64,000 bases of DNA from Fibrobacter sp. UWB4 (GCF_002210345.1 NZ_MWQI01000001.1:372001-436000); one strand, 5' to 3'. Counted from the first letter of the stretch, positions 1-64,000 are shown. Program-made: numbers and translations. The notes: generated from the sequence alone by a model not told the origin.

Positions 1-1108
1 AACACTGAGTGCTGGTGCAGACAAGAATTTCAATGCGGATATTTTCGGTGCTGACTTGCGTGGCGCAATTCTTTATGAACATCACTTGGTTGAACGTAGC
101 TATCCGGTTCCTGGTGGCGAAGAAAGTAGTGACTACCAGACAGGCGTCTTGTCGGGTGCTGTAACGCTAGACTGGAAAAATGATTATTCGGAACACATGA
201 TTTCTGTGGGCGCAGTTGCCGATGCTGCTGACCATAGGGCGCTTCCGACGGCTTCGTTTGATATGGAACGCAATTTGTCCAGGACGGATACCGCTTACTG
301 GAGACTCTTTGGTAATGCCGCTTATCGTGCAGACTGGAAACATTATTTTGACGATGGTGATTTGACTGGGCGCCTGGAATCCGGGACGTCGCTCAAGTTG
401 GGCTTGGGTTACCGTTCAAAATATTTGGTTGCCCAGTTCTCGGGCTTTGGACGTTTCTACTTTGATCCTTTGCTGCCGTTGCCGAAAGCTTTTGCAAATT
501 ATAAAGATGTGACTCCGATTGATTTTGCCTGGGTTACCGGCGCTTCGGGTTCGTTCGAATGGAAAACTTCGCACCACTTCTCGATGGCAATGAATGCAAG
601 CTCTGTTTATGGTGAATATGAACTGAAGGGAGGCAAGTCCTTGCCATGGGAAGCCAACTCCCGTCTGGATGTAGTCTCGCACTTTAGGTATTATCCGCGA
701 AAGGATTCCATCGTGTCGGTTATATTGACGCACCATGCAGCATGGCATAGACCTCTTTATTACTATGCCATTAAACCGGCATCGGATGGCAAGAGCGGAA
801 CCCGAGAACTCAAGGACTATAACAAGTTTACGGATTTGTACAGAACCGACGTGCGCGTGAATCTCGATTTGACGAAGACGAAGGGTTTCTTTAGAAATGC
901 AAGATTCTATTTGGAACTCGACAACATCTTCTCGAAGCTCGATGTGGGCGCACTTAGATTCCTTGGTTCTGAAAACGGTCGTGAACGCTCTTGGGTTGCT
1001 CGCGATAAGGACAAAAATACTGCAAATGGCTATGACCTGGTACCGTTTATCGCAAAGGGCATGGGACTCTTTTTCCAGTTTGGCGTAGAAGTGCAGCTGG
1101 GAATTTAG
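1..1108 (+). CDS. Outer-membrane beta-barrel / TonB-dependent receptor-like protein, C-terminal part
   Basis: The reading frame is open from base 2, so the gene starts before the window and only the last 368 or so residues are seen. The protein is built of alternating aromatic/polar strands (FSGFGRFYF, RLDVVSHFRYY, YLELDNIFS) and ends in FFQFGVEVQLGI, a typical outer-membrane strand ending. The phrase 'FYLELDNIFS' resembles the last strands of TonB-dependent receptors, where 'vxNlfn' is common. No plug domain is visible because the N-terminus is missing. The ligand cannot be told. The stop codon is followed within 4 bp by a 7-bp-period repeat. A specific receptor subfamily is not supported. 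Confidence 0.6.
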   Translation, partial: TLSAGADKNFNADIFGADLRGAILYEHHLVERSYPVPGGEESSDYQTGVLSGAVTLDWKNDYSEHMISVGAVADAADHRALPTASFDMERNLSRTDTAYWRLFGNAAYRADWKHYFDDGDLTGRLESGTSLKLGLGYRSKYLVAQFSGFGRFYFDPLLPLPKAFANYKDVTPIDFAWVTGASGSFEWKTSHHFSMAMNASSVYGEYELKGGKSLPWEANSRLDVVSHFRYYPRKDSIVSVILTHHAAWHRPLYYYAIKPASDGKSGTRELKDYNKFTDLYRTDVRVNLDLTKTKGFFRNARFYLELDNIFSKLDVGALRFLGSENGRERSWVARDKDKNTANGYDLVPFIAKGMGLFFQFGVEVQLGI

Positions 1109-1111
1109 TGA

Positions 1112-1146
1112 GTAGGCGGTAGGAAGTAGACAGTAGGAAGTCGCGC
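1112..1146. repeat. Heptad-period intergenic repeat (locus A)
   Basis: Consecutive 7-mers GTAGGCG, GTAGGAA, GTAGACA, GTAGGAA, GTCGCGC lie directly behind the receptor-like gene. The same GTAGGAA/GTAGACA units recur at 51603-51623 and, inverted, at 63857-63870. Confidence 0.75.
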
Positions 1147-1150
1147 AAGT

Positions 1151-1183
1151 TGTCATTGCGAGGAACGAAGTGACGAAGCAATC
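1151..1183. repeat. REP-like element overlapping the start of the dipeptidase gene
   Basis: A 33-bp element starting TGTCATTGCGAGGAACGAAG and ending in GCAATC, with ATTGC/GCAAT inverted ends. From memory, near-identical elements are scattered in many bacterial genomes. It contains the GTG start codon (1170) and the GAGG stretch upstream of it, so the translation start of the next gene appears to come from the repeat. Confidence 0.6.
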
Positions 1184-1898
1184 TATTATTTTAGTAATTG
1201 CGCTTTTCGCGGTTTTCTCGTTTGCTCATGTGACGGATAGCTTGTTTGTGCCGCCGAAGCCTGCGAAGCCTTTGCGTTATTGCACTTCGGCAAAACAATG
1301 GGTGGATTACGCAAGTCACGATTCAAATTTAGTCGAAATTACACGCATGCGCGGGCTGCGCATGGATTTGCGCTATGCCACGTTTAACAACGTAACCGGC
1401 CATGATATGTATTGCGGGATCCAGCGCGCTTTTATCCATAAGGACGGATTGCCCAAGCTTAAGCGAGCGCTCTCGATTATCGCCAAAGAATTGCCGGGGT
1501 ATTCGCTTGTGATTTTTGATGCCGCGCGCCCGATGTACGCACAAGCTGTTTTGAAAAGCTCTGTTGCTGGAACGCCTTATAGCAATTTTGTCTCGTCGGG
1601 TAAGACGGGCGGACTCCATAATTATGGCTTGGCCCTTGACTTAGGGCTTGCCGATAGTACTGGCAATTTGCTTGACATGGGTGCTGATTTTGATTCGTTT
1701 GAACGCTGTGCGGGAATCGTGGGCGAAGCGGATGCTTTAAAGTCCGGGCGCCTCACTCAACAGCAAATTGATAACCGCAATTTGTTGCGCAATATCATGA
1801 AGCGCGCCGGCTGGGTGATGCTCCCTAGCGAATGGTGGCATTTCAACGCATTCACGCGCGCCTATACTAAGGAAAATTATCCGCTGTTCCCGATTTGA
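1170..1898 (+). CDS. D-alanyl-D-alanine dipeptidase, DdpX/VanX type (peptidase M15D)
   Basis: Zinc metallopeptidase predicted to cleave D-Ala-D-Ala or related cell-wall dipeptides in the periplasm. Residues visible: His150 and Asp157 in LHNYGLALD, and Glu221 and His224 in EWWHF. Their spacing (7 and 3) equals the VanX zinc/catalytic set (H116, D123, E181, H184). Residues 5-19 are hydrophobic and end in FSFA, a likely signal peptide. The start is GTG at 1170, inside a dispersed repeat; no better in-frame start keeps the signal peptide, so the first residues MTKQS seem to be repeat-derived. Length 242 is somewhat longer than VanX (202). With no vanH/vanA neighbours, a housekeeping peptidoglycan recycling role is more likely than glycopeptide resistance. 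Confidence 0.85.
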   Translation: MTKQSIILVIALFAVFSFAHVTDSLFVPPKPAKPLRYCTSAKQWVDYASHDSNLVEITRMRGLRMDLRYATFNNVTGHDMYCGIQRAFIHKDGLPKLKRALSIIAKELPGYSLVIFDAARPMYAQAVLKSSVAGTPYSNFVSSGKTGGLHNYGLALDLGLADSTGNLLDMGADFDSFERCAGIVGEADALKSGRLTQQQIDNRNLLRNIMKRAGWVMLPSEWWHFNAFTRAYTKENYPLFPI

Positions 1899-1983
1899 GT
1901 TAAGAACTCTAAGTTACGAGTTTCTAGAAAATTTTATGTCAATATTTTCTAATGACCAATGACTACTAACTAGTAACTATAAT
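1898..1983. repeat. Heptad-period intergenic repeat, two arms (locus B)
   Basis: Left arm AGTTAAG, AACTCTA, AGTTACG, AGTTTCT (1898-1925). Right arm CTAATGA, CCAATGA, CTACTAA, CTAGTAA, CTATAAT (1949-1983). The right arm is complementary in type to TTAGT/TTGGT arms elsewhere. It fills the gap between two convergent genes. Confidence 0.7.
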
Positions 1984-1990
1984 CTCGTAT

Positions 1991-2953
1991 TTACGGTAAT
2001 GACTTTATACTTGCGCGTTTCAGGCGGTCGTTGAGTGCCATGCCAACGCCCGTGTTCGGGATGGGGTCCACGAGAATCAAGTCGTATTCGGGCTTGTCAA
2101 GGTCGTGCATGAAGGCGTAAAGCTTGGAGGTTGCTTCGACCATGTCACCTGTAGCGGACAAGTTTACCGTAGCGGGGATGGGGCCTGCTTGTATGCCAAA
2201 CGCAATGCGTACGGTATGCTCCGGGAGCGTGTAGCCTGCCGGAACTTCGCCGTAGTAAAGCGGAACTTGTGGGCGGTAATGCGTATCGCACTGGCCGGGG
2301 GCGAGCATCGGCTGGCCAGGCTTGGATGTAGATTCCTTGATTTTCACTTCACCGAGGACGGCTTTGAACATCTCGGGCGTGATGGCGCCTGGACGCATCA
2401 CGGTCGGTTCGCCGACGAGCGAGATGATGGAACTCTCGACGCCAACGGAGCAGGGGCCACCATCGACAATGCCTGCGATGCGGTCGGCGAGCTGGGCGGC
2501 AACGTGTTCTGCCGTTGTCGGGCTCACGTGCTTAAAGAGGTTTGCGCTCGGGGCGGCAAGCGGGAGTCCTGATTCCTTGATGATCGCCTGTGCAATCGGA
2601 TGGCTCGGGAAGCGCACAGCCACGGAGGGGAGGGCGCTTGTGCAAAGGTCAGGGATGCAATCCTTCTTGGGAAGGATGATGGTCATCGGACCCGGCCAAT
2701 AGGCTTCGGCGAGCTTGTAGGCGCTATCGGGGATGTCCTTTGCAATGTCGGTGAGCTGTGCAATGTCTGCGATATGGACAATCAGCGGGTCGAACGTCGG
2801 GCGTTCCTTGGCGGCGAAAATCTTGGCGAGAGCTTTTGGCTCGAATGCGTTACCGGCGAGCCCGTAAACCGTTTCTGTCGGGATGGCGACGACTTCACCT
2901 TCCTTGAGGAGGCGGGCTGCTTCGCTTACACTTGTCCATGGCGGGAATTTCAT
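1991..2953 (-). CDS. L-threonylcarbamoyladenylate synthase (Sua5/YciO/YrdC family)
   Basis: Makes threonylcarbamoyl-AMP from threonine, bicarbonate and ATP for the t6A modification of ANN-decoding tRNAs. The YrdC domain is clear: VVAIPTETVYGLAGNAF near the N-terminus, KERPTFDPLIVHI, and PSANLFKHVSPTTAEHV. The protein is about 320 residues, so it is the long Sua5 form with a C-terminal Sua5 domain, rather than the short YrdC/TsaC form. I chose ATG 2953 (MKFPPWTS) because a -10-like TATTTT lies 7 bp upstream. The longer frame from 2998 would start inside a dispersed repeat and add 15 unconserved residues. Confidence 0.9.
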   Translation of the reverse strand: MKFPPWTSVSEAARLLKEGEVVAIPTETVYGLAGNAFEPKALAKIFAAKERPTFDPLIVHIADIAQLTDIAKDIPDSAYKLAEAYWPGPMTIILPKKDCIPDLCTSALPSVAVRFPSHPIAQAIIKESGLPLAAPSANLFKHVSPTTAEHVAAQLADRIAGIVDGGPCSVGVESSIISLVGEPTVMRPGAITPEMFKAVLGEVKIKESTSKPGQPMLAPGQCDTHYRPQVPLYYGEVPAGYTLPEHTVRIAFGIQAGPIPATVNLSATGDMVEATSKLYAFMHDLDKPEYDLILVDPIPNTGVGMALNDRLKRASIKSLP

Positions 2954-2960
2954 AGCCCCA

Positions 2961-2966
2961 AAAATA
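2961..2966 (-). promoter_or_regulatory. -10-like box directly before the sua5-type gene
   Basis: TATTTT on the minus strand, 7 bp before ATG 2953, with no Shine-Dalgarno sequence. It fits a leaderless transcript. Low information content on its own; the value is in its recurrence before other SD-less genes. Confidence 0.35.
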
Positions 2967-2992
2967 GAAAATCCAGAAGGATTTAGTCTATT

Positions 2993-3070
2993 TGTCATTC
3001 CCGTCTTGAACGGGAATCTCCATTCTCCAGTGTATAAAAAGAAGATGCCCGCTCGGAGGCGGGCATGACA
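2993..3070. repeat. Two-hairpin palindromic repeat (REP/BIME-like), copy 1
   Basis: 78-bp element bounded by TGTCAT and ATGACA. It holds two stems: ATTCCCGT/ACGGGAAT (2997-3004 with 3010-3017) and ATGCCCGC/GCGGGCAT (3045-3052 with 3059-3066). It sits between the DUF349 stop and the Sua5 start, where it may also end or attenuate transcription. A second full copy is at 61013-61087. Confidence 0.85.
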
Positions 3071-3115
3071 AGGTCTAGTGAACTTGGCAAGGTCGTGGAG
3101 ACCTTTTCTGATCGC

Positions 3116-6028
3116 TTATGCTTCGGTCGTTGCGGCTGCCGGAGCTTCTTCCTTCTTTTCGTCCTTGCGGCCGAAGGCAAACACCTGGTCGCAAGCAGAA
3201 TTGAAGCGCTTCCAGATCTTTTCGGAGTGTTCACGAGGAACGGCTCCGACTTCCTTCCACAAGCGGCGGAAATGCTTGACCTTGTTCATCGAGGCGACGA
3301 CCGTCTGATCGTTCAAGTCGGTGAGCAAGTCTTCGGCCTGTTCGCAGAGGAGAATCTTCTTCTGGAGATTGTTCTGGCGAGCCTGTTCCTGAATGTCGAG
3401 CTGGTCGCGACGGCGGGTGAAGAAGTCATCGCAGACATCGCGGAATGCCTTGCGGAGTTCGTCATCATCGTTACCGCAAGAACCAAGCGTAACCCATTCC
3501 TTCTGGATGTCGCGAACGGCATCGGCGAGCTGGTTGGAGCCTGCGCTTTCGGCAAACTGGCGGACCTTTTCGATCATTTCCTGCTTTTTCTTCTTGATGT
3601 CTTCAATCTTGGCCTGGAGTTCCGGGTCAGATTCAGCCATCTTGGCGACAATCTTATTCACGATTGCGTTGAAGCGTTCGTTGATGGATTCGACAGCGTC
3701 CTTCGGGACCATGCCAATCGTCTTCCATTCAGCATCGATGGCCTTGTAGGCTTCGATGACTTCCGGAGTGATGTTGGCGATGTCGAGAGCTTCGAGCTTT
3801 TCGCAGAGGGCTTGCTTCTGTTCGAGGTTCTTCTGCTTTACGGCATCCATTTCTTCAAAGTGGCTGCGCTTCTTTTCGAAGAAGGAATCGCAAGCGGTGC
3901 GGAAGCGCGTCCAGATTTCGTCGGACTTGCTCTTCGGCACTGGACCTGTAGCCTTCCACGCATCCTGCAACTGCTTGAGCTTCGTGGAGGTGGCGTTCCA
4001 GTCGGTCGAATCCTTGATGGCTTCGGCTTCGATGCAGAGGGCGACCTTCTTTTCGTAATTGGCTTCGCGGCTATCGTCTTCGCGCTTCACATTTTCCTTA
4101 TGTTGAGCATAGAAGGCGTTCACGGCGTCCTTGAAGCGCTTGTTCAAAGCGGCAAAAGCTTCCTTCGGGACCATGCCGATGTTCTTCCAGTTTTCCTGGA
4201 TTTCCTGCACGGCCTTGAACTTGTCCTTCCAGAAGATTTCGGCGTTTGCAACGAGTTCTTCGACCTTCTGGCAGAGGGCTTCCTTGTCAACGAGGTTCTT
4301 CTGGCGTTCGGCGTTCTGTTCTTCGATGAACGGAGCGCAGTTTTCCTTGACCTTGTCTACGAGGGCCTGGAAACGGTCGCGGTAGTCCTGGAACTTGGCT
4401 GCAGAAATCGGGCCGATTTCACGCCACTTGCCGCAGAGTTCGCGGAACTTGGCAAGCACGGCCTGGCTCGGAGTTTCCTTGGAGAGCGCGTCCATTTCTT
4501 CGATGATGGTGTCGCGGTCCTTTTCGTTGTGCCAGTTTTCCCACTGTTGCATTTCCTGGAAACGGGAGGTGGCAATCTTGTATTCCTGCCAGAGATCGTG
4601 GTACTTGAACTTCTGTTCGCCGACGATTTCCTTCCATTCCTGATAAGTGTCACGGAGAATCTTGTGGATTTCGCGGAACTCCTGGTTCTCGTCGATGTTC
4701 TGGATGCGTTCGATGAGGCCGCGGAGCTTCTTGGAATTTTCTTCGATGACCTTCTGGGCCTTTTCGTTGAAGGCGCTGATGAGTTCATTCAGCTTAGTGC
4801 GGAGTGCATTGTAAGCCTGGAGGATCGGATCGTCACCTTCGAGGAGGGCGAGCTTTTCCCATTCGCGGACGATGGCATGCAGATGCTTGCCCGTGTTTTC
4901 ATCGATTTCCGTTTCGGAAAGCGCCTGGAGACGTTCGAGAAGGCTCTTGCGGATGGCAATTTCTTCTTCGCTTGCGTTTTCAGATTCTGCGGACGGAATT
5001 TCAATTTTCTTTGCTTCCTGGGACTTGAAGTAGGCGTTGTTGAAGCGCTTGATCAAGGCGGCGTCCATGACGGACTTGCCTTCGTTCCATTCCTGGATGA
5101 TTGCGTTCACGCGGTCTGCATTTTCTTCTGTCGTGCCGGCTTCGAGCAAACCTTCGAGTTCAGTGAGCGATTCCGTGAGACGTGCAATCTTTGCCTGCTT
5201 TTCGGCTTCGGCATTTTCGGCGGCCTTCTTTGCGGCGTTTGCTTCGTCGTAGAACTTGTTGAAGCTTTCGTAAATTTCATTGAGCGTTGCTGTAGATTCG
5301 CCCATGCCGAGAGCGTTTGCTTCGTTCATCAAGTCGTCAAATTGCGGCTTGGTGGCAAATGCGTCCTTCTGGGCGGCGAGGAAGTGAGCCTGCTTGATGA
5401 GCGCTTCGCGCTTGCTCTGCAAGAGTTCGGCTGCCTTTTTGCCGTTGTCTTCAGCATCTTTCTTTGCACGAACTTTGTCCGAAATTTTCTTGCGGACGGA
5501 GGTGTGCTTGGAACTCTTGATGAGGTCGGCTTGAAGCGTTTCCGATGTCACGCGGTCTGCAGCTTGCAGTGCGATTTCTTCGCTGGAATCGCGCGTTGCA
5601 ATCTGGGCGAGCAAGGACTGCTTGCTGCACTGCTTGACAAGTTCTTTCTTTAAAATTACGTTGTCTGTAGCCTTGAGGACGTCTTCGGTATAACGAGTAT
5701 CCTTGATGGCTTCGATGTAACCGAGGACTTCACTATTCAGCGCGGATTCGTTAAAGCTCTTCAATTTTTTGACGATTTCTTCGAAGGCTCTTGTCTCGGC
5801 CAAACGGCGTACGCCGGAGTCATTGTCTTTCGTAGAAATTTCCTGAAGTGTCTTAATAATTGCAAGTTTCTTAACTGCAGCCATTCGCACTTCGACATTA
5901 TCATCGGAAAGGGCAACTCGTTCAATAATATCTTGACAAGTGAGTTCATCCAAGTCGGCAATGGCTTCGATGCGCTTTGCTGGGTTGGAATTTTGCCATT
6001 TCGGTTTAAATGCGTCAAAAATGCTCAT
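3116..6028 (-). CDS. DUF349 domain-containing coiled-coil protein
   Basis: A long charged, mostly helical protein of about 970 residues with some eight DUF349-like units, each ending in a motif like 'W+xxGxVP+xxxxxxxxRFxxaxdxf' (WKNIGMVPKEAFAALNKRF, WKATGPVPKSKSDEIWTRF, WKEVGAVPREHSEKIWKRF). The N-terminal 150 residues look like HEAT-type helices (DNVEVRMAAVKKLAII). DUF349 proteins are widespread and their function is not settled; no signal peptide, so cytoplasmic. The start is ATG 6028 (MSIFDAF), which has GGAG 8 bp upstream; the frame from 6067 has no such site. The C-terminus is Ala/Thr-rich. An 862-codon open frame runs antisense here and is a codon-bias shadow. Confidence 0.85.
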   Translation of the reverse strand: MSIFDAFKPKWQNSNPAKRIEAIADLDELTCQDIIERVALSDDNVEVRMAAVKKLAIIKTLQEISTKDNDSGVRRLAETRAFEEIVKKLKSFNESALNSEVLGYIEAIKDTRYTEDVLKATDNVILKKELVKQCSKQSLLAQIATRDSSEEIALQAADRVTSETLQADLIKSSKHTSVRKKISDKVRAKKDAEDNGKKAAELLQSKREALIKQAHFLAAQKDAFATKPQFDDLMNEANALGMGESTATLNEIYESFNKFYDEANAAKKAAENAEAEKQAKIARLTESLTELEGLLEAGTTEENADRVNAIIQEWNEGKSVMDAALIKRFNNAYFKSQEAKKIEIPSAESENASEEEIAIRKSLLERLQALSETEIDENTGKHLHAIVREWEKLALLEGDDPILQAYNALRTKLNELISAFNEKAQKVIEENSKKLRGLIERIQNIDENQEFREIHKILRDTYQEWKEIVGEQKFKYHDLWQEYKIATSRFQEMQQWENWHNEKDRDTIIEEMDALSKETPSQAVLAKFRELCGKWREIGPISAAKFQDYRDRFQALVDKVKENCAPFIEEQNAERQKNLVDKEALCQKVEELVANAEIFWKDKFKAVQEIQENWKNIGMVPKEAFAALNKRFKDAVNAFYAQHKENVKREDDSREANYEKKVALCIEAEAIKDSTDWNATSTKLKQLQDAWKATGPVPKSKSDEIWTRFRTACDSFFEKKRSHFEEMDAVKQKNLEQKQALCEKLEALDIANITPEVIEAYKAIDAEWKTIGMVPKDAVESINERFNAIVNKIVAKMAESDPELQAKIEDIKKKKQEMIEKVRQFAESAGSNQLADAVRDIQKEWVTLGSCGNDDDELRKAFRDVCDDFFTRRRDQLDIQEQARQNNLQKKILLCEQAEDLLTDLNDQTVVASMNKVKHFRRLWKEVGAVPREHSEKIWKRFNSACDQVFAFGRKDEKKEEAPAAATTEA

Positions 6029-6143
6029 AATATCTCCAATAGGTAGGTGGGGCTTCCTCAGCTCCATATAGCATAATCTAACTAAAAAAATATTACGGTC
6101 AGGAAAAACAGTGCGAATTTATGCCCATTTAAGCTTGTAACAA

Positions 6144-6149
6144 TACTAT
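6144..6149 (+). promoter_or_regulatory. -10-like box before priA
   Basis: TACTAT ending 9 bp before the GTG start at 6159, with no Shine-Dalgarno sequence between. Consistent with a transcript starting at or very near the start codon. Confidence 0.3.
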
Positions 6150-6158
6150 CTTTGCCCC

Positions 6159-8216
6159 GTGGCTAAAAGAATACCCAAGACAACGGCTCCAGAGATGGTT
6201 AAGGAACGCTGCAATTCGGCGCTTCTCTCTCGTTTTTGCGAAGTCTATATTCCCTTGTCCCCATCTGTTTTTACTTACGGGGTGCCTGAAGGTGTAAATA
6301 TTGTGCGGGGAAGTGTTGTCTGGGTGCAGCTGGCTCGGCGTAAGCCCTCTCTTGCTTTGGTCTGCCGCGTTCATGATGAAAAACCTGCTTTTGATGTTCG
6401 GTATGCATGCCCGCATGAGTCTGGATACGTCTTTTCTGGACGTTATATGGAATCGCTGGAATGGGTCGCTAAGTATTATATAACAACGCCCATGCGCGCA
6501 TTGAATGTGTTTTGGCCGGCAGATTTTGATAAGTATCTTGATGCATTACTCGCCGAAAAAAATGCTGAACCTCGGGGTGAGGCTCCATCGGTTGGACCTG
6601 AAATGGTCGTCTGTTCGAACTTGCCCCCCTTGACAGCTGAACAGGAGACTGCACTTGCCAGTCTTGTGGATGATTTGGATAAGGACGGTTTTCGTGGATC
6701 GCTTTTGCATGGTGTGACCGGCAGTGGCAAGACGAGAGTTTATCAGGAATTGGTACGCGAAGCGCTTAAGCGCAATAAGCGTGTACTCATTCTCGTGCCT
6801 GAAATTGGGCTTACTCCGCAGACGGCGTCTCGTTTTGAAGACTATTTGAAAGTTCCTGTAGTTGTGCTGCATTCGGCACTCTCGGCTCCGCAAAAGCGCG
6901 CTGGTTACTTGTCCGTACTCGACGGTTCGGCTAAGGTTGTGCTTGGAACACGCAGTGCAATTCTTTCGCCGTTTGATTTTGATGTTGTTATTTTGGACGA
7001 AGAGCATGATTCTTCGTTTAAACAGCAGGACCCGGCTCCGCGTTACCATACGCGTGACTTGGCTTTCCACTTGGCGCAAAAGTACGGGGCGCTTGTCGTG
7101 CTTGGCTCTGCAACACCTTGCCTTGAAACGTATCGCAATGCAAAGACTGGAAACATCAAGCTGTTGACGCTCAAGAACCGAGCCACGGCGGCACCGCTCC
7201 CTGAGGTGAACGTGATTGACATGGGCAAGGTCCGCCAGCAGAAGGGAATGCTTTTGTCACCTACGTTGCGCGAAGCGCTTTCGGATTGCATCGTGGGCGG
7301 CGACCAGGCGATTATCCTCATGAATCGTCGAGGTTATTCTAAGATTAGAGTTTGTTCTAAATGCGGTGAAACTCTTTATTGCAAACACTGTCATATTCCA
7401 TTAGTTTATCATAAGCAGTACAATGCGCTGATGTGTCATTACTGTGCGGCGCTGTATCATGTTGATACGCCGTGCCCGACATGTGGTTCGGAAACTTATG
7501 AATTTGTTGGTGGCGCGATTGAAAAGCTCGAAGAAGAAATTCAGGAATGGATCGCCAATGCAAAGGTGATTCGCATGGATCGCGATACAACGCAGAATGT
7601 AGGCGCTGTCGAAAAAATATTGACATCGTTTCGGAATCGCGAATACAACATTTTGCTTGGTACGCAGATGGTTGCAAAAGGCCATGATTTTCCGGGTGTA
7701 AAGCTCGTTGGAATTGTCGGCGCTGATTCTGGGCTTGGTATTCCTGATTTCCGTTCGACGGAACGCTTGTATCAGCTACTGAGCCAGACGGCGGGCCGCG
7801 CGGGGCGCGCCGATGGCGGAGGCCGCGTGTTTATCCAGACGCTCAATCCGACAGAACCCGTGATGCAATATGCTATTCGCCATGATTTCAATGGATTTGC
7901 CGATATGGAATTTTCAAATCGGCAAATGGCTTTTTATCCGCCGTTCTGCAAGCTTGTTGAAATCAGTTGCGGATCGAAAGATGAGAACTTGCTCCGTGAT
8001 TCGGTAAATCGTCTAGAAAGTATTTTGCGCAAAGAATCTTCGATGACGGTGCTTGGGCCTGTCGATGCGTTTGTACCGAAAGTGCAAAATGTGTTCTGGG
8101 TAAAGCTCTATATTAAAACGCAAAACCTTGCGGTTGTGCGCAAAGTTCTTTCTCCGATTTTGAATGCGCCCAAGGCATGGGTTCCTGGCGTAGAAATTAA
8201 AGTTGAATTTGAATAA
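6159..8216 (+). CDS. priA: Primosomal protein N' (replication restart helicase PriA)
   Basis: 3'-5' superfamily 2 helicase that recognises stalled forks and reloads the replicative helicase. Visible: Walker A GVTGSGKT at 185-192, DEEH box at 280-283, the double zinc-binding cysteine cluster (CSKCGETLYCKHC, CHYC, CPTC) and helicase motifs GTQMVAKGHDFPGV and QTAGRAGR. Length 685 is slightly below E. coli PriA (732), and the N-terminal DNA-binding domain is present. Start taken as GTG 6159; ATG 6195 is an alternative. It is divergent from the DUF349 gene. Confidence 0.95.
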   Translation: MAKRIPKTTAPEMVKERCNSALLSRFCEVYIPLSPSVFTYGVPEGVNIVRGSVVWVQLARRKPSLALVCRVHDEKPAFDVRYACPHESGYVFSGRYMESLEWVAKYYITTPMRALNVFWPADFDKYLDALLAEKNAEPRGEAPSVGPEMVVCSNLPPLTAEQETALASLVDDLDKDGFRGSLLHGVTGSGKTRVYQELVREALKRNKRVLILVPEIGLTPQTASRFEDYLKVPVVVLHSALSAPQKRAGYLSVLDGSAKVVLGTRSAILSPFDFDVVILDEEHDSSFKQQDPAPRYHTRDLAFHLAQKYGALVVLGSATPCLETYRNAKTGNIKLLTLKNRATAAPLPEVNVIDMGKVRQQKGMLLSPTLREALSDCIVGGDQAIILMNRRGYSKIRVCSKCGETLYCKHCHIPLVYHKQYNALMCHYCAALYHVDTPCPTCGSETYEFVGGAIEKLEEEIQEWIANAKVIRMDRDTTQNVGAVEKILTSFRNREYNILLGTQMVAKGHDFPGVKLVGIVGADSGLGIPDFRSTERLYQLLSQTAGRAGRADGGGRVFIQTLNPTEPVMQYAIRHDFNGFADMEFSNRQMAFYPPFCKLVEISCGSKDENLLRDSVNRLESILRKESSMTVLGPVDAFVPKVQNVFWVKLYIKTQNLAVVRKVLSPILNAPKAWVPGVEIKVEFE

Positions 8217-8312
8217 ATAGCGAATTATCTTGGTAAAATATTTTTACGTAAAAAGTTGACTCTGGAAAGTGAATTTTGTAAATTTACGAAAAACTTAAAA
8301 AATGGAGCTGGA

Positions 8313-8951
8313 ATGCTTAAAAAGATTTTTGTGTTTTCCGTAATGCTTGCAAGTATGGCTTTTGCAGGTAATCCCTATGGTTATGGCTCTTCTGAAGATG
8401 CCGATGCTGCTGCAGGCGTTCTTGAACAGAATAAGGCTTCTGCAGAATATCAATCTGTCGTTAGCCCTCAATATGAAGATAAAAAGTTTGCTCTTGTGTT
8501 CCACCCGATGAGCACGATTGTCTATGGTGCGCAAGGTGTATTTATCTTCCACTTAAACTTTGAAGCCGGCTTTGGTTCCTTCTTTTCCTTGATAACCCGT
8601 CCTGCTTATGTGAATGGCACTAATAACGGTGTTACTGCTTCTGGTTTTGGCATTGAAGAAGGTTTCCGTTTCTATGTAAGCGGTAAAGGCCATAAGGGAT
8701 GGTATGTGGAACCTGAATTATGGTTTGCATCTGTTGATGCTTCCAATTCTCGCGTTAGTGCAACTGCTAATTCTATTGGTGGGGCTGTCGTTGCGGGCCA
8801 TAAATATGTAAATGGACACTTTGTGTTTGGCTTTGATGCTGGCCTTGGTTTTGCCACTGCGTCTGCTTCGTCTGATGATGTGGATGTTGGCAGTTTTGTC
8901 CAAAATTCCTTTGGTATAGCAATTGATGTCTATTTAGGTTTTGCTTTCTAG
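8313..8951 (+). CDS. Putative outer-membrane beta-barrel protein
   Basis: About 212 residues with a signal peptide (MLKKIFVFSVMLASMAFA). After a short Ala/Asp-rich linker, the rest alternates like beta strands and ends in GIAIDVYLGFAF, with a terminal Phe as in outer-membrane barrels. ATG 8313 is preferred: it directly precedes the signal peptide and has GGAG upstream. The frame from 8256 adds 19 residues without support. It is 12 bp ahead of the next exported protein, so the two form an operon. Function unknown. Confidence 0.65.
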   Translation: MLKKIFVFSVMLASMAFAGNPYGYGSSEDADAAAGVLEQNKASAEYQSVVSPQYEDKKFALVFHPMSTIVYGAQGVFIFHLNFEAGFGSFFSLITRPAYVNGTNNGVTASGFGIEEGFRFYVSGKGHKGWYVEPELWFASVDASNSRVSATANSIGGAVVAGHKYVNGHFVFGFDAGLGFATASASSDDVDVGSFVQNSFGIAIDVYLGFAF

Positions 8952-8963
8952 TCAGGAGAAAAA

Positions 8964-9503
8964 ATGCGCACGTCTATTTACGCCGTTCTTGTTTCCCTAT
9001 TGATGCTTGTGGGTGCCTCTTTTGCCCAGTCCTGGGACAGCTACTCGTCTAATGGTTCTACAAGTGAATATAGCGAAGTTTCTTCTGCACCGAAATCCAA
9101 TGCTGGAAAAATTTCTCAAGTAGAAAAGAAGTGGTTCATCGGTGAAAACATGGTGACGCAGGAAGCTGTTGAAGCCGCCTTGAAAACGAACTCAGAAGCT
9201 GCAAGTGATCTGAGCGCTTCGAAGGTGTTCTACTATCCGGCTCTTGTTATTGCAACTGCGGGTGGTGCTGCTGTTGGTTATGGCGTTGTTGCCTGGATTA
9301 AGGGCGATAGCGATCTTGGCATGCCGCTTACACTTGGCGGTGTGGGTGCTTGTGGCCTTGCTTTCTTGCTTGGCTATGTTTCTGGGAATTATTTTGATTC
9401 TGCTGTGGAAATCTACAACAAGAATCTTGATTCCCAGACTAGCTTGCAGGTAAAGTTTGGCGTGATTCCGCAGGGCGGAATTGGCCTCGCTTTTGCATTC
9501 TAG
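8964..9503 (+). CDS. Exported protein with two hydrophobic segments, unknown function
   Basis: 179 residues: signal peptide (MRTSIYAVLVSLLMLVGASFAQ), a Ser-rich stretch, a charged helix and then two hydrophobic segments (around residues 90-112 and 114-142) rich in Gly and Ala. The end, FGVIPQGGIGLAFAF, resembles the last strand of the upstream barrel protein. SD-like AGGAG is 7 bp before the ATG. Co-transcribed with the preceding gene. I do not recognise a family. Confidence 0.6.
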   Translation: MRTSIYAVLVSLLMLVGASFAQSWDSYSSNGSTSEYSEVSSAPKSNAGKISQVEKKWFIGENMVTQEAVEAALKTNSEAASDLSASKVFYYPALVIATAGGAAVGYGVVAWIKGDSDLGMPLTLGGVGACGLAFLLGYVSGNYFDSAVEIYNKNLDSQTSLQVKFGVIPQGGIGLAFAF

Positions 9504-9506
9504 AAT

Positions 9507-10202
9507 TTATTTGTCTGCAAGCAGACCGAAAAATTGACCTTTCACGAGCCAGCTCACGCCGAAGAACGTGAGCGCAATGGCTTCGACGATGAATATTTTG
9601 GCAGAGAAGGTGATGGGGAGAATTAATAAAATCAGCGTGGAGAACATTCCGATACCGCAGACTTTATAAATGATGTTCCTAATCCTTTTCTGCTTGGTGT
9701 TGCTTTCGCCGAGTGTGAACAAGAATAAGCTGTTTATGGCTAATAGCAGGAAAAATAGAACTGCTGCTGTACAGTGGATCTTGTCCGAGATGTCCACCGG
9801 CAGCTGGAAAAATCCGACAGTGCCTGGGGCAATTGAACATTTGCAAGGGAATATGACAATCATCAATCCGAAAATGCCGGACAGCGTAGAAACAAGATTG
9901 TCGCGCCAGTCATAACCTTTATAACAAATCAGGACGATTGCCGCTGTTGTAAGAATCCCGGTCAGAGATGGCGTTAGGTAATAGGTCGCTGAGATGGAGA
10001 GCGTTTCCCAGAAATCGTCGGCGATGATGTTTGGCTGTGCTTTGGCCACGATTGCGGCGCCAGTGAGCGCTATCCACGGAAGAATCATTCCTAGGAATCC
10101 CGCAAAATTACGGATGCGCTTCATCCATGTTTCGGCACATTTCTTTGTAATGGCTTTAACGTCTTCTGCGTTGCATTCGCTAGTAACCTTTTCTTCACTC
10201 AT
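9507..10202 (-). CDS. Six-helix integral membrane protein, unknown function
   Basis: 231 residues with about six transmembrane segments and a charged N-terminus (MSEEKVTSECNAEDVK). The motif ICYKGYDWRDNLVSTLSGI between helices 3 and 4 is what I associate with a family of uncharacterised membrane proteins, but I cannot name it. SD AGAGG lies upstream of ATG 10202. It converges on the exported-protein gene with only 3 bp between stops. Confidence 0.6.
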   Translation of the reverse strand: MSEEKVTSECNAEDVKAITKKCAETWMKRIRNFAGFLGMILPWIALTGAAIVAKAQPNIIADDFWETLSISATYYLTPSLTGILTTAAIVLICYKGYDWRDNLVSTLSGIFGLMIVIFPCKCSIAPGTVGFFQLPVDISDKIHCTAAVLFFLLLAINSLFLFTLGESNTKQKRIRNIIYKVCGIGMFSTLILLILPITFSAKIFIVEAIALTFFGVSWLVKGQFFGLLADK

Positions 10203-10271
10203 AAAGAACCTCTTTGCTCCGTTTGCTTTTCAACAGAAGCTTAATATAATAAACTCTTGAAAAAGTCTTGC

Positions 10272-10454
10272 TTATAATTCTACGATAAATCGGTAAAAAC
10301 AAAGCGCGGCTACGCCTAGAATAAATGTGAGCACGATGATGAATTGGATTGGATGCTCGTGGAAGTCGTAGTCGGCTTGACCGTACGTAAACTTGCCGCG
10401 GACAATTGCGCTTATGAAAAGCGCTAAGAAAAGGATGCCTAAAAGAAGAGTCAT
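10272..10454 (-). CDS. Small membrane protein (60 residues)
   Basis: Two hydrophobic helices (LLLGILFLALFISAIV and FIIVLTFILGVAALCFYRFIV) joined by a short polar loop. No recognised family. A -10-like TATTTT lies 7 bp upstream of the ATG with no SD, matching the leaderless pattern seen at other genes. Same strand as the six-helix protein. Confidence 0.5.
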   Translation of the reverse strand: MTLLLGILFLALFISAIVRGKFTYGQADYDFHEHPIQFIIVLTFILGVAALCFYRFIVEL

Positions 10455-10461
10455 GGCGGAT

Positions 10462-10467
10462 AAAATA
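10462..10467 (-). promoter_or_regulatory. -10-like box before the small membrane protein gene
   Basis: TATTTT, 7 bp from the ATG at 10454. Same hexamer and same spacing as before the sua5-type gene at 2953. Confidence 0.3.
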
Positions 10468-10504
10468 GAAATTAAACGTGATTGTGCTTTAACCCCTTTG
10501 AGTA

Positions 10505-10804
10505 ATGAAAAGGCAGAAACGATTTTTCCTAAAAAAGTATATCGTGGTTAATCTGCCGAAGTTCAATAAGACCGCAGACGGGGTAGAAAATCCTGTTGAC
10601 GCGTGGCTTTATGTGCTCAAACACGCGCATGAGGGCGACCCGCTCCCTGACTTTGGAAACGGAATTGTCAATGAAGCTTTAAAACGCATCAAAATCGAAA
10701 ACTTGGACAAAACAACCTTGACTGAATTGGAGCGAGAAATGATTGCGAAAGAAGAAATTGAATGCCGTTTGGCTGGAGCGAATATTTTTAACTGCATTAT
10801 ATAG
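10505..10804 (+). pseudogene. Fragment of an Rpn/PD-(D/E)XK family putative transposase (PDDEXK_2)
   Basis: The 99-codon frame contains VNLPKFNKTADGVENPVDAWLYVLKHA, which matches the region after the nuclease core in Rpn-family proteins ('nLPKF...W.yfLk'). The nuclease core is missing and no other part is seen nearby, so this is a remnant of a recombination-promoting nuclease gene. It ends at a clean terminator. The family assignment rests on motif memory. Confidence 0.5.
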
Positions 10805-10827
10805 CCCGGTTTTGCCGGGATTTTTTG
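10805..10827 (+). terminator. Rho-independent terminator
   Basis: CCCGG-TTTTG-CCGGG stem-loop (10805-10819) followed by A and six T, immediately after the Rpn fragment. Confidence 0.8.
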
Positions 10828-10849
10828 TTTTATTTTTGCACGAAGTTCT

Positions 10850-11734
10850 TTAAGGACGGATCGCTCCATTCACTTTGTTGATTTCCCCGTCGAAATAGAC
10901 GAAGTCGCTGTCTTTATTTTTCCATACGGCGCGGAAAACGGTGGGGCGTTTGATGCCATCGGAATAGGTTTTGTAGTTTTCGCATTGCGCTTCCCACGGG
11001 GTGTATTCAATTGTTCCGTCGGGTGAAATTTGACCGCGGTCATTTGTTGTAAACGAGGTCATTTCGTAAGCGTCATTGAAGTGGAAAATACCGGTAGCTG
11101 TTACGCCTTTGTTTGTGATTGTGGCTTCTACGGTGCGTTCGTCAATTTGCGTGAATGTGATGAAATCTTTTAGGAGTGCTTCTGGCAAAAAGAATGCTTC
11201 GGCGAGATAGGTGATGAGGCAAGCCTTGTCCATTGCAGGACCGGTCTGGTCAAATAGCGTAACGAGCTTTGCGAGCACACCTTTCATGCCGCCTTTGCCG
11301 TTCATGTAGTAATCGTAGCCTTGGAATGGAATGCCGAACATTTTGCTGTCGATAAAGGCGAGCCTATTTGGCGAATCGGCAAAGTCCACATGCGTGTAAT
11401 CGATTTTGATTCGCGGCTTGTTTACGCCCATGCCGAAATCGACATCTTTGTATTCCATGATTAAGTGCGAGCGCCTTTCGCTGCCGATGTAACCGTTCGT
11501 TTTGAGATATTTTTGAATGAGGGGAGGGAGGCTTGCGATACTCGCAGAATCTAGCGTTCCGGTGATTGCTGCGGAACTTTTCAACCTTGTTGCGACATCA
11601 TTGTGGAACTGCGTTTTGACGGGCGAATAGGGAATGTTAAACCAAATTGCTGAAAGTAAAATGATGGTGGCGATGATAATCAGGATGGTCATGAAAATTC
11701 TCTTTGCGGGTTTCGTTTTTTTTGCGTCTTTCAT
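10850..11734 (-). CDS. Membrane-anchored DUF6544-like protein
   Basis: 294 residues: short basic N-terminus, one transmembrane helix (about 14-32, FMTILIIIATIILLSAIWF), then a soluble domain outside the membrane. The phrase 'SLPPLIQKYLKTNG' followed by a beta-rich domain with EWEAQ-like and FRAVW segments resembles DUF6544 proteins, whose role is unknown. It precedes no obvious partner; the U32-like gene upstream ends 24 bp before its start, so the two may be one transcription unit. Confidence 0.6.
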   Translation of the reverse strand: MKDAKKTKPAKRIFMTILIIIATIILLSAIWFNIPYSPVKTQFHNDVATRLKSSAAITGTLDSASIASLPPLIQKYLKTNGYIGSERRSHLIMEYKDVDFGMGVNKPRIKIDYTHVDFADSPNRLAFIDSKMFGIPFQGYDYYMNGKGGMKGVLAKLVTLFDQTGPAMDKACLITYLAEAFFLPEALLKDFITFTQIDERTVEATITNKGVTATGIFHFNDAYEMTSFTTNDRGQISPDGTIEYTPWEAQCENYKTYSDGIKRPTVFRAVWKNKDSDFVYFDGEINKVNGAIRP

Positions 11735-11758
11735 CGTTTAAAATTTCTGTTAGGAGTG

Positions 11759-12730
11759 TTAAAATAAATCTAGCGTACTGTCTAGATAAATTTCTTCGCG
11801 GACTTTAAGTTGATACTCGGGCTTGGTCATGTAATAAAGTAGAAATTCCAAAATGAGGGCGCTGCCGAGGCTGCGACCTTCGATTTTGAAGTGCTGGAAT
11901 CCTGCGGGGGCGTAGATGTTTTGAATGTCCTTGATTCCGATGAAGCCGGGATTCTTCATGGCGTCGGAGAAGCGGTAACCCCTTTGGGCTGTGGGCGAAA
12001 CGCAGACATGGTCTTCACTTTTTTCGCCAAGACTTTTCTGACTCACATTCTCGTAGCATTTTTTGCGGTCGTAGCAGCCGAACCAACAACATTCATTGCA
12101 TAAAAATTCGACCTTTTGCTTTTGCGTATCAGTAAGCGTATACAGTTTGTCGAATTGCTTGTTGAGCCTGAAATCGGGAACGACATAGCGGAATTCTTCG
12201 CGGTCCAGTTCCGCTTTGAACTGCTCAAAATCGGTGATAACTTTTGTAGTTGAGGATACAAAATAGAAGCCAGGGTATTTTGCTTTGATGTAATTCAGCA
12301 ACATGTCAGAATGGACAATGATTCCGTTTTGAACTGTGTTCATTTCGCTTGCATCGGAATACTCGCGACTCTTGTCTGCATTGGGAACTGCGCGCATCTC
12401 GCCAGCGCTGGAAACTGCGCCTTTTTCGAACATTTTGCACAGCTTATTGCATCGAGTGTCGGCAAGGTGCTCTTCGCGAATCAATGAATTGCTGAAAGTG
12501 AGTCGTGCTGAAATCCCGTATTTGTGCATGAGCGCTGCGACTTTCCGCGGCTCTGCATCGCCGAAGCCTACGCGCCCACCGCCCCAAATGCAGTCGCTTG
12601 GCGCTCCGTAAATGGATCCGATTTCGCACCAGTCGTAAAAATATTCCCGGTGCTCGCGCCAAAGCGGCAGAAACGCCTTGTATAAGTCGTAAAATTCAAA
12701 TAGGCCGGGGAGGTGGTAGTAGATTTTCAT
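11759..12730 (-). CDS. U32-like (collagenase/UbiUV-type) TIM-barrel protein
   Basis: About 323 residues. The C-terminal IYAPAGFQHFKIEGRSLG matches the 'hFKIEGR' hallmark of the U32 family, and cysteines cluster in the middle (CNECCWFGC, KKC, and one later), as in U32 members such as UbiV that bind a 4Fe-4S cluster. It may therefore be an iron-sulphur hydroxylation/maturation factor rather than a peptidase. ATG 12730 (MKIYYHLPGL) is preferred to the frame from 12814, though neither has a convincing SD. The exact subfamily is not known to me. Confidence 0.5.
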   Translation of the reverse strand: MKIYYHLPGLFEFYDLYKAFLPLWREHREYFYDWCEIGSIYGAPSDCIWGGGRVGFGDAEPRKVAALMHKYGISARLTFSNSLIREEHLADTRCNKLCKMFEKGAVSSAGEMRAVPNADKSREYSDASEMNTVQNGIIVHSDMLLNYIKAKYPGFYFVSSTTKVITDFEQFKAELDREEFRYVVPDFRLNKQFDKLYTLTDTQKQKVEFLCNECCWFGCYDRKKCYENVSQKSLGEKSEDHVCVSPTAQRGYRFSDAMKNPGFIGIKDIQNIYAPAGFQHFKIEGRSLGSALILEFLLYYMTKPEYQLKVREEIYLDSTLDLF

Positions 12731-12891
12731 TTGTTTTTTTATGAATGTCGCAAAAATTATAGCGATTTTTTTGACTTCGATATCTGTTTTTCCTCCAATT
12801 GTGCTCAATTTCACGTTCTTGAAAGACGTTCTTTGATGAGTCCTGAAAAATATGGTATATTAAAGGTGTCCAAAGTTATCAAGAGGGGCTT

Positions 12892-15702
12892 ATGAAAAAG
12901 GCTTATTTAGCTTTTTTGTTTTTTGTTTTTTTGGTGGATTGTAGTGACAGTTCCCCTAGTTTTGTAGATGGAGCATCCAATGGTTCTTCAAAAAAAATGG
13001 AAGGGATGATTCTTGTTCATGGAGGGACGGTTACTTTAGGTAGTAATGATTCTCGGTATAGAGTGAATGAACGTCCTGCAATGAACGTCTTGTTGGATTA
13101 TGATTTTTATATGGATGTTCATGAAGTGACTTGCGATGATTATCGGAATACAGCAAAAAGTGGAAATCTCAAAGATTTTACCGAATGTGAAGATGACCGA
13201 TATCCTTTGTCCAATGTGACCTACTACGATGCCGTTTTGTTTGCAAATGCAAAGAGCAAGTTGGAAAATTACGATACCGCTTATACATACAGCAAGGCTG
13301 TTTTTGATGGTGATGGACATTGTACAAATTTAGATGGCTTTGCTTTCCATCCAGAAGTAAAAGCCTATCGTTTGCCCACAGAATCAGAATGGGTGTATGT
13401 AGCCTCTCGTGGGTGGGATCCTTCGCGTAATAGTTGGAATGCCGATAATTCAGATTTTAAAGCACACCATGTCTGTACTGTAGAAAAAGATTCGCTTGGT
13501 TTCTGTGATTTGGCAGGAAACGTAAAGGAATGGGTCAATGACTGGGCTGGCAAATTACTTGACACTACTATTGTGAATTTTGTGGGAAATGCTGGCGATG
13601 GCAATATCGGTGAACGCATCTTGAAAGGTGGCTATTATTCGGATTATGCATCCAATATGAATGTCGTTTCTCGTGGGGATGACTATACGGTTGTTTCTTC
13701 CTCTATGGCAAAACATATCGGTTTTAGACTTGCTTGGGGTGCGATTCCAGAGCCGACATGGTTAAGCGCTAGTGGAAATGTTCAATCAAGTATTGTTTCT
13801 CCGATTGCAAGTGCTTCGGTATTGAAACATTACACGGGAACCAACGATATGATACTTGCGTTCCGCAATGACGTTAACGGAAACTTGGCTTACATAAATT
13901 ATAAGGACGCTATTTTGACTGTAACGGAAATTAGCGATTCTATAGATGTTTATCATCCTGATATTTCACCCGATGGAAAAAAAGTGGCGTTTTGTACCAA
14001 GTTTGAAGGTCTCGGTGGTGACTCGCGTCTTTATGTGCGCGATTTGAATGAAAAAGGGACGAACCTTGTAAAACTGGATGTTGCTAGTGCCGCTATTCCC
14101 CGATGGCGCATCCTTGAAAACGGAGATACTGTCATTGTCTATGTTACAGATGCGGGCGATAACAAGGATGAAGCTTCTTTTAAAAAATCTTCTACTTGGC
14201 AGGTCAAATTTGCAGATGGCAAATTCGGCGTTCCAGAAAAGCTTTTTGATGGGGCATACCATGGTGGTATCAGCGAAGACTATTCACTTGCTGTGAGTGG
14301 GGCTCGTCTGTTGCGCGCTCGCATTGCTAAATCTAGCTCTACGGTCTTAGATGAAGCTACCGATACGGTTTGGTATAATGGTGAACAGGCTTGTAATGTT
14401 TCTCTAGCTCACGATGGTAGCAAACGCGTTGCGTTCCTGGATTTTGGTGGAAATACTGGTAGAAAGTTTGCTAACGAAAATTATTCCACACACCAACGTT
14501 TGCTTGTCGCTGACAGTATGGGTAAATTAATAAAGAGTATTAAGGCTGCATCGGGCTACACCTTTGATCATAGCGAATGGGTGAGTGGTAGTGAAAATTC
14601 TAACATCGTAGCAACACTAGCCAATGTAAATGGAGCGCACTCAAAAATAGTCCTTGCAAGTCTTGATGACGAAAGTATCGTTGAATTGGCTGAAGGCGAA
14701 GAACTTTGGCATCCGACTTTATGGGTGAAACGCAAAGCAAAAATATTTGGCAATGATTCTGGTGGTTCTCAAGTTGGTAGTTCAGTACTAGATTTAGATA
14801 GTGCTGGAATGTATTACAACAATTCAGGAGCATGCCCTCGTGCCGCTATTTTCCGTTACAAAATGGAACTTTTATGGCATTACAAGGACTCTGCTAAAAC
14901 TGTCATTCTTGGATCCTCTAGAGCTTATCACGGAGTCAATCCAAAATTATTTGATGAAAAAATGAAGGCCGTCAATATGGCGGTTCCTGCTGCCACTATC
15001 TATGGAAATTTGTACCTATTTGAAAATTACATATTGCCCCATATGAAAAATATTAAGCTCATTATTACCTCCATCGACATTGATCGTGGGTACCTTACAG
15101 GGCAGGACTCCGAAAATATCTTCTACAAGACCTATAAATCTTATCTAGGCTACGTTTATGACGAAAACCACAATTTCTGGAAAGACGGGTACCCCGAAGG
15201 ACTTTATCAGGCTACGTATGAAAGCCCTAGTGCCGATTCTGTATTGGAACGAAAGATGCGAGAGGATTTGGGTTATTATTCCTTATTTGGCTCATCCTGG
15301 GCGACAACGTATATTCGGGTTCGAGAAGATTCTTGTTGGATGGATAAAAAATCAGATATATACAGGATGAATTTTGGACTTTTAGAGCGCCTTTTACAAA
15401 TTTGCAAAGAGAATGATATTTTTGTTATCGGCGTTTTGTTCCCGCAAGATCCAAAATACAAGAACACGGGGGCTTATGGTTATACGGGGCTTCGCCGGAG
15501 TGAAGCGCCTGCTCTTATCCAGGAAATATCAGATTTGAGCAAGGTTTATTCTAATTTTATACTAATGGATGAGAATAAAATGGGAGACCACGATTATACG
15601 GACATCATGGGGTATGACAATAGCCATATTTCGGATTATGGAGCCCGACAGCTGACTCATCGATTGGATTCTTTGGTTCATACGTTAGATATTGAATTTT
15701 GA
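12892..15702 (+). CDS. TIGR02171-type Fibrobacter paralogous lipoprotein: FGE-like + beta-propeller + SGNH-like
   Basis: 936 residues. A lipoprotein signal is present (LFFVFLVDC, Cys17). Residues 35-285 are a formylglycine-generating-enzyme/sulfatase-modifying-like domain (MILVHGGTVTLGS, YRLPTESEWVYVASRG, DLAGNVKEWVNDW, GGYYSD, GFRLAWG). Residues 300-650 contain TolB-like propeller repeats (HPDISPDGKKVAFCT, SRLYVRDL). The C-terminal 280 residues look like an SGNH/DHHW esterase: GSSR at 674-677 and DNSH at 909-912 in the positions of the nucleophile Ser and the Asp-His pair. The family is known to me as a large F. succinogenes paralogous group without known function. Strong SD (AGAGGGG) precedes ATG 12892. 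Activity on an acetylated or esterified cell-wall glycan is a guess. Confidence 0.75.
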   Translation: MKKAYLAFLFFVFLVDCSDSSPSFVDGASNGSSKKMEGMILVHGGTVTLGSNDSRYRVNERPAMNVLLDYDFYMDVHEVTCDDYRNTAKSGNLKDFTECEDDRYPLSNVTYYDAVLFANAKSKLENYDTAYTYSKAVFDGDGHCTNLDGFAFHPEVKAYRLPTESEWVYVASRGWDPSRNSWNADNSDFKAHHVCTVEKDSLGFCDLAGNVKEWVNDWAGKLLDTTIVNFVGNAGDGNIGERILKGGYYSDYASNMNVVSRGDDYTVVSSSMAKHIGFRLAWGAIPEPTWLSASGNVQSSIVSPIASASVLKHYTGTNDMILAFRNDVNGNLAYINYKDAILTVTEISDSIDVYHPDISPDGKKVAFCTKFEGLGGDSRLYVRDLNEKGTNLVKLDVASAAIPRWRILENGDTVIVYVTDAGDNKDEASFKKSSTWQVKFADGKFGVPEKLFDGAYHGGISEDYSLAVSGARLLRARIAKSSSTVLDEATDTVWYNGEQACNVSLAHDGSKRVAFLDFGGNTGRKFANENYSTHQRLLVADSMGKLIKSIKAASGYTFDHSEWVSGSENSNIVATLANVNGAHSKIVLASLDDESIVELAEGEELWHPTLWVKRKAKIFGNDSGGSQVGSSVLDLDSAGMYYNNSGACPRAAIFRYKMELLWHYKDSAKTVILGSSRAYHGVNPKLFDEKMKAVNMAVPAATIYGNLYLFENYILPHMKNIKLIITSIDIDRGYLTGQDSENIFYKTYKSYLGYVYDENHNFWKDGYPEGLYQATYESPSADSVLERKMREDLGYYSLFGSSWATTYIRVREDSCWMDKKSDIYRMNFGLLERLLQICKENDIFVIGVLFPQDPKYKNTGAYGYTGLRRSEAPALIQEISDLSKVYSNFILMDENKMGDHDYTDIMGYDNSHISDYGARQLTHRLDSLVHTLDIEF

Positions 15703-15827
15703 AAAGAATCGCAATGATTATTTATTAAGTACATAAATAAGAAATTTTTTGTAAATGTCGAGAATGTCATAATATGACATTCTTTAAACGTATATTTGTC
15801 ATGTAACCTTCAGAAAGGAGGCCTGCA

Positions 15828-16835
15828 ATGGCAAATGAAATGTTTTACGTGAAGATTGAAACGTCCCGGGACATAACGGTTTACGGGTTCTCGCGAAGCG
15901 CGACCGGAATTCTTGATTTTGTTGATGGCGCATCAGCAAAAGATGAGGAACTTTCGCAGATGCAGTGCGTTGACGGGAGTGCTTATTTCACGCCTTCTTG
16001 GTACATGTTCCTGCCCAAAGATCTGCAAGCGACGATCAATGTCTATTTGCCGAGCGATGTCAAAAATCTGGATGTCGGGCAGTATTCGTTCTTGCTGCAT
16101 GTGGGGGCACTGTTGCTTGCTGTCGATGAACGTGATGGCTTGCTTGTCGCCGAACTTTTACGCCGCCGTGTGACTGTATTTTCGAGCTTTTTACCGCTTG
16201 TGCTTCACCTTATAAAGCCTGTGGCGGCGGAAGCTTTGTTTGCATATGTTTATGGCGGTTTCCGTGGCGATTCTAACTTTTCGCAGATTTACAAGGCTAA
16301 TGTTCCGATTGCAACGGGCGAAACGGATGTTTCTGCGATTCTCCTAGAGGCTGCAAAGGACGCTCTCAAGCCGAATCCCGAAAAGGAATCGCCGGAAGAA
16401 ATGTTTATCCGCTATTTCCGCGAAAAGGAATTTTTTGACTTTACGATCGGGCTTGTGGGCGCAACGAACCACCCCTGGATTGCTGGTATCGAAAAGTATG
16501 AATCCGTAGTAAAGGCGGCGACGGCATTTCGTTTCTTTGATGATGCTGCGGTTGGCGCCAAAAGTCAGGAATTTTTTGAATCGCTCTCGACCAAGGTGCA
16601 GGCGGAACCGTACAACCCGCATGACCACAATGCGATTAGCGTAAGCATAGATGACTTGGGGGCAAAGCTCAAGGGCTTGGTTTCCAAGAGCAAGGCGGGG
16701 TATCTGCGTGCAACGGGGGCTGCGATTTTGCGCAAGGCGCGCCCGAACATGTTTGCGTACGACTCTAAGCTGTGGCGCTTGGGTGCGGATCCGAGCTTCT
16801 TTGAAAATTCCATTGTCGTAAGAATTCACACATAA
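15828..16835 (+). CDS. HIRAN-domain protein of unknown function
   Basis: 335 residues with a perfect AGGAGG ahead of ATG 15828. Residues from about 260 on (AEPYNPHDHNAISVSIDDLG, then GYLRATGAAILRKARP) match the HIRAN pattern 'E.dNphD.nAV.V......iGYl.r', a small domain thought to bind damaged or 3'-ended DNA and found in helicases and nucleases. Here no helicase or nuclease domain accompanies it; the first 250 residues contain hydrophobic helices around 85-135 but match nothing I know. Followed by a strong terminator. Confidence 0.6.
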   Translation: MANEMFYVKIETSRDITVYGFSRSATGILDFVDGASAKDEELSQMQCVDGSAYFTPSWYMFLPKDLQATINVYLPSDVKNLDVGQYSFLLHVGALLLAVDERDGLLVAELLRRRVTVFSSFLPLVLHLIKPVAAEALFAYVYGGFRGDSNFSQIYKANVPIATGETDVSAILLEAAKDALKPNPEKESPEEMFIRYFREKEFFDFTIGLVGATNHPWIAGIEKYESVVKAATAFRFFDDAAVGAKSQEFFESLSTKVQAEPYNPHDHNAISVSIDDLGAKLKGLVSKSKAGYLRATGAAILRKARPNMFAYDSKLWRLGADPSFFENSIVVRIHT

Positions 16836-16846
16836 CACCTCACACA

Positions 16847-16886
16847 AAAATTCCCGCCTCTCGGTAAACGATGGGGCGGGAATTTT
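16847..16886. terminator. Strong stem-loop terminator, likely bidirectional
   Basis: AAAATTCCCGCC (16847-16858) pairs with GGCGGGAATTTT (16875-16886). A/T flanks on both sides allow it to serve the HIRAN gene on the plus strand and the convergent guanylate kinase gene. Confidence 0.85.
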
Positions 16887-16916
16887 ATTAAATGCGAATT
16901 CGATGTAGGATCATGG

Positions 16917-16951
16917 CCAATGACTAATGACCAATGACCAGCAACCAATTT
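16917..16951. repeat. Heptad-period intergenic repeat, one arm (locus C)
   Basis: CCAATGA, CTAATGA, CCAATGA, CCAGCAA, CCAATTT in uninterrupted 7-bp register; the last unit overlaps the stop codon of gmk. Confidence 0.75.
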
Positions 16952-17510
16952 ACTTCTGGCTCAAGATGGCGCGGAGTTCGTCAGCAGCCTTTTGCAAGTC
17001 GTCGTTCACGATAGTGTATTCGTACTTGCCTTTGGTCTTTGCAAATTCGATTTCCTTCTTGGCGTTTGCAAGACGGAGCTGGATGACTTCTTCGCTATCG
17101 GTGCCACGGCCACGGAGGCGGCGCTCGAGTTCTTCGTCGCTTGGCGGCAAAATGAAGATGCCTGTTGCGTCAGGGTAGACCTTGTCGAAGTTCACCTTGC
17201 CGAAAACGTCAAGGTCAAACAGCACGCGGTTTCCTTCGGCGAGAGTCTTCTCGACAAAGCTCTTGGGCGTTCCGTAGTAGTTGCCGTGGACTAGGTTGTA
17301 TTCGACCAAGGCGTCGTCCTTGATCATCTGCTCGAATTCTTCCTTAGTCTTGAAGAAGTAGTGGACGCCGTCAATTTCACCTTCGCGCGGCTTGCGCGTT
17401 GTTGCGGAGATGGAATACTTGATGTCCGGGAAATCCTTGATGACAAGATCCTTGAGGGTGGTCTTGCCCGCGCCACTGGCGGCACTCATAACGAAAAGCT
17501 TGTTTTTCAT
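16950..17510 (-). CDS. gmk: Guanylate kinase
   Basis: Phosphorylates GMP to GDP with ATP. 186 residues, a normal length. P-loop SAASGAGKTTL near the N-terminus, then the GMP-binding region (SISATTRKPREGEIDGVHYFF) and LFDLDVFGKVNF, the counterpart of 'DIDvqGa'. No SD is visible: a heptad-repeat block begins 4 bp upstream of the ATG, so the repeat forms the leader. Its 3' end also overlaps a heptad repeat. Confidence 0.95.
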   Translation of the reverse strand: MKNKLFVMSAASGAGKTTLKDLVIKDFPDIKYSISATTRKPREGEIDGVHYFFKTKEEFEQMIKDDALVEYNLVHGNYYGTPKSFVEKTLAEGNRVLFDLDVFGKVNFDKVYPDATGIFILPPSDEELERRLRGRGTDSEEVIQLRLANAKKEIEFAKTKGKYEYTIVNDDLQKAADELRAILSQK

Positions 17511-17514
17511 TTTT

Positions 17515-17617
17515 TAGTCAATGGTCGATAGTTGTTAGTCAATAGCCGTTAGCTTTAACTAGGCTCTATATGCGCCAAATATAACTAATAACCAATGACT
17601 AACAACACTTTTGACTA
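17515..17617. repeat. Heptad-period intergenic repeat, two inverted arms (locus D)
   Basis: Left arm TAGTCAA, TGGTCGA, TAGTTGT, TAGTCAA, TAGCCGT, TAGCTTT (17515-17556). Right arm AACTAAT, AACCAAT, GACTAAC, AACACTT, TTGACTA (17583-17617). The arms are inverted complements in type, with a 26-bp centre. The last unit includes the TAG stop of the glycosyltransferase gene. Confidence 0.8.
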
Positions 17618-18526
17618 TTTCTTGTCTTCGATGTACAGCGGGCGCTGCTTGACTTCGTCATAGATTCGGCCGATGTATTCGCCGAGAATGCCGATGGTCA
17701 AAAGCTGTACGCCTGCGAAGAACACGATGGCGGTCATGAGCGATGCCCAGCCTGGAACCGTTGTCGCAGGGGAGAGGAACTTTTCGAGAATCGACCAGAC
17801 GAGGAGTGCAAAGCCAACGATTGTAGCGATGAAGCCCATGTAGAAGCTGATCTTGAGCGGAGCCGAGCTGAAACCCGTGATGCCATCGAACGCGAGGCGC
17901 AACATCTTCTTGAGCGGATACTTCGAAGTGCCTGCGGTGCGTTCGGCGCGGTCGTACTTGACGCCGATCTTCTTGAAACCGACCCAGCACACGAGCCCGC
18001 GCAAGAAGCGGCTGCGTTCTGGGAGGTTCTTGAGCTGGTCTACCACGCAGCGGTCCATGAGTCTGAAGTCGCCTGTATCAGGCGGAATGTCGATGCTCGT
18101 GAGCTTGCCGATGATGCGGTAGAAGCAGAATGCCGTAAAGCGCTTGAAGAGAGTCTCGCCTTTGCGCTTGTTGCGCTGGGCGTAAACGACCTGGTAGCCT
18201 TCGCGCCATTTTTCGAGCATCTCGTGGATGAGGCTCGGCGGGTCCTGCAAGTCGCCGTCGATGATGACGACGGCTGCGCCCTGGGCGTGGTCAAGACCTG
18301 CGCTGAATGCAGCCTGGTGGCCGAAGTTACGGCTAAAGTTGATGATTTTGTTGTTCGGGTTCCCAGGAAGGAGGCTTTCCACGATTTCTCGGGTGCGGTC
18401 CTTGGAACCGTCGTTTACGAAAATGAGTTCGTGTTCGATATCCTTAAGCTCTTCCTCCAAGACGCGGTAGGTTTCGGCGACGATCTCTTCTTCATTAAAA
18501 ACAGGTATAATTACGGATAAAAGCAT
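17615..18526 (-). CDS. Glycosyltransferase family 2, polyprenyl-phosphate sugar transferase type (GtrB/DPM1-like)
   Basis: 303 residues. GT-A fold: SVIIPVFNEEE, FVNDGSKDRT, IIDGDLQDPP with the metal-binding DxD, then R-rich AERTAGTSKYPLKKM typical of the DPM1/GtrB/ArnC group. Two transmembrane helices at the C-terminus (about 225-247 and 262-285) anchor it in the inner membrane, where it would charge undecaprenyl phosphate with a sugar. The GT39-like membrane protein upstream (18647-21208) would be a natural user of such a lipid-linked sugar. A -10 TATAAT stands 6 bp before the ATG. Confidence 0.85.
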   Translation of the reverse strand: MLLSVIIPVFNEEEIVAETYRVLEEELKDIEHELIFVNDGSKDRTREIVESLLPGNPNNKIINFSRNFGHQAAFSAGLDHAQGAAVVIIDGDLQDPPSLIHEMLEKWREGYQVVYAQRNKRKGETLFKRFTAFCFYRIIGKLTSIDIPPDTGDFRLMDRCVVDQLKNLPERSRFLRGLVCWVGFKKIGVKYDRAERTAGTSKYPLKKMLRLAFDGITGFSSAPLKISFYMGFIATIVGFALLVWSILEKFLSPATTVPGWASLMTAIVFFAGVQLLTIGILGEYIGRIYDEVKQRPLYIEDKK

Positions 18527-18532
18527 AATGCA

Positions 18533-18538
18533 ATTATA
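18533..18538 (-). promoter_or_regulatory. Consensus -10 box before the GT2 gene
   Basis: Perfect TATAAT, 6 bp from ATG 18526, with no SD between. The clearest case of the leaderless arrangement in the window. Confidence 0.5.
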
Positions 18539-18551
18539 GCAATTTAAAAAA

Positions 18552-18633
18552 TAGTTACTAGTTAATAGTTATTAGTTACTAGGGAATTTTTATATAAATT
18601 ACATCTAGTAACTAGTAACTTGAAACTTGGAAC
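18552..18633. repeat. Heptad-period intergenic repeat, two inverted arms (locus E)
   Basis: Left arm TAGTTAC, TAGTTAA, TAGTTAT, TAGTTAC, TAGGGAA (18552-18586). Right arm TAGTAAC, TAGTAAC, TTGAAAC, TTGGAAC (18606-18633). GTTACTAG and CTAGTAAC are exact complements, so a long hairpin is possible. A small GCGGC/GCCGC hairpin follows at 18635. Confidence 0.85.
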
Positions 18634-18646
18634 TGCGGCGAAGCCG

Positions 18647-21208
18647 CTATGGTATAAGAACCGGGTTGATGATATCAACGTGGCTGCAGTTGATGCCTTC
18701 TTTGGGGAATGTCCTGATGGTAAGGTTTTGGACGCCTGCGATATTGGCCTTGACTTTGTGCAATTCGCCGTTCCTAAAGAACGGTGTCTTTGCAAGTGAC
18801 TTTCCGTCACCGAGAACTTCTACAGCAACGCCTTCGCTGCATAGCGATTCATCGTCAAGTCCTGTAGAAAATTTGAGCGTCGAAAAACTTTTCCCGATAT
18901 CAAAAGTCGTTGTAGAGGATGCGTGGACGCCGATGCCATAATCATAACGCTGTCCGTTTACGTTAAACTTGTTTCCTTCGATGCTTTCGTTCTTGTGCAT
19001 TTTTCCCCATTCCTGAGTGTGACTCTTGATTGGGTAATCAGAAAGCGCAATGACGCCATTGACATCATAAAAGAAAAATTTCGAAATGTCGGCAAGCTTG
19101 CTTTTGGTCGCTGCATCCTGTACGGTAAAACGGATTTGGTTATAACCAGGCTGTAATTTTTCGATATCGATATCCTTGCTGTATTCGCCAGATTTGTATT
19201 GCGTTGCAGTAACAGATTCGTCATTCACAGTCAGTGACATGGACCAGTTGGCAGCTGCGGCTCCTTTTTCATTGAGGTTGTAGTTTATTCTTAATGAAAC
19301 GGCCTTGCTCTTGGTGGAATCGTCCGTGACGACTTCTAATTCGCTGGTGGATATGATTTTTTCGGGGTTGTAGTTTTTACGACCGTTGAACTTTGCGATT
19401 TGGACCCAGTAGTTGTTTGTAATCAAGATGTTCTTGACGCCTGTCAAATCCATTTCTCGTTCAAAGATATCGCATGTCGTGGCGATGCGGTGTTCTACGG
19501 CTTTCCTGTGGTAGGTGTGGCTATCCCAGCAGTCCAGTCCGCGGATGTAATAGACTTCGCCTTTGTACTTGTCGATGAGTTCGCTCATTTCGTGGTTGGA
19601 CATCTTGCGGGCGTTGTCATAATGGATGGAAGACATGCCGTAACCCACAAAATGCCATGGGCGACCGTAAATAAAGAACCTGTCGGCTTTAGGCTGTTCC
19701 TTGAGCCATCCGAGAATTTCGTATTCTTCAATGGTCAAGTGGTTGCGGTTGTACATGATGTTTTTGTTAAAGTCCTTTTTGTAGTGGTATGTCCATCCGC
19801 TGAAGATCAACGCGACAATGAGAATGCCGAGAACTGCTCCCTTGCCGTTCTGGTCTCTGCTTCCGTTCGGTGTGGCAAAGTACTGGACCATGTGGGTTAT
19901 CGGGAGGGCGGCGACAAAGGCCATGGACGGCAACATCACGAGACTATAGCGCTGGTTGATTTCAATGCTGAAATCGCCGGAGACGTTTTCCAAAATCATA
20001 AATGTTTGCAGATGGTACAGGAGCAAGAATCCGAGAATCTTGAGATATGTGAAACTGCTCTTTCTGGCATCGTTAATGGCGCGGAAGACGAGGTAAATGC
20101 CGCCAATCGCAAACAGGTAGTTGAAGTAACTGAGGAACGGGTTTTCAAGTTCTCCGTTGCTCTTGAGAGGCTTTGTCATCACTTCCCAGTTCTTGGTGAG
20201 GTCTTCAAAGAAGTGGCCGTGGGCGTTGAACTCGCCTCCCTGGAATCCAAATCCCTGGAAGTAGCTGATGGTGAGGAGTGCAGGCACCGAGAAAAGCGAA
20301 AGCGTCATGAAGAAAACGGGAGCTTTTTCGTCTTTCTGGTCGAGAAGTTTCGGGAGTGCAAAAAAGATGAATGCAAAGATGCAGAAAATTGTTTCTTGGC
20401 GGGTCTGGGCAAAGAAGGCTAGGATGAGCGCGAGAAGCGTCCAGTGCCAGACGGTGTTTCTGTCGTAAGCCCATTTGAAAACAAGCAGCGACAGCGCGGA
20501 GAGGAAAATGTAGAGCGGTTCAACGGACATCGATCGGAACTGGAATAGCACGGTCGGTTGGAGTGCCATGAGGAGCGATGCCAGGAACGCTAGGAGCGGT
20601 TGCTTTGTCCAGGCGACAATCGCAAGGAACATAAGCAGGAACGCAAGCGGCAACATCAAAAGTTCAGCTTTGAAAATCCAGCGGAGGTCGCTTCCGAACA
20701 GCGGCATGCCGATGCGGTAAAGGAACGATAGGCCTTTCGTCTTGAAACTGTTGGATGTGGATTTGCATGTTAGGGCGCCGTTCTCGAATTCGCCCTGGTT
20801 GCAGGTGCCGGATTCGTTATTGTAGTACATGTTCTGGGCAACGGACATGAATACGCTTTCGTCGCTCTGGACACGGTGGCGGGCCTCTATTTGTGTGCCT
20901 GCGAAAATTGAAACTGTAACGGCGAACACGAGCGTCATGATGCTTATGGACTTTGCGGGGAGGATTCCCTTGATCCATTCCCTGAAATCCTTGCTCAACA
21001 TGCAGAACAGGACGATGCCTGCGACGAACTGTATCGCAAAAAGCGGCAGGGGGAGGTTCAAGTCCAGTTGTCGGATGGTTTCCCTGTGATTGATGTTCGG
21101 GGCGAGGTAAATAAGGAACGGGATGGCTATGGCAACGAGGGTGCCGAAAATGCCGGCGGGGTGAGCTAAGTTCTTGAAGAGCCTCAAGATAGCGTCTTTG
21201 TAGTTCAT
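18647..21208 (-). CDS. GT39-like polytopic glycosyltransferase with C-terminal NPCBM-like domain
   Basis: About 853 residues. The first 480 hold about 11-12 transmembrane helices with a DE motif in the first large loop (VQSDESVFMSVAQNMYY), as in ArnT/PMT-type GT-C transferases that use lipid-linked sugars. Then comes a periplasmic part, and the last 150 residues (YDYGIGVHASSTTTFDIG, TGLDDESLCSEGVAVEVLGDGK) match the NPCBM/galactose-binding pattern. ATG 21208 has AGAAGG 7 bp upstream and is preferred to 21229. It lies upstream of the GT2 gene with a heptad hairpin between. The fusion suggests glycosylation of an extracytoplasmic polymer with a built-in sugar-binding module. Confidence 0.7.
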   Translation of the reverse strand: MNYKDAILRLFKNLAHPAGIFGTLVAIAIPFLIYLAPNINHRETIRQLDLNLPLPLFAIQFVAGIVLFCMLSKDFREWIKGILPAKSISIMTLVFAVTVSIFAGTQIEARHRVQSDESVFMSVAQNMYYNNESGTCNQGEFENGALTCKSTSNSFKTKGLSFLYRIGMPLFGSDLRWIFKAELLMLPLAFLLMFLAIVAWTKQPLLAFLASLLMALQPTVLFQFRSMSVEPLYIFLSALSLLVFKWAYDRNTVWHWTLLALILAFFAQTRQETIFCIFAFIFFALPKLLDQKDEKAPVFFMTLSLFSVPALLTISYFQGFGFQGGEFNAHGHFFEDLTKNWEVMTKPLKSNGELENPFLSYFNYLFAIGGIYLVFRAINDARKSSFTYLKILGFLLLYHLQTFMILENVSGDFSIEINQRYSLVMLPSMAFVAALPITHMVQYFATPNGSRDQNGKGAVLGILIVALIFSGWTYHYKKDFNKNIMYNRNHLTIEEYEILGWLKEQPKADRFFIYGRPWHFVGYGMSSIHYDNARKMSNHEMSELIDKYKGEVYYIRGLDCWDSHTYHRKAVEHRIATTCDIFEREMDLTGVKNILITNNYWVQIAKFNGRKNYNPEKIISTSELEVVTDDSTKSKAVSLRINYNLNEKGAAAANWSMSLTVNDESVTATQYKSGEYSKDIDIEKLQPGYNQIRFTVQDAATKSKLADISKFFFYDVNGVIALSDYPIKSHTQEWGKMHKNESIEGNKFNVNGQRYDYGIGVHASSTTTFDIGKSFSTLKFSTGLDDESLCSEGVAVEVLGDGKSLAKTPFFRNGELHKVKANIAGVQNLTIRTFPKEGINCSHVDIINPVLIP

Positions 21209-21402
21209 TTTAATCCTTCTCGAAAACACGTAAAAATCGCTCCAGGAATTGCTTCTTTTGGGGCGTTTGGGCTTATTTTAAGTTGTTGCTGAAATATAAC
21301 TTTTTATTGCTTTGGGCTTTTCATTTGACAATATACCTTGAGAGTTTCGCAAGAAAAAACTAAATTTGCCGCGTAAAAACAAAACTCTAAAGGGGTTAGA
21401 CC

Positions 21403-23478
21403 GTGCAAGATTCATTAGTTACAAAAGCAGCTGACAACGTCCGTATCCTTTCTGCCGCGATGGTGCAGAAGGCCAAGTCCGGGCATCCGGGTGGAGCCAT
21501 GGGCGCCGCAGACGCCATCACGCTTTTGTTTGCCGAGTTCTTGCGCTATGATCCGGACGACGCCAACTGGATGGCTCGCGACCGCTTCTTCATGGACCCG
21601 GGCCACATGAGCCCGCTCCTCTATTCCGAACTCGTCCTTACGAACCGCCTCACGCTCGAAGACTTGAAGAACTTCCGCCAGCTTGGCAGCCGCACTCCGG
21701 GCCATCCGGAAGTCGATGTCGCTCTCGGCATTGAAAACTCCTCGGGTCCGCTCGGTATCGGTCACGGCATTGCTCTCGGTGGCGCTATTGCCGAACGCTT
21801 CATGGTCGAACGCTTTGGCTCTATCCTCGAACACAAGACCGTCTGCCTCGTTTCTGACGGCGGTCTCGAAGAAGAAATCGCATACGGCGTGGGCCGCATT
21901 GCAGGTCACCTCAAGCTTTCGAACCTCATTTTCTTCTACGACGCAAACCAGGTCCAGCTCAGCTGCAAGACCGAAGACGTGATGGACCACGACTTCGTGA
22001 AGCAGTACGAATCCTGGGGCTTCCGCGTGATTGAATGCGACGGTTCCAACATTGCAGAACTCCGCAAGGCATTCAAGGCCGCTTGGGCAGAAACTGAAAA
22101 GCCGGTTCTCGTCTACGGTCACACCACGATGGCCAAGGGCGCTATCGCCGAAGACGGCAAGAGCTACGAAGGCGCTGTCTCTACGCACGGTCAGCCGCTC
22201 AATGCCGCAGGTGCTTCTACCTCTGCTACAGTCAAGAATCTCGGTGGCAATCCGGACGATCCGTTCCAGGTCTTTGACGATGTGAAGGCTGGCTTTGAAG
22301 CCCGCGCTAACGAACTCCGCAAGCAGGTTGCCGAATGGAAGAAGGCCAAGGCCGCTTGGGACAAGGAAAACGCTGAAAAGTCCGCTACCCTCAATGAATG
22401 GCTTTCTGGCAAGGGTCTCAAGATCGACCTCTCCAAGCTCAACATCAAGGAAGGTGTTGCCACTCGCGTCACTAGCGGTACGGTTCTTGGCTACCTCGCC
22501 GAAAATTATCACAACATAATCTGCAGTTCTGCTGACCTTTCGAACTCCGACAACACGCAGGCTTTCCTCGACAAGACGGGCATCTTCCGTGCTAACGACT
22601 TCAAGGGTGCTTTTGTCCAGGTCGGTGTTGCAGAACTCACGATGGGCGCCATTGCAAACGGTATCGCTCTCCACGGCGGTCTCTATCCGATTTGCGCAAC
22701 GTTCTTTGTCTTCAGTGACTTCATGAAGCCGGCAATCCGTATGGCAGCTCTCATGGGCCTCCCGGTCAAGTACGTGTTTACGCACGACAGCTTCCGCGTG
22801 GGTGAAGACGGCCCGACGCACCAGCCGATTGAACACGAAACGCAGATCCGCTTGCTCGAAAGCCTCACGAAGGCTAGCGGCAAGGCCGAAATGCTCGTTC
22901 TCCGCCCGGCTGACGCTTACGAAACTCTCGCCGCATGGGAAATGGCTTTCGAAAACAACGACAGCCCGACGGCTCTTATCCTCACTCGCCAGGTCGTGAA
23001 CACGCTCCCGGGTGAAAACCGCTATGAAGCTGCCAAGGCTTGCCGCAAGGGTGCTTACATTGTCAGCGACAACACTGCTGCTGGCAAGAAGCCGGATCTT
23101 ACTTTGGTTGCAAACGGCAGTGATGTTCTCCTTGAACACCAGGCTGCTGAACTCCTCCGCGACGAAGGCAAGTCCGTTCGCGTGGTTTCCATGATTAGCC
23201 CGGCTCTCTTCCTCAAGCAGCCGAAATCCTACCGCGACAGCATCATCGCTCCGTGGACTCCGGTGTTTGCAAAGTCCAGCGGTCTTCCGCTCTTGTTCGC
23301 ACAGGTCGTGGGTGGCTTCGGTAAGGTCTCCGGTCTCGAACGCTTCGGTGCTTCTGCTCCGGCTGGCGTCCTCGAAAAGGAATTTGGCTACGTTCCGGAA
23401 GCTGTTGCCGCAGCCGCTAAGGAATACCTCGCTGAATACGCCAAGAACGTCGAAGACTTCAAGAAAGCTAACGCTTAA
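21403..23478 (+). CDS. tkt: Transketolase
   Basis: Thiamine-diphosphate enzyme of the non-oxidative pentose phosphate pathway. 691 residues. Visible: KSGHPGGAMGAADAITLLF, GPLGIGHGIALGGAIAERF, the TPP region LVSDGGLEEEIAYGVGRIAGHL (usual GDG is SDG here), VAELTMGAIANGIALHGG with the catalytic Glu, and DGPTHQPIEH. GTG start with AGGGG upstream. Codon use is strongly biased towards C-ending codons, as for a highly expressed gene; a 574-codon antisense open frame results from this bias. Followed by a terminator. Confidence 0.95.
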   Translation: MQDSLVTKAADNVRILSAAMVQKAKSGHPGGAMGAADAITLLFAEFLRYDPDDANWMARDRFFMDPGHMSPLLYSELVLTNRLTLEDLKNFRQLGSRTPGHPEVDVALGIENSSGPLGIGHGIALGGAIAERFMVERFGSILEHKTVCLVSDGGLEEEIAYGVGRIAGHLKLSNLIFFYDANQVQLSCKTEDVMDHDFVKQYESWGFRVIECDGSNIAELRKAFKAAWAETEKPVLVYGHTTMAKGAIAEDGKSYEGAVSTHGQPLNAAGASTSATVKNLGGNPDDPFQVFDDVKAGFEARANELRKQVAEWKKAKAAWDKENAEKSATLNEWLSGKGLKIDLSKLNIKEGVATRVTSGTVLGYLAENYHNIICSSADLSNSDNTQAFLDKTGIFRANDFKGAFVQVGVAELTMGAIANGIALHGGLYPICATFFVFSDFMKPAIRMAALMGLPVKYVFTHDSFRVGEDGPTHQPIEHETQIRLLESLTKASGKAEMLVLRPADAYETLAAWEMAFENNDSPTALILTRQVVNTLPGENRYEAAKACRKGAYIVSDNTAAGKKPDLTLVANGSDVLLEHQAAELLRDEGKSVRVVSMISPALFLKQPKSYRDSIIAPWTPVFAKSSGLPLLFAQVVGGFGKVSGLERFGASAPAGVLEKEFGYVPEAVAAAAKEYLAEYAKNVEDFKKANA

Positions 23479-23504
23479 TTAGCGAACGCAATTGAAACAT
23501 TTAA

Positions 23505-23535
23505 AAACGGTGCCGATGACGGTGCCGTTTTTTTT
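23505..23535 (+). terminator. Rho-independent terminator of tkt
   Basis: AAACGG...CCGTTT stem extended through two wobble pairs and CC/GG, then a run of T. Confidence 0.75.
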
Positions 23536-23700
23536 GCACTACTTCTAACTTGTACTCTCGCTACGCTCAAGTACCAAATGCTGGTCTCGGTCATGTCCAA
23601 GCAAGCTTGGCCGCGACGCTCGACCTATGCATTTGTCCTACATCCTACTAAAACAATGTAATTTTATTGTGATTTTGCGCACTTTCCCTTTAAAAAGTGT

Positions 23701-23706
23701 TATATT
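23701..23706 (+). promoter_or_regulatory. -10-like box before nrdR
   Basis: TATATT, 6 bp before ATG 23713, no SD. The arrangement TATATTCA-N2-GCATGATT is nearly the same at the thioesterase gene (60230-60248). Confidence 0.45.
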
Positions 23707-23712
23707 CAGTGC

Positions 23713-24156
23713 ATGATTTGCCCGTTTTGCAAGAATGATAACGACAAGGTTGTCGATAGCCGCGTGAGTGGCTCGTCCATCCGTCGTCGTCGTGAATGTT
23801 GCGCTTGTGGCCGGCGCTTTACGACCCGTGAATATATTGAAGTCCAGCCGCTGACTGTCATCAAGCGCAGCGGCGAGCGTGAGCCTTTCCAGCGCGAAAA
23901 ATTGCAACGTGGCATTATGAACTCCTGCAAAAAGCGCCCGGTTTCCATGGACGATATCGAACAGCTGGTAACGCGCGTGGAAAATTCGTTGCAGATGTCG
24001 GAAGGCTTTGAAGTGAGCTACGATCAGATCGGGAACCTCGTGATGCAGGAACTCAAAAAGCTCGATGCTGTAGCCTACGTTCGTTTCGCTTCCATCTACC
24101 GTGAATTCAAGGAAGTGGGCGAGTTCGTGGATCAAATCAAGACTCTTGATAAGTAG
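23713..24156 (+). CDS. nrdR: Transcriptional repressor NrdR
   Basis: ATP/dATP-sensing zinc-ribbon repressor of ribonucleotide reductase genes. 147 residues, normal length. Zinc ribbon Cys3, Cys6, Cys29 and Cys32; RRRECCACGRRFTT; then the ATP-cone (VIKRSGEREPFQREKLQRGI) and YVRFASIYREF. It stands alone with no reductase gene nearby. A -10-like TATATT 6 bp upstream suggests a leaderless mRNA. Confidence 0.97.
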   Translation: MICPFCKNDNDKVVDSRVSGSSIRRRRECCACGRRFTTREYIEVQPLTVIKRSGEREPFQREKLQRGIMNSCKKRPVSMDDIEQLVTRVENSLQMSEGFEVSYDQIGNLVMQELKKLDAVAYVRFASIYREFKEVGEFVDQIKTLDK

Positions 24157-24308
24157 AGCGGCGCAGAGCGCCTTTGAGGTTTGGGCTCGCTACGCTTTGG
24201 GGTATGAGCGATATTATTTCTGCAATAAAAAGCTATCTTTGAATTAAATCTTATACCTCAGAGGGAGCCGGAGGCGACCGTGCTCATACCTCATAGCTGC
24301 AGTTTCTT

Positions 24309-25358
24309 ATGAATTATAAATACTCCGATCTTTTAAAGTCTGCATTATCCAAGCGCGCTCCGTTATTCGATGTGACGGATGCTTTGCGCTTTGTGAATGG
24401 CGCTGCCGACGGTTTTCCGGGACTCACGATTGACAAGTTCGGTGACCGTTATCAGATGCAGTTTTTTGGACCGGAGCTTTTGACGAGCAAGACTGAGATT
24501 GTCGAAGCCTTGTCGGCTCTTTTCAATCCTGTTTGCGTTGTAACAAAGGAACGTCTTTCAAGCTCTGGGCGTTCGCTTGAAAACGCTCCGATGGATGTGG
24601 TGGTTGGCACACGCGAAGATGCCGTGGGGACCGTTCGCGAGGGCAATGCCAATTTTCATGTGGACTTGCTCGATACGATCAATCCGGGGCTTTTTCTCGA
24701 CATGCGTCATGTGCGCCTCGAAGTCGAAGAACGCTTCCGTGAAATGTCCGGCGCATCTTCGGCGAATCCCGAAACAGCAAACGCATCTACGGCGAATCTC
24801 GCAGACTCGGTGAATCTCGAAAATCCCGCGACCGGCCTTCGCTTCTTGAACTTGTTTAGCTATACGTGCAGTTTCTCCGTTCACGCCCGTCTAGGCGGTG
24901 CTGCGGTCGCTACAAACGCCGATATCAGCGGCAAGATTCTTGACAAGGGCCGTGAAAATTATGCCTTAAATGGCCTTGATTCGCGCCCAGGAGAGTTCTT
25001 CCGCGGTAATGCTATCGAGTATGTGCATTGGGCACAAAAGAAGGGACTCCGCTTTGACGGTATCGTGCTTGACCCGCCGAGCTTTGCGCGTTTCAAGGGC
25101 TTTAACTTTAACGTGCGTGAACACCTGATGCCGCTCGTTGCCGACTGCGCGACGCTTTTAAATCCCGGCGGATTTTTCATGGTGAGTTCCAACTACAGTG
25201 AGTTTAACTTGTCCGCTTTTGCCCGTGATGTTCTCGCGGCAGTTTCGTCCGTGCATCCAAACGCAAAAACGTCTTGGAAAAAATCCCAAGACGTAGACTT
25301 TGTCGGTAGCGGTTCTACAAAAGATTCTTGCTTAGTCGCGACTCTCGTAGAAGTGTAA
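24309..25358 (+). CDS. Class I SAM-dependent rRNA methyltransferase, RlmI-like
   Basis: 349 residues. N-terminal RlmI-type region (RFVNGAADGFPGLTIDKFGD), SAM-binding LNLFSYTCSFSVHA and catalytic-type DPPSFARFKGF. RlmI methylates C5 of a 23S rRNA cytosine; the family also includes RlmK-type N7-G enzymes, so the exact base is uncertain. Between about 147 and 172 there is a Ser/Ala/Asn-rich insert created by a 30-bp tandem duplication. No SD or -10 box is obvious; upstream DNA has inverted GGTATGAGC/GCTCATACC segments. Confidence 0.8.
   Translation: MNYKYSDLLKSALSKRAPLFDVTDALRFVNGAADGFPGLTIDKFGDRYQMQFFGPELLTSKTEIVEALSALFNPVCVVTKERLSSSGRSLENAPMDVVVGTREDAVGTVREGNANFHVDLLDTINPGLFLDMRHVRLEVEERFREMSGASSANPETANASTANLADSVNLENPATGLRFLNLFSYTCSFSVHARLGGAAVATNADISGKILDKGRENYALNGLDSRPGEFFRGNAIEYVHWAQKKGLRFDGIVLDPPSFARFKGFNFNVREHLMPLVADCATLLNPGGFFMVSSNYSEFNLSAFARDVLAAVSSVHPNAKTSWKKSQDVDFVGSGSTKDSCLVATLVEV
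24753..24819 (+). repeat. In-frame 30-bp tandem repeat inside the RlmI-like gene
   Basis: GCATCTTCGGCGAATCCCG (24753) recurs as GCATCTACGGCGAATCTCG (24783), 30 bp on, with a partial third unit at 24804. It encodes the low-complexity linker before the SAM-binding motif; a multiple of three, so the frame is kept. Confidence 0.7.
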
Positions 25359-25379
25359 ACTGCGCGATTCTTGACTGCG

Positions 25380-26936
25380 CTAGTCCTCGCCGCCGTCCAT
25401 TTCAATTTTAAGCTCTTTGAGCTTGCGCCAGAGTGTCGCGCGGCTAATACCGAGCTTCTTGCAGACTTCCGTCTTGTTGCCTTTGCAAATGCTTAAGGCA
25501 TGCAGAATGTGCCTGCGTTCCATCTCGTCGAGCGAAAGAATTTCTTCTTCTTCGGGCGCAGGATTATGCGTGATGAACTTTGTCGGGTTGTGCGTCAGAA
25601 ACCCTGCGCTATCCGTCTTGCCCGAAATCGGTTCAAAGTGAATCGGCTTTCCGAGCGGGTTCTCAGCCGATTTCTCGTTCTCTTCCGCTTCTTCATCATT
25701 GTCGAAAACAGGCTCGCCAGCGCTTTCTTTAAGGCTCACGGCTTCCTTGATATGCGGAATCGCAACCGTCTTTTCTCGGGCTTCCACCTGCACGTATTCC
25801 GGCAAGTCTTCGAGCTTGATGACGCCACCTTCCGAAAGTACGATCGCATGCTCCATGATGTTTTCGAGTTCGCGAATGTTGCCGGGGTAGGGGTACTTTG
25901 TCAAAGCGTAAAGAGCTGCCGGTTCAAGGTCATGAATTTCCTTGCCCTGTGCTTCCTTGTTCTTTAAGATAAAGTAACGAATTAAGTTCGGGATGACGGG
26001 CTTCCTGTCGCGGAGCGGCGGAAGCTGCAAGTGGAACGTGTTCAGGCGGTAGTAGAGGTCTTCGCGGAATCGCCCTTCGTGCATCGCTTGTTGCAAATCG
26101 CGGTTTGTTGCTGCGATAATGCGGATGTCGAGGTAGCGGGCTTCCGTTTCGCCCACGCGACGGATCTCGTGGCTTTGCAGAAAACGTAAAAGTTTCACCT
26201 GCGTTGCGAGAGAGAGTTCGCCAACTTCATCGAGGAACAGCGTACCGCCATTGGCGGATTCGAACAGACCTTTCTTATCTGCGGTTGAACCTGTGTACGA
26301 TCCCTTCTTGCTTCCGAAGAGTTCGCTTTCTACGAGGTTCTCTGGGATGGCGCCGCAGTTGACTGGCACAAACGGTTCGTTCGCGCGCTTGCTGTAGCGG
26401 TGAACGACGTTTGCCAAAAATTCCTTGCCCGAACCAGACTCGCCGGTTATAAGCAAGGTGCTGTTGGTCGGTGCGACCTTATAAACTGTCTTTAAAATCT
26501 TACGCATCTCGGGCGTGTCGCCGAGAAGGCTGTCCAACACTTGGGATTCCATGAGCTGCGTGTTGGACTTGTTTTGCTGTTGAGCCTGGATCTTGCTTGC
26601 TGTGCTCTCAAGGAGCGAAAGCGTGACCGGCTTTTTCAAGAAACTGCTTGCTCCACGCGTTATGGCGCTAGCGGCTCCCTGCCAGTTGCGGTCATCGCAC
26701 AATACAAAGATTTCGACACCAGGCTGGCGTTCCTTCAAATAGCTGATCAAATCCATATTGTCGAGCATTAAAAAAGGAACCTCGATAAACGCAAGGTCTA
26801 TCGACGTCTTTTTTATTAGCGGCATCAAAGTTTTTTCGTCGGAGCAGACCAGGAGGTTCGTTCCGGCAATAGACCAGTTCCGCTGTAGCTCCTCGACAAA
26901 TTTCCGATCAAAATCAGCGATCAGGATATTCATCAT
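25380..26936 (-). CDS. NtrC-family sigma-54-dependent activator with non-canonical receiver
   Basis: 518 residues. Residues 1-117 are a receiver domain whose phospho-acceptor position is Glu52 instead of Asp (FIEVPF aligned to the usual 'LsDirMP'); the conserved Lys is kept (FLKKPV, Lys101 or Lys102). The AAA+ domain has Walker A GESGSGK at 165-171 and Walker B LFLDE at 233-237, but the sigma-54 contact loop, normally GAFTGA, reads GSYTGS (212-217). A Fis-type helix-turn-helix ends the protein (GNKTEVCKKLGISRATLWRKL) after an acidic linker of about 90 residues. It starts 10 bp after the receiver gene's stop, as the last gene of the kinase-receiver-activator operon. Glu may mimic phospho-Asp, giving activity without a kinase. 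Confidence 0.9.
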   Translation of the reverse strand: MMNILIADFDRKFVEELQRNWSIAGTNLLVCSDEKTLMPLIKKTSIDLAFIEVPFLMLDNMDLISYLKERQPGVEIFVLCDDRNWQGAASAITRGASSFLKKPVTLSLLESTASKIQAQQQNKSNTQLMESQVLDSLLGDTPEMRKILKTVYKVAPTNSTLLITGESGSGKEFLANVVHRYSKRANEPFVPVNCGAIPENLVESELFGSKKGSYTGSTADKKGLFESANGGTLFLDEVGELSLATQVKLLRFLQSHEIRRVGETEARYLDIRIIAATNRDLQQAMHEGRFREDLYYRLNTFHLQLPPLRDRKPVIPNLIRYFILKNKEAQGKEIHDLEPAALYALTKYPYPGNIRELENIMEHAIVLSEGGVIKLEDLPEYVQVEAREKTVAIPHIKEAVSLKESAGEPVFDNDEEAEENEKSAENPLGKPIHFEPISGKTDSAGFLTHNPTKFITHNPAPEEEEILSLDEMERRHILHALSICKGNKTEVCKKLGISRATLWRKLKELKIEMDGGED

Positions 26937-26946
26937 TTATGCGCTA

Positions 26947-27321
26947 TTACGAATGTGCTTTGATAATCTCGTCAACTTTGTTGCGAAGCAGCTGGAGATC
27001 CAGCGGCTTGCTGAAAATTGCGGCAACATCGAAGTGCTGCGCTGTTGCAAGGTAGTCTTCTGCAGATGTACGGCCACCACCGCTAATGGCGATTGTGCGG
27101 TCGCTCATGCCCATGCGACGAAGATCAAGGACAACTTCAAATCCATCACCTTCCGGCATAATGATGTCGGTGATAATCACATCGTAGGTATTCTTCTGAT
27201 AAAGGGACTTTGCTTTCTTACCGTTGCTAGCAGTATCGACAGTGTAACCTTTCAATTCCAAAGCAGACTTCAACATGAGGTTGAGCTGAGCGTCATCGTC
27301 AATGATGAGTATTGTAGACAT
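26947..27321 (-). CDS. Stand-alone response-regulator receiver protein
   Basis: 124 residues, a single CheY-like receiver with acidic pocket DDD at 8-10, phospho-acceptor Asp52 (YDVIITDIIMP) and Lys in FSKPL. There is no output domain, so it acts through protein contact or as a phosphorelay shuttle. The ATG overlaps the kinase stop codon (TAATG), and GGAGG lies in the last codons of the kinase gene, which shows translational coupling. The longer frame from 27354 is therefore not used. Confidence 0.95.
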   Translation of the reverse strand: MSTILIIDDDAQLNLMLKSALELKGYTVDTASNGKKAKSLYQKNTYDVIITDIIMPEGDGFEVVLDLRRMGMSDRTIAISGGGRTSAEDYLATAQHFDVAAIFSKPLDLQLLRNKVDEIIKAHS

Positions 27322-29699
27322 TAAGCCTCCATTTTCTCGTTTCTTATAGACCAATATAGATTAAAAATAGTTCCTTCGCCCAAGGTTGTTTGAACTGTAT
27401 AGCCTGCATTGCCTTCTTTTAGCAGTCTTAATGCAGATGACAAGCCCAAACCGAGTCCTTCGCCCGGTGCTTTGGTCGTAAAGAACGGTGAAAAGATGCG
27501 TTCGAGGGTCGCCGTATCCATACCGGTGCCTGTATCCTCGACGGTAATTTTTGCGTATGTGCCCGCATCGATTTGCGGGGCATATGGCGTAATGAGCGGT
27601 TCCGAAAGCACTTCGCGCTTGAGTGCGATCGTGAGTGTACCGCCGTTTTCCTTCATGGCGAAGATGGCGTTGTTTGCAAGGTTGCTGATAATGCGGTCGA
27701 GTGCCGATACGTTTCCGACAATGCGGATGTTCTTGTCTAGGTTGTCAGCCTTGACCTTTACGTTTGGCGGGAGCGTAATCCAGAGCTTCTTCACCACATC
27801 GTCGATAATCATGTATGGGGCAAATTCGGTAAGCTTGTCCTTTTCGGAAGTCTTTCCGCGGATGGTGTTCAAAAGCTCTTCGAGAGATTCCTTGCCGCGG
27901 GTGGCGGCCTTACGCGCTTCCTGAATGAACATGTAAGCCTGGTTGTCCTTGTCGAGGACTTCGAGCGCGAGATCGCAGAACCCAATTTGTGATCCGAGGA
28001 TGTTGTTGTAGTCGTGCGCAAAGCCACCGCAGATGGTACCCAGTTCTTCGAGCCTTGAATGGATGTGCTTTTGTTCTTGCAACATGTCGCGCTCTTTTTC
28101 AAGGCGCATTTCCTTGGTAATGTCGATTTTGATGCCGATGATTTTGTACGGTTTGCGAGGGGCCATGATTGGGATGAACATGTTGTTGAAAATCATGATA
28201 TCCTTAGCAATCCCTTTGCGGACGGCCATGTTGTAGTCGTCCTGGTTCAAAATCTCGATGTCATCTTCTTCTTCGTTTTTGTCGTTGATTGTTTTCTTAA
28301 TTCGTTCGTAAGAAATGAAACTTTGCGGTTCGCCTTCATTACGGGCTAGGAGTTCCTGTGGCAGAATCTTATTGTCTGGCTCGGATGTCTGTAGCATGTT
28401 TCCGCGACTTTTGATGTCTGTCTGGTTCTGTGTCATGAACACGCCTTGTTCGTTCTTGGACCAGAAGCGGAACGGCAGTGTACTGATAAGCGTATCCAGG
28501 AAGTACTTGCTTTCATCGACTTTCTTTTTCCAGATGTTCAGGCGCTCCTGGTAGCGGATCTGGTCAAGCTGGTACTCCTTGAACTGCTCGTCGCGAATCT
28601 TTATAATTTGTTGGTAATGCAGGGTGTTCGAAACATCGCTAAAGAATGCAACATTGTAGTTGGTTGTCAGCGATTGTCGAATTTCAAAAATCGAGACATT
28701 GAAAATATGGTCTTCGTTGTCGATTTTAACTCTTATTTTATTGTAGGTCGATTCTTTTGACGGATCGGTAATCTGCGGGAAAATCGAGGTCATTTTTTTA
28801 TTGTGTAAAGCTTCTTGCGTTGTGCGCAGAATACTTAATGCGGCCGGGTTTGCAAGCTGGATTTCGCCTTTGTAGTTGTAGTACAAAAGTCCATCGACCA
28901 TTCTGTCTTTTAATTTATCCAGAAACCACGAAGCGCTTTTGTTCTTGAATGAAACCGAAGTGAAGTATTGGCCTGAGAGTATTGCTAAAAATACCGAGAT
29001 GAACTGAGTCCATTTCAGTATTTGGTCGTAATCAGTAAAATTTGTAGAAATAGGAATTATAAAGTCAAATAGTGTCGCCAGCATTATAAAAAACATGAAG
29101 CTGATCAACATGTAGATACTGACCTGGTGGGGGAGAGTCGTATCACTAGATTGCACTATATTGCGAAGAATGATATAACCTGTTACAACAATGTTGGGTA
29201 CGACAAATATGCAGAATAGAAAACTGAAATAATAGAACATCGGCCTCTCGGCGAATGGTCTATATCCAAAAATGTTTAGGTTCGGGATAAAGTTTGGTTC
29301 TCTAATGAAAATGTAGGTTGAAACAATAACGGCAAGACCTCCGAAAATATTCAGGAGTTTCCAGCCGTTCTTCCGCTTTACCTTGAGACTTACTTCTGCA
29401 GTGTGGTGTACCGCATTTCCCAGTTGAATCCAGCCAAGTGCCGCGGCTCCGAATATGAGTTGCCTTGCCGTAAAGGGCTTAGTTCCTGCAATAAAGTTTT
29501 CGCCGCTAAAGAATATATCGCCAATCAAGTTGCTCGCTTGCCAGAATATGCTGATGATCACCAGCTGGTGTATGGGGCGCGGGAGCTGCTTGACTGACGT
29601 CTTCTGCCCAAGCATTATGGGAAAATAGCATACGATGATTAGCGCGACAACTGATAACGCTATAACGTAAGGAGAGCTTGAAAAAAGACTTTCTTGCAT
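27321..29699 (-). CDS. Membrane-bound PAS sensor histidine kinase (NtrB-like core)
   Basis: 792 residues. About seven transmembrane helices in the first 270 residues, then one clear PAS domain (DRMVDGLLYYNYKGEIQLANPAA) and a second PAS-like segment (ITKEM ending near 535), then a short coiled coil. The phospho-acceptor is His562 in GGFAHDYNNILG, followed by N box (NLANNAIFAM), G1 (VEDTGTGMD), F box and G2 (GEGLGLGLSSAL). The ATG lies 24 bp after the stop of GH9 copy 1 on the same strand. Linked to the receiver by overlapping stop/start. The stimulus is unknown; the context points to plant polysaccharide or cellodextrin supply. Confidence 0.9.
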   Translation of the reverse strand: MQESLFSSSPYVIALSVVALIIVCYFPIMLGQKTSVKQLPRPIHQLVIISIFWQASNLIGDIFFSGENFIAGTKPFTARQLIFGAAALGWIQLGNAVHHTAEVSLKVKRKNGWKLLNIFGGLAVIVSTYIFIREPNFIPNLNIFGYRPFAERPMFYYFSFLFCIFVVPNIVVTGYIILRNIVQSSDTTLPHQVSIYMLISFMFFIMLATLFDFIIPISTNFTDYDQILKWTQFISVFLAILSGQYFTSVSFKNKSASWFLDKLKDRMVDGLLYYNYKGEIQLANPAALSILRTTQEALHNKKMTSIFPQITDPSKESTYNKIRVKIDNEDHIFNVSIFEIRQSLTTNYNVAFFSDVSNTLHYQQIIKIRDEQFKEYQLDQIRYQERLNIWKKKVDESKYFLDTLISTLPFRFWSKNEQGVFMTQNQTDIKSRGNMLQTSEPDNKILPQELLARNEGEPQSFISYERIKKTINDKNEEEDDIEILNQDDYNMAVRKGIAKDIMIFNNMFIPIMAPRKPYKIIGIKIDITKEMRLEKERDMLQEQKHIHSRLEELGTICGGFAHDYNNILGSQIGFCDLALEVLDKDNQAYMFIQEARKAATRGKESLEELLNTIRGKTSEKDKLTEFAPYMIIDDVVKKLWITLPPNVKVKADNLDKNIRIVGNVSALDRIISNLANNAIFAMKENGGTLTIALKREVLSEPLITPYAPQIDAGTYAKITVEDTGTGMDTATLERIFSPFFTTKAPGEGLGLGLSSALRLLKEGNAGYTVQTTLGEGTIFNLYWSIRNEKMEA

Positions 29700-29709
29700 A
29701 TTTTCCCAG

Positions 29710-29721
29710 TGGCTTAAGCCA
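29710..29721. other. Short palindrome between GH9 copy 1 and the kinase gene
   Basis: TGGCTTAAGCCA, a perfect 12-bp palindrome in the 24-bp gap. It lacks a good T-run, so it would be at most a weak terminator or attenuator; it could also be a protein site. Confidence 0.4.
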
Positions 29722-29723
29722 TT

Positions 29724-32700
29724 TTACTTTGTTCTCTTGATACCGAATGTCTTTTTCTGTTCAAAGGATGTCTTTGTCGAGAAGTTCTGGACAAGCTTCT
29801 GATTGTTCTTGATTTCAGGGTTGCTCGTGTTGGGTGAGAACTTCGCTTCAATTTCAGCCTTGTAAATGTAGGCGCCAGTGCCGACCGCTCTGTCTTCATG
29901 AGTGCGGATGCCGGAAGGAGCCTTGTTTGCCCATTCGATTGCGAATACCACCTGGTTGTTTGAATTGAGGTACTGCTTCGGATTGACATTGAACGACTGC
30001 TTGAATCGGTTGACATAGTTACCGAGGTTCGAGTATATCGGAATATTGAACTTGACAAGAAGATTTTCCCAAGCGCATTCGTCGCCGATAGATGTACCAC
30101 GGGGAACCGTGAGTGTCACATCGAATATGGCTCCACCGATGTCGGCAGAATCAATACCCGTTTGTGTTACTTGTTCCTTCTGGATCATGTCAAACTTGCC
30201 TGTTGCCGCATTCTTGATATAGAAACGCATAGCTTCATTGGCTTCTACCTTGGTACGGTTCAACGAATTCAAGTTGTTGATTGTTTCGCGGAGCTTCACG
30301 TCGAACTTGATTCTCGGAACGCCGTTTCCGTTGACCAGAACCCAGGGCACTTCAAATTCTGGATAGTTGCCGTTTGCATCCTTGAATGTGCTTGTCATCA
30401 TCGAACCCATTCTTACAAAGTCACCTTCCATGACGGATCCAGAAAGGTCATCCATGTAAATGAATGTGAGAATGGTGTTGTTTTGAGCGAAGTTCCAAGT
30501 AGAGAAGCTGCCCTTGGTTATGTTGGACTGCTTTTCGGCTCGCTTGTGTCTAAAGAATTGCTGAGCTGTATCTGCAATAACCAGCGGTTCACTTGCGGTG
30601 ATTGTCAATACGTCTGCTGACGATGTCTGGTTGATTTTTGCAGTCACAAAGACCGGGCCCACCTTGTCTTCGGCGAGTACGGAATTTGTTTCGAGAGCGG
30701 CGCCTTTACCGAGGTATTGCGTGACAAGTCCTGCGTGTTCAAGGCTCTTTCCGCCAGGAACTGTTCCTTCGTAATTACCTGCGGTATTGCCAAAATTGAA
30801 TGGCTTTACAAGGTCGATAGAGAGATTTTCGCCGTTAAGGACGAAGTTGCTCTTTTCGACGGTGAGCGTTTCAGGCTTTGCCGTACCGAAGATTATTTCC
30901 AAAGTCTCTGGCGTGTGTGTGGCATCGAGAGGCTTTGCAAATGTCACATCGACATGGCTTGCGTAACCGTTTTGGTGCTTGTCTGTAATGACCGCATAGG
31001 TCATCGGAATCGGCAAGACCTTGAGCAGTATTTCGATCTTTTCTGGAGTGCAGAGACCTGCGACTCCGTTTCCGTTCAAGTCCGTAATCGTACCTGCGGG
31101 GTTGAGCTGTCCCCACATGCCTGCTGTGATAAGGGAGCCGTTTCCTGCGTCGAAGGCGATTTCAAAGTCCCAGATGTTCTTCGATTCGTTGTAAAGCTTT
31201 GCCGAAAGGACTGTAGGCGTTGTAGCCTGGGTTATGCCATCCTTGGCGTAAAGAATGAGCGGGAAGCTTGTGCCTGGAGCGGAAATCGGTTCGCTGAACT
31301 GCAAGTAGAGGTGGTCTGTAGTTGCTGTATCTAGGCGTTCGAGAATCGTTGCAGATAGCAGTGCCGGCGGCATGCCGTCATAATAGGAATCTTCGACCGT
31401 CTTTACCTGTCCCTGAACGTCGCTTGAAAGCGTGATTTTTCCAGTAGCGTTCGTAACAATGTCCTTGATATCGTCGAATTCGACAACGAGAGACTTGCCG
31501 TTCAACGATTTGACCTTATTCGTGGTGTATGACGTTCCTTCGTAGACAAACGAAATGCTTATGAACTTCTGGTTTTCGCCATATTCCGAAGAAAGGGTAA
31601 TGTCCATTGCATCAGGAATGTTGTCGCAGTTCAAGTCAACAATCTTGGCGACATCGATAATCGGCCATGGCGGCAAATCCTCGATGACCAGTTCTGCGAT
31701 TGCTGGCGAGTAAGAGTAATCCTTTGTATTGGGATGCTTTGCATAGATCTTTGTTGTCACTGCAATAGGTGAGCTTACGTAAATTGTGGCAACACCATCG
31801 TAAAGTGTAACGGTGTTGACCGGAATCGTTGCCGTCGGATCGGTGTAGAAGAGAACATTGGCATCGTCGCTGACGAGTTCAACATTCAAGTTCTTTTCGT
31901 CCTTGAGAACGTCTAGATTGCTGTCAAGGAGTGAAATCTGCACTTCGACGAACTTGTCCTTGTATCCCGTAATTTTGCTCTTGTCGAACACGAGATAGCG
32001 CTTTTCAAGAGGCTTGGTAATGCTGTCGATTTCGACATTTGTACGGGCGATTGCGCATGCGCAGTCGTAAGGATTCTTGGTCTTTTGGTTTGCATTTCTG
32101 TTGTGCCAGCTGACCCATTCCATATAGTTGTTGCCGTAGGCGAGAGTCGTATCTACGCCAAAAAGGATGGAATCGGCTCGTTGTTCGATGGCCTTTTTGA
32201 ACGGATAGGGGTTGCCATTCATTTCTACGGCGTCAAGGAGACCTGTCGGCTTAACGGTACTTGTTGCCTCGTATAACGTCTTTGCATCGACCTTTTCGAC
32301 AGAATGGATCGGGGAGACGAACGGGCTTGAGAACGAAATATCGACCTTACGGATAATCTGAGGTCCGTCTTCTGGGGTGTAGTCGGGACCGTAGCCGTAA
32401 ATGTGCTTGCCGTGGTAATAAACTGGAATGTAGGGGTCGCGTGTAAAGGCTATGACCGTATCACCGCGGTCATTTATTTCTAGTTGTTCTGATTCGCGGC
32501 CTTTGAAATACGGTGCCATTTCTAGGTCTATGCCGTCAAATACTTCTGGGGCGTCTTCTCCCTTGTGGGCTATAAGCGACCAGCCGTTATTGAAGGCACT
32601 ATATGTTGCATTGAGCCATTTCACATGGATAATAATTCTACCGGAAACGGCAAGCTTGCCGTTGACTTTGATGGGCATGTAATAGGCGCCTGTAGCATCG

Positions 32701-35558
32701 GCGGTGTTGGGGCCGAAGTCTATTTGAGGAGAACCTGAATATGTGCCGGTACCGTCATAGCTCATGCTGTTGTAGCTGACCGGTATTTCGAGCTTGTCGT
32801 TTGCGCCCAGATAAAAGCGAAGTTCAAAGTCTTCAAAGGCAGTCGTGTCGTTGTTGTCAATTTCAATAAAGAAAATACTACAGTTCTGCCAGCCGTTTGT
32901 GGTATTGCATTTGTTTTCGTCCTGGAATGCGCTTGGCTTGACGTAAATATCGAGGTCGGCGTAGGTGGCGTATGCATCCGTCGTAAAAGAGTATTCTTCG
33001 GATTCAGCCGTTCCGGAATAAACTTTGAAGTAATAGGTCGTTCCCGGTTCGAGATTTGTGAGTTCAGCTTCATGGAAGAGCACGGCGCCGTCTTTTGCAG
33101 TGGCTGTTTCGGTGTAGTGGCCTTTAGCCTTGCCGAACTTTACGATGCCGTTCATGCGGTTAGAACTCCACCAGTAAATCTTTGCACTGCGGTGATCGAC
33201 TTGGCAAATCGTGACGCCAGATATTTTCGTTTCTGTTGTTGTCATGGTGAACTGGTACCAGTTTCCATGGTTGTCATCGGTGGTGATGTTTTGCTTGGTA
33301 TCGATTCCTTCGAGGAAGAAGTAGTAAGTCTGTCCCGGAGTAAGGCCGGTAAGCGTTATGCTTCCGCCCTTAGAGGCTGTCTTTTGCTGAACGGACTTTA
33401 CGTTTGTTGCGCTAGTGGTAATGTCGTAGAATACCGTGACGAGGGCGACTTCGTTTGTTTCCCAGGTGATAATTGCGGTGGTATCCGATGTTGGAATGCC
33501 CATGATATTGCTGAAGAGCGGCCCTTCGTTGTCTGGCGGGAGCGTTTCTGCAAGGCTTTGTGCAGGCATCAAAAGCTGGACAGAGAAGTCAATGCATGTT
33601 TCTGTAGCGGTATAGTCTTCCCAGTCTTCAAGTAGCGGCTTGTCCGGAGCGCGTCCACCCATAAGGGCACCCTTCGGACATTTGTACTTGTACGGCATAC
33701 CACCGGCGTTGTAGCCGTCCGGGTTTGCAGCGCGGTTGTGGGGGTGGTTCGGATTCTTGTCGCCTGCACCCATCAAGAAGGAAATATCCCACGGGTTTGC
33801 GCCAAGGTTATAGTAAATGTTGTCAAGAGCGAGGTTCTTGTAAGCTTCTTTTTCTGGACCCGGAGGGAGAATTTCCGAGAGCATGAAAATGGCGTTTGCG
33901 GCGCCAAGATTATAGCGGTTAAAGCCCCAGTCGCTGGATGTCCATACAAGGTTGTAAGGCGGAACGGCTGTTACGCTTCCAAAACGGTTCGTGTAGATGT
34001 TCTTGGAACCTTCAGAGCCGTCATCTGTAAGGCGGCGGAGTGCGTTTGTCGTACGCTGCAAGAGTGTATCGCGTTCAAGTTCGTTGATGCCGTAGGACTT
34101 TGCAATTTCTGCATCCTTCAAGATGAGCTTTGCAAAAGAGAACAGTACATAGGAATGGACGTTTTCAAAGTCGGTCATCCATCCGCCTGGATAAAAGCCG
34201 CTTCTGAGACCGAGATAACCGGCCTTAAAATATGGACCTGCATCATTCGGTTCGTTGTTGTACATGTAGTTTGTGCTGTTGTCATTGATATCCATGTTCT
34301 TGTACAGGTCGTACTGGTACATGGTATCTTTTGTGGCATACCAAAGAGCAAGTGCTGCTGCAGCTGCGTCGTCGATCATGTTCGTTTCGCTAGAGCCACC
34401 CGGATAGAATCCGCCAAGTTCATCGGTCGTCTTGTAGGTGCCTTTTTTATAGGGCGATACGGGTCTCATCACTTTTTTATAGATGTCTTCGGCTGCATCC
34501 AGGAGCTTCTTTGCATACTCTGGTTCATAGACGCTCCAACCTACAGCAAAATAGGCGAGAGCGGCGGCATACATGCCGGACGCCGTTCCGATTCCCTTTG
34601 CGACGTGACGGTCAGGACCGCCTTTGGACTGCGGCTGTGCATCTTGCTTTTCTGGAACGTCCCAGAACTGGTGGTCAGGATCTCCGACGGCGATGGAATG
34701 GTACATGTCGCCTTGATCGATAAGTCCGTTTGCCTTAGACGCTAAATAAAGCTTGTAGATATAGTCGGCACCGATTTTTGCTTCGTAAAGAATATCAGGA
34801 TAGCCGTCAACAATGGTTGTGTCATTGTAGGATTTTCCGTAGCGGTCTTCAGCCTTGTCCTTGTAAACGAGGTATGTCGTTGCAAGAGCGTAGGCTGCAT
34901 AGCTCAGCGTTTCTGAAACCTTGAAATGGTCTCCGCAGTCATGCCAGCCGCCTGTCAAGTCGTGACCGATTTCGGAACCGTCTTTCAAGTGGCAGGGGCC
35001 GTGGAGCTGGGAATTTGTATTGCCGCAGCGCTGGACGCCAAAGAACTTGAGCGCGTTTTCAAGAATGGCGTTATAGATTGAAGGATGAACATGGAAAGTG
35101 GCCGAGGTGTCCTTTCCTACAACAAGGAAGTACTCGCCTGTTGTCGAAAGCGGCGTAAAGTCAGCTTTGTAAAGCGTCTCCGTTCCGGTTGTTGTCGTAT
35201 CGCCGAACTGGTAGAGCGAAGCGCCGATCGACTTGAAGGCGCCACGAACCCAAATGGATGGCTTGGGATATGTTCCAAGTTTCTCCAGGTTTCCACCACC
35301 GGGAACTTCCTTACCCGTATTAGCGTCGATCACCTTAAATGTCGTTTCCTTGGTGTCGGCAACGTAGGCGTATTTATTGTCCTGCGGCCTAAAGCCTGCC
35401 TGGTTGACGCGGATGGGGCGCCTGTCATAGACATTCAGGGAGTCCAGATATCGACGGTCGCAGTTGGTGCATGTCCTGTCGATGTTTGGAAGCTGTGCTG
35501 TAGCATGATCAATGCTAAGCAATGCTAGTAAGGTTATTGCGCTGAGTAGTTTTTTCAT
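29724..35558 (-). CDS. Giant secreted GH9 cellulase, multidomain (GH9 copy 1)
   Basis: 1944 residues. Signal peptide (MKKLLSAITLLALLSIDHATA), then the CelD_N-type Ig-like domain (PIRVNQAGFRPQDNKYAYV), then GH9: DCGD with Asp207/Asp210, HPHNRAANPDG, and Glu653 in the conserved TETCID. GH9 enzymes invert and cut beta-1,4-glucan. After about 690 come fibronectin III-like units (ITWETNEVALVTVFY, YYFKVYSG), then a beta domain with WQNCSIFFIEIDNNDT and DFELRFYLG that recalls CBM3, then Ig-like units with calcium-type 'D.NCDNIPDAMD' motifs. The basic tail KKTFGIKRTK resembles the tails of copies 2 and 3 and may be a sorting signal. SD GGAAG before the ATG. Confidence 0.9.
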   Translation of the reverse strand: MKKLLSAITLLALLSIDHATAQLPNIDRTCTNCDRRYLDSLNVYDRRPIRVNQAGFRPQDNKYAYVADTKETTFKVIDANTGKEVPGGGNLEKLGTYPKPSIWVRGAFKSIGASLYQFGDTTTTGTETLYKADFTPLSTTGEYFLVVGKDTSATFHVHPSIYNAILENALKFFGVQRCGNTNSQLHGPCHLKDGSEIGHDLTGGWHDCGDHFKVSETLSYAAYALATTYLVYKDKAEDRYGKSYNDTTIVDGYPDILYEAKIGADYIYKLYLASKANGLIDQGDMYHSIAVGDPDHQFWDVPEKQDAQPQSKGGPDRHVAKGIGTASGMYAAALAYFAVGWSVYEPEYAKKLLDAAEDIYKKVMRPVSPYKKGTYKTTDELGGFYPGGSSETNMIDDAAAAALALWYATKDTMYQYDLYKNMDINDNSTNYMYNNEPNDAGPYFKAGYLGLRSGFYPGGWMTDFENVHSYVLFSFAKLILKDAEIAKSYGINELERDTLLQRTTNALRRLTDDGSEGSKNIYTNRFGSVTAVPPYNLVWTSSDWGFNRYNLGAANAIFMLSEILPPGPEKEAYKNLALDNIYYNLGANPWDISFLMGAGDKNPNHPHNRAANPDGYNAGGMPYKYKCPKGALMGGRAPDKPLLEDWEDYTATETCIDFSVQLLMPAQSLAETLPPDNEGPLFSNIMGIPTSDTTAIITWETNEVALVTVFYDITTSATNVKSVQQKTASKGGSITLTGLTPGQTYYFFLEGIDTKQNITTDDNHGNWYQFTMTTTETKISGVTICQVDHRSAKIYWWSSNRMNGIVKFGKAKGHYTETATAKDGAVLFHEAELTNLEPGTTYYFKVYSGTAESEEYSFTTDAYATYADLDIYVKPSAFQDENKCNTTNGWQNCSIFFIEIDNNDTTAFEDFELRFYLGANDKLEIPVSYNSMSYDGTGTYSGSPQIDFGPNTADATGAYYMPIKVNGKLAVSGRIIIHVKWLNATYSAFNNGWSLIAHKGEDAPEVFDGIDLEMAPYFKGRESEQLEINDRGDTVIAFTRDPYIPVYYHGKHIYGYGPDYTPEDGPQIIRKVDISFSSPFVSPIHSVEKVDAKTLYEATSTVKPTGLLDAVEMNGNPYPFKKAIEQRADSILFGVDTTLAYGNNYMEWVSWHNRNANQKTKNPYDCACAIARTNVEIDSITKPLEKRYLVFDKSKITGYKDKFVEVQISLLDSNLDVLKDEKNLNVELVSDDANVLFYTDPTATIPVNTVTLYDGVATIYVSSPIAVTTKIYAKHPNTKDYSYSPAIAELVIEDLPPWPIIDVAKIVDLNCDNIPDAMDITLSSEYGENQKFISISFVYEGTSYTTNKVKSLNGKSLVVEFDDIKDIVTNATGKITLSSDVQGQVKTVEDSYYDGMPPALLSATILERLDTATTDHLYLQFSEPISAPGTSFPLILYAKDGITQATTPTVLSAKLYNESKNIWDFEIAFDAGNGSLITAGMWGQLNPAGTITDLNGNGVAGLCTPEKIEILLKVLPIPMTYAVITDKHQNGYASHVDVTFAKPLDATHTPETLEIIFGTAKPETLTVEKSNFVLNGENLSIDLVKPFNFGNTAGNYEGTVPGGKSLEHAGLVTQYLGKGAALETNSVLAEDKVGPVFVTAKINQTSSADVLTITASEPLVIADTAQQFFRHKRAEKQSNITKGSFSTWNFAQNNTILTFIYMDDLSGSVMEGDFVRMGSMMTSTFKDANGNYPEFEVPWVLVNGNGVPRIKFDVKLRETINNLNSLNRTKVEANEAMRFYIKNAATGKFDMIQKEQVTQTGIDSADIGGAIFDVTLTVPRGTSIGDECAWENLLVKFNIPIYSNLGNYVNRFKQSFNVNPKQYLNSNNQVVFAIEWANKAPSGIRTHEDRAVGTGAYIYKAEIEAKFSPNTSNPEIKNNQKLVQNFSTKTSFEQKKTFGIKRTK

Positions 35559-35588
35559 ACTTCCATCTTTTGTTCAAAAAATAATGAA

Positions 35589-35616
35589 GCCGCCTGGATC
35601 GCCAAATCCAGGTGGC
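35589..35616 (-). terminator. Terminator of GH9 copy 2
   Basis: GCCGCCTGGAT/ATCCAGGTGGC stem (one wobble pair) just after the copy 2 stop, followed on the minus strand by a T-rich stretch. It separates copy 2 from copy 1, 69 bp apart. Confidence 0.75.
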
Positions 35617-35627
35617 CTGTTTAAAAA

Positions 35628-38600
35628 TTACTTCTTTCTCTTGAAGCCAAGAGTCTTGGTCTTGTTGTCGTTTGCCTTTTCGACCTTGTCGCCTACAGTC
35701 TTACATGATGCCTTGTAGTCGTTACTCGATTCATCGAATGTTGTAGCGCAGTAAGTCTGGGCCTTAAAGTCAAATTTCGCAATGTAGGCACCTGTTCCAA
35801 TCTTGTTGCCCTTCTTGGAAACAGGGGCTTCGTTGTCCTTAGCCGCCCATTCCAAATTCAGCTTGAGAATGCCGTTATTGACGAGGTTGCGCAACGAGGG
35901 CGAATTTTCCTTCGGGACATCAAGCGTGTACGTGTTAATGTATTGGCCGAGGTTGTCGTAGAGATCTGCAACAATCTTGAGGCTGAAATCGTACATGGGC
36001 TTACCGTCACGAGTTGTGAAACTTGCAGAAGGCATCGTCACTTCAATTTCGAAATTTGGACCGGAACCAACGTATGCGGCTGAATCGACCTGACCGATGA
36101 GCGAACCATCGCGGCTGATGAAGTTGTATTTGCTGTTGGTGATGGCTGATACAACGAATGCATCGTCCTTGAGGGTTTCGGGGCGGCTTGCGTAGGCGCC
36201 AGCCTTCGGTGTGGTAACAGGCTTTGACAGCGTCACCTTAAAGCGGATGTTGTCATCACCCGTGATACGAATGTAGGGGTTCGAATTCGTTGGGGCAATG
36301 TTGTTTTTGTCTGTATAGCTGGATCCAAGAATATCTGGAACGAGGCGGATCCTGTCACCGACATGTACGACATGGTCCTTTTCGTTGTAGATGAACACCG
36401 ACGACTTACCCGTGCCTTGCGGTTTATCAGGAGGAATGTAGCCATCGCGTTCACGCTGGATGTATTTGCCTGCGGCACCCGTTTCAATGATGGTGAGCGC
36501 CTCAGACATGTTGACGGTCAGCATACCCTTGATAAGGCGTGCAGAGGTGATGACTGGAGCGCATTTGTCGTACAACGTGTAGTCTGTCTCAAAGAATCCG
36601 CTTGCGGCACCCTTGAGCGGAGATACTGTACCGTTGCCGTCCTTGTCGCCATTTGTTGTACCGTAAGGATAAGCCTTGTCCTGCGGAATTGTGATTTCGA
36701 TAATGCTATATGTATTAACGGAATCCTTAGTCGTAGAATCAGGCAGGATTACGGTGAATGGAGCCGAGACAGAGTCGCGAATGGTCCAGTAGGATTCCTT
36801 CGGCTTGATGACTCCGCCTGTTGTATCAGCCGTTGTTATGAATGTGCGTGTAATACCCGGATCGCCCCAAACGGTTACGATGCTGTCGAATACATCCTTC
36901 GTCTTGAGCTTTCTTTCGAACATCATGTAGACGATGTCTGGAATGCCATCGCCTTCCAGGTCGATCATGTCTGCATGGTAAATCGGTACCGGGCGGGAAA
37001 TGAGCGTTATAGGTACAGACGGCTTGCAGCCAAACGGATCAATCTGGTTGAAGTTCTGGTCGGTGATTACAAATCCACCTGTCGTCCTTGGCGATGCTTT
37101 ACCGCCTATTGGAACGAGGGATTGGTCTGCATTGCCGCTGATAACCAGTTGCCAGCTCTTGCCGTTGTTTGTAGTTGTTGCCTTTCCAACGACTGTCGGC
37201 ATGCCTGGTGCACCAGCCACCGTGAGTGGCCATTCGGTCTCGGACGAGAAAATAACCGGTTCAGAGAATGCGATCAAAATTGTGTCAAGTCCGCTTGTGT
37301 CGTCATCGGATTTCTCGAGAATGGAAACGCTTGTAAGCGTGGGGAGAATGCCGTCTGCGATTCTTGCGGTTTCTGCATTGGCCGTGCCATGATCTGCAAT
37401 ATATGTTGTGATCTTTCCAGAGGGGCTTGCGTTCACCGGAATCAAAGCCGTGTCAATGGCAATGATGATCTCGTTCAAGTCTACAAACTTTTTGGCATCA
37501 AGCGAAACCTTGACCGTATCGGACATTCCTTCGATAAAGTACCTGATGCTGTCAAGCGTGTAGTCTTCAACAAGCTTGTTCGTAAGCACGATCTTCAGCT
37601 GATCTGCCTTATTGTCGCAGTCAGAATCGATGGCGAGAACCGTTTGCGGTGTGGGCACCTTTGTCTCGGCAAAGAACGTCTGCAGGGAAACATCGTCTTC
37701 ATCGTCCGGGTCGGTGTAGATGACCTGGATTGTATCGCCTGCGAAGAACGAAATTTCGGAAGCCTGGTCCCTTGTTTCCTTGGAATGGTTGACGGCTTTG
37801 ATCGGTCCACCGACAAAGTGTCCCGGATTGTTGGCGTCAGCCTTCAAAACAACTTTCAGGACATCGTTCTTTTTCTTGTTGATGACCTGGACTTCAACAG
37901 AGGTGGCCTTGCTCTTGATCTTGTCCTTGTCCATCAAGTCAATATAGAATGTCGTGCCTTCTGGATCTGCTGGGCTTACGATCGGGTTGCCCTGAGGATC
38001 CTTGATGATAAGTGTCGATGCTGTAGCGTCGCCCTTAGAGAAGTTTACGTAGTAAGTTCTATTCAGGAATGCGCAACCACCGTTCTCGGTACATTCTTCG
38101 CATGTTGGATCTGGACCGGCAAAGATGGTGATGTCAATTTTGTTACTTCCGATACCCATTTTCACAGGAATATCAAGGTCCCACATGTCTGTGGCTAGGT
38201 CGTACATGGCAATTCTGTCTGTACCAGCTTCGTTCAAAATCCATCGTTCTGTACCCTTAGCAAAGACCTTGCCGCTCACTTTGACGCCATTGGCCCAAAC
38301 TTTTGTCACGTAGCCGCCATCGGTTATGTGGGCTTTGCCCGTGACATGGACGGTGCTGCTTGCTTGGTCAAGATCGATATGGGAACCGTTGGAAACATCG
38401 AACGGATGGTCTAAAGCAACGTCAATTCTGTAGTTTGCTCTCTTTGTTTCCATTTCCTTCTTGGACGGGCTAAAGCCCCAGATGAACTGGTCCTTGCGAT
38501 AAACGGTAATGTATGGATTTTCTGGAACATCGGGGGCCTTGTCGCCGTAATCCTTGTCTTCGACAGGCATGCCGTCGTAGTCTGCACCGTCTTCCAGGTA

Positions 38601-41600
38601 GGAATGTGGACGCCAAGACCAGTCGCCGGAGTTCTTGCTAAAGCGCTTTTTGCCGGCTATGCGCAATGTTTCGCAAGTCTTGTATCCATCGTTTGAAAGA
38701 CCAGAAGAGAAGCCGAAGTCTACACGGAGACGAGATTGTGACTTGATGACGGAAGATCCAAGTGGGGCGGGGAAGTAGTAGGAATACTTACCCGTAGCCG
38801 GATCGTAAGTGTCGTCCAGTCGGATCGGCAATGCGGCGCGTAACAGGTCACGGAGTTCACGGTCGTTTTCGCACGCAACGCTGAATCCAGCTTCGTCGTA
38901 GGCAAAGCAAATGTCGGAATCTATCAAAGTTGCACATTTATCAACTTCTTCAGGCAATGCGGTGAAGTATAGGCGCAGTGTCAAGCTGTCGAATTCTCTT
39001 GCTTCGTTATTGATGACGTTCAAGTTCAGGAAGTCCATGTTGTCAACGATGTACTGATAGCCGCGAACGCTAAAGTCGTACCAGGTTACCGGGGTCTTGA
39101 ACTTGAGCAAATTGCCTTCGTCATTCAAGTTGGTCACGATGCCGTTGCTTTCGACCATGTAGTAGTAAGTCGTCTGCTCCTTGAGACCGCCAATCTTTAC
39201 GTAGTGGAATTGTGTCGGCACACCGGAGATATCGGCATTGCCAGAGCCTGTGTTGAATGCAAATTCAGCCGCCGTAGAGTGCGGAATGGTATCCCAGTAA
39301 ACCTTAGATTCGTATTCGCCGTTCGGCGTGTACCACATGATTTCTGCGGAATCAGCGGTGACGTTACAGACGGTGACGTTTGCGATACGGGCTTCTTCGA
39401 TAAAGGAAAGGGTGGTAAACGTAAACGGAGTCTGCGTACTGTCTACGAGATATTTGGTCTTTGTATTTGCGGGGTTGTAGGCGTTTGCTCCAGTGACATA
39501 GAAGTAGTAAGTTGTACCCGCCTTTAGGTCCTTGAGGACAATGTCGTGCTTGACGGCAGAATTTTGGCTGGAAACGGTCTTGTCATAACTTCCTTCTGCT
39601 GTACCGTAAGAGATTGTCGCTGTGCCGCGCTGGGTCAGTTTGACTGTTACAATGGCGGAGTCCATGCTGACGTGACGGATTTCAACATTGATGTCCGGGG
39701 CTACGCTCTTGTCGATTTTCCTGGAGGCGAGGCTGACCGTGCTTACGAGCGTTGCCGAAGCGTCGATGCATATTTCTGACATTTCATAGTTTTCCCAGGA
39801 GAGCTTCTCCGGCTGGTTCATCTTTTTGTTCGGAGGAACAGCTCCGTAAAGGGCACCGACAGGGACGTAATACTTGTAGTCGGCACCGGGAACATTCTTG
39901 CCTTCGGGGTTTGCTGCGCGGTGATGCGGATGTGCGTCATTCTTATCGCCGACGCCCATGATAAAGGATATATCCCAAGGGTTAATGCCTAGCAAGTAGT
40001 TCAACTGGTTGATGCCGAACTGCTTTGCTTCGGCAGCTTTCCAGTTGGGAGTTCCCATCGTAGGGAGGCTTATACCTTTCTTTTCGATATCCGCTGCAAC
40101 ATCGGCATAGGCGAGAACTTCAAAGATGTCGCCGGCACGGTAGCGGTTGTAAATCCATTCCTGGTCGGTGTGCATCGTATACCAAATTCTATCGTAGGTA
40201 ACGGAACTTTGTTTCCAGATGTTTGGTACGTTCGGGAACATGAACGTTTCGCTGACTCCTTCATCATAGCGCATGTCGCCAAGGTTTACAATCATGTTGG
40301 CAACGCAGTCTTCGATGGCGTTGAGCCATTCAGATTCCGTAAGACCGTATCTTGTCAATGCTTCGTTTTTATCAGCGAGGATTAGCTTGTACAATGCGTA
40401 AAGGGCGTATGAATAGGTTGCTGCCCAGCTTGTGTTCTTTGTGTTTTTGAGGAATGCCTGGTCCGGAGATACGAACCATCCACCTTCGAAAAAGCCTGGA
40501 CCTCCATTTGCGGAAATGACTTGCTTTGAGTACATGTTCTTGTTGCGGATCATGTCGTCGGCATAAGTTTTGTCGCCGGTTGCATACAGGAGGGCGACAG
40601 AGGCTAAAGCCATTTCATCGATAAATTCATCGTTTCCGTGATAAGCTGGTGACTGTTTTGCAATCGGGTTGGGTACACCTGTTGAATCTTTGTGGTGTAC
40701 AATGGTTTTCCCTCCATCGTAGGTGGATTTCCCTTGGGCCAATGCTTTTGCGAAATCGTACATTTTTTTGGCGACCATAAGGCAGCTGTCGGCGAAGGCG
40801 TCGTATTGACCTCCGAACTCCTTGCCTTTAAACTTTCTGCTAAGGATAGCAAGGCCTGCGGCCGTTTCGCCACCGACGTTTGCGCCAACTTCGCCTAAAC
40901 GGACGGGTCTAGCTTGGGGACCGCCGCGGTCTTTGGCGGCGTTCGAGTTTCCTATAGGTAAGAGATCCTGGTTCTGTGGGAGGCCCCACCAGCCATGGTC
41001 TGAGCCGCTTGATCCGATCGAAAGCGCCATGTCGTCGATGACGCCTTTGGCTCTGACAAAAGAACGGAGCACAAAGTCGGCGCCGTGCTTTGCTTCGCGG
41101 AGCATGTCCGGGACACCGTCTGTATTGATCGTTTCATTCTGGTTGAATGCGTAATGGTCTGTGTCTGTGGAGTCGTTAGCGGCAGCCATTAATGCCATGA
41201 CCATGAAAGCGTACATCTGTGTGTGCGATTCTTTCAGGTGGTCACCGCAGTCGTAGTAACCGCCTTCAAGGGTCCCTGCAAGGGCTGCGTTATAAGGGCC
41301 TCTTACGTCAAGAGGGCCTTCTGTCACTGGGCCGCCACCATCTTTGGTATGGCTTGCCGGACGGTTACGGAACCAGGTTTCGGAGTGGCCGCTGCGGTTA
41401 ATACCGTAGAACTTGAGGGCGGCATCCTTCACCATGGAATACACGTTTTCGGAAATAATGAAGGTACTCGAAATATCGTCACCGACCTTGATGCGCAAAC
41501 GCGTCTCTATGGGGACATTTTGAGGAATATTGCCGATCATGATTGTGCCGGAAGGACCGTGTGTAGTAACCTTATAGCGCTGTTGATCACCTGTCGTAGC

Positions 41601-42056
41601 GTTTGTACCGGCAAGAATTGTCCATTCCGAGGACGTTTTGCTATTTGAAGATCTTAGAGTTCCGGTGATGGCCGGGCTAAAAGATTTGCCGTTGATATCG
41701 ACGACTTCGAATGTGGTTTTGTTGCCCACGTAATAAAATTGGCGTTCAGGATCGCTTTCCAAGTAACCGGCCTGGTTCACTCGGATTGGCGAAATGCGGA
41801 CATTCATTGCGTCGAAGTACGCCTGATTTAGGGAATCGGGAACGATTGCATTAGGCTCGTATTCCGGCGGGGTCAGCTTTTTGGGTAATATCTGGTGTAT
41901 TATGGCAACTGTTGTGTCAAAGTCCTTGAATACAGTGGAGTCCCAAGTTAAAGGGAATACAGGGCGAATCAGTTCGTAAGGAGTGGTTTGTGCCTGTTGC
42001 GCTGCTGCCATGGAGGTCGCTGCGCACAATACTAGCAGATACTTCTTAATACTCAC
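35628..42056 (-). CDS. Giant secreted GH9 cellulase, multidomain (GH9 copy 2)
   Basis: 2142 residues. Signal peptide MSIKKYLLVLCAATSMAAAQ, CelD_N-type Ig-like domain (SPIRVNQAGYL), GH9 domain with Asp269/Asp272 in DCGD, HPHHRAANPEG and Glu761 in SEICID. Then fibronectin-like units, a domain with YFPAPLGSSVIKSQSRLRVDF, a second Ig-type region, and several D-rich calcium-type motifs (DSDCDNKADQ, DLEGDGIPD). It ends KTLGFKRKK. GTG start with AAGGAG upstream. Closest relative in the window is copy 3; from about residue 850 on, the two are much more alike than in their catalytic domains. The 611-codon antisense frame here is a shadow. Confidence 0.92.
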   Translation of the reverse strand: MSIKKYLLVLCAATSMAAAQQAQTTPYELIRPVFPLTWDSTVFKDFDTTVAIIHQILPKKLTPPEYEPNAIVPDSLNQAYFDAMNVRISPIRVNQAGYLESDPERQFYYVGNKTTFEVVDINGKSFSPAITGTLRSSNSKTSSEWTILAGTNATTGDQQRYKVTTHGPSGTIMIGNIPQNVPIETRLRIKVGDDISSTFIISENVYSMVKDAALKFYGINRSGHSETWFRNRPASHTKDGGGPVTEGPLDVRGPYNAALAGTLEGGYYDCGDHLKESHTQMYAFMVMALMAAANDSTDTDHYAFNQNETINTDGVPDMLREAKHGADFVLRSFVRAKGVIDDMALSIGSSGSDHGWWGLPQNQDLLPIGNSNAAKDRGGPQARPVRLGEVGANVGGETAAGLAILSRKFKGKEFGGQYDAFADSCLMVAKKMYDFAKALAQGKSTYDGGKTIVHHKDSTGVPNPIAKQSPAYHGNDEFIDEMALASVALLYATGDKTYADDMIRNKNMYSKQVISANGGPGFFEGGWFVSPDQAFLKNTKNTSWAATYSYALYALYKLILADKNEALTRYGLTESEWLNAIEDCVANMIVNLGDMRYDEGVSETFMFPNVPNIWKQSSVTYDRIWYTMHTDQEWIYNRYRAGDIFEVLAYADVAADIEKKGISLPTMGTPNWKAAEAKQFGINQLNYLLGINPWDISFIMGVGDKNDAHPHHRAANPEGKNVPGADYKYYVPVGALYGAVPPNKKMNQPEKLSWENYEMSEICIDASATLVSTVSLASRKIDKSVAPDINVEIRHVSMDSAIVTVKLTQRGTATISYGTAEGSYDKTVSSQNSAVKHDIVLKDLKAGTTYYFYVTGANAYNPANTKTKYLVDSTQTPFTFTTLSFIEEARIANVTVCNVTADSAEIMWYTPNGEYESKVYWDTIPHSTAAEFAFNTGSGNADISGVPTQFHYVKIGGLKEQTTYYYMVESNGIVTNLNDEGNLLKFKTPVTWYDFSVRGYQYIVDNMDFLNLNVINNEAREFDSLTLRLYFTALPEEVDKCATLIDSDICFAYDEAGFSVACENDRELRDLLRAALPIRLDDTYDPATGKYSYYFPAPLGSSVIKSQSRLRVDFGFSSGLSNDGYKTCETLRIAGKKRFSKNSGDWSWRPHSYLEDGADYDGMPVEDKDYGDKAPDVPENPYITVYRKDQFIWGFSPSKKEMETKRANYRIDVALDHPFDVSNGSHIDLDQASSTVHVTGKAHITDGGYVTKVWANGVKVSGKVFAKGTERWILNEAGTDRIAMYDLATDMWDLDIPVKMGIGSNKIDITIFAGPDPTCEECTENGGCAFLNRTYYVNFSKGDATASTLIIKDPQGNPIVSPADPEGTTFYIDLMDKDKIKSKATSVEVQVINKKKNDVLKVVLKADANNPGHFVGGPIKAVNHSKETRDQASEISFFAGDTIQVIYTDPDDEDDVSLQTFFAETKVPTPQTVLAIDSDCDNKADQLKIVLTNKLVEDYTLDSIRYFIEGMSDTVKVSLDAKKFVDLNEIIIAIDTALIPVNASPSGKITTYIADHGTANAETARIADGILPTLTSVSILEKSDDDTSGLDTILIAFSEPVIFSSETEWPLTVAGAPGMPTVVGKATTTNNGKSWQLVISGNADQSLVPIGGKASPRTTGGFVITDQNFNQIDPFGCKPSVPITLISRPVPIYHADMIDLEGDGIPDIVYMMFERKLKTKDVFDSIVTVWGDPGITRTFITTADTTGGVIKPKESYWTIRDSVSAPFTVILPDSTTKDSVNTYSIIEITIPQDKAYPYGTTNGDKDGNGTVSPLKGAASGFFETDYTLYDKCAPVITSARLIKGMLTVNMSEALTIIETGAAGKYIQRERDGYIPPDKPQGTGKSSVFIYNEKDHVVHVGDRIRLVPDILGSSYTDKNNIAPTNSNPYIRITGDDNIRFKVTLSKPVTTPKAGAYASRPETLKDDAFVVSAITNSKYNFISRDGSLIGQVDSAAYVGSGPNFEIEVTMPSASFTTRDGKPMYDFSLKIVADLYDNLGQYINTYTLDVPKENSPSLRNLVNNGILKLNLEWAAKDNEAPVSKKGNKIGTGAYIAKFDFKAQTYCATTFDESSNDYKASCKTVGDKVEKANDNKTKTLGFKRKK

Positions 42057-42320
42057 TTTGTCTCCTTTTCATAAGCAAAAAAGCGGGCAAAACAAGTCTT
42101 GCCCTCTAGTTATAATCTCTCAAAAGATAAAATAGATTATTTATGTAAAAATGTTTTGTGATATATTCCTTTTTTGTTCTCAAATTTTACTCTGAAATTC
42201 AATAATTTTTCAATTGCGTATTATACGGACAATTTTTATGGATATTTGTAGTAAAATGATATGAACAATAAGCATTTACAGGAATTTTTGTAAATGCAAT
42301 TTTACAAACGAAATAAGAAA
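42057..42320. other. AT-rich upstream region of GH9 copy 2
   Basis: The 304-bp gap between copies 3 and 2 holds the terminator of copy 3 and this AT-rich stretch, which should contain the copy 2 promoter. I see no convincing -24/-12 (sigma-54) site and no clear -35/-10 pair, and no open reading frame. Confidence 0.4.
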
Positions 42321-42352
42321 AAGCCGCCAGAATGGTTAAATTCTGGCGGCTT
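42321..42352 (-). terminator. Terminator of GH9 copy 3
   Basis: AAGCCGCCAGAAT/ATTCTGGCGGCTT perfect 13-bp stem followed on the minus strand by TTTCTTATTT, 8 bp after the stop codon. Confidence 0.9.
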
Positions 42353-42360
42353 CGTCGTTC

Positions 42361-45300
42361 TTATTTCTTTCTCTTAAACCCGAGGGTCTTTGTCTTGCTG
42401 TCCGTCGCTTTTCCCATCTTTTCTCCGACTGTTGAGCAAGATGCCTTGTAGTCATTGCTCTTTGAGTCGAATGTGGTGGCGCAGAACGGCTCGGCCGTGA
42501 AGTCAAACTTTGCGATATAGGCTCCGGTTCCAATCTTGTTGCCCTTCTTTGCAACCGGCGCTTCGTTGTCCTTAGCCGCCCATTCCACGTTGAGCTTGAG
42601 GACTCCGTTGTTGGTCAGGCTTCTAATCGTTGCAAAGTTCTCTCTCGGAATGTCAAGCTTGTAGGTGTTCACATACTGTCCTAGGTTATCGTAGAGGTCC
42701 GTGACTACCTTCAGGTGGAAATCATACATCGGCTGGCCGTCGTGAGTCAAGAAGCCTACAGAAGGCATCGTAACCTCGATTTCGAAATTCGGACCCGAGC
42801 TAATGTATGCGGCAGAATCCACTTGACCGAGTAGCGTTCCGTCTGCGCTGATGAAGTTGCGCTTGCCGTTGATGACTGCGGATGTAATGAACGCATCTTT
42901 CATGGTGTTTTCTGGACGGCCTGTGTATGCACCAGCCTTCGGTGTTGCTACAGGTTTCGTGAGCGTTACCTCAAAGCGGATGTTGTCGTCACCCGTGATA
43001 CGCACATAGGGGTTTGATACCGTCGGAACATTGTTGTTCTTGTCGATGTAGGCTGCACCGAGAATATCTGGAACAAGACGGACTCGGTCACTGGCGTAGA
43101 AAACATTGTCCTTTTCGTTATAGGTAAAGATTTGCGTCTTGCCTGTGCCTTGGGGCCTTTCAGGCGGGATATATTCGTCGCGTTCGCGTTGAATGTACTT
43201 GCCCGTTTCGGTTATGTTGACATTTTCGGACAAATTGACGGTGAGCAGGCCTTCCTTGAGCATGCGTGCTGATGCAATGACAGGAGCGCATTTGTCGTAC
43301 AGCGTGTAGTCAGATTCAAAGAATCCGTTTGCGACGCCCTTCATCGGGGAGACTGTTCCGTTTCCATCTTTTTCTCCGCTTGTAGAACCGTACGGATAGG
43401 CATGTGTTGCCGGAATGTTGATTTCGATAATGCTATACGTGTTGACGGAATCCTTCGAATGGATGGAGTCAATCATGACCTTGAACGGAGCCGAGACGGA
43501 GTCGCGGATGGTCCAGTAGGATTCCTTCGGCTTGATGACGCCGCCGGTTGTATCAGCTGTTGTAATGAAGGTGCGTGTAATACCCGGATCGCCCCAGATG
43601 GTTACAATGCTGTCGAATACATCTTTGGGTCTTAGCTTTTTTTCGAACATCATAAAGACAACATCGGGGATACCGTCGCCTTGCAAATCGATCATATCAG
43701 CATGATAGATTGGGACCGGGCGAGAAATAAGCGTTATTGGAATGGATGGCTTACAGCTGATGCTTATCGGGTTGAAGTTATGGTCGGTAATTGTGAATCC
43801 GCCAGTTGTTCTTGCACTTGCCATGGCGCCAATCGGGACGAGCGAATTGCCTGCATTGCCGCTGATGATAAAGGTCCAGCTCTTGCCGTTATTGGTGGTT
43901 GTCCCCTTCCCGATAACGGTCGGAATGCCGGTAGCACTAGCGATGGTAAGCGGCCATTCGCTTTCGGATGAGAGTATCACCGGTTCTGAGAATGCGATCA
44001 TGACTGTGTCGAGACCGCTATTGTCGTCGTCGGCTTTTTCGAGAATCGAAACGCTTTCGAGAGTGGGGAAAATACCGTCCGCAATTTTTGCAGTTTCCGC
44101 ATTTGTTGTACCGTGATCGGTAATGTGGACCGTAACCTTTCCAGACGGGCTTGGATTCTTAGGAACAAGGCTTGTGTCTATCGGGATGGTGATCTCGTTC
44201 TGGTTTGCGTATTGTGTGGCGACAAGCTTAACTTTGGCAGAATCGGTCATGCCATCGATAAAGTAGCTGATACTTTCTAGCGTATATTCTTCAGTAAATT
44301 TGTTTGAGAATGTAATCTTCAGCTGATCGGCCTTGTTGTCGCAGTTTGTGTCTTCGGCGAGAACTATCTGCGGCGACGGAATCTTGGATTCAGCAAAGAA
44401 TGTCTGCTTCGAAACATCGTCTTCGTCGTCGGGGTCGGTGTAAACCACTTGGATTGTATCGCCTGCGAAGAACGAAATTTCAGAAGTCTGGTTCCTGGTT
44501 TCCTTGGAATGGTTGACGGCTTTAATCGGGCCGCCGACAAAGTGACCGGGGTTATTCGCGTCTGCGGTCAAGGTGACCTTGAGCTGATCGTTTTTCTTGT
44601 TGTTGATAATCAAGACATCGACAGAATTTGCCTTGCTCTTGATCTTGTCCTTATCCAACAGGTCGATGTAGAATGTCGTACCTTCCGGGTTTGCGGGGCT
44701 TACGATGGGGGTACCTTGCGCATCCTTGATGACAAGCTGGGATGCCGTGGCGTCTCCTTTGGAGAAATTGATGTAATAGGTTCTGTTCTCAAAAGCGCAT
44801 CCGCCATTTTCTGTGCAGACATCGCAAGTGGGGTCCGGGCCGGCAAATATCGTTACATCAACCTTGTTTGAACCGATTCCCATCTTGACGGGGATGTCGA
44901 GATCCCACATGTCGGTCGGAATGTCGTACTTTGCGATAATATTTGTTCCGGATTCGTCTAAAAGCCACTTGTCAAGGCTTTGCTGGTCAACGAATGCTTT
45001 GCCGCTGATCTTGACACCATTTGCCCAAATCTTGGTGATGTAGCCATTTTCCGTTATATGGGCTTTACCCTTGACATGAACGGTGCTGTTACTTTGGTCT
45101 ATATCGATATGGGTTCCATTCGAAACATTGAAAGGAGGATCCAGGGATACGGTCAATTCGTATTTCGCTTTCTTCGTCTCCATTTCTTTTTTGGATGGGC
45201 TATATCCCCACACGAATTCATCCTTGCGGTAAATGGACACGTAAGGGTTGATGGGGGCTATGTCATCATCGCCAAAGTTCTTGGGAAGGCAGGGTATGCC

Positions 45301-45624
45301 TTCAAAATCTGCGTAATCGCCGTTTTTCTTTGAGTGCGGCATCCAGCTCCAGTCACCAGGATTTTGAGGTAGTTTGTCTTTGGCTTGGGATGTCCACGAG
45401 GTTCCGTCGTTGCAGTAGAATTTCTTTTTGGGCGTGTCGTTCATCAAATCCAGGTGCGGTTCCCATTCGCTACGTCTGTCGAACATAACGTCAAGTCTGA
45501 GTCTGCTGGAGGATTTGATGATTGTTGAGCCTAGCGGAATGGGGAAGTACCATTGCCACGTGCCGTCGGTCGGATCGTAGGTGTCTTCGATCTTCTGGGG
45601 GGAATGTCTGGCGGAACAATCCAT
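42361..45624 (-). pseudogene. C-terminal half of a frameshifted giant GH9 cellulase (GH9 copy 3)
   Basis: About 1087 codons, homologous along its whole length to residues 1050-2142 of copy 2, ending KTLGFKRKK. It begins inside the same domain in which the N-terminal half leaves frame (YFPIPLGSTIIKSSSRLRLDV). It has no signal peptide, SD or plausible start, so it is not an independent gene. The frame is joined to 45491-48697 by removing one base from the G6 tract at 45597-45602. The sequence shows no other stop codons or decay, which suggests a very recent event, a phase-variable state or a sequencing error. Confidence 0.85.
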
Positions 45625-48600
45625 CCAGCTCTTTTTGCGTTGCCGCGGAGCATGTGTCGTTGAAGGCTGCTTCGTTGTAAGCCTGGCAGATATCGCGCCT
45701 GATGCCTACGTCGTAATAGATTGCGTCTGTAGCGCGCATGTAGAGGCGAATTGTTAAGCTGTCAAACGGTCTCTCTTCGTTATTGATAATGTTCATTTCG
45801 AGGGCTGGCATCGGGTCCCAGACATATTGGGACATTCGAACTTCAAATTTGTATTGCGTTACAGGCGTTTTAAACTTTAACGGCTCGTTCTTTTCATTGA
45901 CGTTTGTATAAACGCCATTGCTTTCTACGGCGTAGTAGTAGGTGGTCCTTTCCTTGAGTCCGCCAATTTTCACGTAGTGGAACTGCGTCGGGATGCCAGA
46001 AATGTCGGCGTTGCCATCTCCAGTGTTGAATGCGTATTCATTTAAGCTTGAATGCGGAAGCGTATCCCAGTAAACTTTCGAGTCATATTCGCCGTTTGGC
46101 GTGTACCACATGATTTCGGCGGAGTCGGCGGTGACATTGCAAACGGCAACATTTTGAATGTTTGCAGGTTCATTCATGTTCTTCGTTGTAAACGTGAACG
46201 GAGTTGAAGTGCTATCGACTAGCCATTTTTTTGAAGTATTTCCGCTTCGCGGATTCTTTGCCATGGCGTAGAAGTAGTAAGTTGTTCCGGGCTTGAGATC
46301 ACGCAGCACGATCTGGTGCTGGTTGGTTGCTGTTTCGGAACTTGCTGTTATCGGGTTCTTTAAGGTTTCCGTTGTGTCGTAAGTGATATAGGCAAAACTG
46401 CCCAAGTCTAGCTTTACAAAAACAATAGCTGAATCAACGTCCACGTGGCGGATTTCAACGGATATTGCGGGCGCTCTGTTCAAATCCTCTGATTTCGCAA
46501 GAAAAACTGCTGCGGGGAGGAAGTTGGATACGGCGTCGATGCATGTATTTTCTGTCAGATGGTAATCGTTAAAATGAACTGTAAGGTCGTCCATTCCCGT
46601 AGGTACTGCACCCGGGCCTAAACCTCCAACGGGTGGGCGATATTTGTATGTAGAGATGACTCCAGCGACGTTTTTACCTTCGGGGTTTGAACCGCGATGG
46701 TGCGGATGGGCGTGGTTCTTGTCGCCAACGCCGTAAATCAAGGAAACATCCCACGGGTTCATGCCGAGATAATAGTTCATGTGTGAAAGGGCGAGTTCTA
46801 GGATTTCATCCGATTTCCAATTTTGAACAGTTCCTGTTTGTGGCATTGTGACATTTTCCAAGTCCTTTGTCACGTCGTAATACGCCAAAAGTTCAAAAAT
46901 GTTGGCTGCTTCGTACTTGGTCCACCACTCCGCTGGATTTACTGGACTTGTAAGTCCCCAGATGGGGTCGTATGAAATACTGGAGCCGATCCAGCCGGCT
47001 TGCCCCGCAGGAAGAGTTAATGTCGTGGTGCCGCCCTTCATGACCCCAGCGAGGTTTGCCGCCATGGTGAAGGCAACGTCTTCGATATAAATCATCCTTT
47101 GCTCTTCTGAAAGGCCGTAAGCGCTCGCTTTTTCCTGTGTTTCCAGAATTAACTTGTAAAAGGCGTAAAGGCCACTTGTAAAGACGCTTGCCCAGTCCGA
47201 TGCGGCATTAGATTTCAAGAAAGAAGCTTCTTTGTGCGCGAACCATCCGCCATTGAACATGCCTGCGCCTTTTTTGTCGCTGTTGGCGAAATCTTTCTTG
47301 GTCTGGCCGCCTGCTAGGGATTTTTCTTCGACGGCGTCGTTCAAATAAGTTTTATCTGCGGTTGCATAGAAAAGGCATACAGCCGCAAAGCCCATTTCGT
47401 CATGGTATGTGGATCCACCGCTATAAGCCGGTGAATTTGTGAGTTTTTTCTTGGACTTGCCGTACTCATAAAGAGCTTTTGCCACAGTCAAGCTTTTTTT
47501 GGCAAAGGTGGAATCGTATTTAGCCCAAACTTTGGAGACTATGGCCAAGCCTGCGGCAAAGTTTCCGGAGGCCGTACTTCCAAGTTCTGCATCGCTTCCG
47601 GGGTTGTCATCGCTTCTCAAGATTCGAGCTGTCGGACCACCTCTATCATGGAGTGTGTTGTCCTGGTATTCTGGAGAACCCCACCATCCGTGGTCTTTGC
47701 CGATTTCGCCAATGGATACTGGCATCGCCGATACAACGCCTTTGGCTGCATCGTATGCCTTTATGACGTATTCGGCTCCGAATTTGGCTTCTCTGAGCAT
47801 GTCAGGGATGTTGTCTGTATTTTGGGCTTCGCTTTGGTTGAATGCGTAGTTGTCCTGGTCGCGGTCTTCGTAAGCGGCGGCCGTCATGGCGAGCTGTGCT
47901 AGGCTATAGGAGATAGTTTGGCTTTCTTTAAGATGGTCTCCACAGTCGTACCAGCCGCCGGTCATATCTACATTGGCTAGGGAGCCGTCTTTCAGATGGC
48001 TTGGTTTGTGGAACCACGATTCCGAATTGCCGCTGCGGTTGATTCCGTAGAACTTGAGTACCGCGTCGCGAAGCATGGAGTAAACTCTGTCGCTCACGAT
48101 AAATGTGGAGGAATAATCGTTTCCGACCTTGATACGCAATCTTTCGTTTTCGGGGAGACCGTCGGGGAGATAGCCTCTCTTTAAAGCTCCTGTAGGTCCC
48201 GCCTTTTTTGCCGTGTAGCGGTTATCGCCACCGTATTCTATTTGGGCGTTGTTCGACGCCTTGATTGTTAAGGATGACGAAACAGAACTCTTGAGTGTTT
48301 CTGTGAAGCTTCCTTTGCCAACGACTTCGCCTTTCGCATTGACGACATCGAAGTTTGTCGCTGAACCGACGTATAGCACCGGCTTTTTTGCGTCCTGTGG
48401 GCGGTAACCGGCCTGGTTTACACGTATGGGGGATATCTGGATGACCATGGCGTCGATGTACGCCTGGTTCAATGTATCCGGAGTGATTATCTCGTTTGGG
48501 GCATAGTATTCCGGGGTGTTTTTGCTTGGTAAAGAAACACGCTTTGGGCCTGGAGTAAAATTAGTCTTGAATATGGTGCTGTCCCAGGTCAACGGCCAAA

Positions 48601-48697
48601 CCGGCCTGATTAAATCGTATGGCGTGGGAAGGTTCTGCTGTGCTACGGTTAAGCCTACTGTAGCGCACAAAGCCAGCAGATATTTTTTTATACTCAT
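45491..48697 (-). pseudogene. N-terminal half of a frameshifted giant GH9 cellulase (GH9 copy 3)
   Basis: Signal peptide MSIKKYLLALCATVGLTVA; Ig-like CelD_N domain (SPIRVNQAGYRPQDAKKP); GH9 with Asp251/Asp254 in DCGD, HPHHRGSNPEG, and Glu716 in TENTCID, where one extra residue (Asn717) follows the catalytic-type Glu compared with copies 1 and 2. Fibronectin-like units follow, and then the frame is lost at the C6 (coding strand) run; the last 34 or so residues are out of frame. If read as is, this half would still give a secreted catalytic domain without the distal modules. ATG 48697 has AAAGGAG 6 bp upstream. Confidence 0.85.
45597..45602. other. G6 homopolymer at the frameshift
   Basis: Six G (six C on the coding strand, in TTCCCCCCAGAAG). 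With five C the reading is T-F-P-Q-K-I-E-D-T-Y, which matches copy 2 (LPIRLDDTYDP); with six the frame is lost. Confidence 0.9.
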
Positions 48698-48850
48698 TTT
48701 GTCTCCTTTAACGTAAAACAAAAACGGGCAAAATGAATTCTGCCCCCAAACAATCCTCTTGAAAGTGAAAATAAATTATTTACAAAAGAACCGTTAGAGA
48801 AATTTAATTTTTTATTCTTTATCTGTTCTCAGGTTGTTTCTTGTTCTTAT

Positions 48851-48881
48851 AAAAAAAGACCGTCCTTGTTGCGGGCGGTCT
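48851..48881 (-). terminator. Terminator of the alanine-rich protein gene
   Basis: GAGACCGCCC...GGACGGTC stem on the minus strand followed by seven T. Confidence 0.85.
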
Positions 48882-48914
48882 CAAAATTCTTGGAAAAGCG
48901 TTGAATGGCGCTTA

Positions 48915-49619
48915 TTAGTCCCCAGTGAAGATGATCACGAGAACAGAAGCGATGAATGCTGCGGAAACAGCGATGAATTCCCACGGATTGTCCATGACGG
49001 CAGACTTTGCAGTGCCGCTTGTTTCCTGTGCGACTTTCTGTTCTTCTTCGGCCTTTGCCTGAGCTTCAGCTTCGGCTGCCTTCTTTTCTTCTTCGGCCTT
49101 AGCGAGAGCGGCGGAGTCAACCGGAGCTTCTTCTGCCTTGGCTTCGAGAACTTCAGTGGCTTCAGCGGCCTGTGCCTTAGCGGTGTCTACGACAGCCTGT
49201 GCGGAGTCGGCGGTTGCTGCTGCGGCCTGGGTTGCATCGGCGGCTTGTGCCTGAGCTGCTGCGGCAGCGTCTGTTGCCTGAGCCTGTGCTGCGCTAGCTG
49301 CGCTTTCTACGGTCTGGGTGGCTGCAGTTGCCTGGGCCTGTGCTGCTGCGGCAGTGTTCTCTGTTGCTTGAGCGGCTGCGGCTGTAGCTTCCGTTGCCTG
49401 GGCTTGAACGGCTGTAGTTGCTTCTGCTGCCTGCGTCTGTGCAGCGGCAGTGGCTTCTGCGGCCTTTGCTTCTACTGCTGCCGGAGCTTCGGCTGCTTTT
49501 TCTACCTTAGCGGCGACAGCCTTCTTAGCCGTTGCTGCCTTGCTAACCTTCTTTGCGGCCGGAGCTGCAAAAACCATGGCTGCCGAAATCATCGTGGCAA
49601 GCAAAATCTTTTTCATCAT
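48915..49619 (-). CDS. Alanine-rich coiled-coil protein with signal peptide and C-terminal membrane helix
   Basis: 234 residues (or 233 from the second Met; AGAGG fits either). Signal peptide (MKKILLATMISAAMVFA), then about 170 residues that are nearly half Ala with Gln, Thr, Glu and Lys, in units like AAAAQAQATEAT, so a long amphipathic helix. Then a Lys/Glu-rich helix (EEEKKAAEAEAQAKAEEEQ) and a final hydrophobic segment (WEFIAVSAAFIASVLVIIFTGD). This is an inner-membrane-anchored periplasmic rod. No enzyme domain. It lies upstream of GH9 copy 3 on the same strand but has its own terminator. Confidence 0.7.
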   Translation of the reverse strand: MMKKILLATMISAAMVFAAPAAKKVSKAATAKKAVAAKVEKAAEAPAAVEAKAAEATAAAQTQAAEATTAVQAQATEATAAAAQATENTAAAAQAQATAATQTVESAASAAQAQATDAAAAAQAQAADATQAAAATADSAQAVVDTAKAQAAEATEVLEAKAEEAPVDSAALAKAEEEKKAAEAEAQAKAEEEQKVAQETSGTAKSAVMDNPWEFIAVSAAFIASVLVIIFTGD

Positions 49620-49830
49620 TCAATCCTCTTAGAAAATGAAGTTATTTTGTTTTTGTTATCAAAAATAATACTTATTATGTGATTTTGGTCATAAGAAAAG
49701 CAAAAAAGTACAAAAAAGTTGTGAAAAAGGGGGATGAACGGTCGGTTCTGGGGGATGAGTGGAACAAAATCGGGTGGCTTTTTCGATGGAAAGAATTATT
49801 TTTACAGCCGAAAGTAACGAAATATGGTTT

Positions 49831-49949
49831 TTAGTGGTTGGTCATTGGTTATTAGATATAATTGCGCCTTTGGCGCCTAAATAAAACTAATGACTATTGA
49901 CCAATGACTGTGGACCTATCCTTTAACTATCAACTGCGCCTCTGGCGCC
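49831..49949. repeat. Heptad-period repeat, two inverted arms plus GCGCC hairpins (locus F)
   Basis: Left arm TTAGTGG, TTGGTCA, TTGGTTA, TTAGATA (49831-49858). Then GCGCCTTTGGCGCC (49864-49877). Right arm ACTAATG, ACTATTG, ACCAATG, ACTGTGG, ACCTATC, CTTTAAC, TATCAAC (49886-49934). A second GCGCCTCTGGCGCC follows at 49936-49949. The element stops 9 bp before the fumarase start codon, so it forms the leader of that gene. Confidence 0.85.
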
Positions 49950-49958
49950 CAAACTACT

Positions 49959-51596
49959 ATGGCATTCAAATACGAAGCTACCGTCCAGCACGGTGAAGAT
50001 ACAACCGAATACGTAAGTCTCGGCAAGGAAGGCGTTTCTGTCGCCGAATTCGAAGGCAAGAAGATTCTCAAGGTTTCCAAGGAAGCTTTGACGAAGATTG
50101 CCCAGGCTGCTTTCGAAGAAGTGGAATTCTGCCTCCGTCCGGCCCACACGGCGAAGGTCGCCAAGATTCTCCAGGATCCGGAAGCTTCGGATAACGACAA
50201 GTTTGTCGCCCTCACCATGCTCAAGAACGCCTGCGTTGCCGCGAAGGGCATTCTCCCGTTCTGCCAGGACACCGGTACGGCTATTTGCGTTGCCCACAAG
50301 GGCCAGCAGGTCTGGACGGGCTTTGACGATGCCGAAGCTATTTCTGAAGGTGTCTATAACGCCTACACCACCAAGAACCTCCGCTACAGCCAGATTGCAC
50401 CGCTCTCTATGTACGAAGAAAAGAACACGGGTTGCAACCTGCCTGCCCAGATCGACATCCACGCCGAAGAAGGTGCCGAAATGAAGTTCCTCTTTGTGGC
50501 AAAGGGCGGTGGCTCTGCCAACAAGACTTACTACTGGCCGATGACCAAGGCGCTCCTCAACCCGAAGTCCTTGGAAAAGTTCCTCGCCGAAAAGGTGAAG
50601 ACTCTCGGTACAGCCGCTTGCCCTCCGTACCACCTCGCTATCGTGATTGGCGGTACCTCTGCCGAAATGAACACGCACATGGTGAAGCTCGCTAGCTGCG
50701 GCTACCTCGACGATATTCCGACGAGCGGTTCCGAAGGCGGCCGTATTTTCCGCGACCTCGAAATGGAAGAAAAGGTTCTGCACATCTGCCAGAAGACGGG
50801 CATTGGCGCCCAGTTCGGTGGCAAGTACCTGGTACACGATGTTCGCGTGATTCGCGCTCCGCGTCATGCTGCAAGCTGCCCGGTTTCTATCGGCGTGAGC
50901 TGCTCTGCTGACCGCAACATCAAGGCCAAGATTGACGAAAACGGCCTTTGGCTCGAAAAGATGGAACACCATCCGGAAAACTACATCCCGGCTGGCAACG
51001 CAGTGAACCTCGCTCCGGCTATCGAAATTGACCTTGACCGTCCGATGAAGGAAGTGCTCGCTGACCTCACCAAGTATCCGGTGAAGACGCGTCTCTCCCT
51101 CAAGGGCACGATGATCGTGGCTCGCGACATGGCCCACGCCAAGATCGCTGAAATCTTCGACAAGCAGGAACGCGGCGAAGAACTCACGGACGAAGAAAAG
51201 ACCGTGCTCAAGGTCGTTTCTGACCACCCGATTTACTACGCTGGTCCGGCAAAGACTCCGGCAGGTATGCCGACAGGTAGCTTTGGCCCGACGACGGCTA
51301 ACCGCATGGACCCGTACGTGATGCGCTTCCAGAGCAAGGGTGCTTCGATGATCATGGTCGCTAAGGGCAACCGCTCTCAGGATGTTACCGACGCTTGCAA
51401 GAAGTACGGTGGATTCTTCCTCGGCTCTATCGGCGGTCCGGCAGCCATCCTCGCTGAACAGAACATTCTGTCCAACGACATCGTGGCATTCCCGGAACTC
51501 GGCATGGAAGCCATCCGTAAGATCACGATCAAGGACTTCCCCGCATTCATCCTCGTGGATGACAAGGGTAACAACTTCTTCGAAGGACTTATTTAG
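49959..51596 (+). CDS. Class I (4Fe-4S) fumarate hydratase
   Basis: Interconverts fumarate and malate; in a succinate-forming fermenter it works in the reductive branch. 545 residues, closely similar to E. coli FumA/FumB throughout: [31 protein letters not shown] (cluster Cys), [29 protein letters not shown] and the C-terminal FumB-type domain ([13 protein letters not shown]). Cytoplasmic, oxygen-sensitive. The start (MAFKYEA) fits the family, but no SD or -10 box is visible; a repeat hairpin ends 9 bp upstream. C-ending codon bias suggests high expression; a 434-codon antisense frame is a shadow. Confidence 0.97.
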
Positions 51597-51625
51597 TCGG
51601 AAGTAGGAAGTAGACAGTAGACAGA
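51597..51625. repeat. Heptad-period intergenic repeat (locus G)
   Basis: GTAGGAA, GTAGACA, GTAGACA (51603-51623) immediately behind the fumarase stop, the same units as at locus A. Confidence 0.75.
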
Positions 51626-51640
51626 GACTTTCTCTGATGC

Positions 51641-51722
51641 TGTCATTCCCGCCTTGAACTCTTTGACTACTTGCAGCTTTGCTGCTTAGTAGTCATGATC
51701 CGCGAATGGGGAGGGAATCTCC
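51641..51722. repeat. Two-hairpin element, left half, interrupted by another hairpin
   Basis: TGTCATTCCCGCCTTGAAC matches the left end of the 2993 copy, and GGAATCTCC (51714-51722) matches the part that should follow directly. Between them is an insert of about 53 bp with its own stem TGACTACT/AGTAGTCA (51664-51671 with 51688-51695) and inner GCAGC/GCTGC. The right half (ATGCCCGC hairpin) is absent. Confidence 0.7.
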
Positions 51723-51733
51723 CTTTCAATAGA

Positions 51734-51766
51734 AACGCCCCGCAAGTTTAATGCTTGCGGGGCGTT
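51734..51766. terminator. Stem-loop terminator between convergent fumarase and lipoprotein genes
   Basis: AACGCCCCGCAAG/CTTGCGGGGCGTT perfect 13-bp stem. The T-runs are short on both sides. Confidence 0.75.
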
Positions 51767-51792
51767 CTTGTATGTGAAAATTTGTGGCGTTT

Positions 51793-52422
51793 CTAGTCCT
51801 TGAATTCTATGCTTTCAATGGCATCAAAAAGTTCTGTCCTAACATTTGTGCCAAACGTTAAACTACGCATGAAGACGAGAACGATGTTTCCTTTTGGGGT
51901 TAATCTTGATGCGAGGCAGATGTCTTCTGGTGTTCCGTCGTCATGTGTTATTTTGTAGCATCTGTGTGTATACTTTTTCTCGGAATTGTAGTCTGTATCA
52001 ACAAGGTTTTCTTTTGTACAATCTTTGAAAAATCCATCGTAGGCTGTGAAAATTCTGGTTGTCTTTAATGAATCGCTTATATCGTTTTGGAAAACTTCCG
52101 GATTGTTTTGAACAGCTTTGCTGTATGAAGCGAGTATGAAACCCATTTCTAAATCATCGTTGTTTAATGTAACCGAAGCTATCCCCTTAGTGGTGTCATG
52201 AACAGCGTTTTTGTAACTGAATGGGAGGTTGACGTTGAATGGGGTATCAATTTCTAGTTTCTCAGGCATTTCTGTTGCAATGAATGCGTTTGCTGTTGAT
52301 ACACGGACGTAGATGAGCATTTGTCCAAGAACGATGGGACGCATCCTTGTGCCCGTCAGAATGGCGCAACCAGAAAGTACAAGTACTGCGAAAATGAGTG
52401 AAATAGACAAAATCTTTTTCAT
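51793..52422 (-). CDS. Putative lipoprotein, unknown function
   Basis: 209 residues. Lipoprotein signal MKKILSISLIFAVLVLSGC with lipobox LSGC, Cys19. The remainder is a mixed alpha/beta domain with a pair of Cys (DFFKDC-type and HRCYK) and no recognised motif. SD AAGGAG before ATG 52422. No homologous family comes to mind. Confidence 0.65.
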   Translation of the reverse strand: MKKILSISLIFAVLVLSGCAILTGTRMRPIVLGQMLIYVRVSTANAFIATEMPEKLEIDTPFNVNLPFSYKNAVHDTTKGIASVTLNNDDLEMGFILASYSKAVQNNPEVFQNDISDSLKTTRIFTAYDGFFKDCTKENLVDTDYNSEKKYTHRCYKITHDDGTPEDICLASRLTPKGNIVLVFMRSLTFGTNVRTELFDAIESIEFKD

Positions 52423-52475
52423 TGAATCTCCTTTTTAGATTGTGCTGGAATAATAATAAATTTTATAAGAATAAA

Positions 52476-52500
52476 AAGCAGACTTTCTTCGATGCCTGCT
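52476..52500. repeat. Hairpin GCAGAC...GCCTGC, first of a pair
   Basis: AAGCAGACTTTCTTCGATGC followed by CTGCTT forms a short stem-loop in the divergent gap. A near copy lies at 52969-52994, so the pair brackets the small exported-protein gene. Confidence 0.5.
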
Positions 52501-52567
52501 TGAATGAGTTTGGTTGAGTGAATTGTGCTATTTGGGATATCCAAAAGACACTTTAGTCGAAATTGTA

Positions 52568-52573
52568 TATATT
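52568..52573 (+). promoter_or_regulatory. -10-like box before the small exported-protein gene
   Basis: TATATT, 6 bp before ATG 52580, no SD. Same spacing as nrdR and the thioesterase gene. Confidence 0.4.
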
Positions 52574-52579
52574 AAAAGT

Positions 52580-52948
52580 ATGTTTAGGGCTTTGCGTATC
52601 GCAATACTGTTTTTGATGTGCTGCAGTTCGGTAGCGGTTGCTCAGCTTGTACCTGATACTGCGAAATTTCAAAATGAAGAGAAAATTTGGATTCCAGATT
52701 CGGTACTTTATATGCCTGCAAATTTACCCAAATGCATGGATTTGGGAAATGGGTGCTTCGGTGATAATTTTGATTATGATAAAGTAAAAGATGGGATAGA
52801 ATGGGATAAGTGCCGAAATGGAGATAAGGATTGCTATTTGACAAAAAAGGCGAATCTTGCGGAACCCTTTGTTAAAGCGCTGGCGCAACCATTTATCTAT
52901 AATCACGAAAAACGAGAACGTCAATCAGGCGGAAAATCGAAAAAGTAG
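52580..52948 (+). CDS. Small exported protein, unknown function
   Basis: 122 residues from ATG 52580: signal peptide MFRALRIAILFLMCCSSVAVAQ, then a domain rich in Asp and Cys (four Cys spaced KCMDLGNGC and KCRNGDKDC, likely two disulphides), and a basic C-terminus (NHEKRERQSGGKSKK). The frame from 52514 would use TTG and bury the signal peptide, so it is rejected. No recognised family. Confidence 0.55.
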   Translation: MFRALRIAILFLMCCSSVAVAQLVPDTAKFQNEEKIWIPDSVLYMPANLPKCMDLGNGCFGDNFDYDKVKDGIEWDKCRNGDKDCYLTKKANLAEPFVKALAQPFIYNHEKRERQSGGKSKK

Positions 52949-52968
52949 TAATGTAATCGTTTTTGAAA

Positions 52969-52994
52969 AAGCAGACTTCCTTCGAAGCCTGCTT
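52969..52994 (+). terminator. Terminator of the small exported-protein gene (second hairpin of the pair)
   Basis: AGCAG-CTTC/GAAG-CTGCT stem-loop with one internal mismatch, followed by TCTGTTTTG. Near copy of the hairpin at 52476-52500. Confidence 0.55.
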
Positions 52995-53049
52995 CTGTTT
53001 TGTATTTGAAATTTGTTTTTTTTTGAACGGCTATATTGAAATTGTAAAT

Positions 53050-53243
53050 TTTTGCTTTTAATGAGGCTTGTTTGTGTCTTGTTGACTTTTTCTTGTTTTT
53101 AATATGAAAAAAGTTATTTTGCGTAATTTATGTGAAATTAATTGTCTTTGTTTGAATTACTTTTTTGTAAAAAATGAGTATAAAATATTTGATTTGGTTT
53201 GAATATCTTATATTTAAACTATGTGTTTATGAAGGAGTAGAAT
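53050..53243 (+). promoter_or_regulatory. Duplicated promoter/leader region of S8-like paralogue 1
   Basis: About 190 bp that match 55256-55449 closely, including AATTACTTTTTTGTAAAAAA, GAGTATAAAATATT, AATATCTTATATTTAAA and GAAGGAGT before the ATG. The promoter probably lies around ATCTTATATTTAAA. Confidence 0.65.
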
Positions 53244-55166
53244 ATGAAAAAGGAGATTGCTTTATTAGTTGCCGCCAGTTGCATTGGCGCTGGTGCGGCT
53301 ACGGTGAATTATGACCTTTTGGGTCGTAAGGGGAGTAAAATGAATTCCCCGATGGTCTATAAGAATATAGACTATAGTAAAATGAAGAAAAAAGAACAGC
53401 AGAGCATTGGTTCTTCTCTGGAAAATAAAACGCTAAAAAGGCTTGGAACGGGGCTGAATTCGAATTATCGTTCTATTGCGGGTGTTTATAATAATAAGGG
53501 GCTGGATTATTATATGGCAAGTTCCCAGAATCCGTATCCCTACTATTTGAAGTGGTGGAAAGCAAATGGTTCATATGAGGATGGCTGGTATAATAAGTTG
53601 GCTGGAAATGGTGGCTATATGGACCAGTCAAATGCTGTTTTTAAGAGCTTCTCTCTTAAGTCGCACTATCCGCCTGCATATAAATATGCCGGGATTTCCA
53701 ATGTTTATGGGCATGGTTACAATATGACGTGGTTGCCTCCTGCTTCTGGAATTTCTAATCCGGTTCAGTCTTCGCCATATGCATATTATCAGCAAATTCG
53801 ATACGAACCTTTTGGAACTGTCGAAATGACTAAGTCCAAAAGGAGCGATATCTCATGGTATGATGAAAGCCATCTGTATCCGGATGCGGATTGGGGTGAT
53901 GTCGGTGTTTATATGGTTGCTGATGCTGAACCGGTTAGCTTGCGCCATCAACAGTATGATCGCTATGTTCTGGTTAATCCGAATGAACAGTTTTCTCCGG
54001 ATCCCGTAAATGAAATGCTTTCGGCAAGGTCCTATAGAATTATTAAGGATGCTACGAATTTTTCTGTGGTTTATGTAAGCAAAAATCGACCTTCAGATCC
54101 GTCTTCTGATGCCAGGGGACCTCAAATTTATGTAGGACTTCATAATCGTGGCGATGTTTTCTATGATAATGAAGATGCTATGAAATATTCTACTGCGGCT
54201 AGGGATCTTGATAATTACATCTATAATAATAGAACGACCGAAATCGTCGCTGCAGGAAACTATATGGTTCGTCTTAATACAGGACATCTGGCTGCTGAAG
54301 CACATGCCGCAAATGCCATTACTGTTGGTGCGGTAGATGCTTATAGTGGAGAGATTACGAGCTATAATTCGACAAAGTCGAAATATTGCACTCGTGGTAT
54401 TGGCGGGTGCGATGGACTTTCTAATACCAATGAAGGGTCCAGAAAACCGGAAATATACAACTATTCTCACTTCTATTTTTTGGATGAATGGAGAGAGTAT
54501 ACGGATTTGTCTTCTGGAGTGCAGTACAGTTATGATCCTTTCTATGATGGCAATGAAATGTCTGCTGCTTATACAGCAAGTATGGTCGCTGAACTTCTGT
54601 CGGTCAATCCGTTCTATCGCTGGCATCCGGAAGTCGTAAAGGCTTTGTTGCTGACTTCGGGCGATGTCTCTGTGTCTCCTCCTTATCCTGAATACTATCC
54701 GGTAACATCGGAAATTCCGTCTTACCGTAGCTTGGTTTTCGATAAAAATCACAATTCCTACTTCCATGAATCTCGTTATTGGGTGGGCGAAACGCAGCGG
54801 CTGAAAACGCATGTTGAACCTTATAGCGAAAGAAAAGAAATTCGCTTTAAAGTCAAACGCCCGGCTGGCAAGACTAATTTTAAGGCTGCAATTGCATGGC
54901 TGAGCAGTGGTAATGATATTGCAAATCTTGGCAGGGTTCCTCAGGATTTCGATTTGTATGTGTATGAAAGTAATGACGGCAATGTGGATAATATAGATGT
55001 CTATAACTCCCATGCATCATCTCTTAGCGGCATTGACGCTTACGAAAAAATCTCGTTTACATCGAATGCTAATTACCTGGTGTTCCGTATTCTTCTTTAT
55101 CGCGATCTCGAAGATTCTGAAAATAATGGACAGATGGTCTTGGGCTTTGATGTGGCCGCTAAATAG
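53244..55166 (+). CDS. Secreted subtilisin-fold (S8-like) paralogue 1, catalytic Ser replaced by Glu
   Basis: 640 residues. Signal peptide MKKEIALLVAASCIGAGA, then a block shared by all three paralogues (TVNYDLLGRKGSKMNSPM onward, about 36 residues). The region 325-460 follows the subtilase order: EIVAAGN with the oxyanion-type Asn339, AANAITVGAVDAYSG, RKPEIYNYSH, then DGNEMSAAYTASMVAELL and VVKALLLTSGDV, which align with 'AAGN', 'vitVGAvd', 'kPdv.aPG', 'GTSMAaPhvaGvaAll' and 'vk.lL..tA'. The serine of GTS is Glu438. No HGTHVAG motif is found and the Asp motif is weak. The C-terminal 150 residues are a beta domain (FKAAIAWLSSGND, PQDFDLYVYES). Not expected to be a protease. SD GAAGGAG. Confidence 0.7.
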   Translation: MKKEIALLVAASCIGAGAATVNYDLLGRKGSKMNSPMVYKNIDYSKMKKKEQQSIGSSLENKTLKRLGTGLNSNYRSIAGVYNNKGLDYYMASSQNPYPYYLKWWKANGSYEDGWYNKLAGNGGYMDQSNAVFKSFSLKSHYPPAYKYAGISNVYGHGYNMTWLPPASGISNPVQSSPYAYYQQIRYEPFGTVEMTKSKRSDISWYDESHLYPDADWGDVGVYMVADAEPVSLRHQQYDRYVLVNPNEQFSPDPVNEMLSARSYRIIKDATNFSVVYVSKNRPSDPSSDARGPQIYVGLHNRGDVFYDNEDAMKYSTAARDLDNYIYNNRTTEIVAAGNYMVRLNTGHLAAEAHAANAITVGAVDAYSGEITSYNSTKSKYCTRGIGGCDGLSNTNEGSRKPEIYNYSHFYFLDEWREYTDLSSGVQYSYDPFYDGNEMSAAYTASMVAELLSVNPFYRWHPEVVKALLLTSGDVSVSPPYPEYYPVTSEIPSYRSLVFDKNHNSYFHESRYWVGETQRLKTHVEPYSERKEIRFKVKRPAGKTNFKAAIAWLSSGNDIANLGRVPQDFDLYVYESNDGNVDNIDVYNSHASSLSGIDAYEKISFTSNANYLVFRILLYRDLEDSENNGQMVLGFDVAAK

Positions 55167-55255
55167 TGACTGCTGAATAGGAATTGTTTGAGAAAGACTC
55201 GTCGGCATATGCAGGCGAGCCTTTTTGTATGCAAAAGTTATGTCTGGTGTGTAAA

Positions 55256-55449
55256 TTTTAGCTTTTGATGAGGCTTATTCGTGCCTTGTTGGCTTTTTCT
55301 TGTTTTTATACAAAAAATGTTATTTTGTGAAATTTATGCGAAATAAAATGTCTTTGTTTGAATTACTTTTTTGTAAAAAATGAGTATAAAATATTGATTT
55401 TGATTAGAATATCTTATATTTAAAGTACATATTTGTGAAGGAGTGAAAT
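55256..55449 (+). promoter_or_regulatory. Duplicated promoter/leader region of S8-like paralogue 2
   Basis: Near copy of 53050-53243, ending GAAGGAGTGAAAT-ATG. Shows that the duplication included the control region, so paralogues 1 and 2 are probably expressed alike. Confidence 0.65.
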
Positions 55450-57456
55450 ATGAAAAAGGAAATTGCTTTATTAGTTGCAGCCGGTTGCATTGGTGCTGGT
55501 GCGGCTACGGTGAATTACGACCTTTTGGGGCGTAAGGGAAGTAAAATGAATTCCCCGATGGTCTATAGGAATATAGACTATAGTAAAATGAAGAAACAAG
55601 AACAGCAAAACATTGGTTCTTCTCTGGATGCTAATGTCTTGGCTAAAAAGGCTTCAGGTCTTGTAAATGGTGCGTATTCTGCGGAAGGCCGTTTCTTTAA
55701 TCGAGGTTGGACCGGAGCGAACGACTGCTATACGAACTATAGTAATACGAACTATCGTTGCTTCTATAATTTTACGGCACATTCTTACTCTTATCCAACG
55801 CTTTCTTCTGATCGAGGAAGCTTGTTTTATGCATACGGTCCGTATGGTGATATTGGTTACATTGAACGATCGAATGAATATTTTAAATACATCCCCGTTC
55901 CTGATGATTATATAAATCCAAACTTCTATACGGAAAACAGTTTTTCTCGTGCCAATAATCAAGGGTATAGTTTTTCGTATAACAATTCTTTCAATTTCAA
56001 TAATCCTGTACAGACATCTCCCTATGGAGATGGAAGTCAAATTCAGTACAAGAATTTCAAAGATGTTAGAGACGGAAGTTCTTATTCTGATAGACAGTAT
56101 ATATCGGTTTGGTATGGTGCGCAGAATTCCGCTAATTACGGTAATGCTGCTTATACTAGCCAGCCGTATACTTGGGCGGTCGAATGGAAAAATGACTGGA
56201 CAAATGTTGGCATCTATGTGCCTTTAAATGCAATGCCAGTCAAGATGGCTCAAAATGATCAGATTAAATATGTGGTAGTGTCTCCGGCTAGCTATTGGCA
56301 AGTTCCATCAAATGAAATTGATGCTTCGAAAACATTTAAAATATTAAAGAATTCTTCGAAAAAATCCGATATTTATGTGGGTTCTGCGGAATATCCGAGT
56401 TATCCGAGCAATATTCAAAAGGATAACATTTATATGGGTCTTCGAGTCCGTAAGCCCATGGCGGGCGGATTTATGCCTTCTGGATTGTATTACTCAGATG
56501 AAGCGCGTACGCTCGATAACTACATCTATACCAATCGTACTGTAGAAATTGTTGCTGCAGGTGAAGGTAGTGGATCCAACAGAAACTTTGCAAATATTGC
56601 CCACGCTGTAAATGCTATTACAGTTGGCGCTGTTGATCCTACAAGCGGTAATGCTACTGCATATACGCCTAATGTTCGACCCAGATATTGCACTAGCGGA
56701 ATCGGAAACTGCAATTCGAGCAGTTCTTACAATATTGGAACTACAAAGCCGGAAATTAGCAATTATACTCATTTTTATTTTAATGAAGGTGGCTATAATT
56801 CGGATAAGGGCCGAAAGTATACGGCGTCATGGGGAACTGTTTCGACATATGACCCTTATTACGATGGTACGTCAATTTCTGCTGCATATACTGCAGGTAT
56901 GGTTTCTGACCTTCTGGCTACAAATGCTTTCTACCGTAGGCATCCTGAAGTTGTTAAGGCTACATTGCTTACATCGGCAAGTGTGACTGGCGTCCCGACC
57001 TATGCAACTTTGTTGCCGCCTCGTTCCTATACAGATGTAAACCATGCTTATCCGTATAAGCATGAATCCCGTTTCTGGGTCGGCGATATCAATAAGGTGA
57101 AAACTCATGAGGATTCTTATGGCAGAAAGGAAATCAGATTTAAGGTGAAAACTTCTGATTTTGAATCGAATAATTTTGTTGCTGCTATTTCCTGGTTGAG
57201 TAGTGGTGACGATATCGCAAATCTTGCTAAGATTCCTCAGGATTTTGACCTTAGGGCTTATGCAAATAATTCGGGAAATCTTAATGATCTTGAAACCTTC
57301 CTGGATTCTTCCTTAAGTTCTTTTGACGCTTTTGAAAAGGTATCCTTCTCGACAAGTGCAAACTATATTGTGTTCGTTATCACCTTGTATTCTGATGACG
57401 TGAATAGTGAAAACCGTGGACAGGTTGTCTTGGGCTTTGACATGATGTCTCGCTAA
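55450..57456 (+). CDS. Secreted subtilisin-fold (S8-like) paralogue 2, catalytic Ser kept but oxyanion Asn lost
   Basis: 668 residues, same plan as paralogue 1: signal peptide MKKEIALLVAAGCIGAGA, conserved N-terminal block, subtilase-like core, C-terminal beta domain (FVAAISWLSSGDD, PQDFDLRAYANN). Here the nucleophile motif is intact (DGTSISAAYTAG, Ser475), but the motif equivalent to AAGN reads AAGE (Glu372), and no HGTH is present. The triad Asp position, weakly placed in 'GIYVPLNAMPV', reads Asn. The loss pattern is the mirror of paralogues 1 and 3. The region from 75 to 220 is rich in Tyr, Asn and Ser and differs most from the others. Confidence 0.7.
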   Translation: MKKEIALLVAAGCIGAGAATVNYDLLGRKGSKMNSPMVYRNIDYSKMKKQEQQNIGSSLDANVLAKKASGLVNGAYSAEGRFFNRGWTGANDCYTNYSNTNYRCFYNFTAHSYSYPTLSSDRGSLFYAYGPYGDIGYIERSNEYFKYIPVPDDYINPNFYTENSFSRANNQGYSFSYNNSFNFNNPVQTSPYGDGSQIQYKNFKDVRDGSSYSDRQYISVWYGAQNSANYGNAAYTSQPYTWAVEWKNDWTNVGIYVPLNAMPVKMAQNDQIKYVVVSPASYWQVPSNEIDASKTFKILKNSSKKSDIYVGSAEYPSYPSNIQKDNIYMGLRVRKPMAGGFMPSGLYYSDEARTLDNYIYTNRTVEIVAAGEGSGSNRNFANIAHAVNAITVGAVDPTSGNATAYTPNVRPRYCTSGIGNCNSSSSYNIGTTKPEISNYTHFYFNEGGYNSDKGRKYTASWGTVSTYDPYYDGTSISAAYTAGMVSDLLATNAFYRRHPEVVKATLLTSASVTGVPTYATLLPPRSYTDVNHAYPYKHESRFWVGDINKVKTHEDSYGRKEIRFKVKTSDFESNNFVAAISWLSSGDDIANLAKIPQDFDLRAYANNSGNLNDLETFLDSSLSSFDAFEKVSFSTSANYIVFVITLYSDDVNSENRGQVVLGFDMMSR

Positions 57457-57495
57457 TTCGAACTCGTTGAAATATAAAATACAGCCTTATTTGTA

Positions 57496-57526
57496 AAGCC
57501 TCGCTAGCGTATTGCTGGCGGGGCTT
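57496..57526 (+). terminator. Stem-loop after S8-like paralogue 2
   Basis: AAGCCTCGCTAGC pairs with GCTGGCGGGGCTT through two G-U pairs; weak T content follows. Confidence 0.6.
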
Positions 57527-57619
57527 AACTTGTTGTAAATAATTTTATATGTTGTTATATATAGAAACTATTTTATTATTTTATAGATACTTATAAAATA
57601 ATAAAGAGAGAGGGTGTAA

Positions 57620-59581
57620 ATGAATAAAAAAATGGCTTTCATTGTGGCTCTAGGCTGTGCTTATGCCGGTGCTACTTCTACTGTAAATTATGACCTTCTT
57701 GGTCGCAAGGGGAGCAAAATGAATTCCCCGATGGTCTATAAGAATATAGACTACTCCAAGATGAAAAAGGATAAACAGCAGGTCGGGTCTTCGCTAGAAG
57801 TGAAGTCTTTGGCGAAAAACGCTGGTCCAGGTTTTCAGAATAACGCGGATGCCATAACGGGTATTTTCAATAATAGAGGGTTGGAACATCAAAATAACAC
57901 GTACCCTTATTATATGAAACGGTACTTCCAGCAAGGTGCCCCTCTTGAAGGCTGGTATAGCACCTTGGGTGGGGAGTCTGGGTACATGAAGCAATCCAAT
58001 CAGGTCTTTTTCCCTGTCCCGATGGAACGCAAGAATCCGGTTAACCTGCAATACGGGGTAAGAACGAATGTTCCGTCAAGTGAATATTCCCTTTCGACAA
58101 CGAATTATACCTTCAATAACAATTCGCAGCCATCTCCTTACAGCTATTCTCAGTATGGCAATACCGAGATGATTAATTATATGCCGTTTTCCGCTATTGA
58201 AAACTACGCCAAGAGGTATTCGATTTGGTGGTATGACAATCCGTCGTATACGCCGAATCCAGAACAGTGGGACGATGTGGGTATTTATATGTCCATAGAC
58301 GCCCTTCCGGTCAAGTTGGATCCGAATAAGTCTGTTCCGTATCTTAAGCTTGCGTCTGGAGAATTGTTCGAACCGACGCCTGAAACAGAAATGCTGTCTT
58401 CAAGAACGTATGATGTTATAAAGGCGACGGCGAAAAATTCTGTGATTTTTGTCGGTAGCGAGTACCCTCTATGGCCGGAAGATTATCCGTTAAATCCGAA
58501 TCATCGCAGTCCGTTTGTTTATGTGGGTGTTCGAAATCGCCAATATGGAAATGTCGATAATCAGCTCGCAAAGCAATATTCTTATGAAACGATGCAGGTT
58601 GATAATGCCATATATAGAGGTCGTCGTATTGATGTTATTCCCGCTGGGAATTATAATGTGAGAAACAATTCAGGGCATCTTGGTCTTGAAGCTCATGCAG
58701 CCAATGCCATTACGGTGGGTGCAGTCGATGCTGAAACTCGAAAAATCACGAGTTATAACTCGACTCAATCCTATTATTGTACTCTGGGTTTAAGGCAATG
58801 CAATGATGGAAATAATTTGAGGATTGGTTCCCGAAAGCCTGAAATCTACAATTTTTCTCATTACTATTTTGATCATCAATCTAATAGCAACTATCCTCAA
58901 GAACAGAAACGAGTTTATACGAATAGATCTACTGGAATTGCCTATACCTATAACCCGTATTACGACGGTTCCGAAATGGCTGCTGCATATACGGCAGGGC
59001 AGATCGCGAACCTTTTGTCGGCAAATCCGTACTATCGCTGGCACCCGGAAATGGTGAAGGCTTTGATGCTTACTTCTGGGGATGTCTCTATAAACACTCC
59101 ATATCCGAATGGAACTCCGATAACGACAAAGATGCCTTCTTATTATAGCATGCTTACGGACCAAAATCACAGTGAAGTTTTCCATGAATCCCGCTATTGG
59201 GTGGGCGAAATCAGTAAGCTGTACACGCATTATACAGATGAAGGACAGAAAGAAATTCGTTTCAGTGTCAAGCGTCCTACAGATAAGAGTAATTTTACAG
59301 CAGCAATTGCTTGGTTAAGTAGTGGTTCTGATCTTGTTAAGGTTGGCAGAGTTCCTCAGGATATCGACCTTTATGTGTATGAAAGCAATACCTCGAATGT
59401 GAATAATCTTTCTAATTTAAAAGTCTCATCGCTTGATGGAGATAATGCATATGAACGTAAATCGTTTACGTCAAATGCAAACTATCTTATTTTCCGCATT
59501 CTTATTTATGCCGACCGTACTCCGGATAATTCAGACAATAAAGGTAAAATTGTCCTTGGCTTCGATCTTGCTGGTATCTAG
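57620..59581 (+). CDS. Secreted subtilisin-fold (S8-like) paralogue 3, catalytic Ser replaced by Glu
   Basis: 653 residues. A different signal peptide (MNKKMAFIVALGCAYAGA), but the following block (TVNYDLLGRKGSKMNSPM onward) is the same as in the other two, also at DNA level. Core: IPAGN with Asn344, AANAITVGAVDAETR, RKPEIYNFSH, then DGSEMAAAYTAGQIANLL with Glu452 at the serine position. The upstream region is unrelated to those of paralogues 1 and 2 and has GAGAGAGGG as SD, so its control differs. C-terminal domain as in paralogue 1 (FTAAIAWLSSGSD, PQDIDLYVYES). Followed by a terminator, closing the array. Confidence 0.7.
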   Translation: MNKKMAFIVALGCAYAGATSTVNYDLLGRKGSKMNSPMVYKNIDYSKMKKDKQQVGSSLEVKSLAKNAGPGFQNNADAITGIFNNRGLEHQNNTYPYYMKRYFQQGAPLEGWYSTLGGESGYMKQSNQVFFPVPMERKNPVNLQYGVRTNVPSSEYSLSTTNYTFNNNSQPSPYSYSQYGNTEMINYMPFSAIENYAKRYSIWWYDNPSYTPNPEQWDDVGIYMSIDALPVKLDPNKSVPYLKLASGELFEPTPETEMLSSRTYDVIKATAKNSVIFVGSEYPLWPEDYPLNPNHRSPFVYVGVRNRQYGNVDNQLAKQYSYETMQVDNAIYRGRRIDVIPAGNYNVRNNSGHLGLEAHAANAITVGAVDAETRKITSYNSTQSYYCTLGLRQCNDGNNLRIGSRKPEIYNFSHYYFDHQSNSNYPQEQKRVYTNRSTGIAYTYNPYYDGSEMAAAYTAGQIANLLSANPYYRWHPEMVKALMLTSGDVSINTPYPNGTPITTKMPSYYSMLTDQNHSEVFHESRYWVGEISKLYTHYTDEGQKEIRFSVKRPTDKSNFTAAIAWLSSGSDLVKVGRVPQDIDLYVYESNTSNVNNLSNLKVSSLDGDNAYERKSFTSNANYLIFRILIYADRTPDNSDNKGKIVLGFDLAGI

Positions 59582-59608
59582 TTCCTGTGAAGCCTAAATG
59601 CTTAAAAT

Positions 59609-59640
59609 GCCCCGATGGAAAAATCCGTCGGGGCGTTTTT
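59609..59640 (+). terminator. Terminator of the S8-like array
   Basis: GCCCCGA/TCGGGGC stem followed by GTTTTTGTTTG. Confidence 0.85.
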
Positions 59641-59655
59641 GTTTGTTTGAAATGG

Positions 59656-60207
59656 TTAAATAACTTTATCTGTGACAATGCGCCATTCGCCGGGCTTTAA
59701 GTCCCCTAGCGGGATGTTCCCGATTTGCACACGGACAAGGCGGAGGGTCGGGAAACCTACGGCTGCTGTCATGTGCCGCACTTGACGGTTCTTGCCTTCG
59801 ATGAGCGTGAGTTTTACCCAGCTGGTGGGAATATTGGCGCGGTAGCGCACTGGCGGGTTGCGGGGCCAGATCCAGTCGGGTTCTTCGGCGATTTCTGCCT
59901 TGCAGGGCTTGGTGTGGTATCCCTTGATGTCCACGCCTTTAGAGAGCTTTAGGATGGCTTCCTTGGTAATTTGTCCGTCAACTTGTGCGAGATAGGTTCG
60001 CGGGTGTTCGTATTTGGGGTCTAGAAGTTTTTTGATGAGTTTCCCGTTATCGGTTAGGAGTAACGCGCCTTCACTGTCGTGATCGAGCCTGCCGGCTGCA
60101 TAGATGTCTGGCGGGAACCCGAAAGAATTTAGGGCTAAATGTCCTGATTCTGGGGTGAATTGGCTTAATACGCCATAGGGCTTGTTGAAAATAATAACAG
60201 TTGACAT
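59656..60207 (-). CDS. rRNA large-subunit pseudouridine synthase, RluE type
   Basis: 183 residues, without an S4 domain, as in RluE. Catalytic-type AAGRLDHDSEGALLLTDNG, then RTYLAQVDG, the RluE-like IWPRNPPVRYRANIPTSWV, and GKNRQVRHMTAAVGFPTLRL. RluE makes pseudouridine 2457 in E. coli 23S rRNA. Divergent from the thioesterase gene. Confidence 0.88.
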   Translation of the reverse strand: MSTVIIFNKPYGVLSQFTPESGHLALNSFGFPPDIYAAGRLDHDSEGALLLTDNGKLIKKLLDPKYEHPRTYLAQVDGQITKEAILKLSKGVDIKGYHTKPCKAEIAEEPDWIWPRNPPVRYRANIPTSWVKLTLIEGKNRQVRHMTAAVGFPTLRLVRVQIGNIPLGDLKPGEWRIVTDKVI

Positions 60208-60229
60208 GCCTCATAATGATAAAAAATTT

Positions 60230-60235
60230 TATATT
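60230..60235 (+). promoter_or_regulatory. -10-like box before the thioesterase gene
   Basis: TATATT, 6 bp before ATG 60242, no SD; the sequence TATATTCAAAGCATGATT nearly repeats that of nrdR. This decides the start in favour of 60242. Confidence 0.45.
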
Positions 60236-60241
60236 CAAAGC

Positions 60242-60997
60242 ATGATTGATATTTACACTTTGGCGAAAAATCCGCTTGTATTCCAGAAGCCGAGAACGAT
60301 TACTTCGGCTTATATTGACGTGTCAGGAAAGATGGGTCTTGCGCAGACTGTGCTCATGGTCCAGGACAATATTACGGAAAATTTTGGATCCATGAAAATG
60401 GACAATTTCGTGGTCAAGGAAAAGGGCGGCTTCTGGGTTGTTTATAAGGCCAAGTTCAAATTCTTGAAACGTCCGTACTGGAAAGATAAAGTTGTCACGA
60501 CATCCTTCCCGGCAGATAATCAGCTTATCCGCTTGAACGAAAATACGGCGATTACGACGATTGAGGGCGAACCGATTATTTTTGCAAAACAGGAAATGTG
60601 CTGCCTGAGCTTCGATCGTCATCGTCCGATGCGCCTTTCTGCGGTCGATTTCCCGACGGAAGGTTTTCCTGAAGCATTCATGACGGATGATTTCGACCGC
60701 TTTAACGTGAAGCCTGAAGAATATCAGGAAGTTTATCAGCAGAAGGTCTTGCCGCAACATATCGATATGTCGCACCATATGAACAATATCGAATATGTAA
60801 AACTTGCATTGAACGTCTTTAGCGCGTCTGACCTGGAACTTTGCATTCCTTCGGAACTTGAAGTCCATTACTTGGGTGAATCCAAGGAAGGCCAGGTTTT
60901 AAAGGTTTTCCGCGCGGATCATAATGGAGCGACTTACATGCGCATTCTCGATGAGACGGATCGCCCTGTCTTCGAAATGAAACTCAGGATGATGTAG
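60242..60997 (+). CDS. Acyl-ACP thioesterase family protein
   Basis: About 251 residues with two hot-dog halves. N-terminal half: lQ-type helix, then FVVKEKGGFWVVYKAKFKFLKRPYWKDKVVTTSF. C-terminal half: QKVLPQHIDMSHHMNNIEYVKLALN, which matches the second-half 'D.n.HvNN..Y' of bacterial FatA/FatB-like enzymes. It releases fatty acids from acyl carrier protein. The upstream frame from 60182 overlaps the divergent gene and has no support. No fatty-acid genes adjoin. Confidence 0.75.
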   Translation: MIDIYTLAKNPLVFQKPRTITSAYIDVSGKMGLAQTVLMVQDNITENFGSMKMDNFVVKEKGGFWVVYKAKFKFLKRPYWKDKVVTTSFPADNQLIRLNENTAITTIEGEPIIFAKQEMCCLSFDRHRPMRLSAVDFPTEGFPEAFMTDDFDRFNVKPEEYQEVYQQKVLPQHIDMSHHMNNIEYVKLALNVFSASDLELCIPSELEVHYLGESKEGQVLKVFRADHNGATYMRILDETDRPVFEMKLRMM

Positions 60998-61012
60998 TTG
61001 TTGTGCTGCTGA

Positions 61013-61087
61013 TGTCATTCCCGACTAGATCGGGAATCGCCTTTTTGTTTTATTAAAGGAGATGCCCGCTCTGTGGCGGGCATGACA
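61013..61087. repeat. Two-hairpin palindromic repeat (REP/BIME-like), copy 2
   Basis: 75 bp between TGTCAT and ATGACA. First stem ATTCCCGA/TCGGGAAT, second stem ATGCCCGC/GCGGGCAT. Compared with copy 1, the closing pair of the first stem changed from T-A to A-T on both sides, which keeps the pairing. Confidence 0.85.
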
Positions 61088-61104
61088 AGAAACACTAGTT
61101 TATG

Positions 61105-61650
61105 CTATAAAACTTCAAAGAACTCCGGACGGTGAAAGTCCGGTTTTTCTGTTTCTATGGGAAATGCGCTCAGGTAATGGGGCGTGTTTGCCTTATCGGC
61201 GCATTTGTAGAGGTTTCCGCGGAGCGGTGCTTCTATTGCTTTCATTCCGAAAATCTCGGCAGGAATTTCAACAGCCATTGTCCAGTAGACGCTGTCGTCT
61301 TGGATGCTTGGCGCTGTTCCTGAACGCTTGATTTTTGCGATGGCGTCAAGCGGGAGCGTTTGTCTGTTCTCGCGGCCTGTACCCCGGGCGGCGAGAATAA
61401 AGCCTCGGCTTGTCGTTTCGAAGTTGAAATATTCAGCCGGGTTTGCTGGATTCTGCAAGAAAATTTCCACGCAGGAATCTTCCCAGCTTCGACCGTTGTC
61501 TTCTTGAACGGCTGCGCGGTAGCAGTTCACGGGTTCTTCGACTGTGAATTTAACTGTGATTATGCGGGGAGTCCATGAAAAATCAGCGGTGACCATCGGG
61601 TGGATGATTCCCTGATTTGCAGTCCATTTCATATTCGGTTTTAAAAGCAT
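61105..61650 (-). CDS. CBM9-like (carbohydrate-binding family 9-like) protein
   Basis: 181 residues, no signal peptide. Conserved pattern of the family: SWEDSCVEIFLQNP, YFNFETTSRGFILAARGTGREN, VEIPAEIFG, LRGNLYKCAD, PHYLSAFPIETEKPDFHRPEFF. Such proteins are often found with carbohydrate-active enzymes, but the cytoplasmic stand-alone forms have no clear role. A -10-like TAATTT is 6 bp upstream of the ATG. Confidence 0.85.
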   Translation of the reverse strand: MLLKPNMKWTANQGIIHPMVTADFSWTPRIITVKFTVEEPVNCYRAAVQEDNGRSWEDSCVEIFLQNPANPAEYFNFETTSRGFILAARGTGRENRQTLPLDAIAKIKRSGTAPSIQDDSVYWTMAVEIPAEIFGMKAIEAPLRGNLYKCADKANTPHYLSAFPIETEKPDFHRPEFFEVL

Positions 61651-61656
61651 GAAAAT

Positions 61657-61662
61657 AAATTA
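61657..61662 (-). promoter_or_regulatory. -10-like box before the CBM9-like gene
   Basis: TAATTT, 6 bp before ATG 61650, no SD. AT-rich surroundings make it a weak call. Confidence 0.25.
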
Positions 61663-61674
61663 GCAAAAAACAAG

Positions 61675-61712
61675 AAGTGATTAAACAATGTTTAAACAGT
61701 GTTTAATCACTT
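61675..61712. promoter_or_regulatory. Nested inverted repeat between the CBM9-like gene and spoVG
   Basis: AAGTGATTAAACA (61675-61687) pairs perfectly with TGTTTAATCACTT (61700-61712). A second palindrome, TTAAACAATGTTTAA (61681-61695), overlaps the left arm. Either an operator with three TGTTTAA half-sites or a hairpin; TTTTT follows on the plus strand. Confidence 0.5.
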
Positions 61713-61852
61713 TTTCATTGTATTGAAAATGCTGAAATTGAATTAAAAACGCCATTTGCAACTTATGGCATGGCTTTTGCAATGTTGAGCGTGATTCCGC
61801 AAAGGTATGAATGTACCGATACGCGGCGAACCTTAAAAAATAGGAGGCCGAT

Positions 61853-62185
61853 ATGGCTGAAAAAACAGAAAAGAAAACTTCGAGTACCCCTGCAATGTCT
61901 TCGGCATTTGATTGCCTTGCTGTGACAAACGTGCAGGTTTATCCGTTTAAGGAAGGCGCAAATCTTGGACACATGAAGGGCGTTGCTACGATTGTGCTGA
62001 ATGACCAGATCCAGATTCGCGGGCTTCGCGTGATGGATGGTGAAAACGGAATGTTTGTGGGGTATCCGATCGATACTTTCTATAAAGGGGAGGACTATCG
62101 CACCGTTTGTTTGCCTATAACTCGCCAGTTGAGAGAACATATTGAAAGCTGTGTGCTTGAAAAGTATCAGGCTGCAGTAGCATAA
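61853..62185 (+). CDS. spoVG: SpoVG family protein
   Basis: 110 residues. Core from about 20: AVTNVQVYPFK, GVATIVLNDQIQIRGLRVMDGENGMFVGYP, YRTVCLPITRQLREHIESCVLEKY, matching SpoVG, a small DNA/RNA-binding regulator that affects division and surface genes in several phyla. An 18-residue Lys/Ser/Thr extension precedes the domain. Perfect AGGAGG upstream. Followed 12 bp later by the YifB-type gene, so probably one operon. Confidence 0.9.
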   Translation: MAEKTEKKTSSTPAMSSAFDCLAVTNVQVYPFKEGANLGHMKGVATIVLNDQIQIRGLRVMDGENGMFVGYPIDTFYKGEDYRTVCLPITRQLREHIESCVLEKYQAAVA

Positions 62186-62197
62186 GGCAGGTGCAAA

Positions 62198-63727
62198 TTG
62201 TTTCGCAGAATCCGTTCTTATTGCTTGTTTGGAATAAAGGCTGTTCCTGTCAGTGTGGAAGTCGATGCCGCTCAGGGACTGCCTGGGTTTACTCTTGTCG
62301 GACTCCCGGACAATGCGGTAAGGGAATCTCGAGAACGTGTTGTTTCGGCGATACGCTCCATCGGGAAAGTGGTGACAGGTTTTCGTACAACGGTGAACTT
62401 GTCGCCTGCGGATTTGCGAAAGGAGGGGAGTGCATTAGACCTTCCGCTTGCGATTGGCTTGCTTGTTTCGACTGGGGAGATAGAAGTTCCGCAGTTGGAA
62501 CGCTATGTCTTTGTAGGCGAACTCTCATTGGATGGTTTGTTGAAGCCTGTCCGTGGTGTGTTATCCATTGCAATGAATTTGTCTACAGCACGTGACTGTA
62601 TTCTCGTGATTCCGCGCGGGAATGAGCAGGAAGCTTCGCTGGTGGAAGGTCTTCGTTTTATTTGTGCGGATTCGCTTGGGGAGTGCGTTGAAATCCTAGA
62701 ACGCAATTCTAGTCAGGGTGTAAAAATTGCAAAAGGCATTTCTTCGTGTCATGTAAGCGTTAGTAATGAAATTCCCGATTTCAAGAATGTAGTGGGAATG
62801 GATGGTGTAAAACGGGCGCTTGAAATTGCTGCTGCGGGAGCGCATAATTTCTTGTTGGTGGGGTCGCCCGGTGCTGGTAAGACACTTTGTGCGAAATGCT
62901 TGCCGGGAATCCTCCCGGAGATGACTGAACAGGAAATTTTAGAAACGACGCGTATCCATTCTTGTGCGTTGCGAGCCGGTGATTCTGATGCGTTTAAACC
63001 CGTGCTTACGCGCCCGTTCCGTTCACCGCATCATTCTGCATCGATGGTGTCGCTTGTGGGCGGCGGAACCCGTCTTTTGCCAGGGGAGGCGAGCCTTGCG
63101 CATAATGGAGTTCTTTTTTTGGATGAATTGCCGGAGTTTAACCGCAGTGTGTTGGAAGCTCTGCGCGAGCCAATGGAAGAAGGCGAAATCTCGGTTAGCC
63201 GTGCGAGTGGAACTGTTATATGGCCAGCGAGATTTATGATGGGGGCTGCAATGAATCCATGCCCTTGTGGATATTCAATGGATCCTAAGCGTGAGTGCAC
63301 CTGCTTGCCTGAGGCTCGTAAGCGCTACCGTGAAAAAATATCGGGACCGTTATTGGACCGCATCGATATCCAGGTGAGCGTCCCTCCTGTTGATGCTGCT
63401 ATGTTTGTGATAAAAGGACGAGGTGAGTCGTCTGCTGATATTCGCAGACGCGTGTGCGCTGCACGATCTGTTCAGCGCGAACGCTTCCGAAATTTGCCTT
63501 TTAAATCCAATGCCGAAATGTCGTCGGAGTATGCAAGAAAATTTGCAGAGATGACTCCTGCCGTAGAACGTTTTGCTGTCAATGCCGCAGCCAAGATGGA
63601 CTTGAGTGCGCGTGGGTACTTTAGGTTGTTAAAAGTTGCGCGTACGATTGCCGACTTGCGAGGCACTTCCGCCGTTGATATTATGGATCTCTCTGAGGCT
63701 TTGCGTTACCGCGCCTTTAGAGGATAG
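62198..63727 (+). CDS. YifB/ComM family Mg-chelatase-like AAA+ ATPase
   Basis: 509 residues. N-terminal ChlI-type domain (FTLVGLPDNAVRESRERVVSAI, NLSPADLRKEGSALDLPLAIGLL), AAA+ core with Walker A VGSPGAGKT and Walker B GVLFLDELPEF, then CPCGY and C-rich CTCLPEARKRY, and a C-terminal helical domain. ComM is a hexameric helicase that aids branch migration in natural transformation; most bacteria carry YifB without being known to be competent. Start is TTG 62198 with AGGTG upstream, giving the conserved MFRRIRSYCLFGI. Confidence 0.92.
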   Translation: MFRRIRSYCLFGIKAVPVSVEVDAAQGLPGFTLVGLPDNAVRESRERVVSAIRSIGKVVTGFRTTVNLSPADLRKEGSALDLPLAIGLLVSTGEIEVPQLERYVFVGELSLDGLLKPVRGVLSIAMNLSTARDCILVIPRGNEQEASLVEGLRFICADSLGECVEILERNSSQGVKIAKGISSCHVSVSNEIPDFKNVVGMDGVKRALEIAAAGAHNFLLVGSPGAGKTLCAKCLPGILPEMTEQEILETTRIHSCALRAGDSDAFKPVLTRPFRSPHHSASMVSLVGGGTRLLPGEASLAHNGVLFLDELPEFNRSVLEALREPMEEGEISVSRASGTVIWPARFMMGAAMNPCPCGYSMDPKRECTCLPEARKRYREKISGPLLDRIDIQVSVPPVDAAMFVIKGRGESSADIRRRVCAARSVQRERFRNLPFKSNAEMSSEYARKFAEMTPAVERFAVNAAAKMDLSARGYFRLLKVARTIADLRGTSAVDIMDLSEALRYRAFRG

Positions 63728-63740
63728 AGCGGCTTTGCTG

Positions 63741-63870
63741 CAGTTACTAGAACTTAGTTACTAGTTAATAGTCTTTGGTCATTAGTTATTGATCAAAAGA
63801 AGATGTTGATTTAAAATTCTCTAGTAACTAGTAACTCGAAACTAGTAACTTTTGTTTCCTACTGTCTACT
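63741..63870. repeat. Heptad-period repeat, two inverted arms (locus H)
   Basis: Left arm CAGTTAC, TAGAACT, TAGTTAC, TAGTTAA, TAGTCTT, TGGTCAT, TAGTTAT, TGATCAA (63741-63796), eight units without a break. Right arm TAGTAAC, TAGTAAC, TCGAAAC, TAGTAAC (63822-63849), then TCCTACT and GTCTACT (63857-63870). The longest example in the window. Confidence 0.85.
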
Positions 63871-64000
63871 AATCTTCACGCTGGCTTCGGCGCCTAGGCA
63901 GCCGGGAACGGCTTTAGGTTTTACGACGGAGACTTCGACGGCTGAGGCTTTAGAATAATGCTCTAGGACGTATTCAGCTGTTTTTACGACAAGAGTTTCG
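63859..64000 (-). CDS. Dihydroneopterin aldolase-like protein, C-terminal end (partial)
   Basis: Only the last 47 codons are inside the window. They read ETLVVKTAEYVLEHYSKA, then VEVSVVKPKAVPGCLGAEAS and VKISRQ-stop. The order 'helix - V.V.V.KP.A - .....V.I.R' is that of the C-terminus of FolB, which cleaves dihydroneopterin in folate synthesis. The final codons ISRQ and the TAG stop lie within a GTAGACA/GTAGGAA heptad repeat. The short length limits certainty. Confidence 0.5.
   Translation of the reverse strand, partial: ETLVVKTAEYVLEHYSKASAVEVSVVKPKAVPGCLGAEASVKISRQ

Follow-up and report, generated by a model that had tools for sequence, protein, structure and literature searches.

Tandem subtilase-like proteins of Fibrobacter devoid of the catalytic triad, with a predicted carboxylate-lined site in the former cleft

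Three consecutive genes on the plus strand of the window, i.e., the whole stretch of 64,000 nucleotides from Fibrobacter sp. UWB4 that was analyzed here, encode proteins that, judged by their sequences, belong to the S8 fold family and are not active S8 peptidases. They are probably secreted pseudoproteases in which the former cleft has become a conserved, carboxylate-lined predicted binding site and whose genes form expanding arrays with 5' ends that underwent gene conversion. Pseudoenzymes are usually recognized by what they have lost. Here, the losses go together with acidic residues gained repeatedly at two facing positions, in many paralogues and in several lineages, which renders the use of a dead protease site directly testable. 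With regard to rumen biology, the proteins would constitute a large secreted family of variable copy number in a major fibre-degrading genus.

Tandem array and relation to subtilases

An ORF scan recovered three tandem reading frames at the positions given in the preliminary description, each with a signal-peptide-like start. P1 (53244-55166, +) comprises 640 residues, P2 (55450-57456, +) 668 and P3 (57620-59581, +) 653, with pairwise identities of 45-54%. P3 is followed by a terminator-like hairpin of 16 pairs (59604-59639, +), recognized by consensus match only. In the short signal region all three carry a cysteine, Cys13, that is present in 95% of the inactive clade described below and absent from intact relatives; this start is possibly lipoprotein-like, its box not being canonical.

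The proposed affiliation with subtilisin-type proteins was corroborated by Pfam family PF00082 for P1 (38.8 bits) and P3 (41.3 bits), both exceeding the cut-off of 21.8, but not for P2, which did not match Pfam on its own and is tied to PF00082 only via its 49% identity to P1. A family matching P1-P3 was not found in NCBIfam. When a family profile made from 40 relatives was aligned to subtilisin BPN', KP-43 and SubHal among the PDB sequences, E-values ranged from 2e-19 to 1e-8 and the columns of Asp32, His64, Asn155 and Ser221 could be located. The alignment with BPN' is gapless and places V-G-V-Y-x-x-E/D-x-G of the family over V-x-V-x-x-x-D32-S-G, while the one with the KP-43/SubHal type spans the core as well as the C-terminal domain. 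P1-P3 share motif order, PF00082 match and core plus C-terminal alignment with those S8 proteases that bear a C-terminal beta-sandwich, and at this level a fold unrelated to S8 is not indicated. A phmmer search of the PDB with P3 alone as the query returned no match. AlphaFold models derived from 11 sequences were of low confidence (mean pLDDT 42.7 for full-length P3 and 36.7 for the catalytic domain of P1), and the top match of the latter low-confidence model in a PDB fold search, the subtilase SubTY, was not significant (E 0.078).

The order of subtilase motifs and the residues originally singled out were confirmed at the codon level. In the oxyanion-hole column (Asn155), P1 and P3 contain Asn339 (54258-54260, +) and Asn344 (58649-58651, +), respectively, and P2 contains Glu372 (56563-56565, +). 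The nucleophile column (Ser221) is occupied by Glu438 in P1 (54555-54557, +), Ser475 in P2 (56872-56874, +) and Glu452 in P3 (58973-58975, +). In the His64 column, P1 and P3 have Leu and P2 has Asp; the residues of the Asp32 column are Ala, Leu and Ile in P1, P2 and P3, respectively. Just as had been suggested, each copy is thus devoid of a catalytic triad: catalytic Asp and His are missing from all three, Ser221 is additionally missing from P1 and P3 and Asn155 from P2. A triad placed elsewhere in the chain did not emerge either, the Asp32 and His64 columns lacking an acid/His pair throughout. Besides the absence of the Asp/His/Ser triad, it is Glu at Ser221 (P1, P3) and at position 62 that sets the proteins apart from S8 subtilases.

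Acidic residues in inactive family members

Our survey of the Ser and Asn sites covered about 130 relatives, nearly all from Fibrobacter, and revealed a pattern of either Glu at the former or an acid at the latter. In a maximum-likelihood tree based on 596 columns, with the catalytic columns excluded, P1, P2 and P3 fall into one clade of 65 rows with a support of 100; the tree search was a quick one that gave single support values. The alignment is uncertain for the divergent rows L035 and L126-L133.

In this clade the catalytic Asp, His and Ser have disappeared and two glutamates have been acquired, one located two residues before the His site (65 of 65 members) and the other at the Ser221 site (60 of 65). 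Neither of these columns contains Glu in any of the 41 intact full-length rows. The former, Glu257 in P1 (54012-54014, +), is the strongest conserved new residue and had escaped the preliminary description; its counterparts by alignment are Glu289 in P2 (56314-56316, +) and Glu257 in P3 (58388-58390, +). It would correspond to subtilisin position 62, the respective stretch of the alignment being weakly conserved, and residue 62 is one that we take to lie beside the substrate cleft. At positions 155/221 the clade exhibits the states N/E (56), D/E (4), D/R (2), E/S (1, P2), E/G (1) and N/Q (1). In conservation within the clade, the columns of Asp32 and His64 rank towards the bottom (435 and 454 out of 567), indicating that these sites drift freely while the two glutamates do not. 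Conservation along the chain peaks in an N-terminal motif (residues ~26-50). A search of the same genome for further proteins sharing an N-terminal motif recovered the genes of P1-P3 only.

Nearly all rows from outside Fibrobacter are of the intact form. Among the rows with Asn155 and Ser221 that cover the relevant columns, His64 is kept in 54 of 54 and position 32 is Glu in 43 and Asp in 11; Ser125 occurs in 52 of 55 Asn155/Ser221 rows. Judging from these sequences, the ancestral form was presumably an intact and active protease equipped with acid-His-Ser and Asn155. As His64 and an acid at position 32 accompany Asn155/Ser221 in every case, loss of the active site has been almost all-or-none, with the exception of two members that keep His, one within the genus (L016, D/A) and one outside (L166:2870, N/E).

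By the genetic code, at least two base changes separate Ser from Glu. The presence of Glu at position 221 changes at least six times on the tree, and Glu also occurs there in the unrelated pair L015/L111 and in L166, a member of another genus. P2 had been thought to keep Ser475. This does not agree with the tree, in which P2 is nested among N/E relatives with an E/G row (L107:10660) as its sister (support 99), so that Ser475 and Glu372 are both derived. Retention of the ancestral serine is ruled out by this placement among Glu-bearing relatives.

The replacements in P1-P3 had been interpreted as complementary, non-random loss. The non-random pattern persists, but as a property of the family of about 130 members rather than as complementation within a trio. 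Out of 80 inactive rows, 59 contain Glu221 without an acid at 155, 12 an acid at 155 without Glu221, four contain both and five neither (N/W twice, I/W, N/M and N/Q). Across the family, inactive members in which Glu221 is missing usually have an acid at the Asn155 site. A Pagel-type test yielded an LR of 20.2 (4 df, p 5e-4) and, when the most divergent rows were omitted, of 21.0 (p 3e-4), and the observed phi of -0.66 was reached in 0 of 1000 simulations with independent sites on the same tree (mean 0.00, sd 0.17). A strict count of independent pairs yielded five, of which three to four were opposite and almost none changed in the same direction, too few to reach 0.05. The coupling between positions 155 and 221 thus stems from few independent events, yet is well supported by the model-based tests.

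Distribution, selection and array dynamics

Of 80 Fibrobacter genomes that were searched with a profile, 40 contain the family. Six copies, three intact and three inactive, are present in the array's own genome (3.58 Mb; the window is part of contig C1), and up to 16 were scored in other genomes of the genus. At the level of the phylum, relatives were found in three further genera belonging to the same taxonomic family, together with a weak match in one distant genome; a scan of viral contigs returned none. The P1-P3 array is located between the genes for fumarase and rluE, a site that harbours two copies in L037, at least four plus a fragment in L038 and at least four in L090/L092. Partner genes recurring across different array sites were not found, the only shared synteny being that of the fumarase/rluE locus. 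The array is adjoined by a gene for a putative lipoprotein of 209 residues (51793-52422, -) that is kept at the same site in genomes with other array sizes. Three very large proteins of glycosyl hydrolase family 9 with fibronectin-like domains (1944, 2142 and 1076 residues) are encoded nearby on the minus strand (29724-35558, 35628-42056 and 45491-48721), and a reading frame for 1087 residues between these genes (42361-45624, -) had no Pfam match.

For close pairs, dN/dS values lie between 0.07 and 0.52 in inactive and intact members alike, from which it follows that the inactive genes are maintained by purifying selection. P1 and P2 share a 5' repeat unit of 300 nt that consists of 156 nt upstream sequence and the first codons (53088-53387, +, and 55294-55593, +); the two copies are 89% identical at the DNA level, compared with ~49% for the proteins overall. 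The synonymous difference between P1 and P2 amounts to 0.19 in the first 58 codons versus 0.71 thereafter. Neighbouring genes of other arrays behave similarly (0.29-0.41 at the 5' end versus 0.56-0.71 in the rest), except for the young pair L038:907/5293 with 0.41 in both parts. Neither P3 compared with P1 or P2 nor most cross-genome pairs exhibit a 5' trend. Lower synonymous difference at the 5' ends within arrays points to conversion of the leaders while the gene bodies diverge, and homogenization of the P1 and P2 leaders by gene conversion appears likely. Invertible repeats were not detected in the array.

Described systems and possible functions

Sedolisins (S53) contain an acidic residue at the oxyanion position. 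This also applies to PC2 (PCSK2), where the acidic residue occupies a position that is normally Asn (PMC4182778). Unlike P1 and P3, both are active proteases with a Ser nucleophile and without Glu at Ser221. Nor do the proteins contain the Ser-Glu-Asp triad of S53, since P1 and P3 lack Ser at 221 and the serine of P2 is combined with Leu in the Asp32 column and Asp in the His/Glu column. The nearest described case that we found are CspA and CspC from Clostridioides difficile, which resemble P1-P3 as inactive subtilase paralogues originating from an active protease; P1-P3 likewise are inactive paralogues of intact family members and are under selection. CspC has been proposed to act as a ligand sensor (PMC6636752). 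However, CspA and CspC are spore proteins rather than array-forming secreted ones, have two degenerate catalytic residues and stem from a different phylum, and a description of an acid pattern at 155/221 was not found for them in the literature. In line with the original statement that no system of such form was known, our literature search did not uncover any family with Glu at Ser221 coupled to position 155, and it yielded nothing relevant on Fibrobacter subtilases.

We propose that P1-P3 descend from presumably active, secreted subtilases of a Fibrobacter-centred family and that the substrate cleft was turned into a carboxylate-bearing site in the clade that lost catalytic Asp, His and Ser. 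This site would be formed by the invariant Glu at the predicted equivalent of subtilisin position 62 and, mostly, by Glu at 221 facing Asn155, and in the minority without Glu221 an acid at 155 would usually take over. Going by the subtilisin fold, the acids should be close in space. The proteins would act outside the cytoplasm as predicted binding proteins, in keeping with a secreted binding role that had been considered before and is plausible; a peptide, amine or divalent cation may be held in the former cleft, with the variable N-terminal part and loops as possible determinants of specificity. Arrays would grow and shrink by tandem duplication, with gene conversion homogenizing their 5' ends. 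A more far-reaching version, in which a rebuilt multi-carboxylate site (Glu62, Glu221 and Asn155, or an acid at 155) fulfils a newly selected metal- or amine-dependent or catalytic function as part of a diversifying secreted Fibrobacter repertoire, is conceivable but doubtful.

Alternatively, the inactive proteins could regulate or chaperone intact members in trans by binding either them or their substrates, in analogy to CspA/CspC and CspB in C. difficile. Such a role is possible because 15 genomes, the array's own included, hold both forms; moreover, an E/A copy lies within a tandem array of N/S copies on contig C7 of G033, and an intact gene and a Glu221 gene adjoin in L166. We consider it rather unlikely, as 11 genomes, some of them near-complete (G028 and G003, 100%; G068, 98%), contain inactive members only and as big inactive arrays in the genomes seen are located on other contigs or far from intact copies.

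New chemistry, i.e., a Glu-based hydrolase, transferase or metal-dependent enzyme employing Glu62, Glu221 and Asn155, would account for two clade-specific, near-invariant acids in a former catalytic cleft and for the recurrence of Glu221 in unrelated lineages. Its probability is low, because the clade includes members with Ser, Gly, Arg or Gln in place of Glu221, a tolerance that would be unusual in a catalytic residue, and because the candidate partner histidines near the site, P1 His354 and His409 (two checked), are not invariant. A purely structural part for the acids appears similarly improbable: an oxyanion-hole carboxylate could satisfy hydrogen-bond donors and stabilize the fold, with function residing in the N-terminal region or the C-terminal beta-sandwich. 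Supply of the acid from either of two neighbouring positions, the existence of a D/R pair and the location of the most conserved block in the N-terminal motif would fit such a plug, but Glu257, present in all 65 members independently of the 155/221 state, would be left unexplained. Decay of functionless copies, suggested by the lost catalytic residues, is extremely improbable in view of frames that are open throughout, the dN/dS values, repeated array expansion and invariant new residues.

A separate observation concerns the intact relatives, a number of which (L005, L026, L031, L160, L170 and others) carry Glu where the catalytic Asp would be expected, E-x-G replacing D-S-G, in combination with complete His, Asn and Ser. 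In the literature, the triad of subtilases is given as Ser-His-Asp only and that of serine-carboxyl proteases as Ser-Glu-Asp (PMC11593635). The intact relatives differ from described subtilases in that they mostly have Glu at the Asp32 site; they possibly contain a Glu-His-Ser triad and, if active, would represent unusual subtilases.
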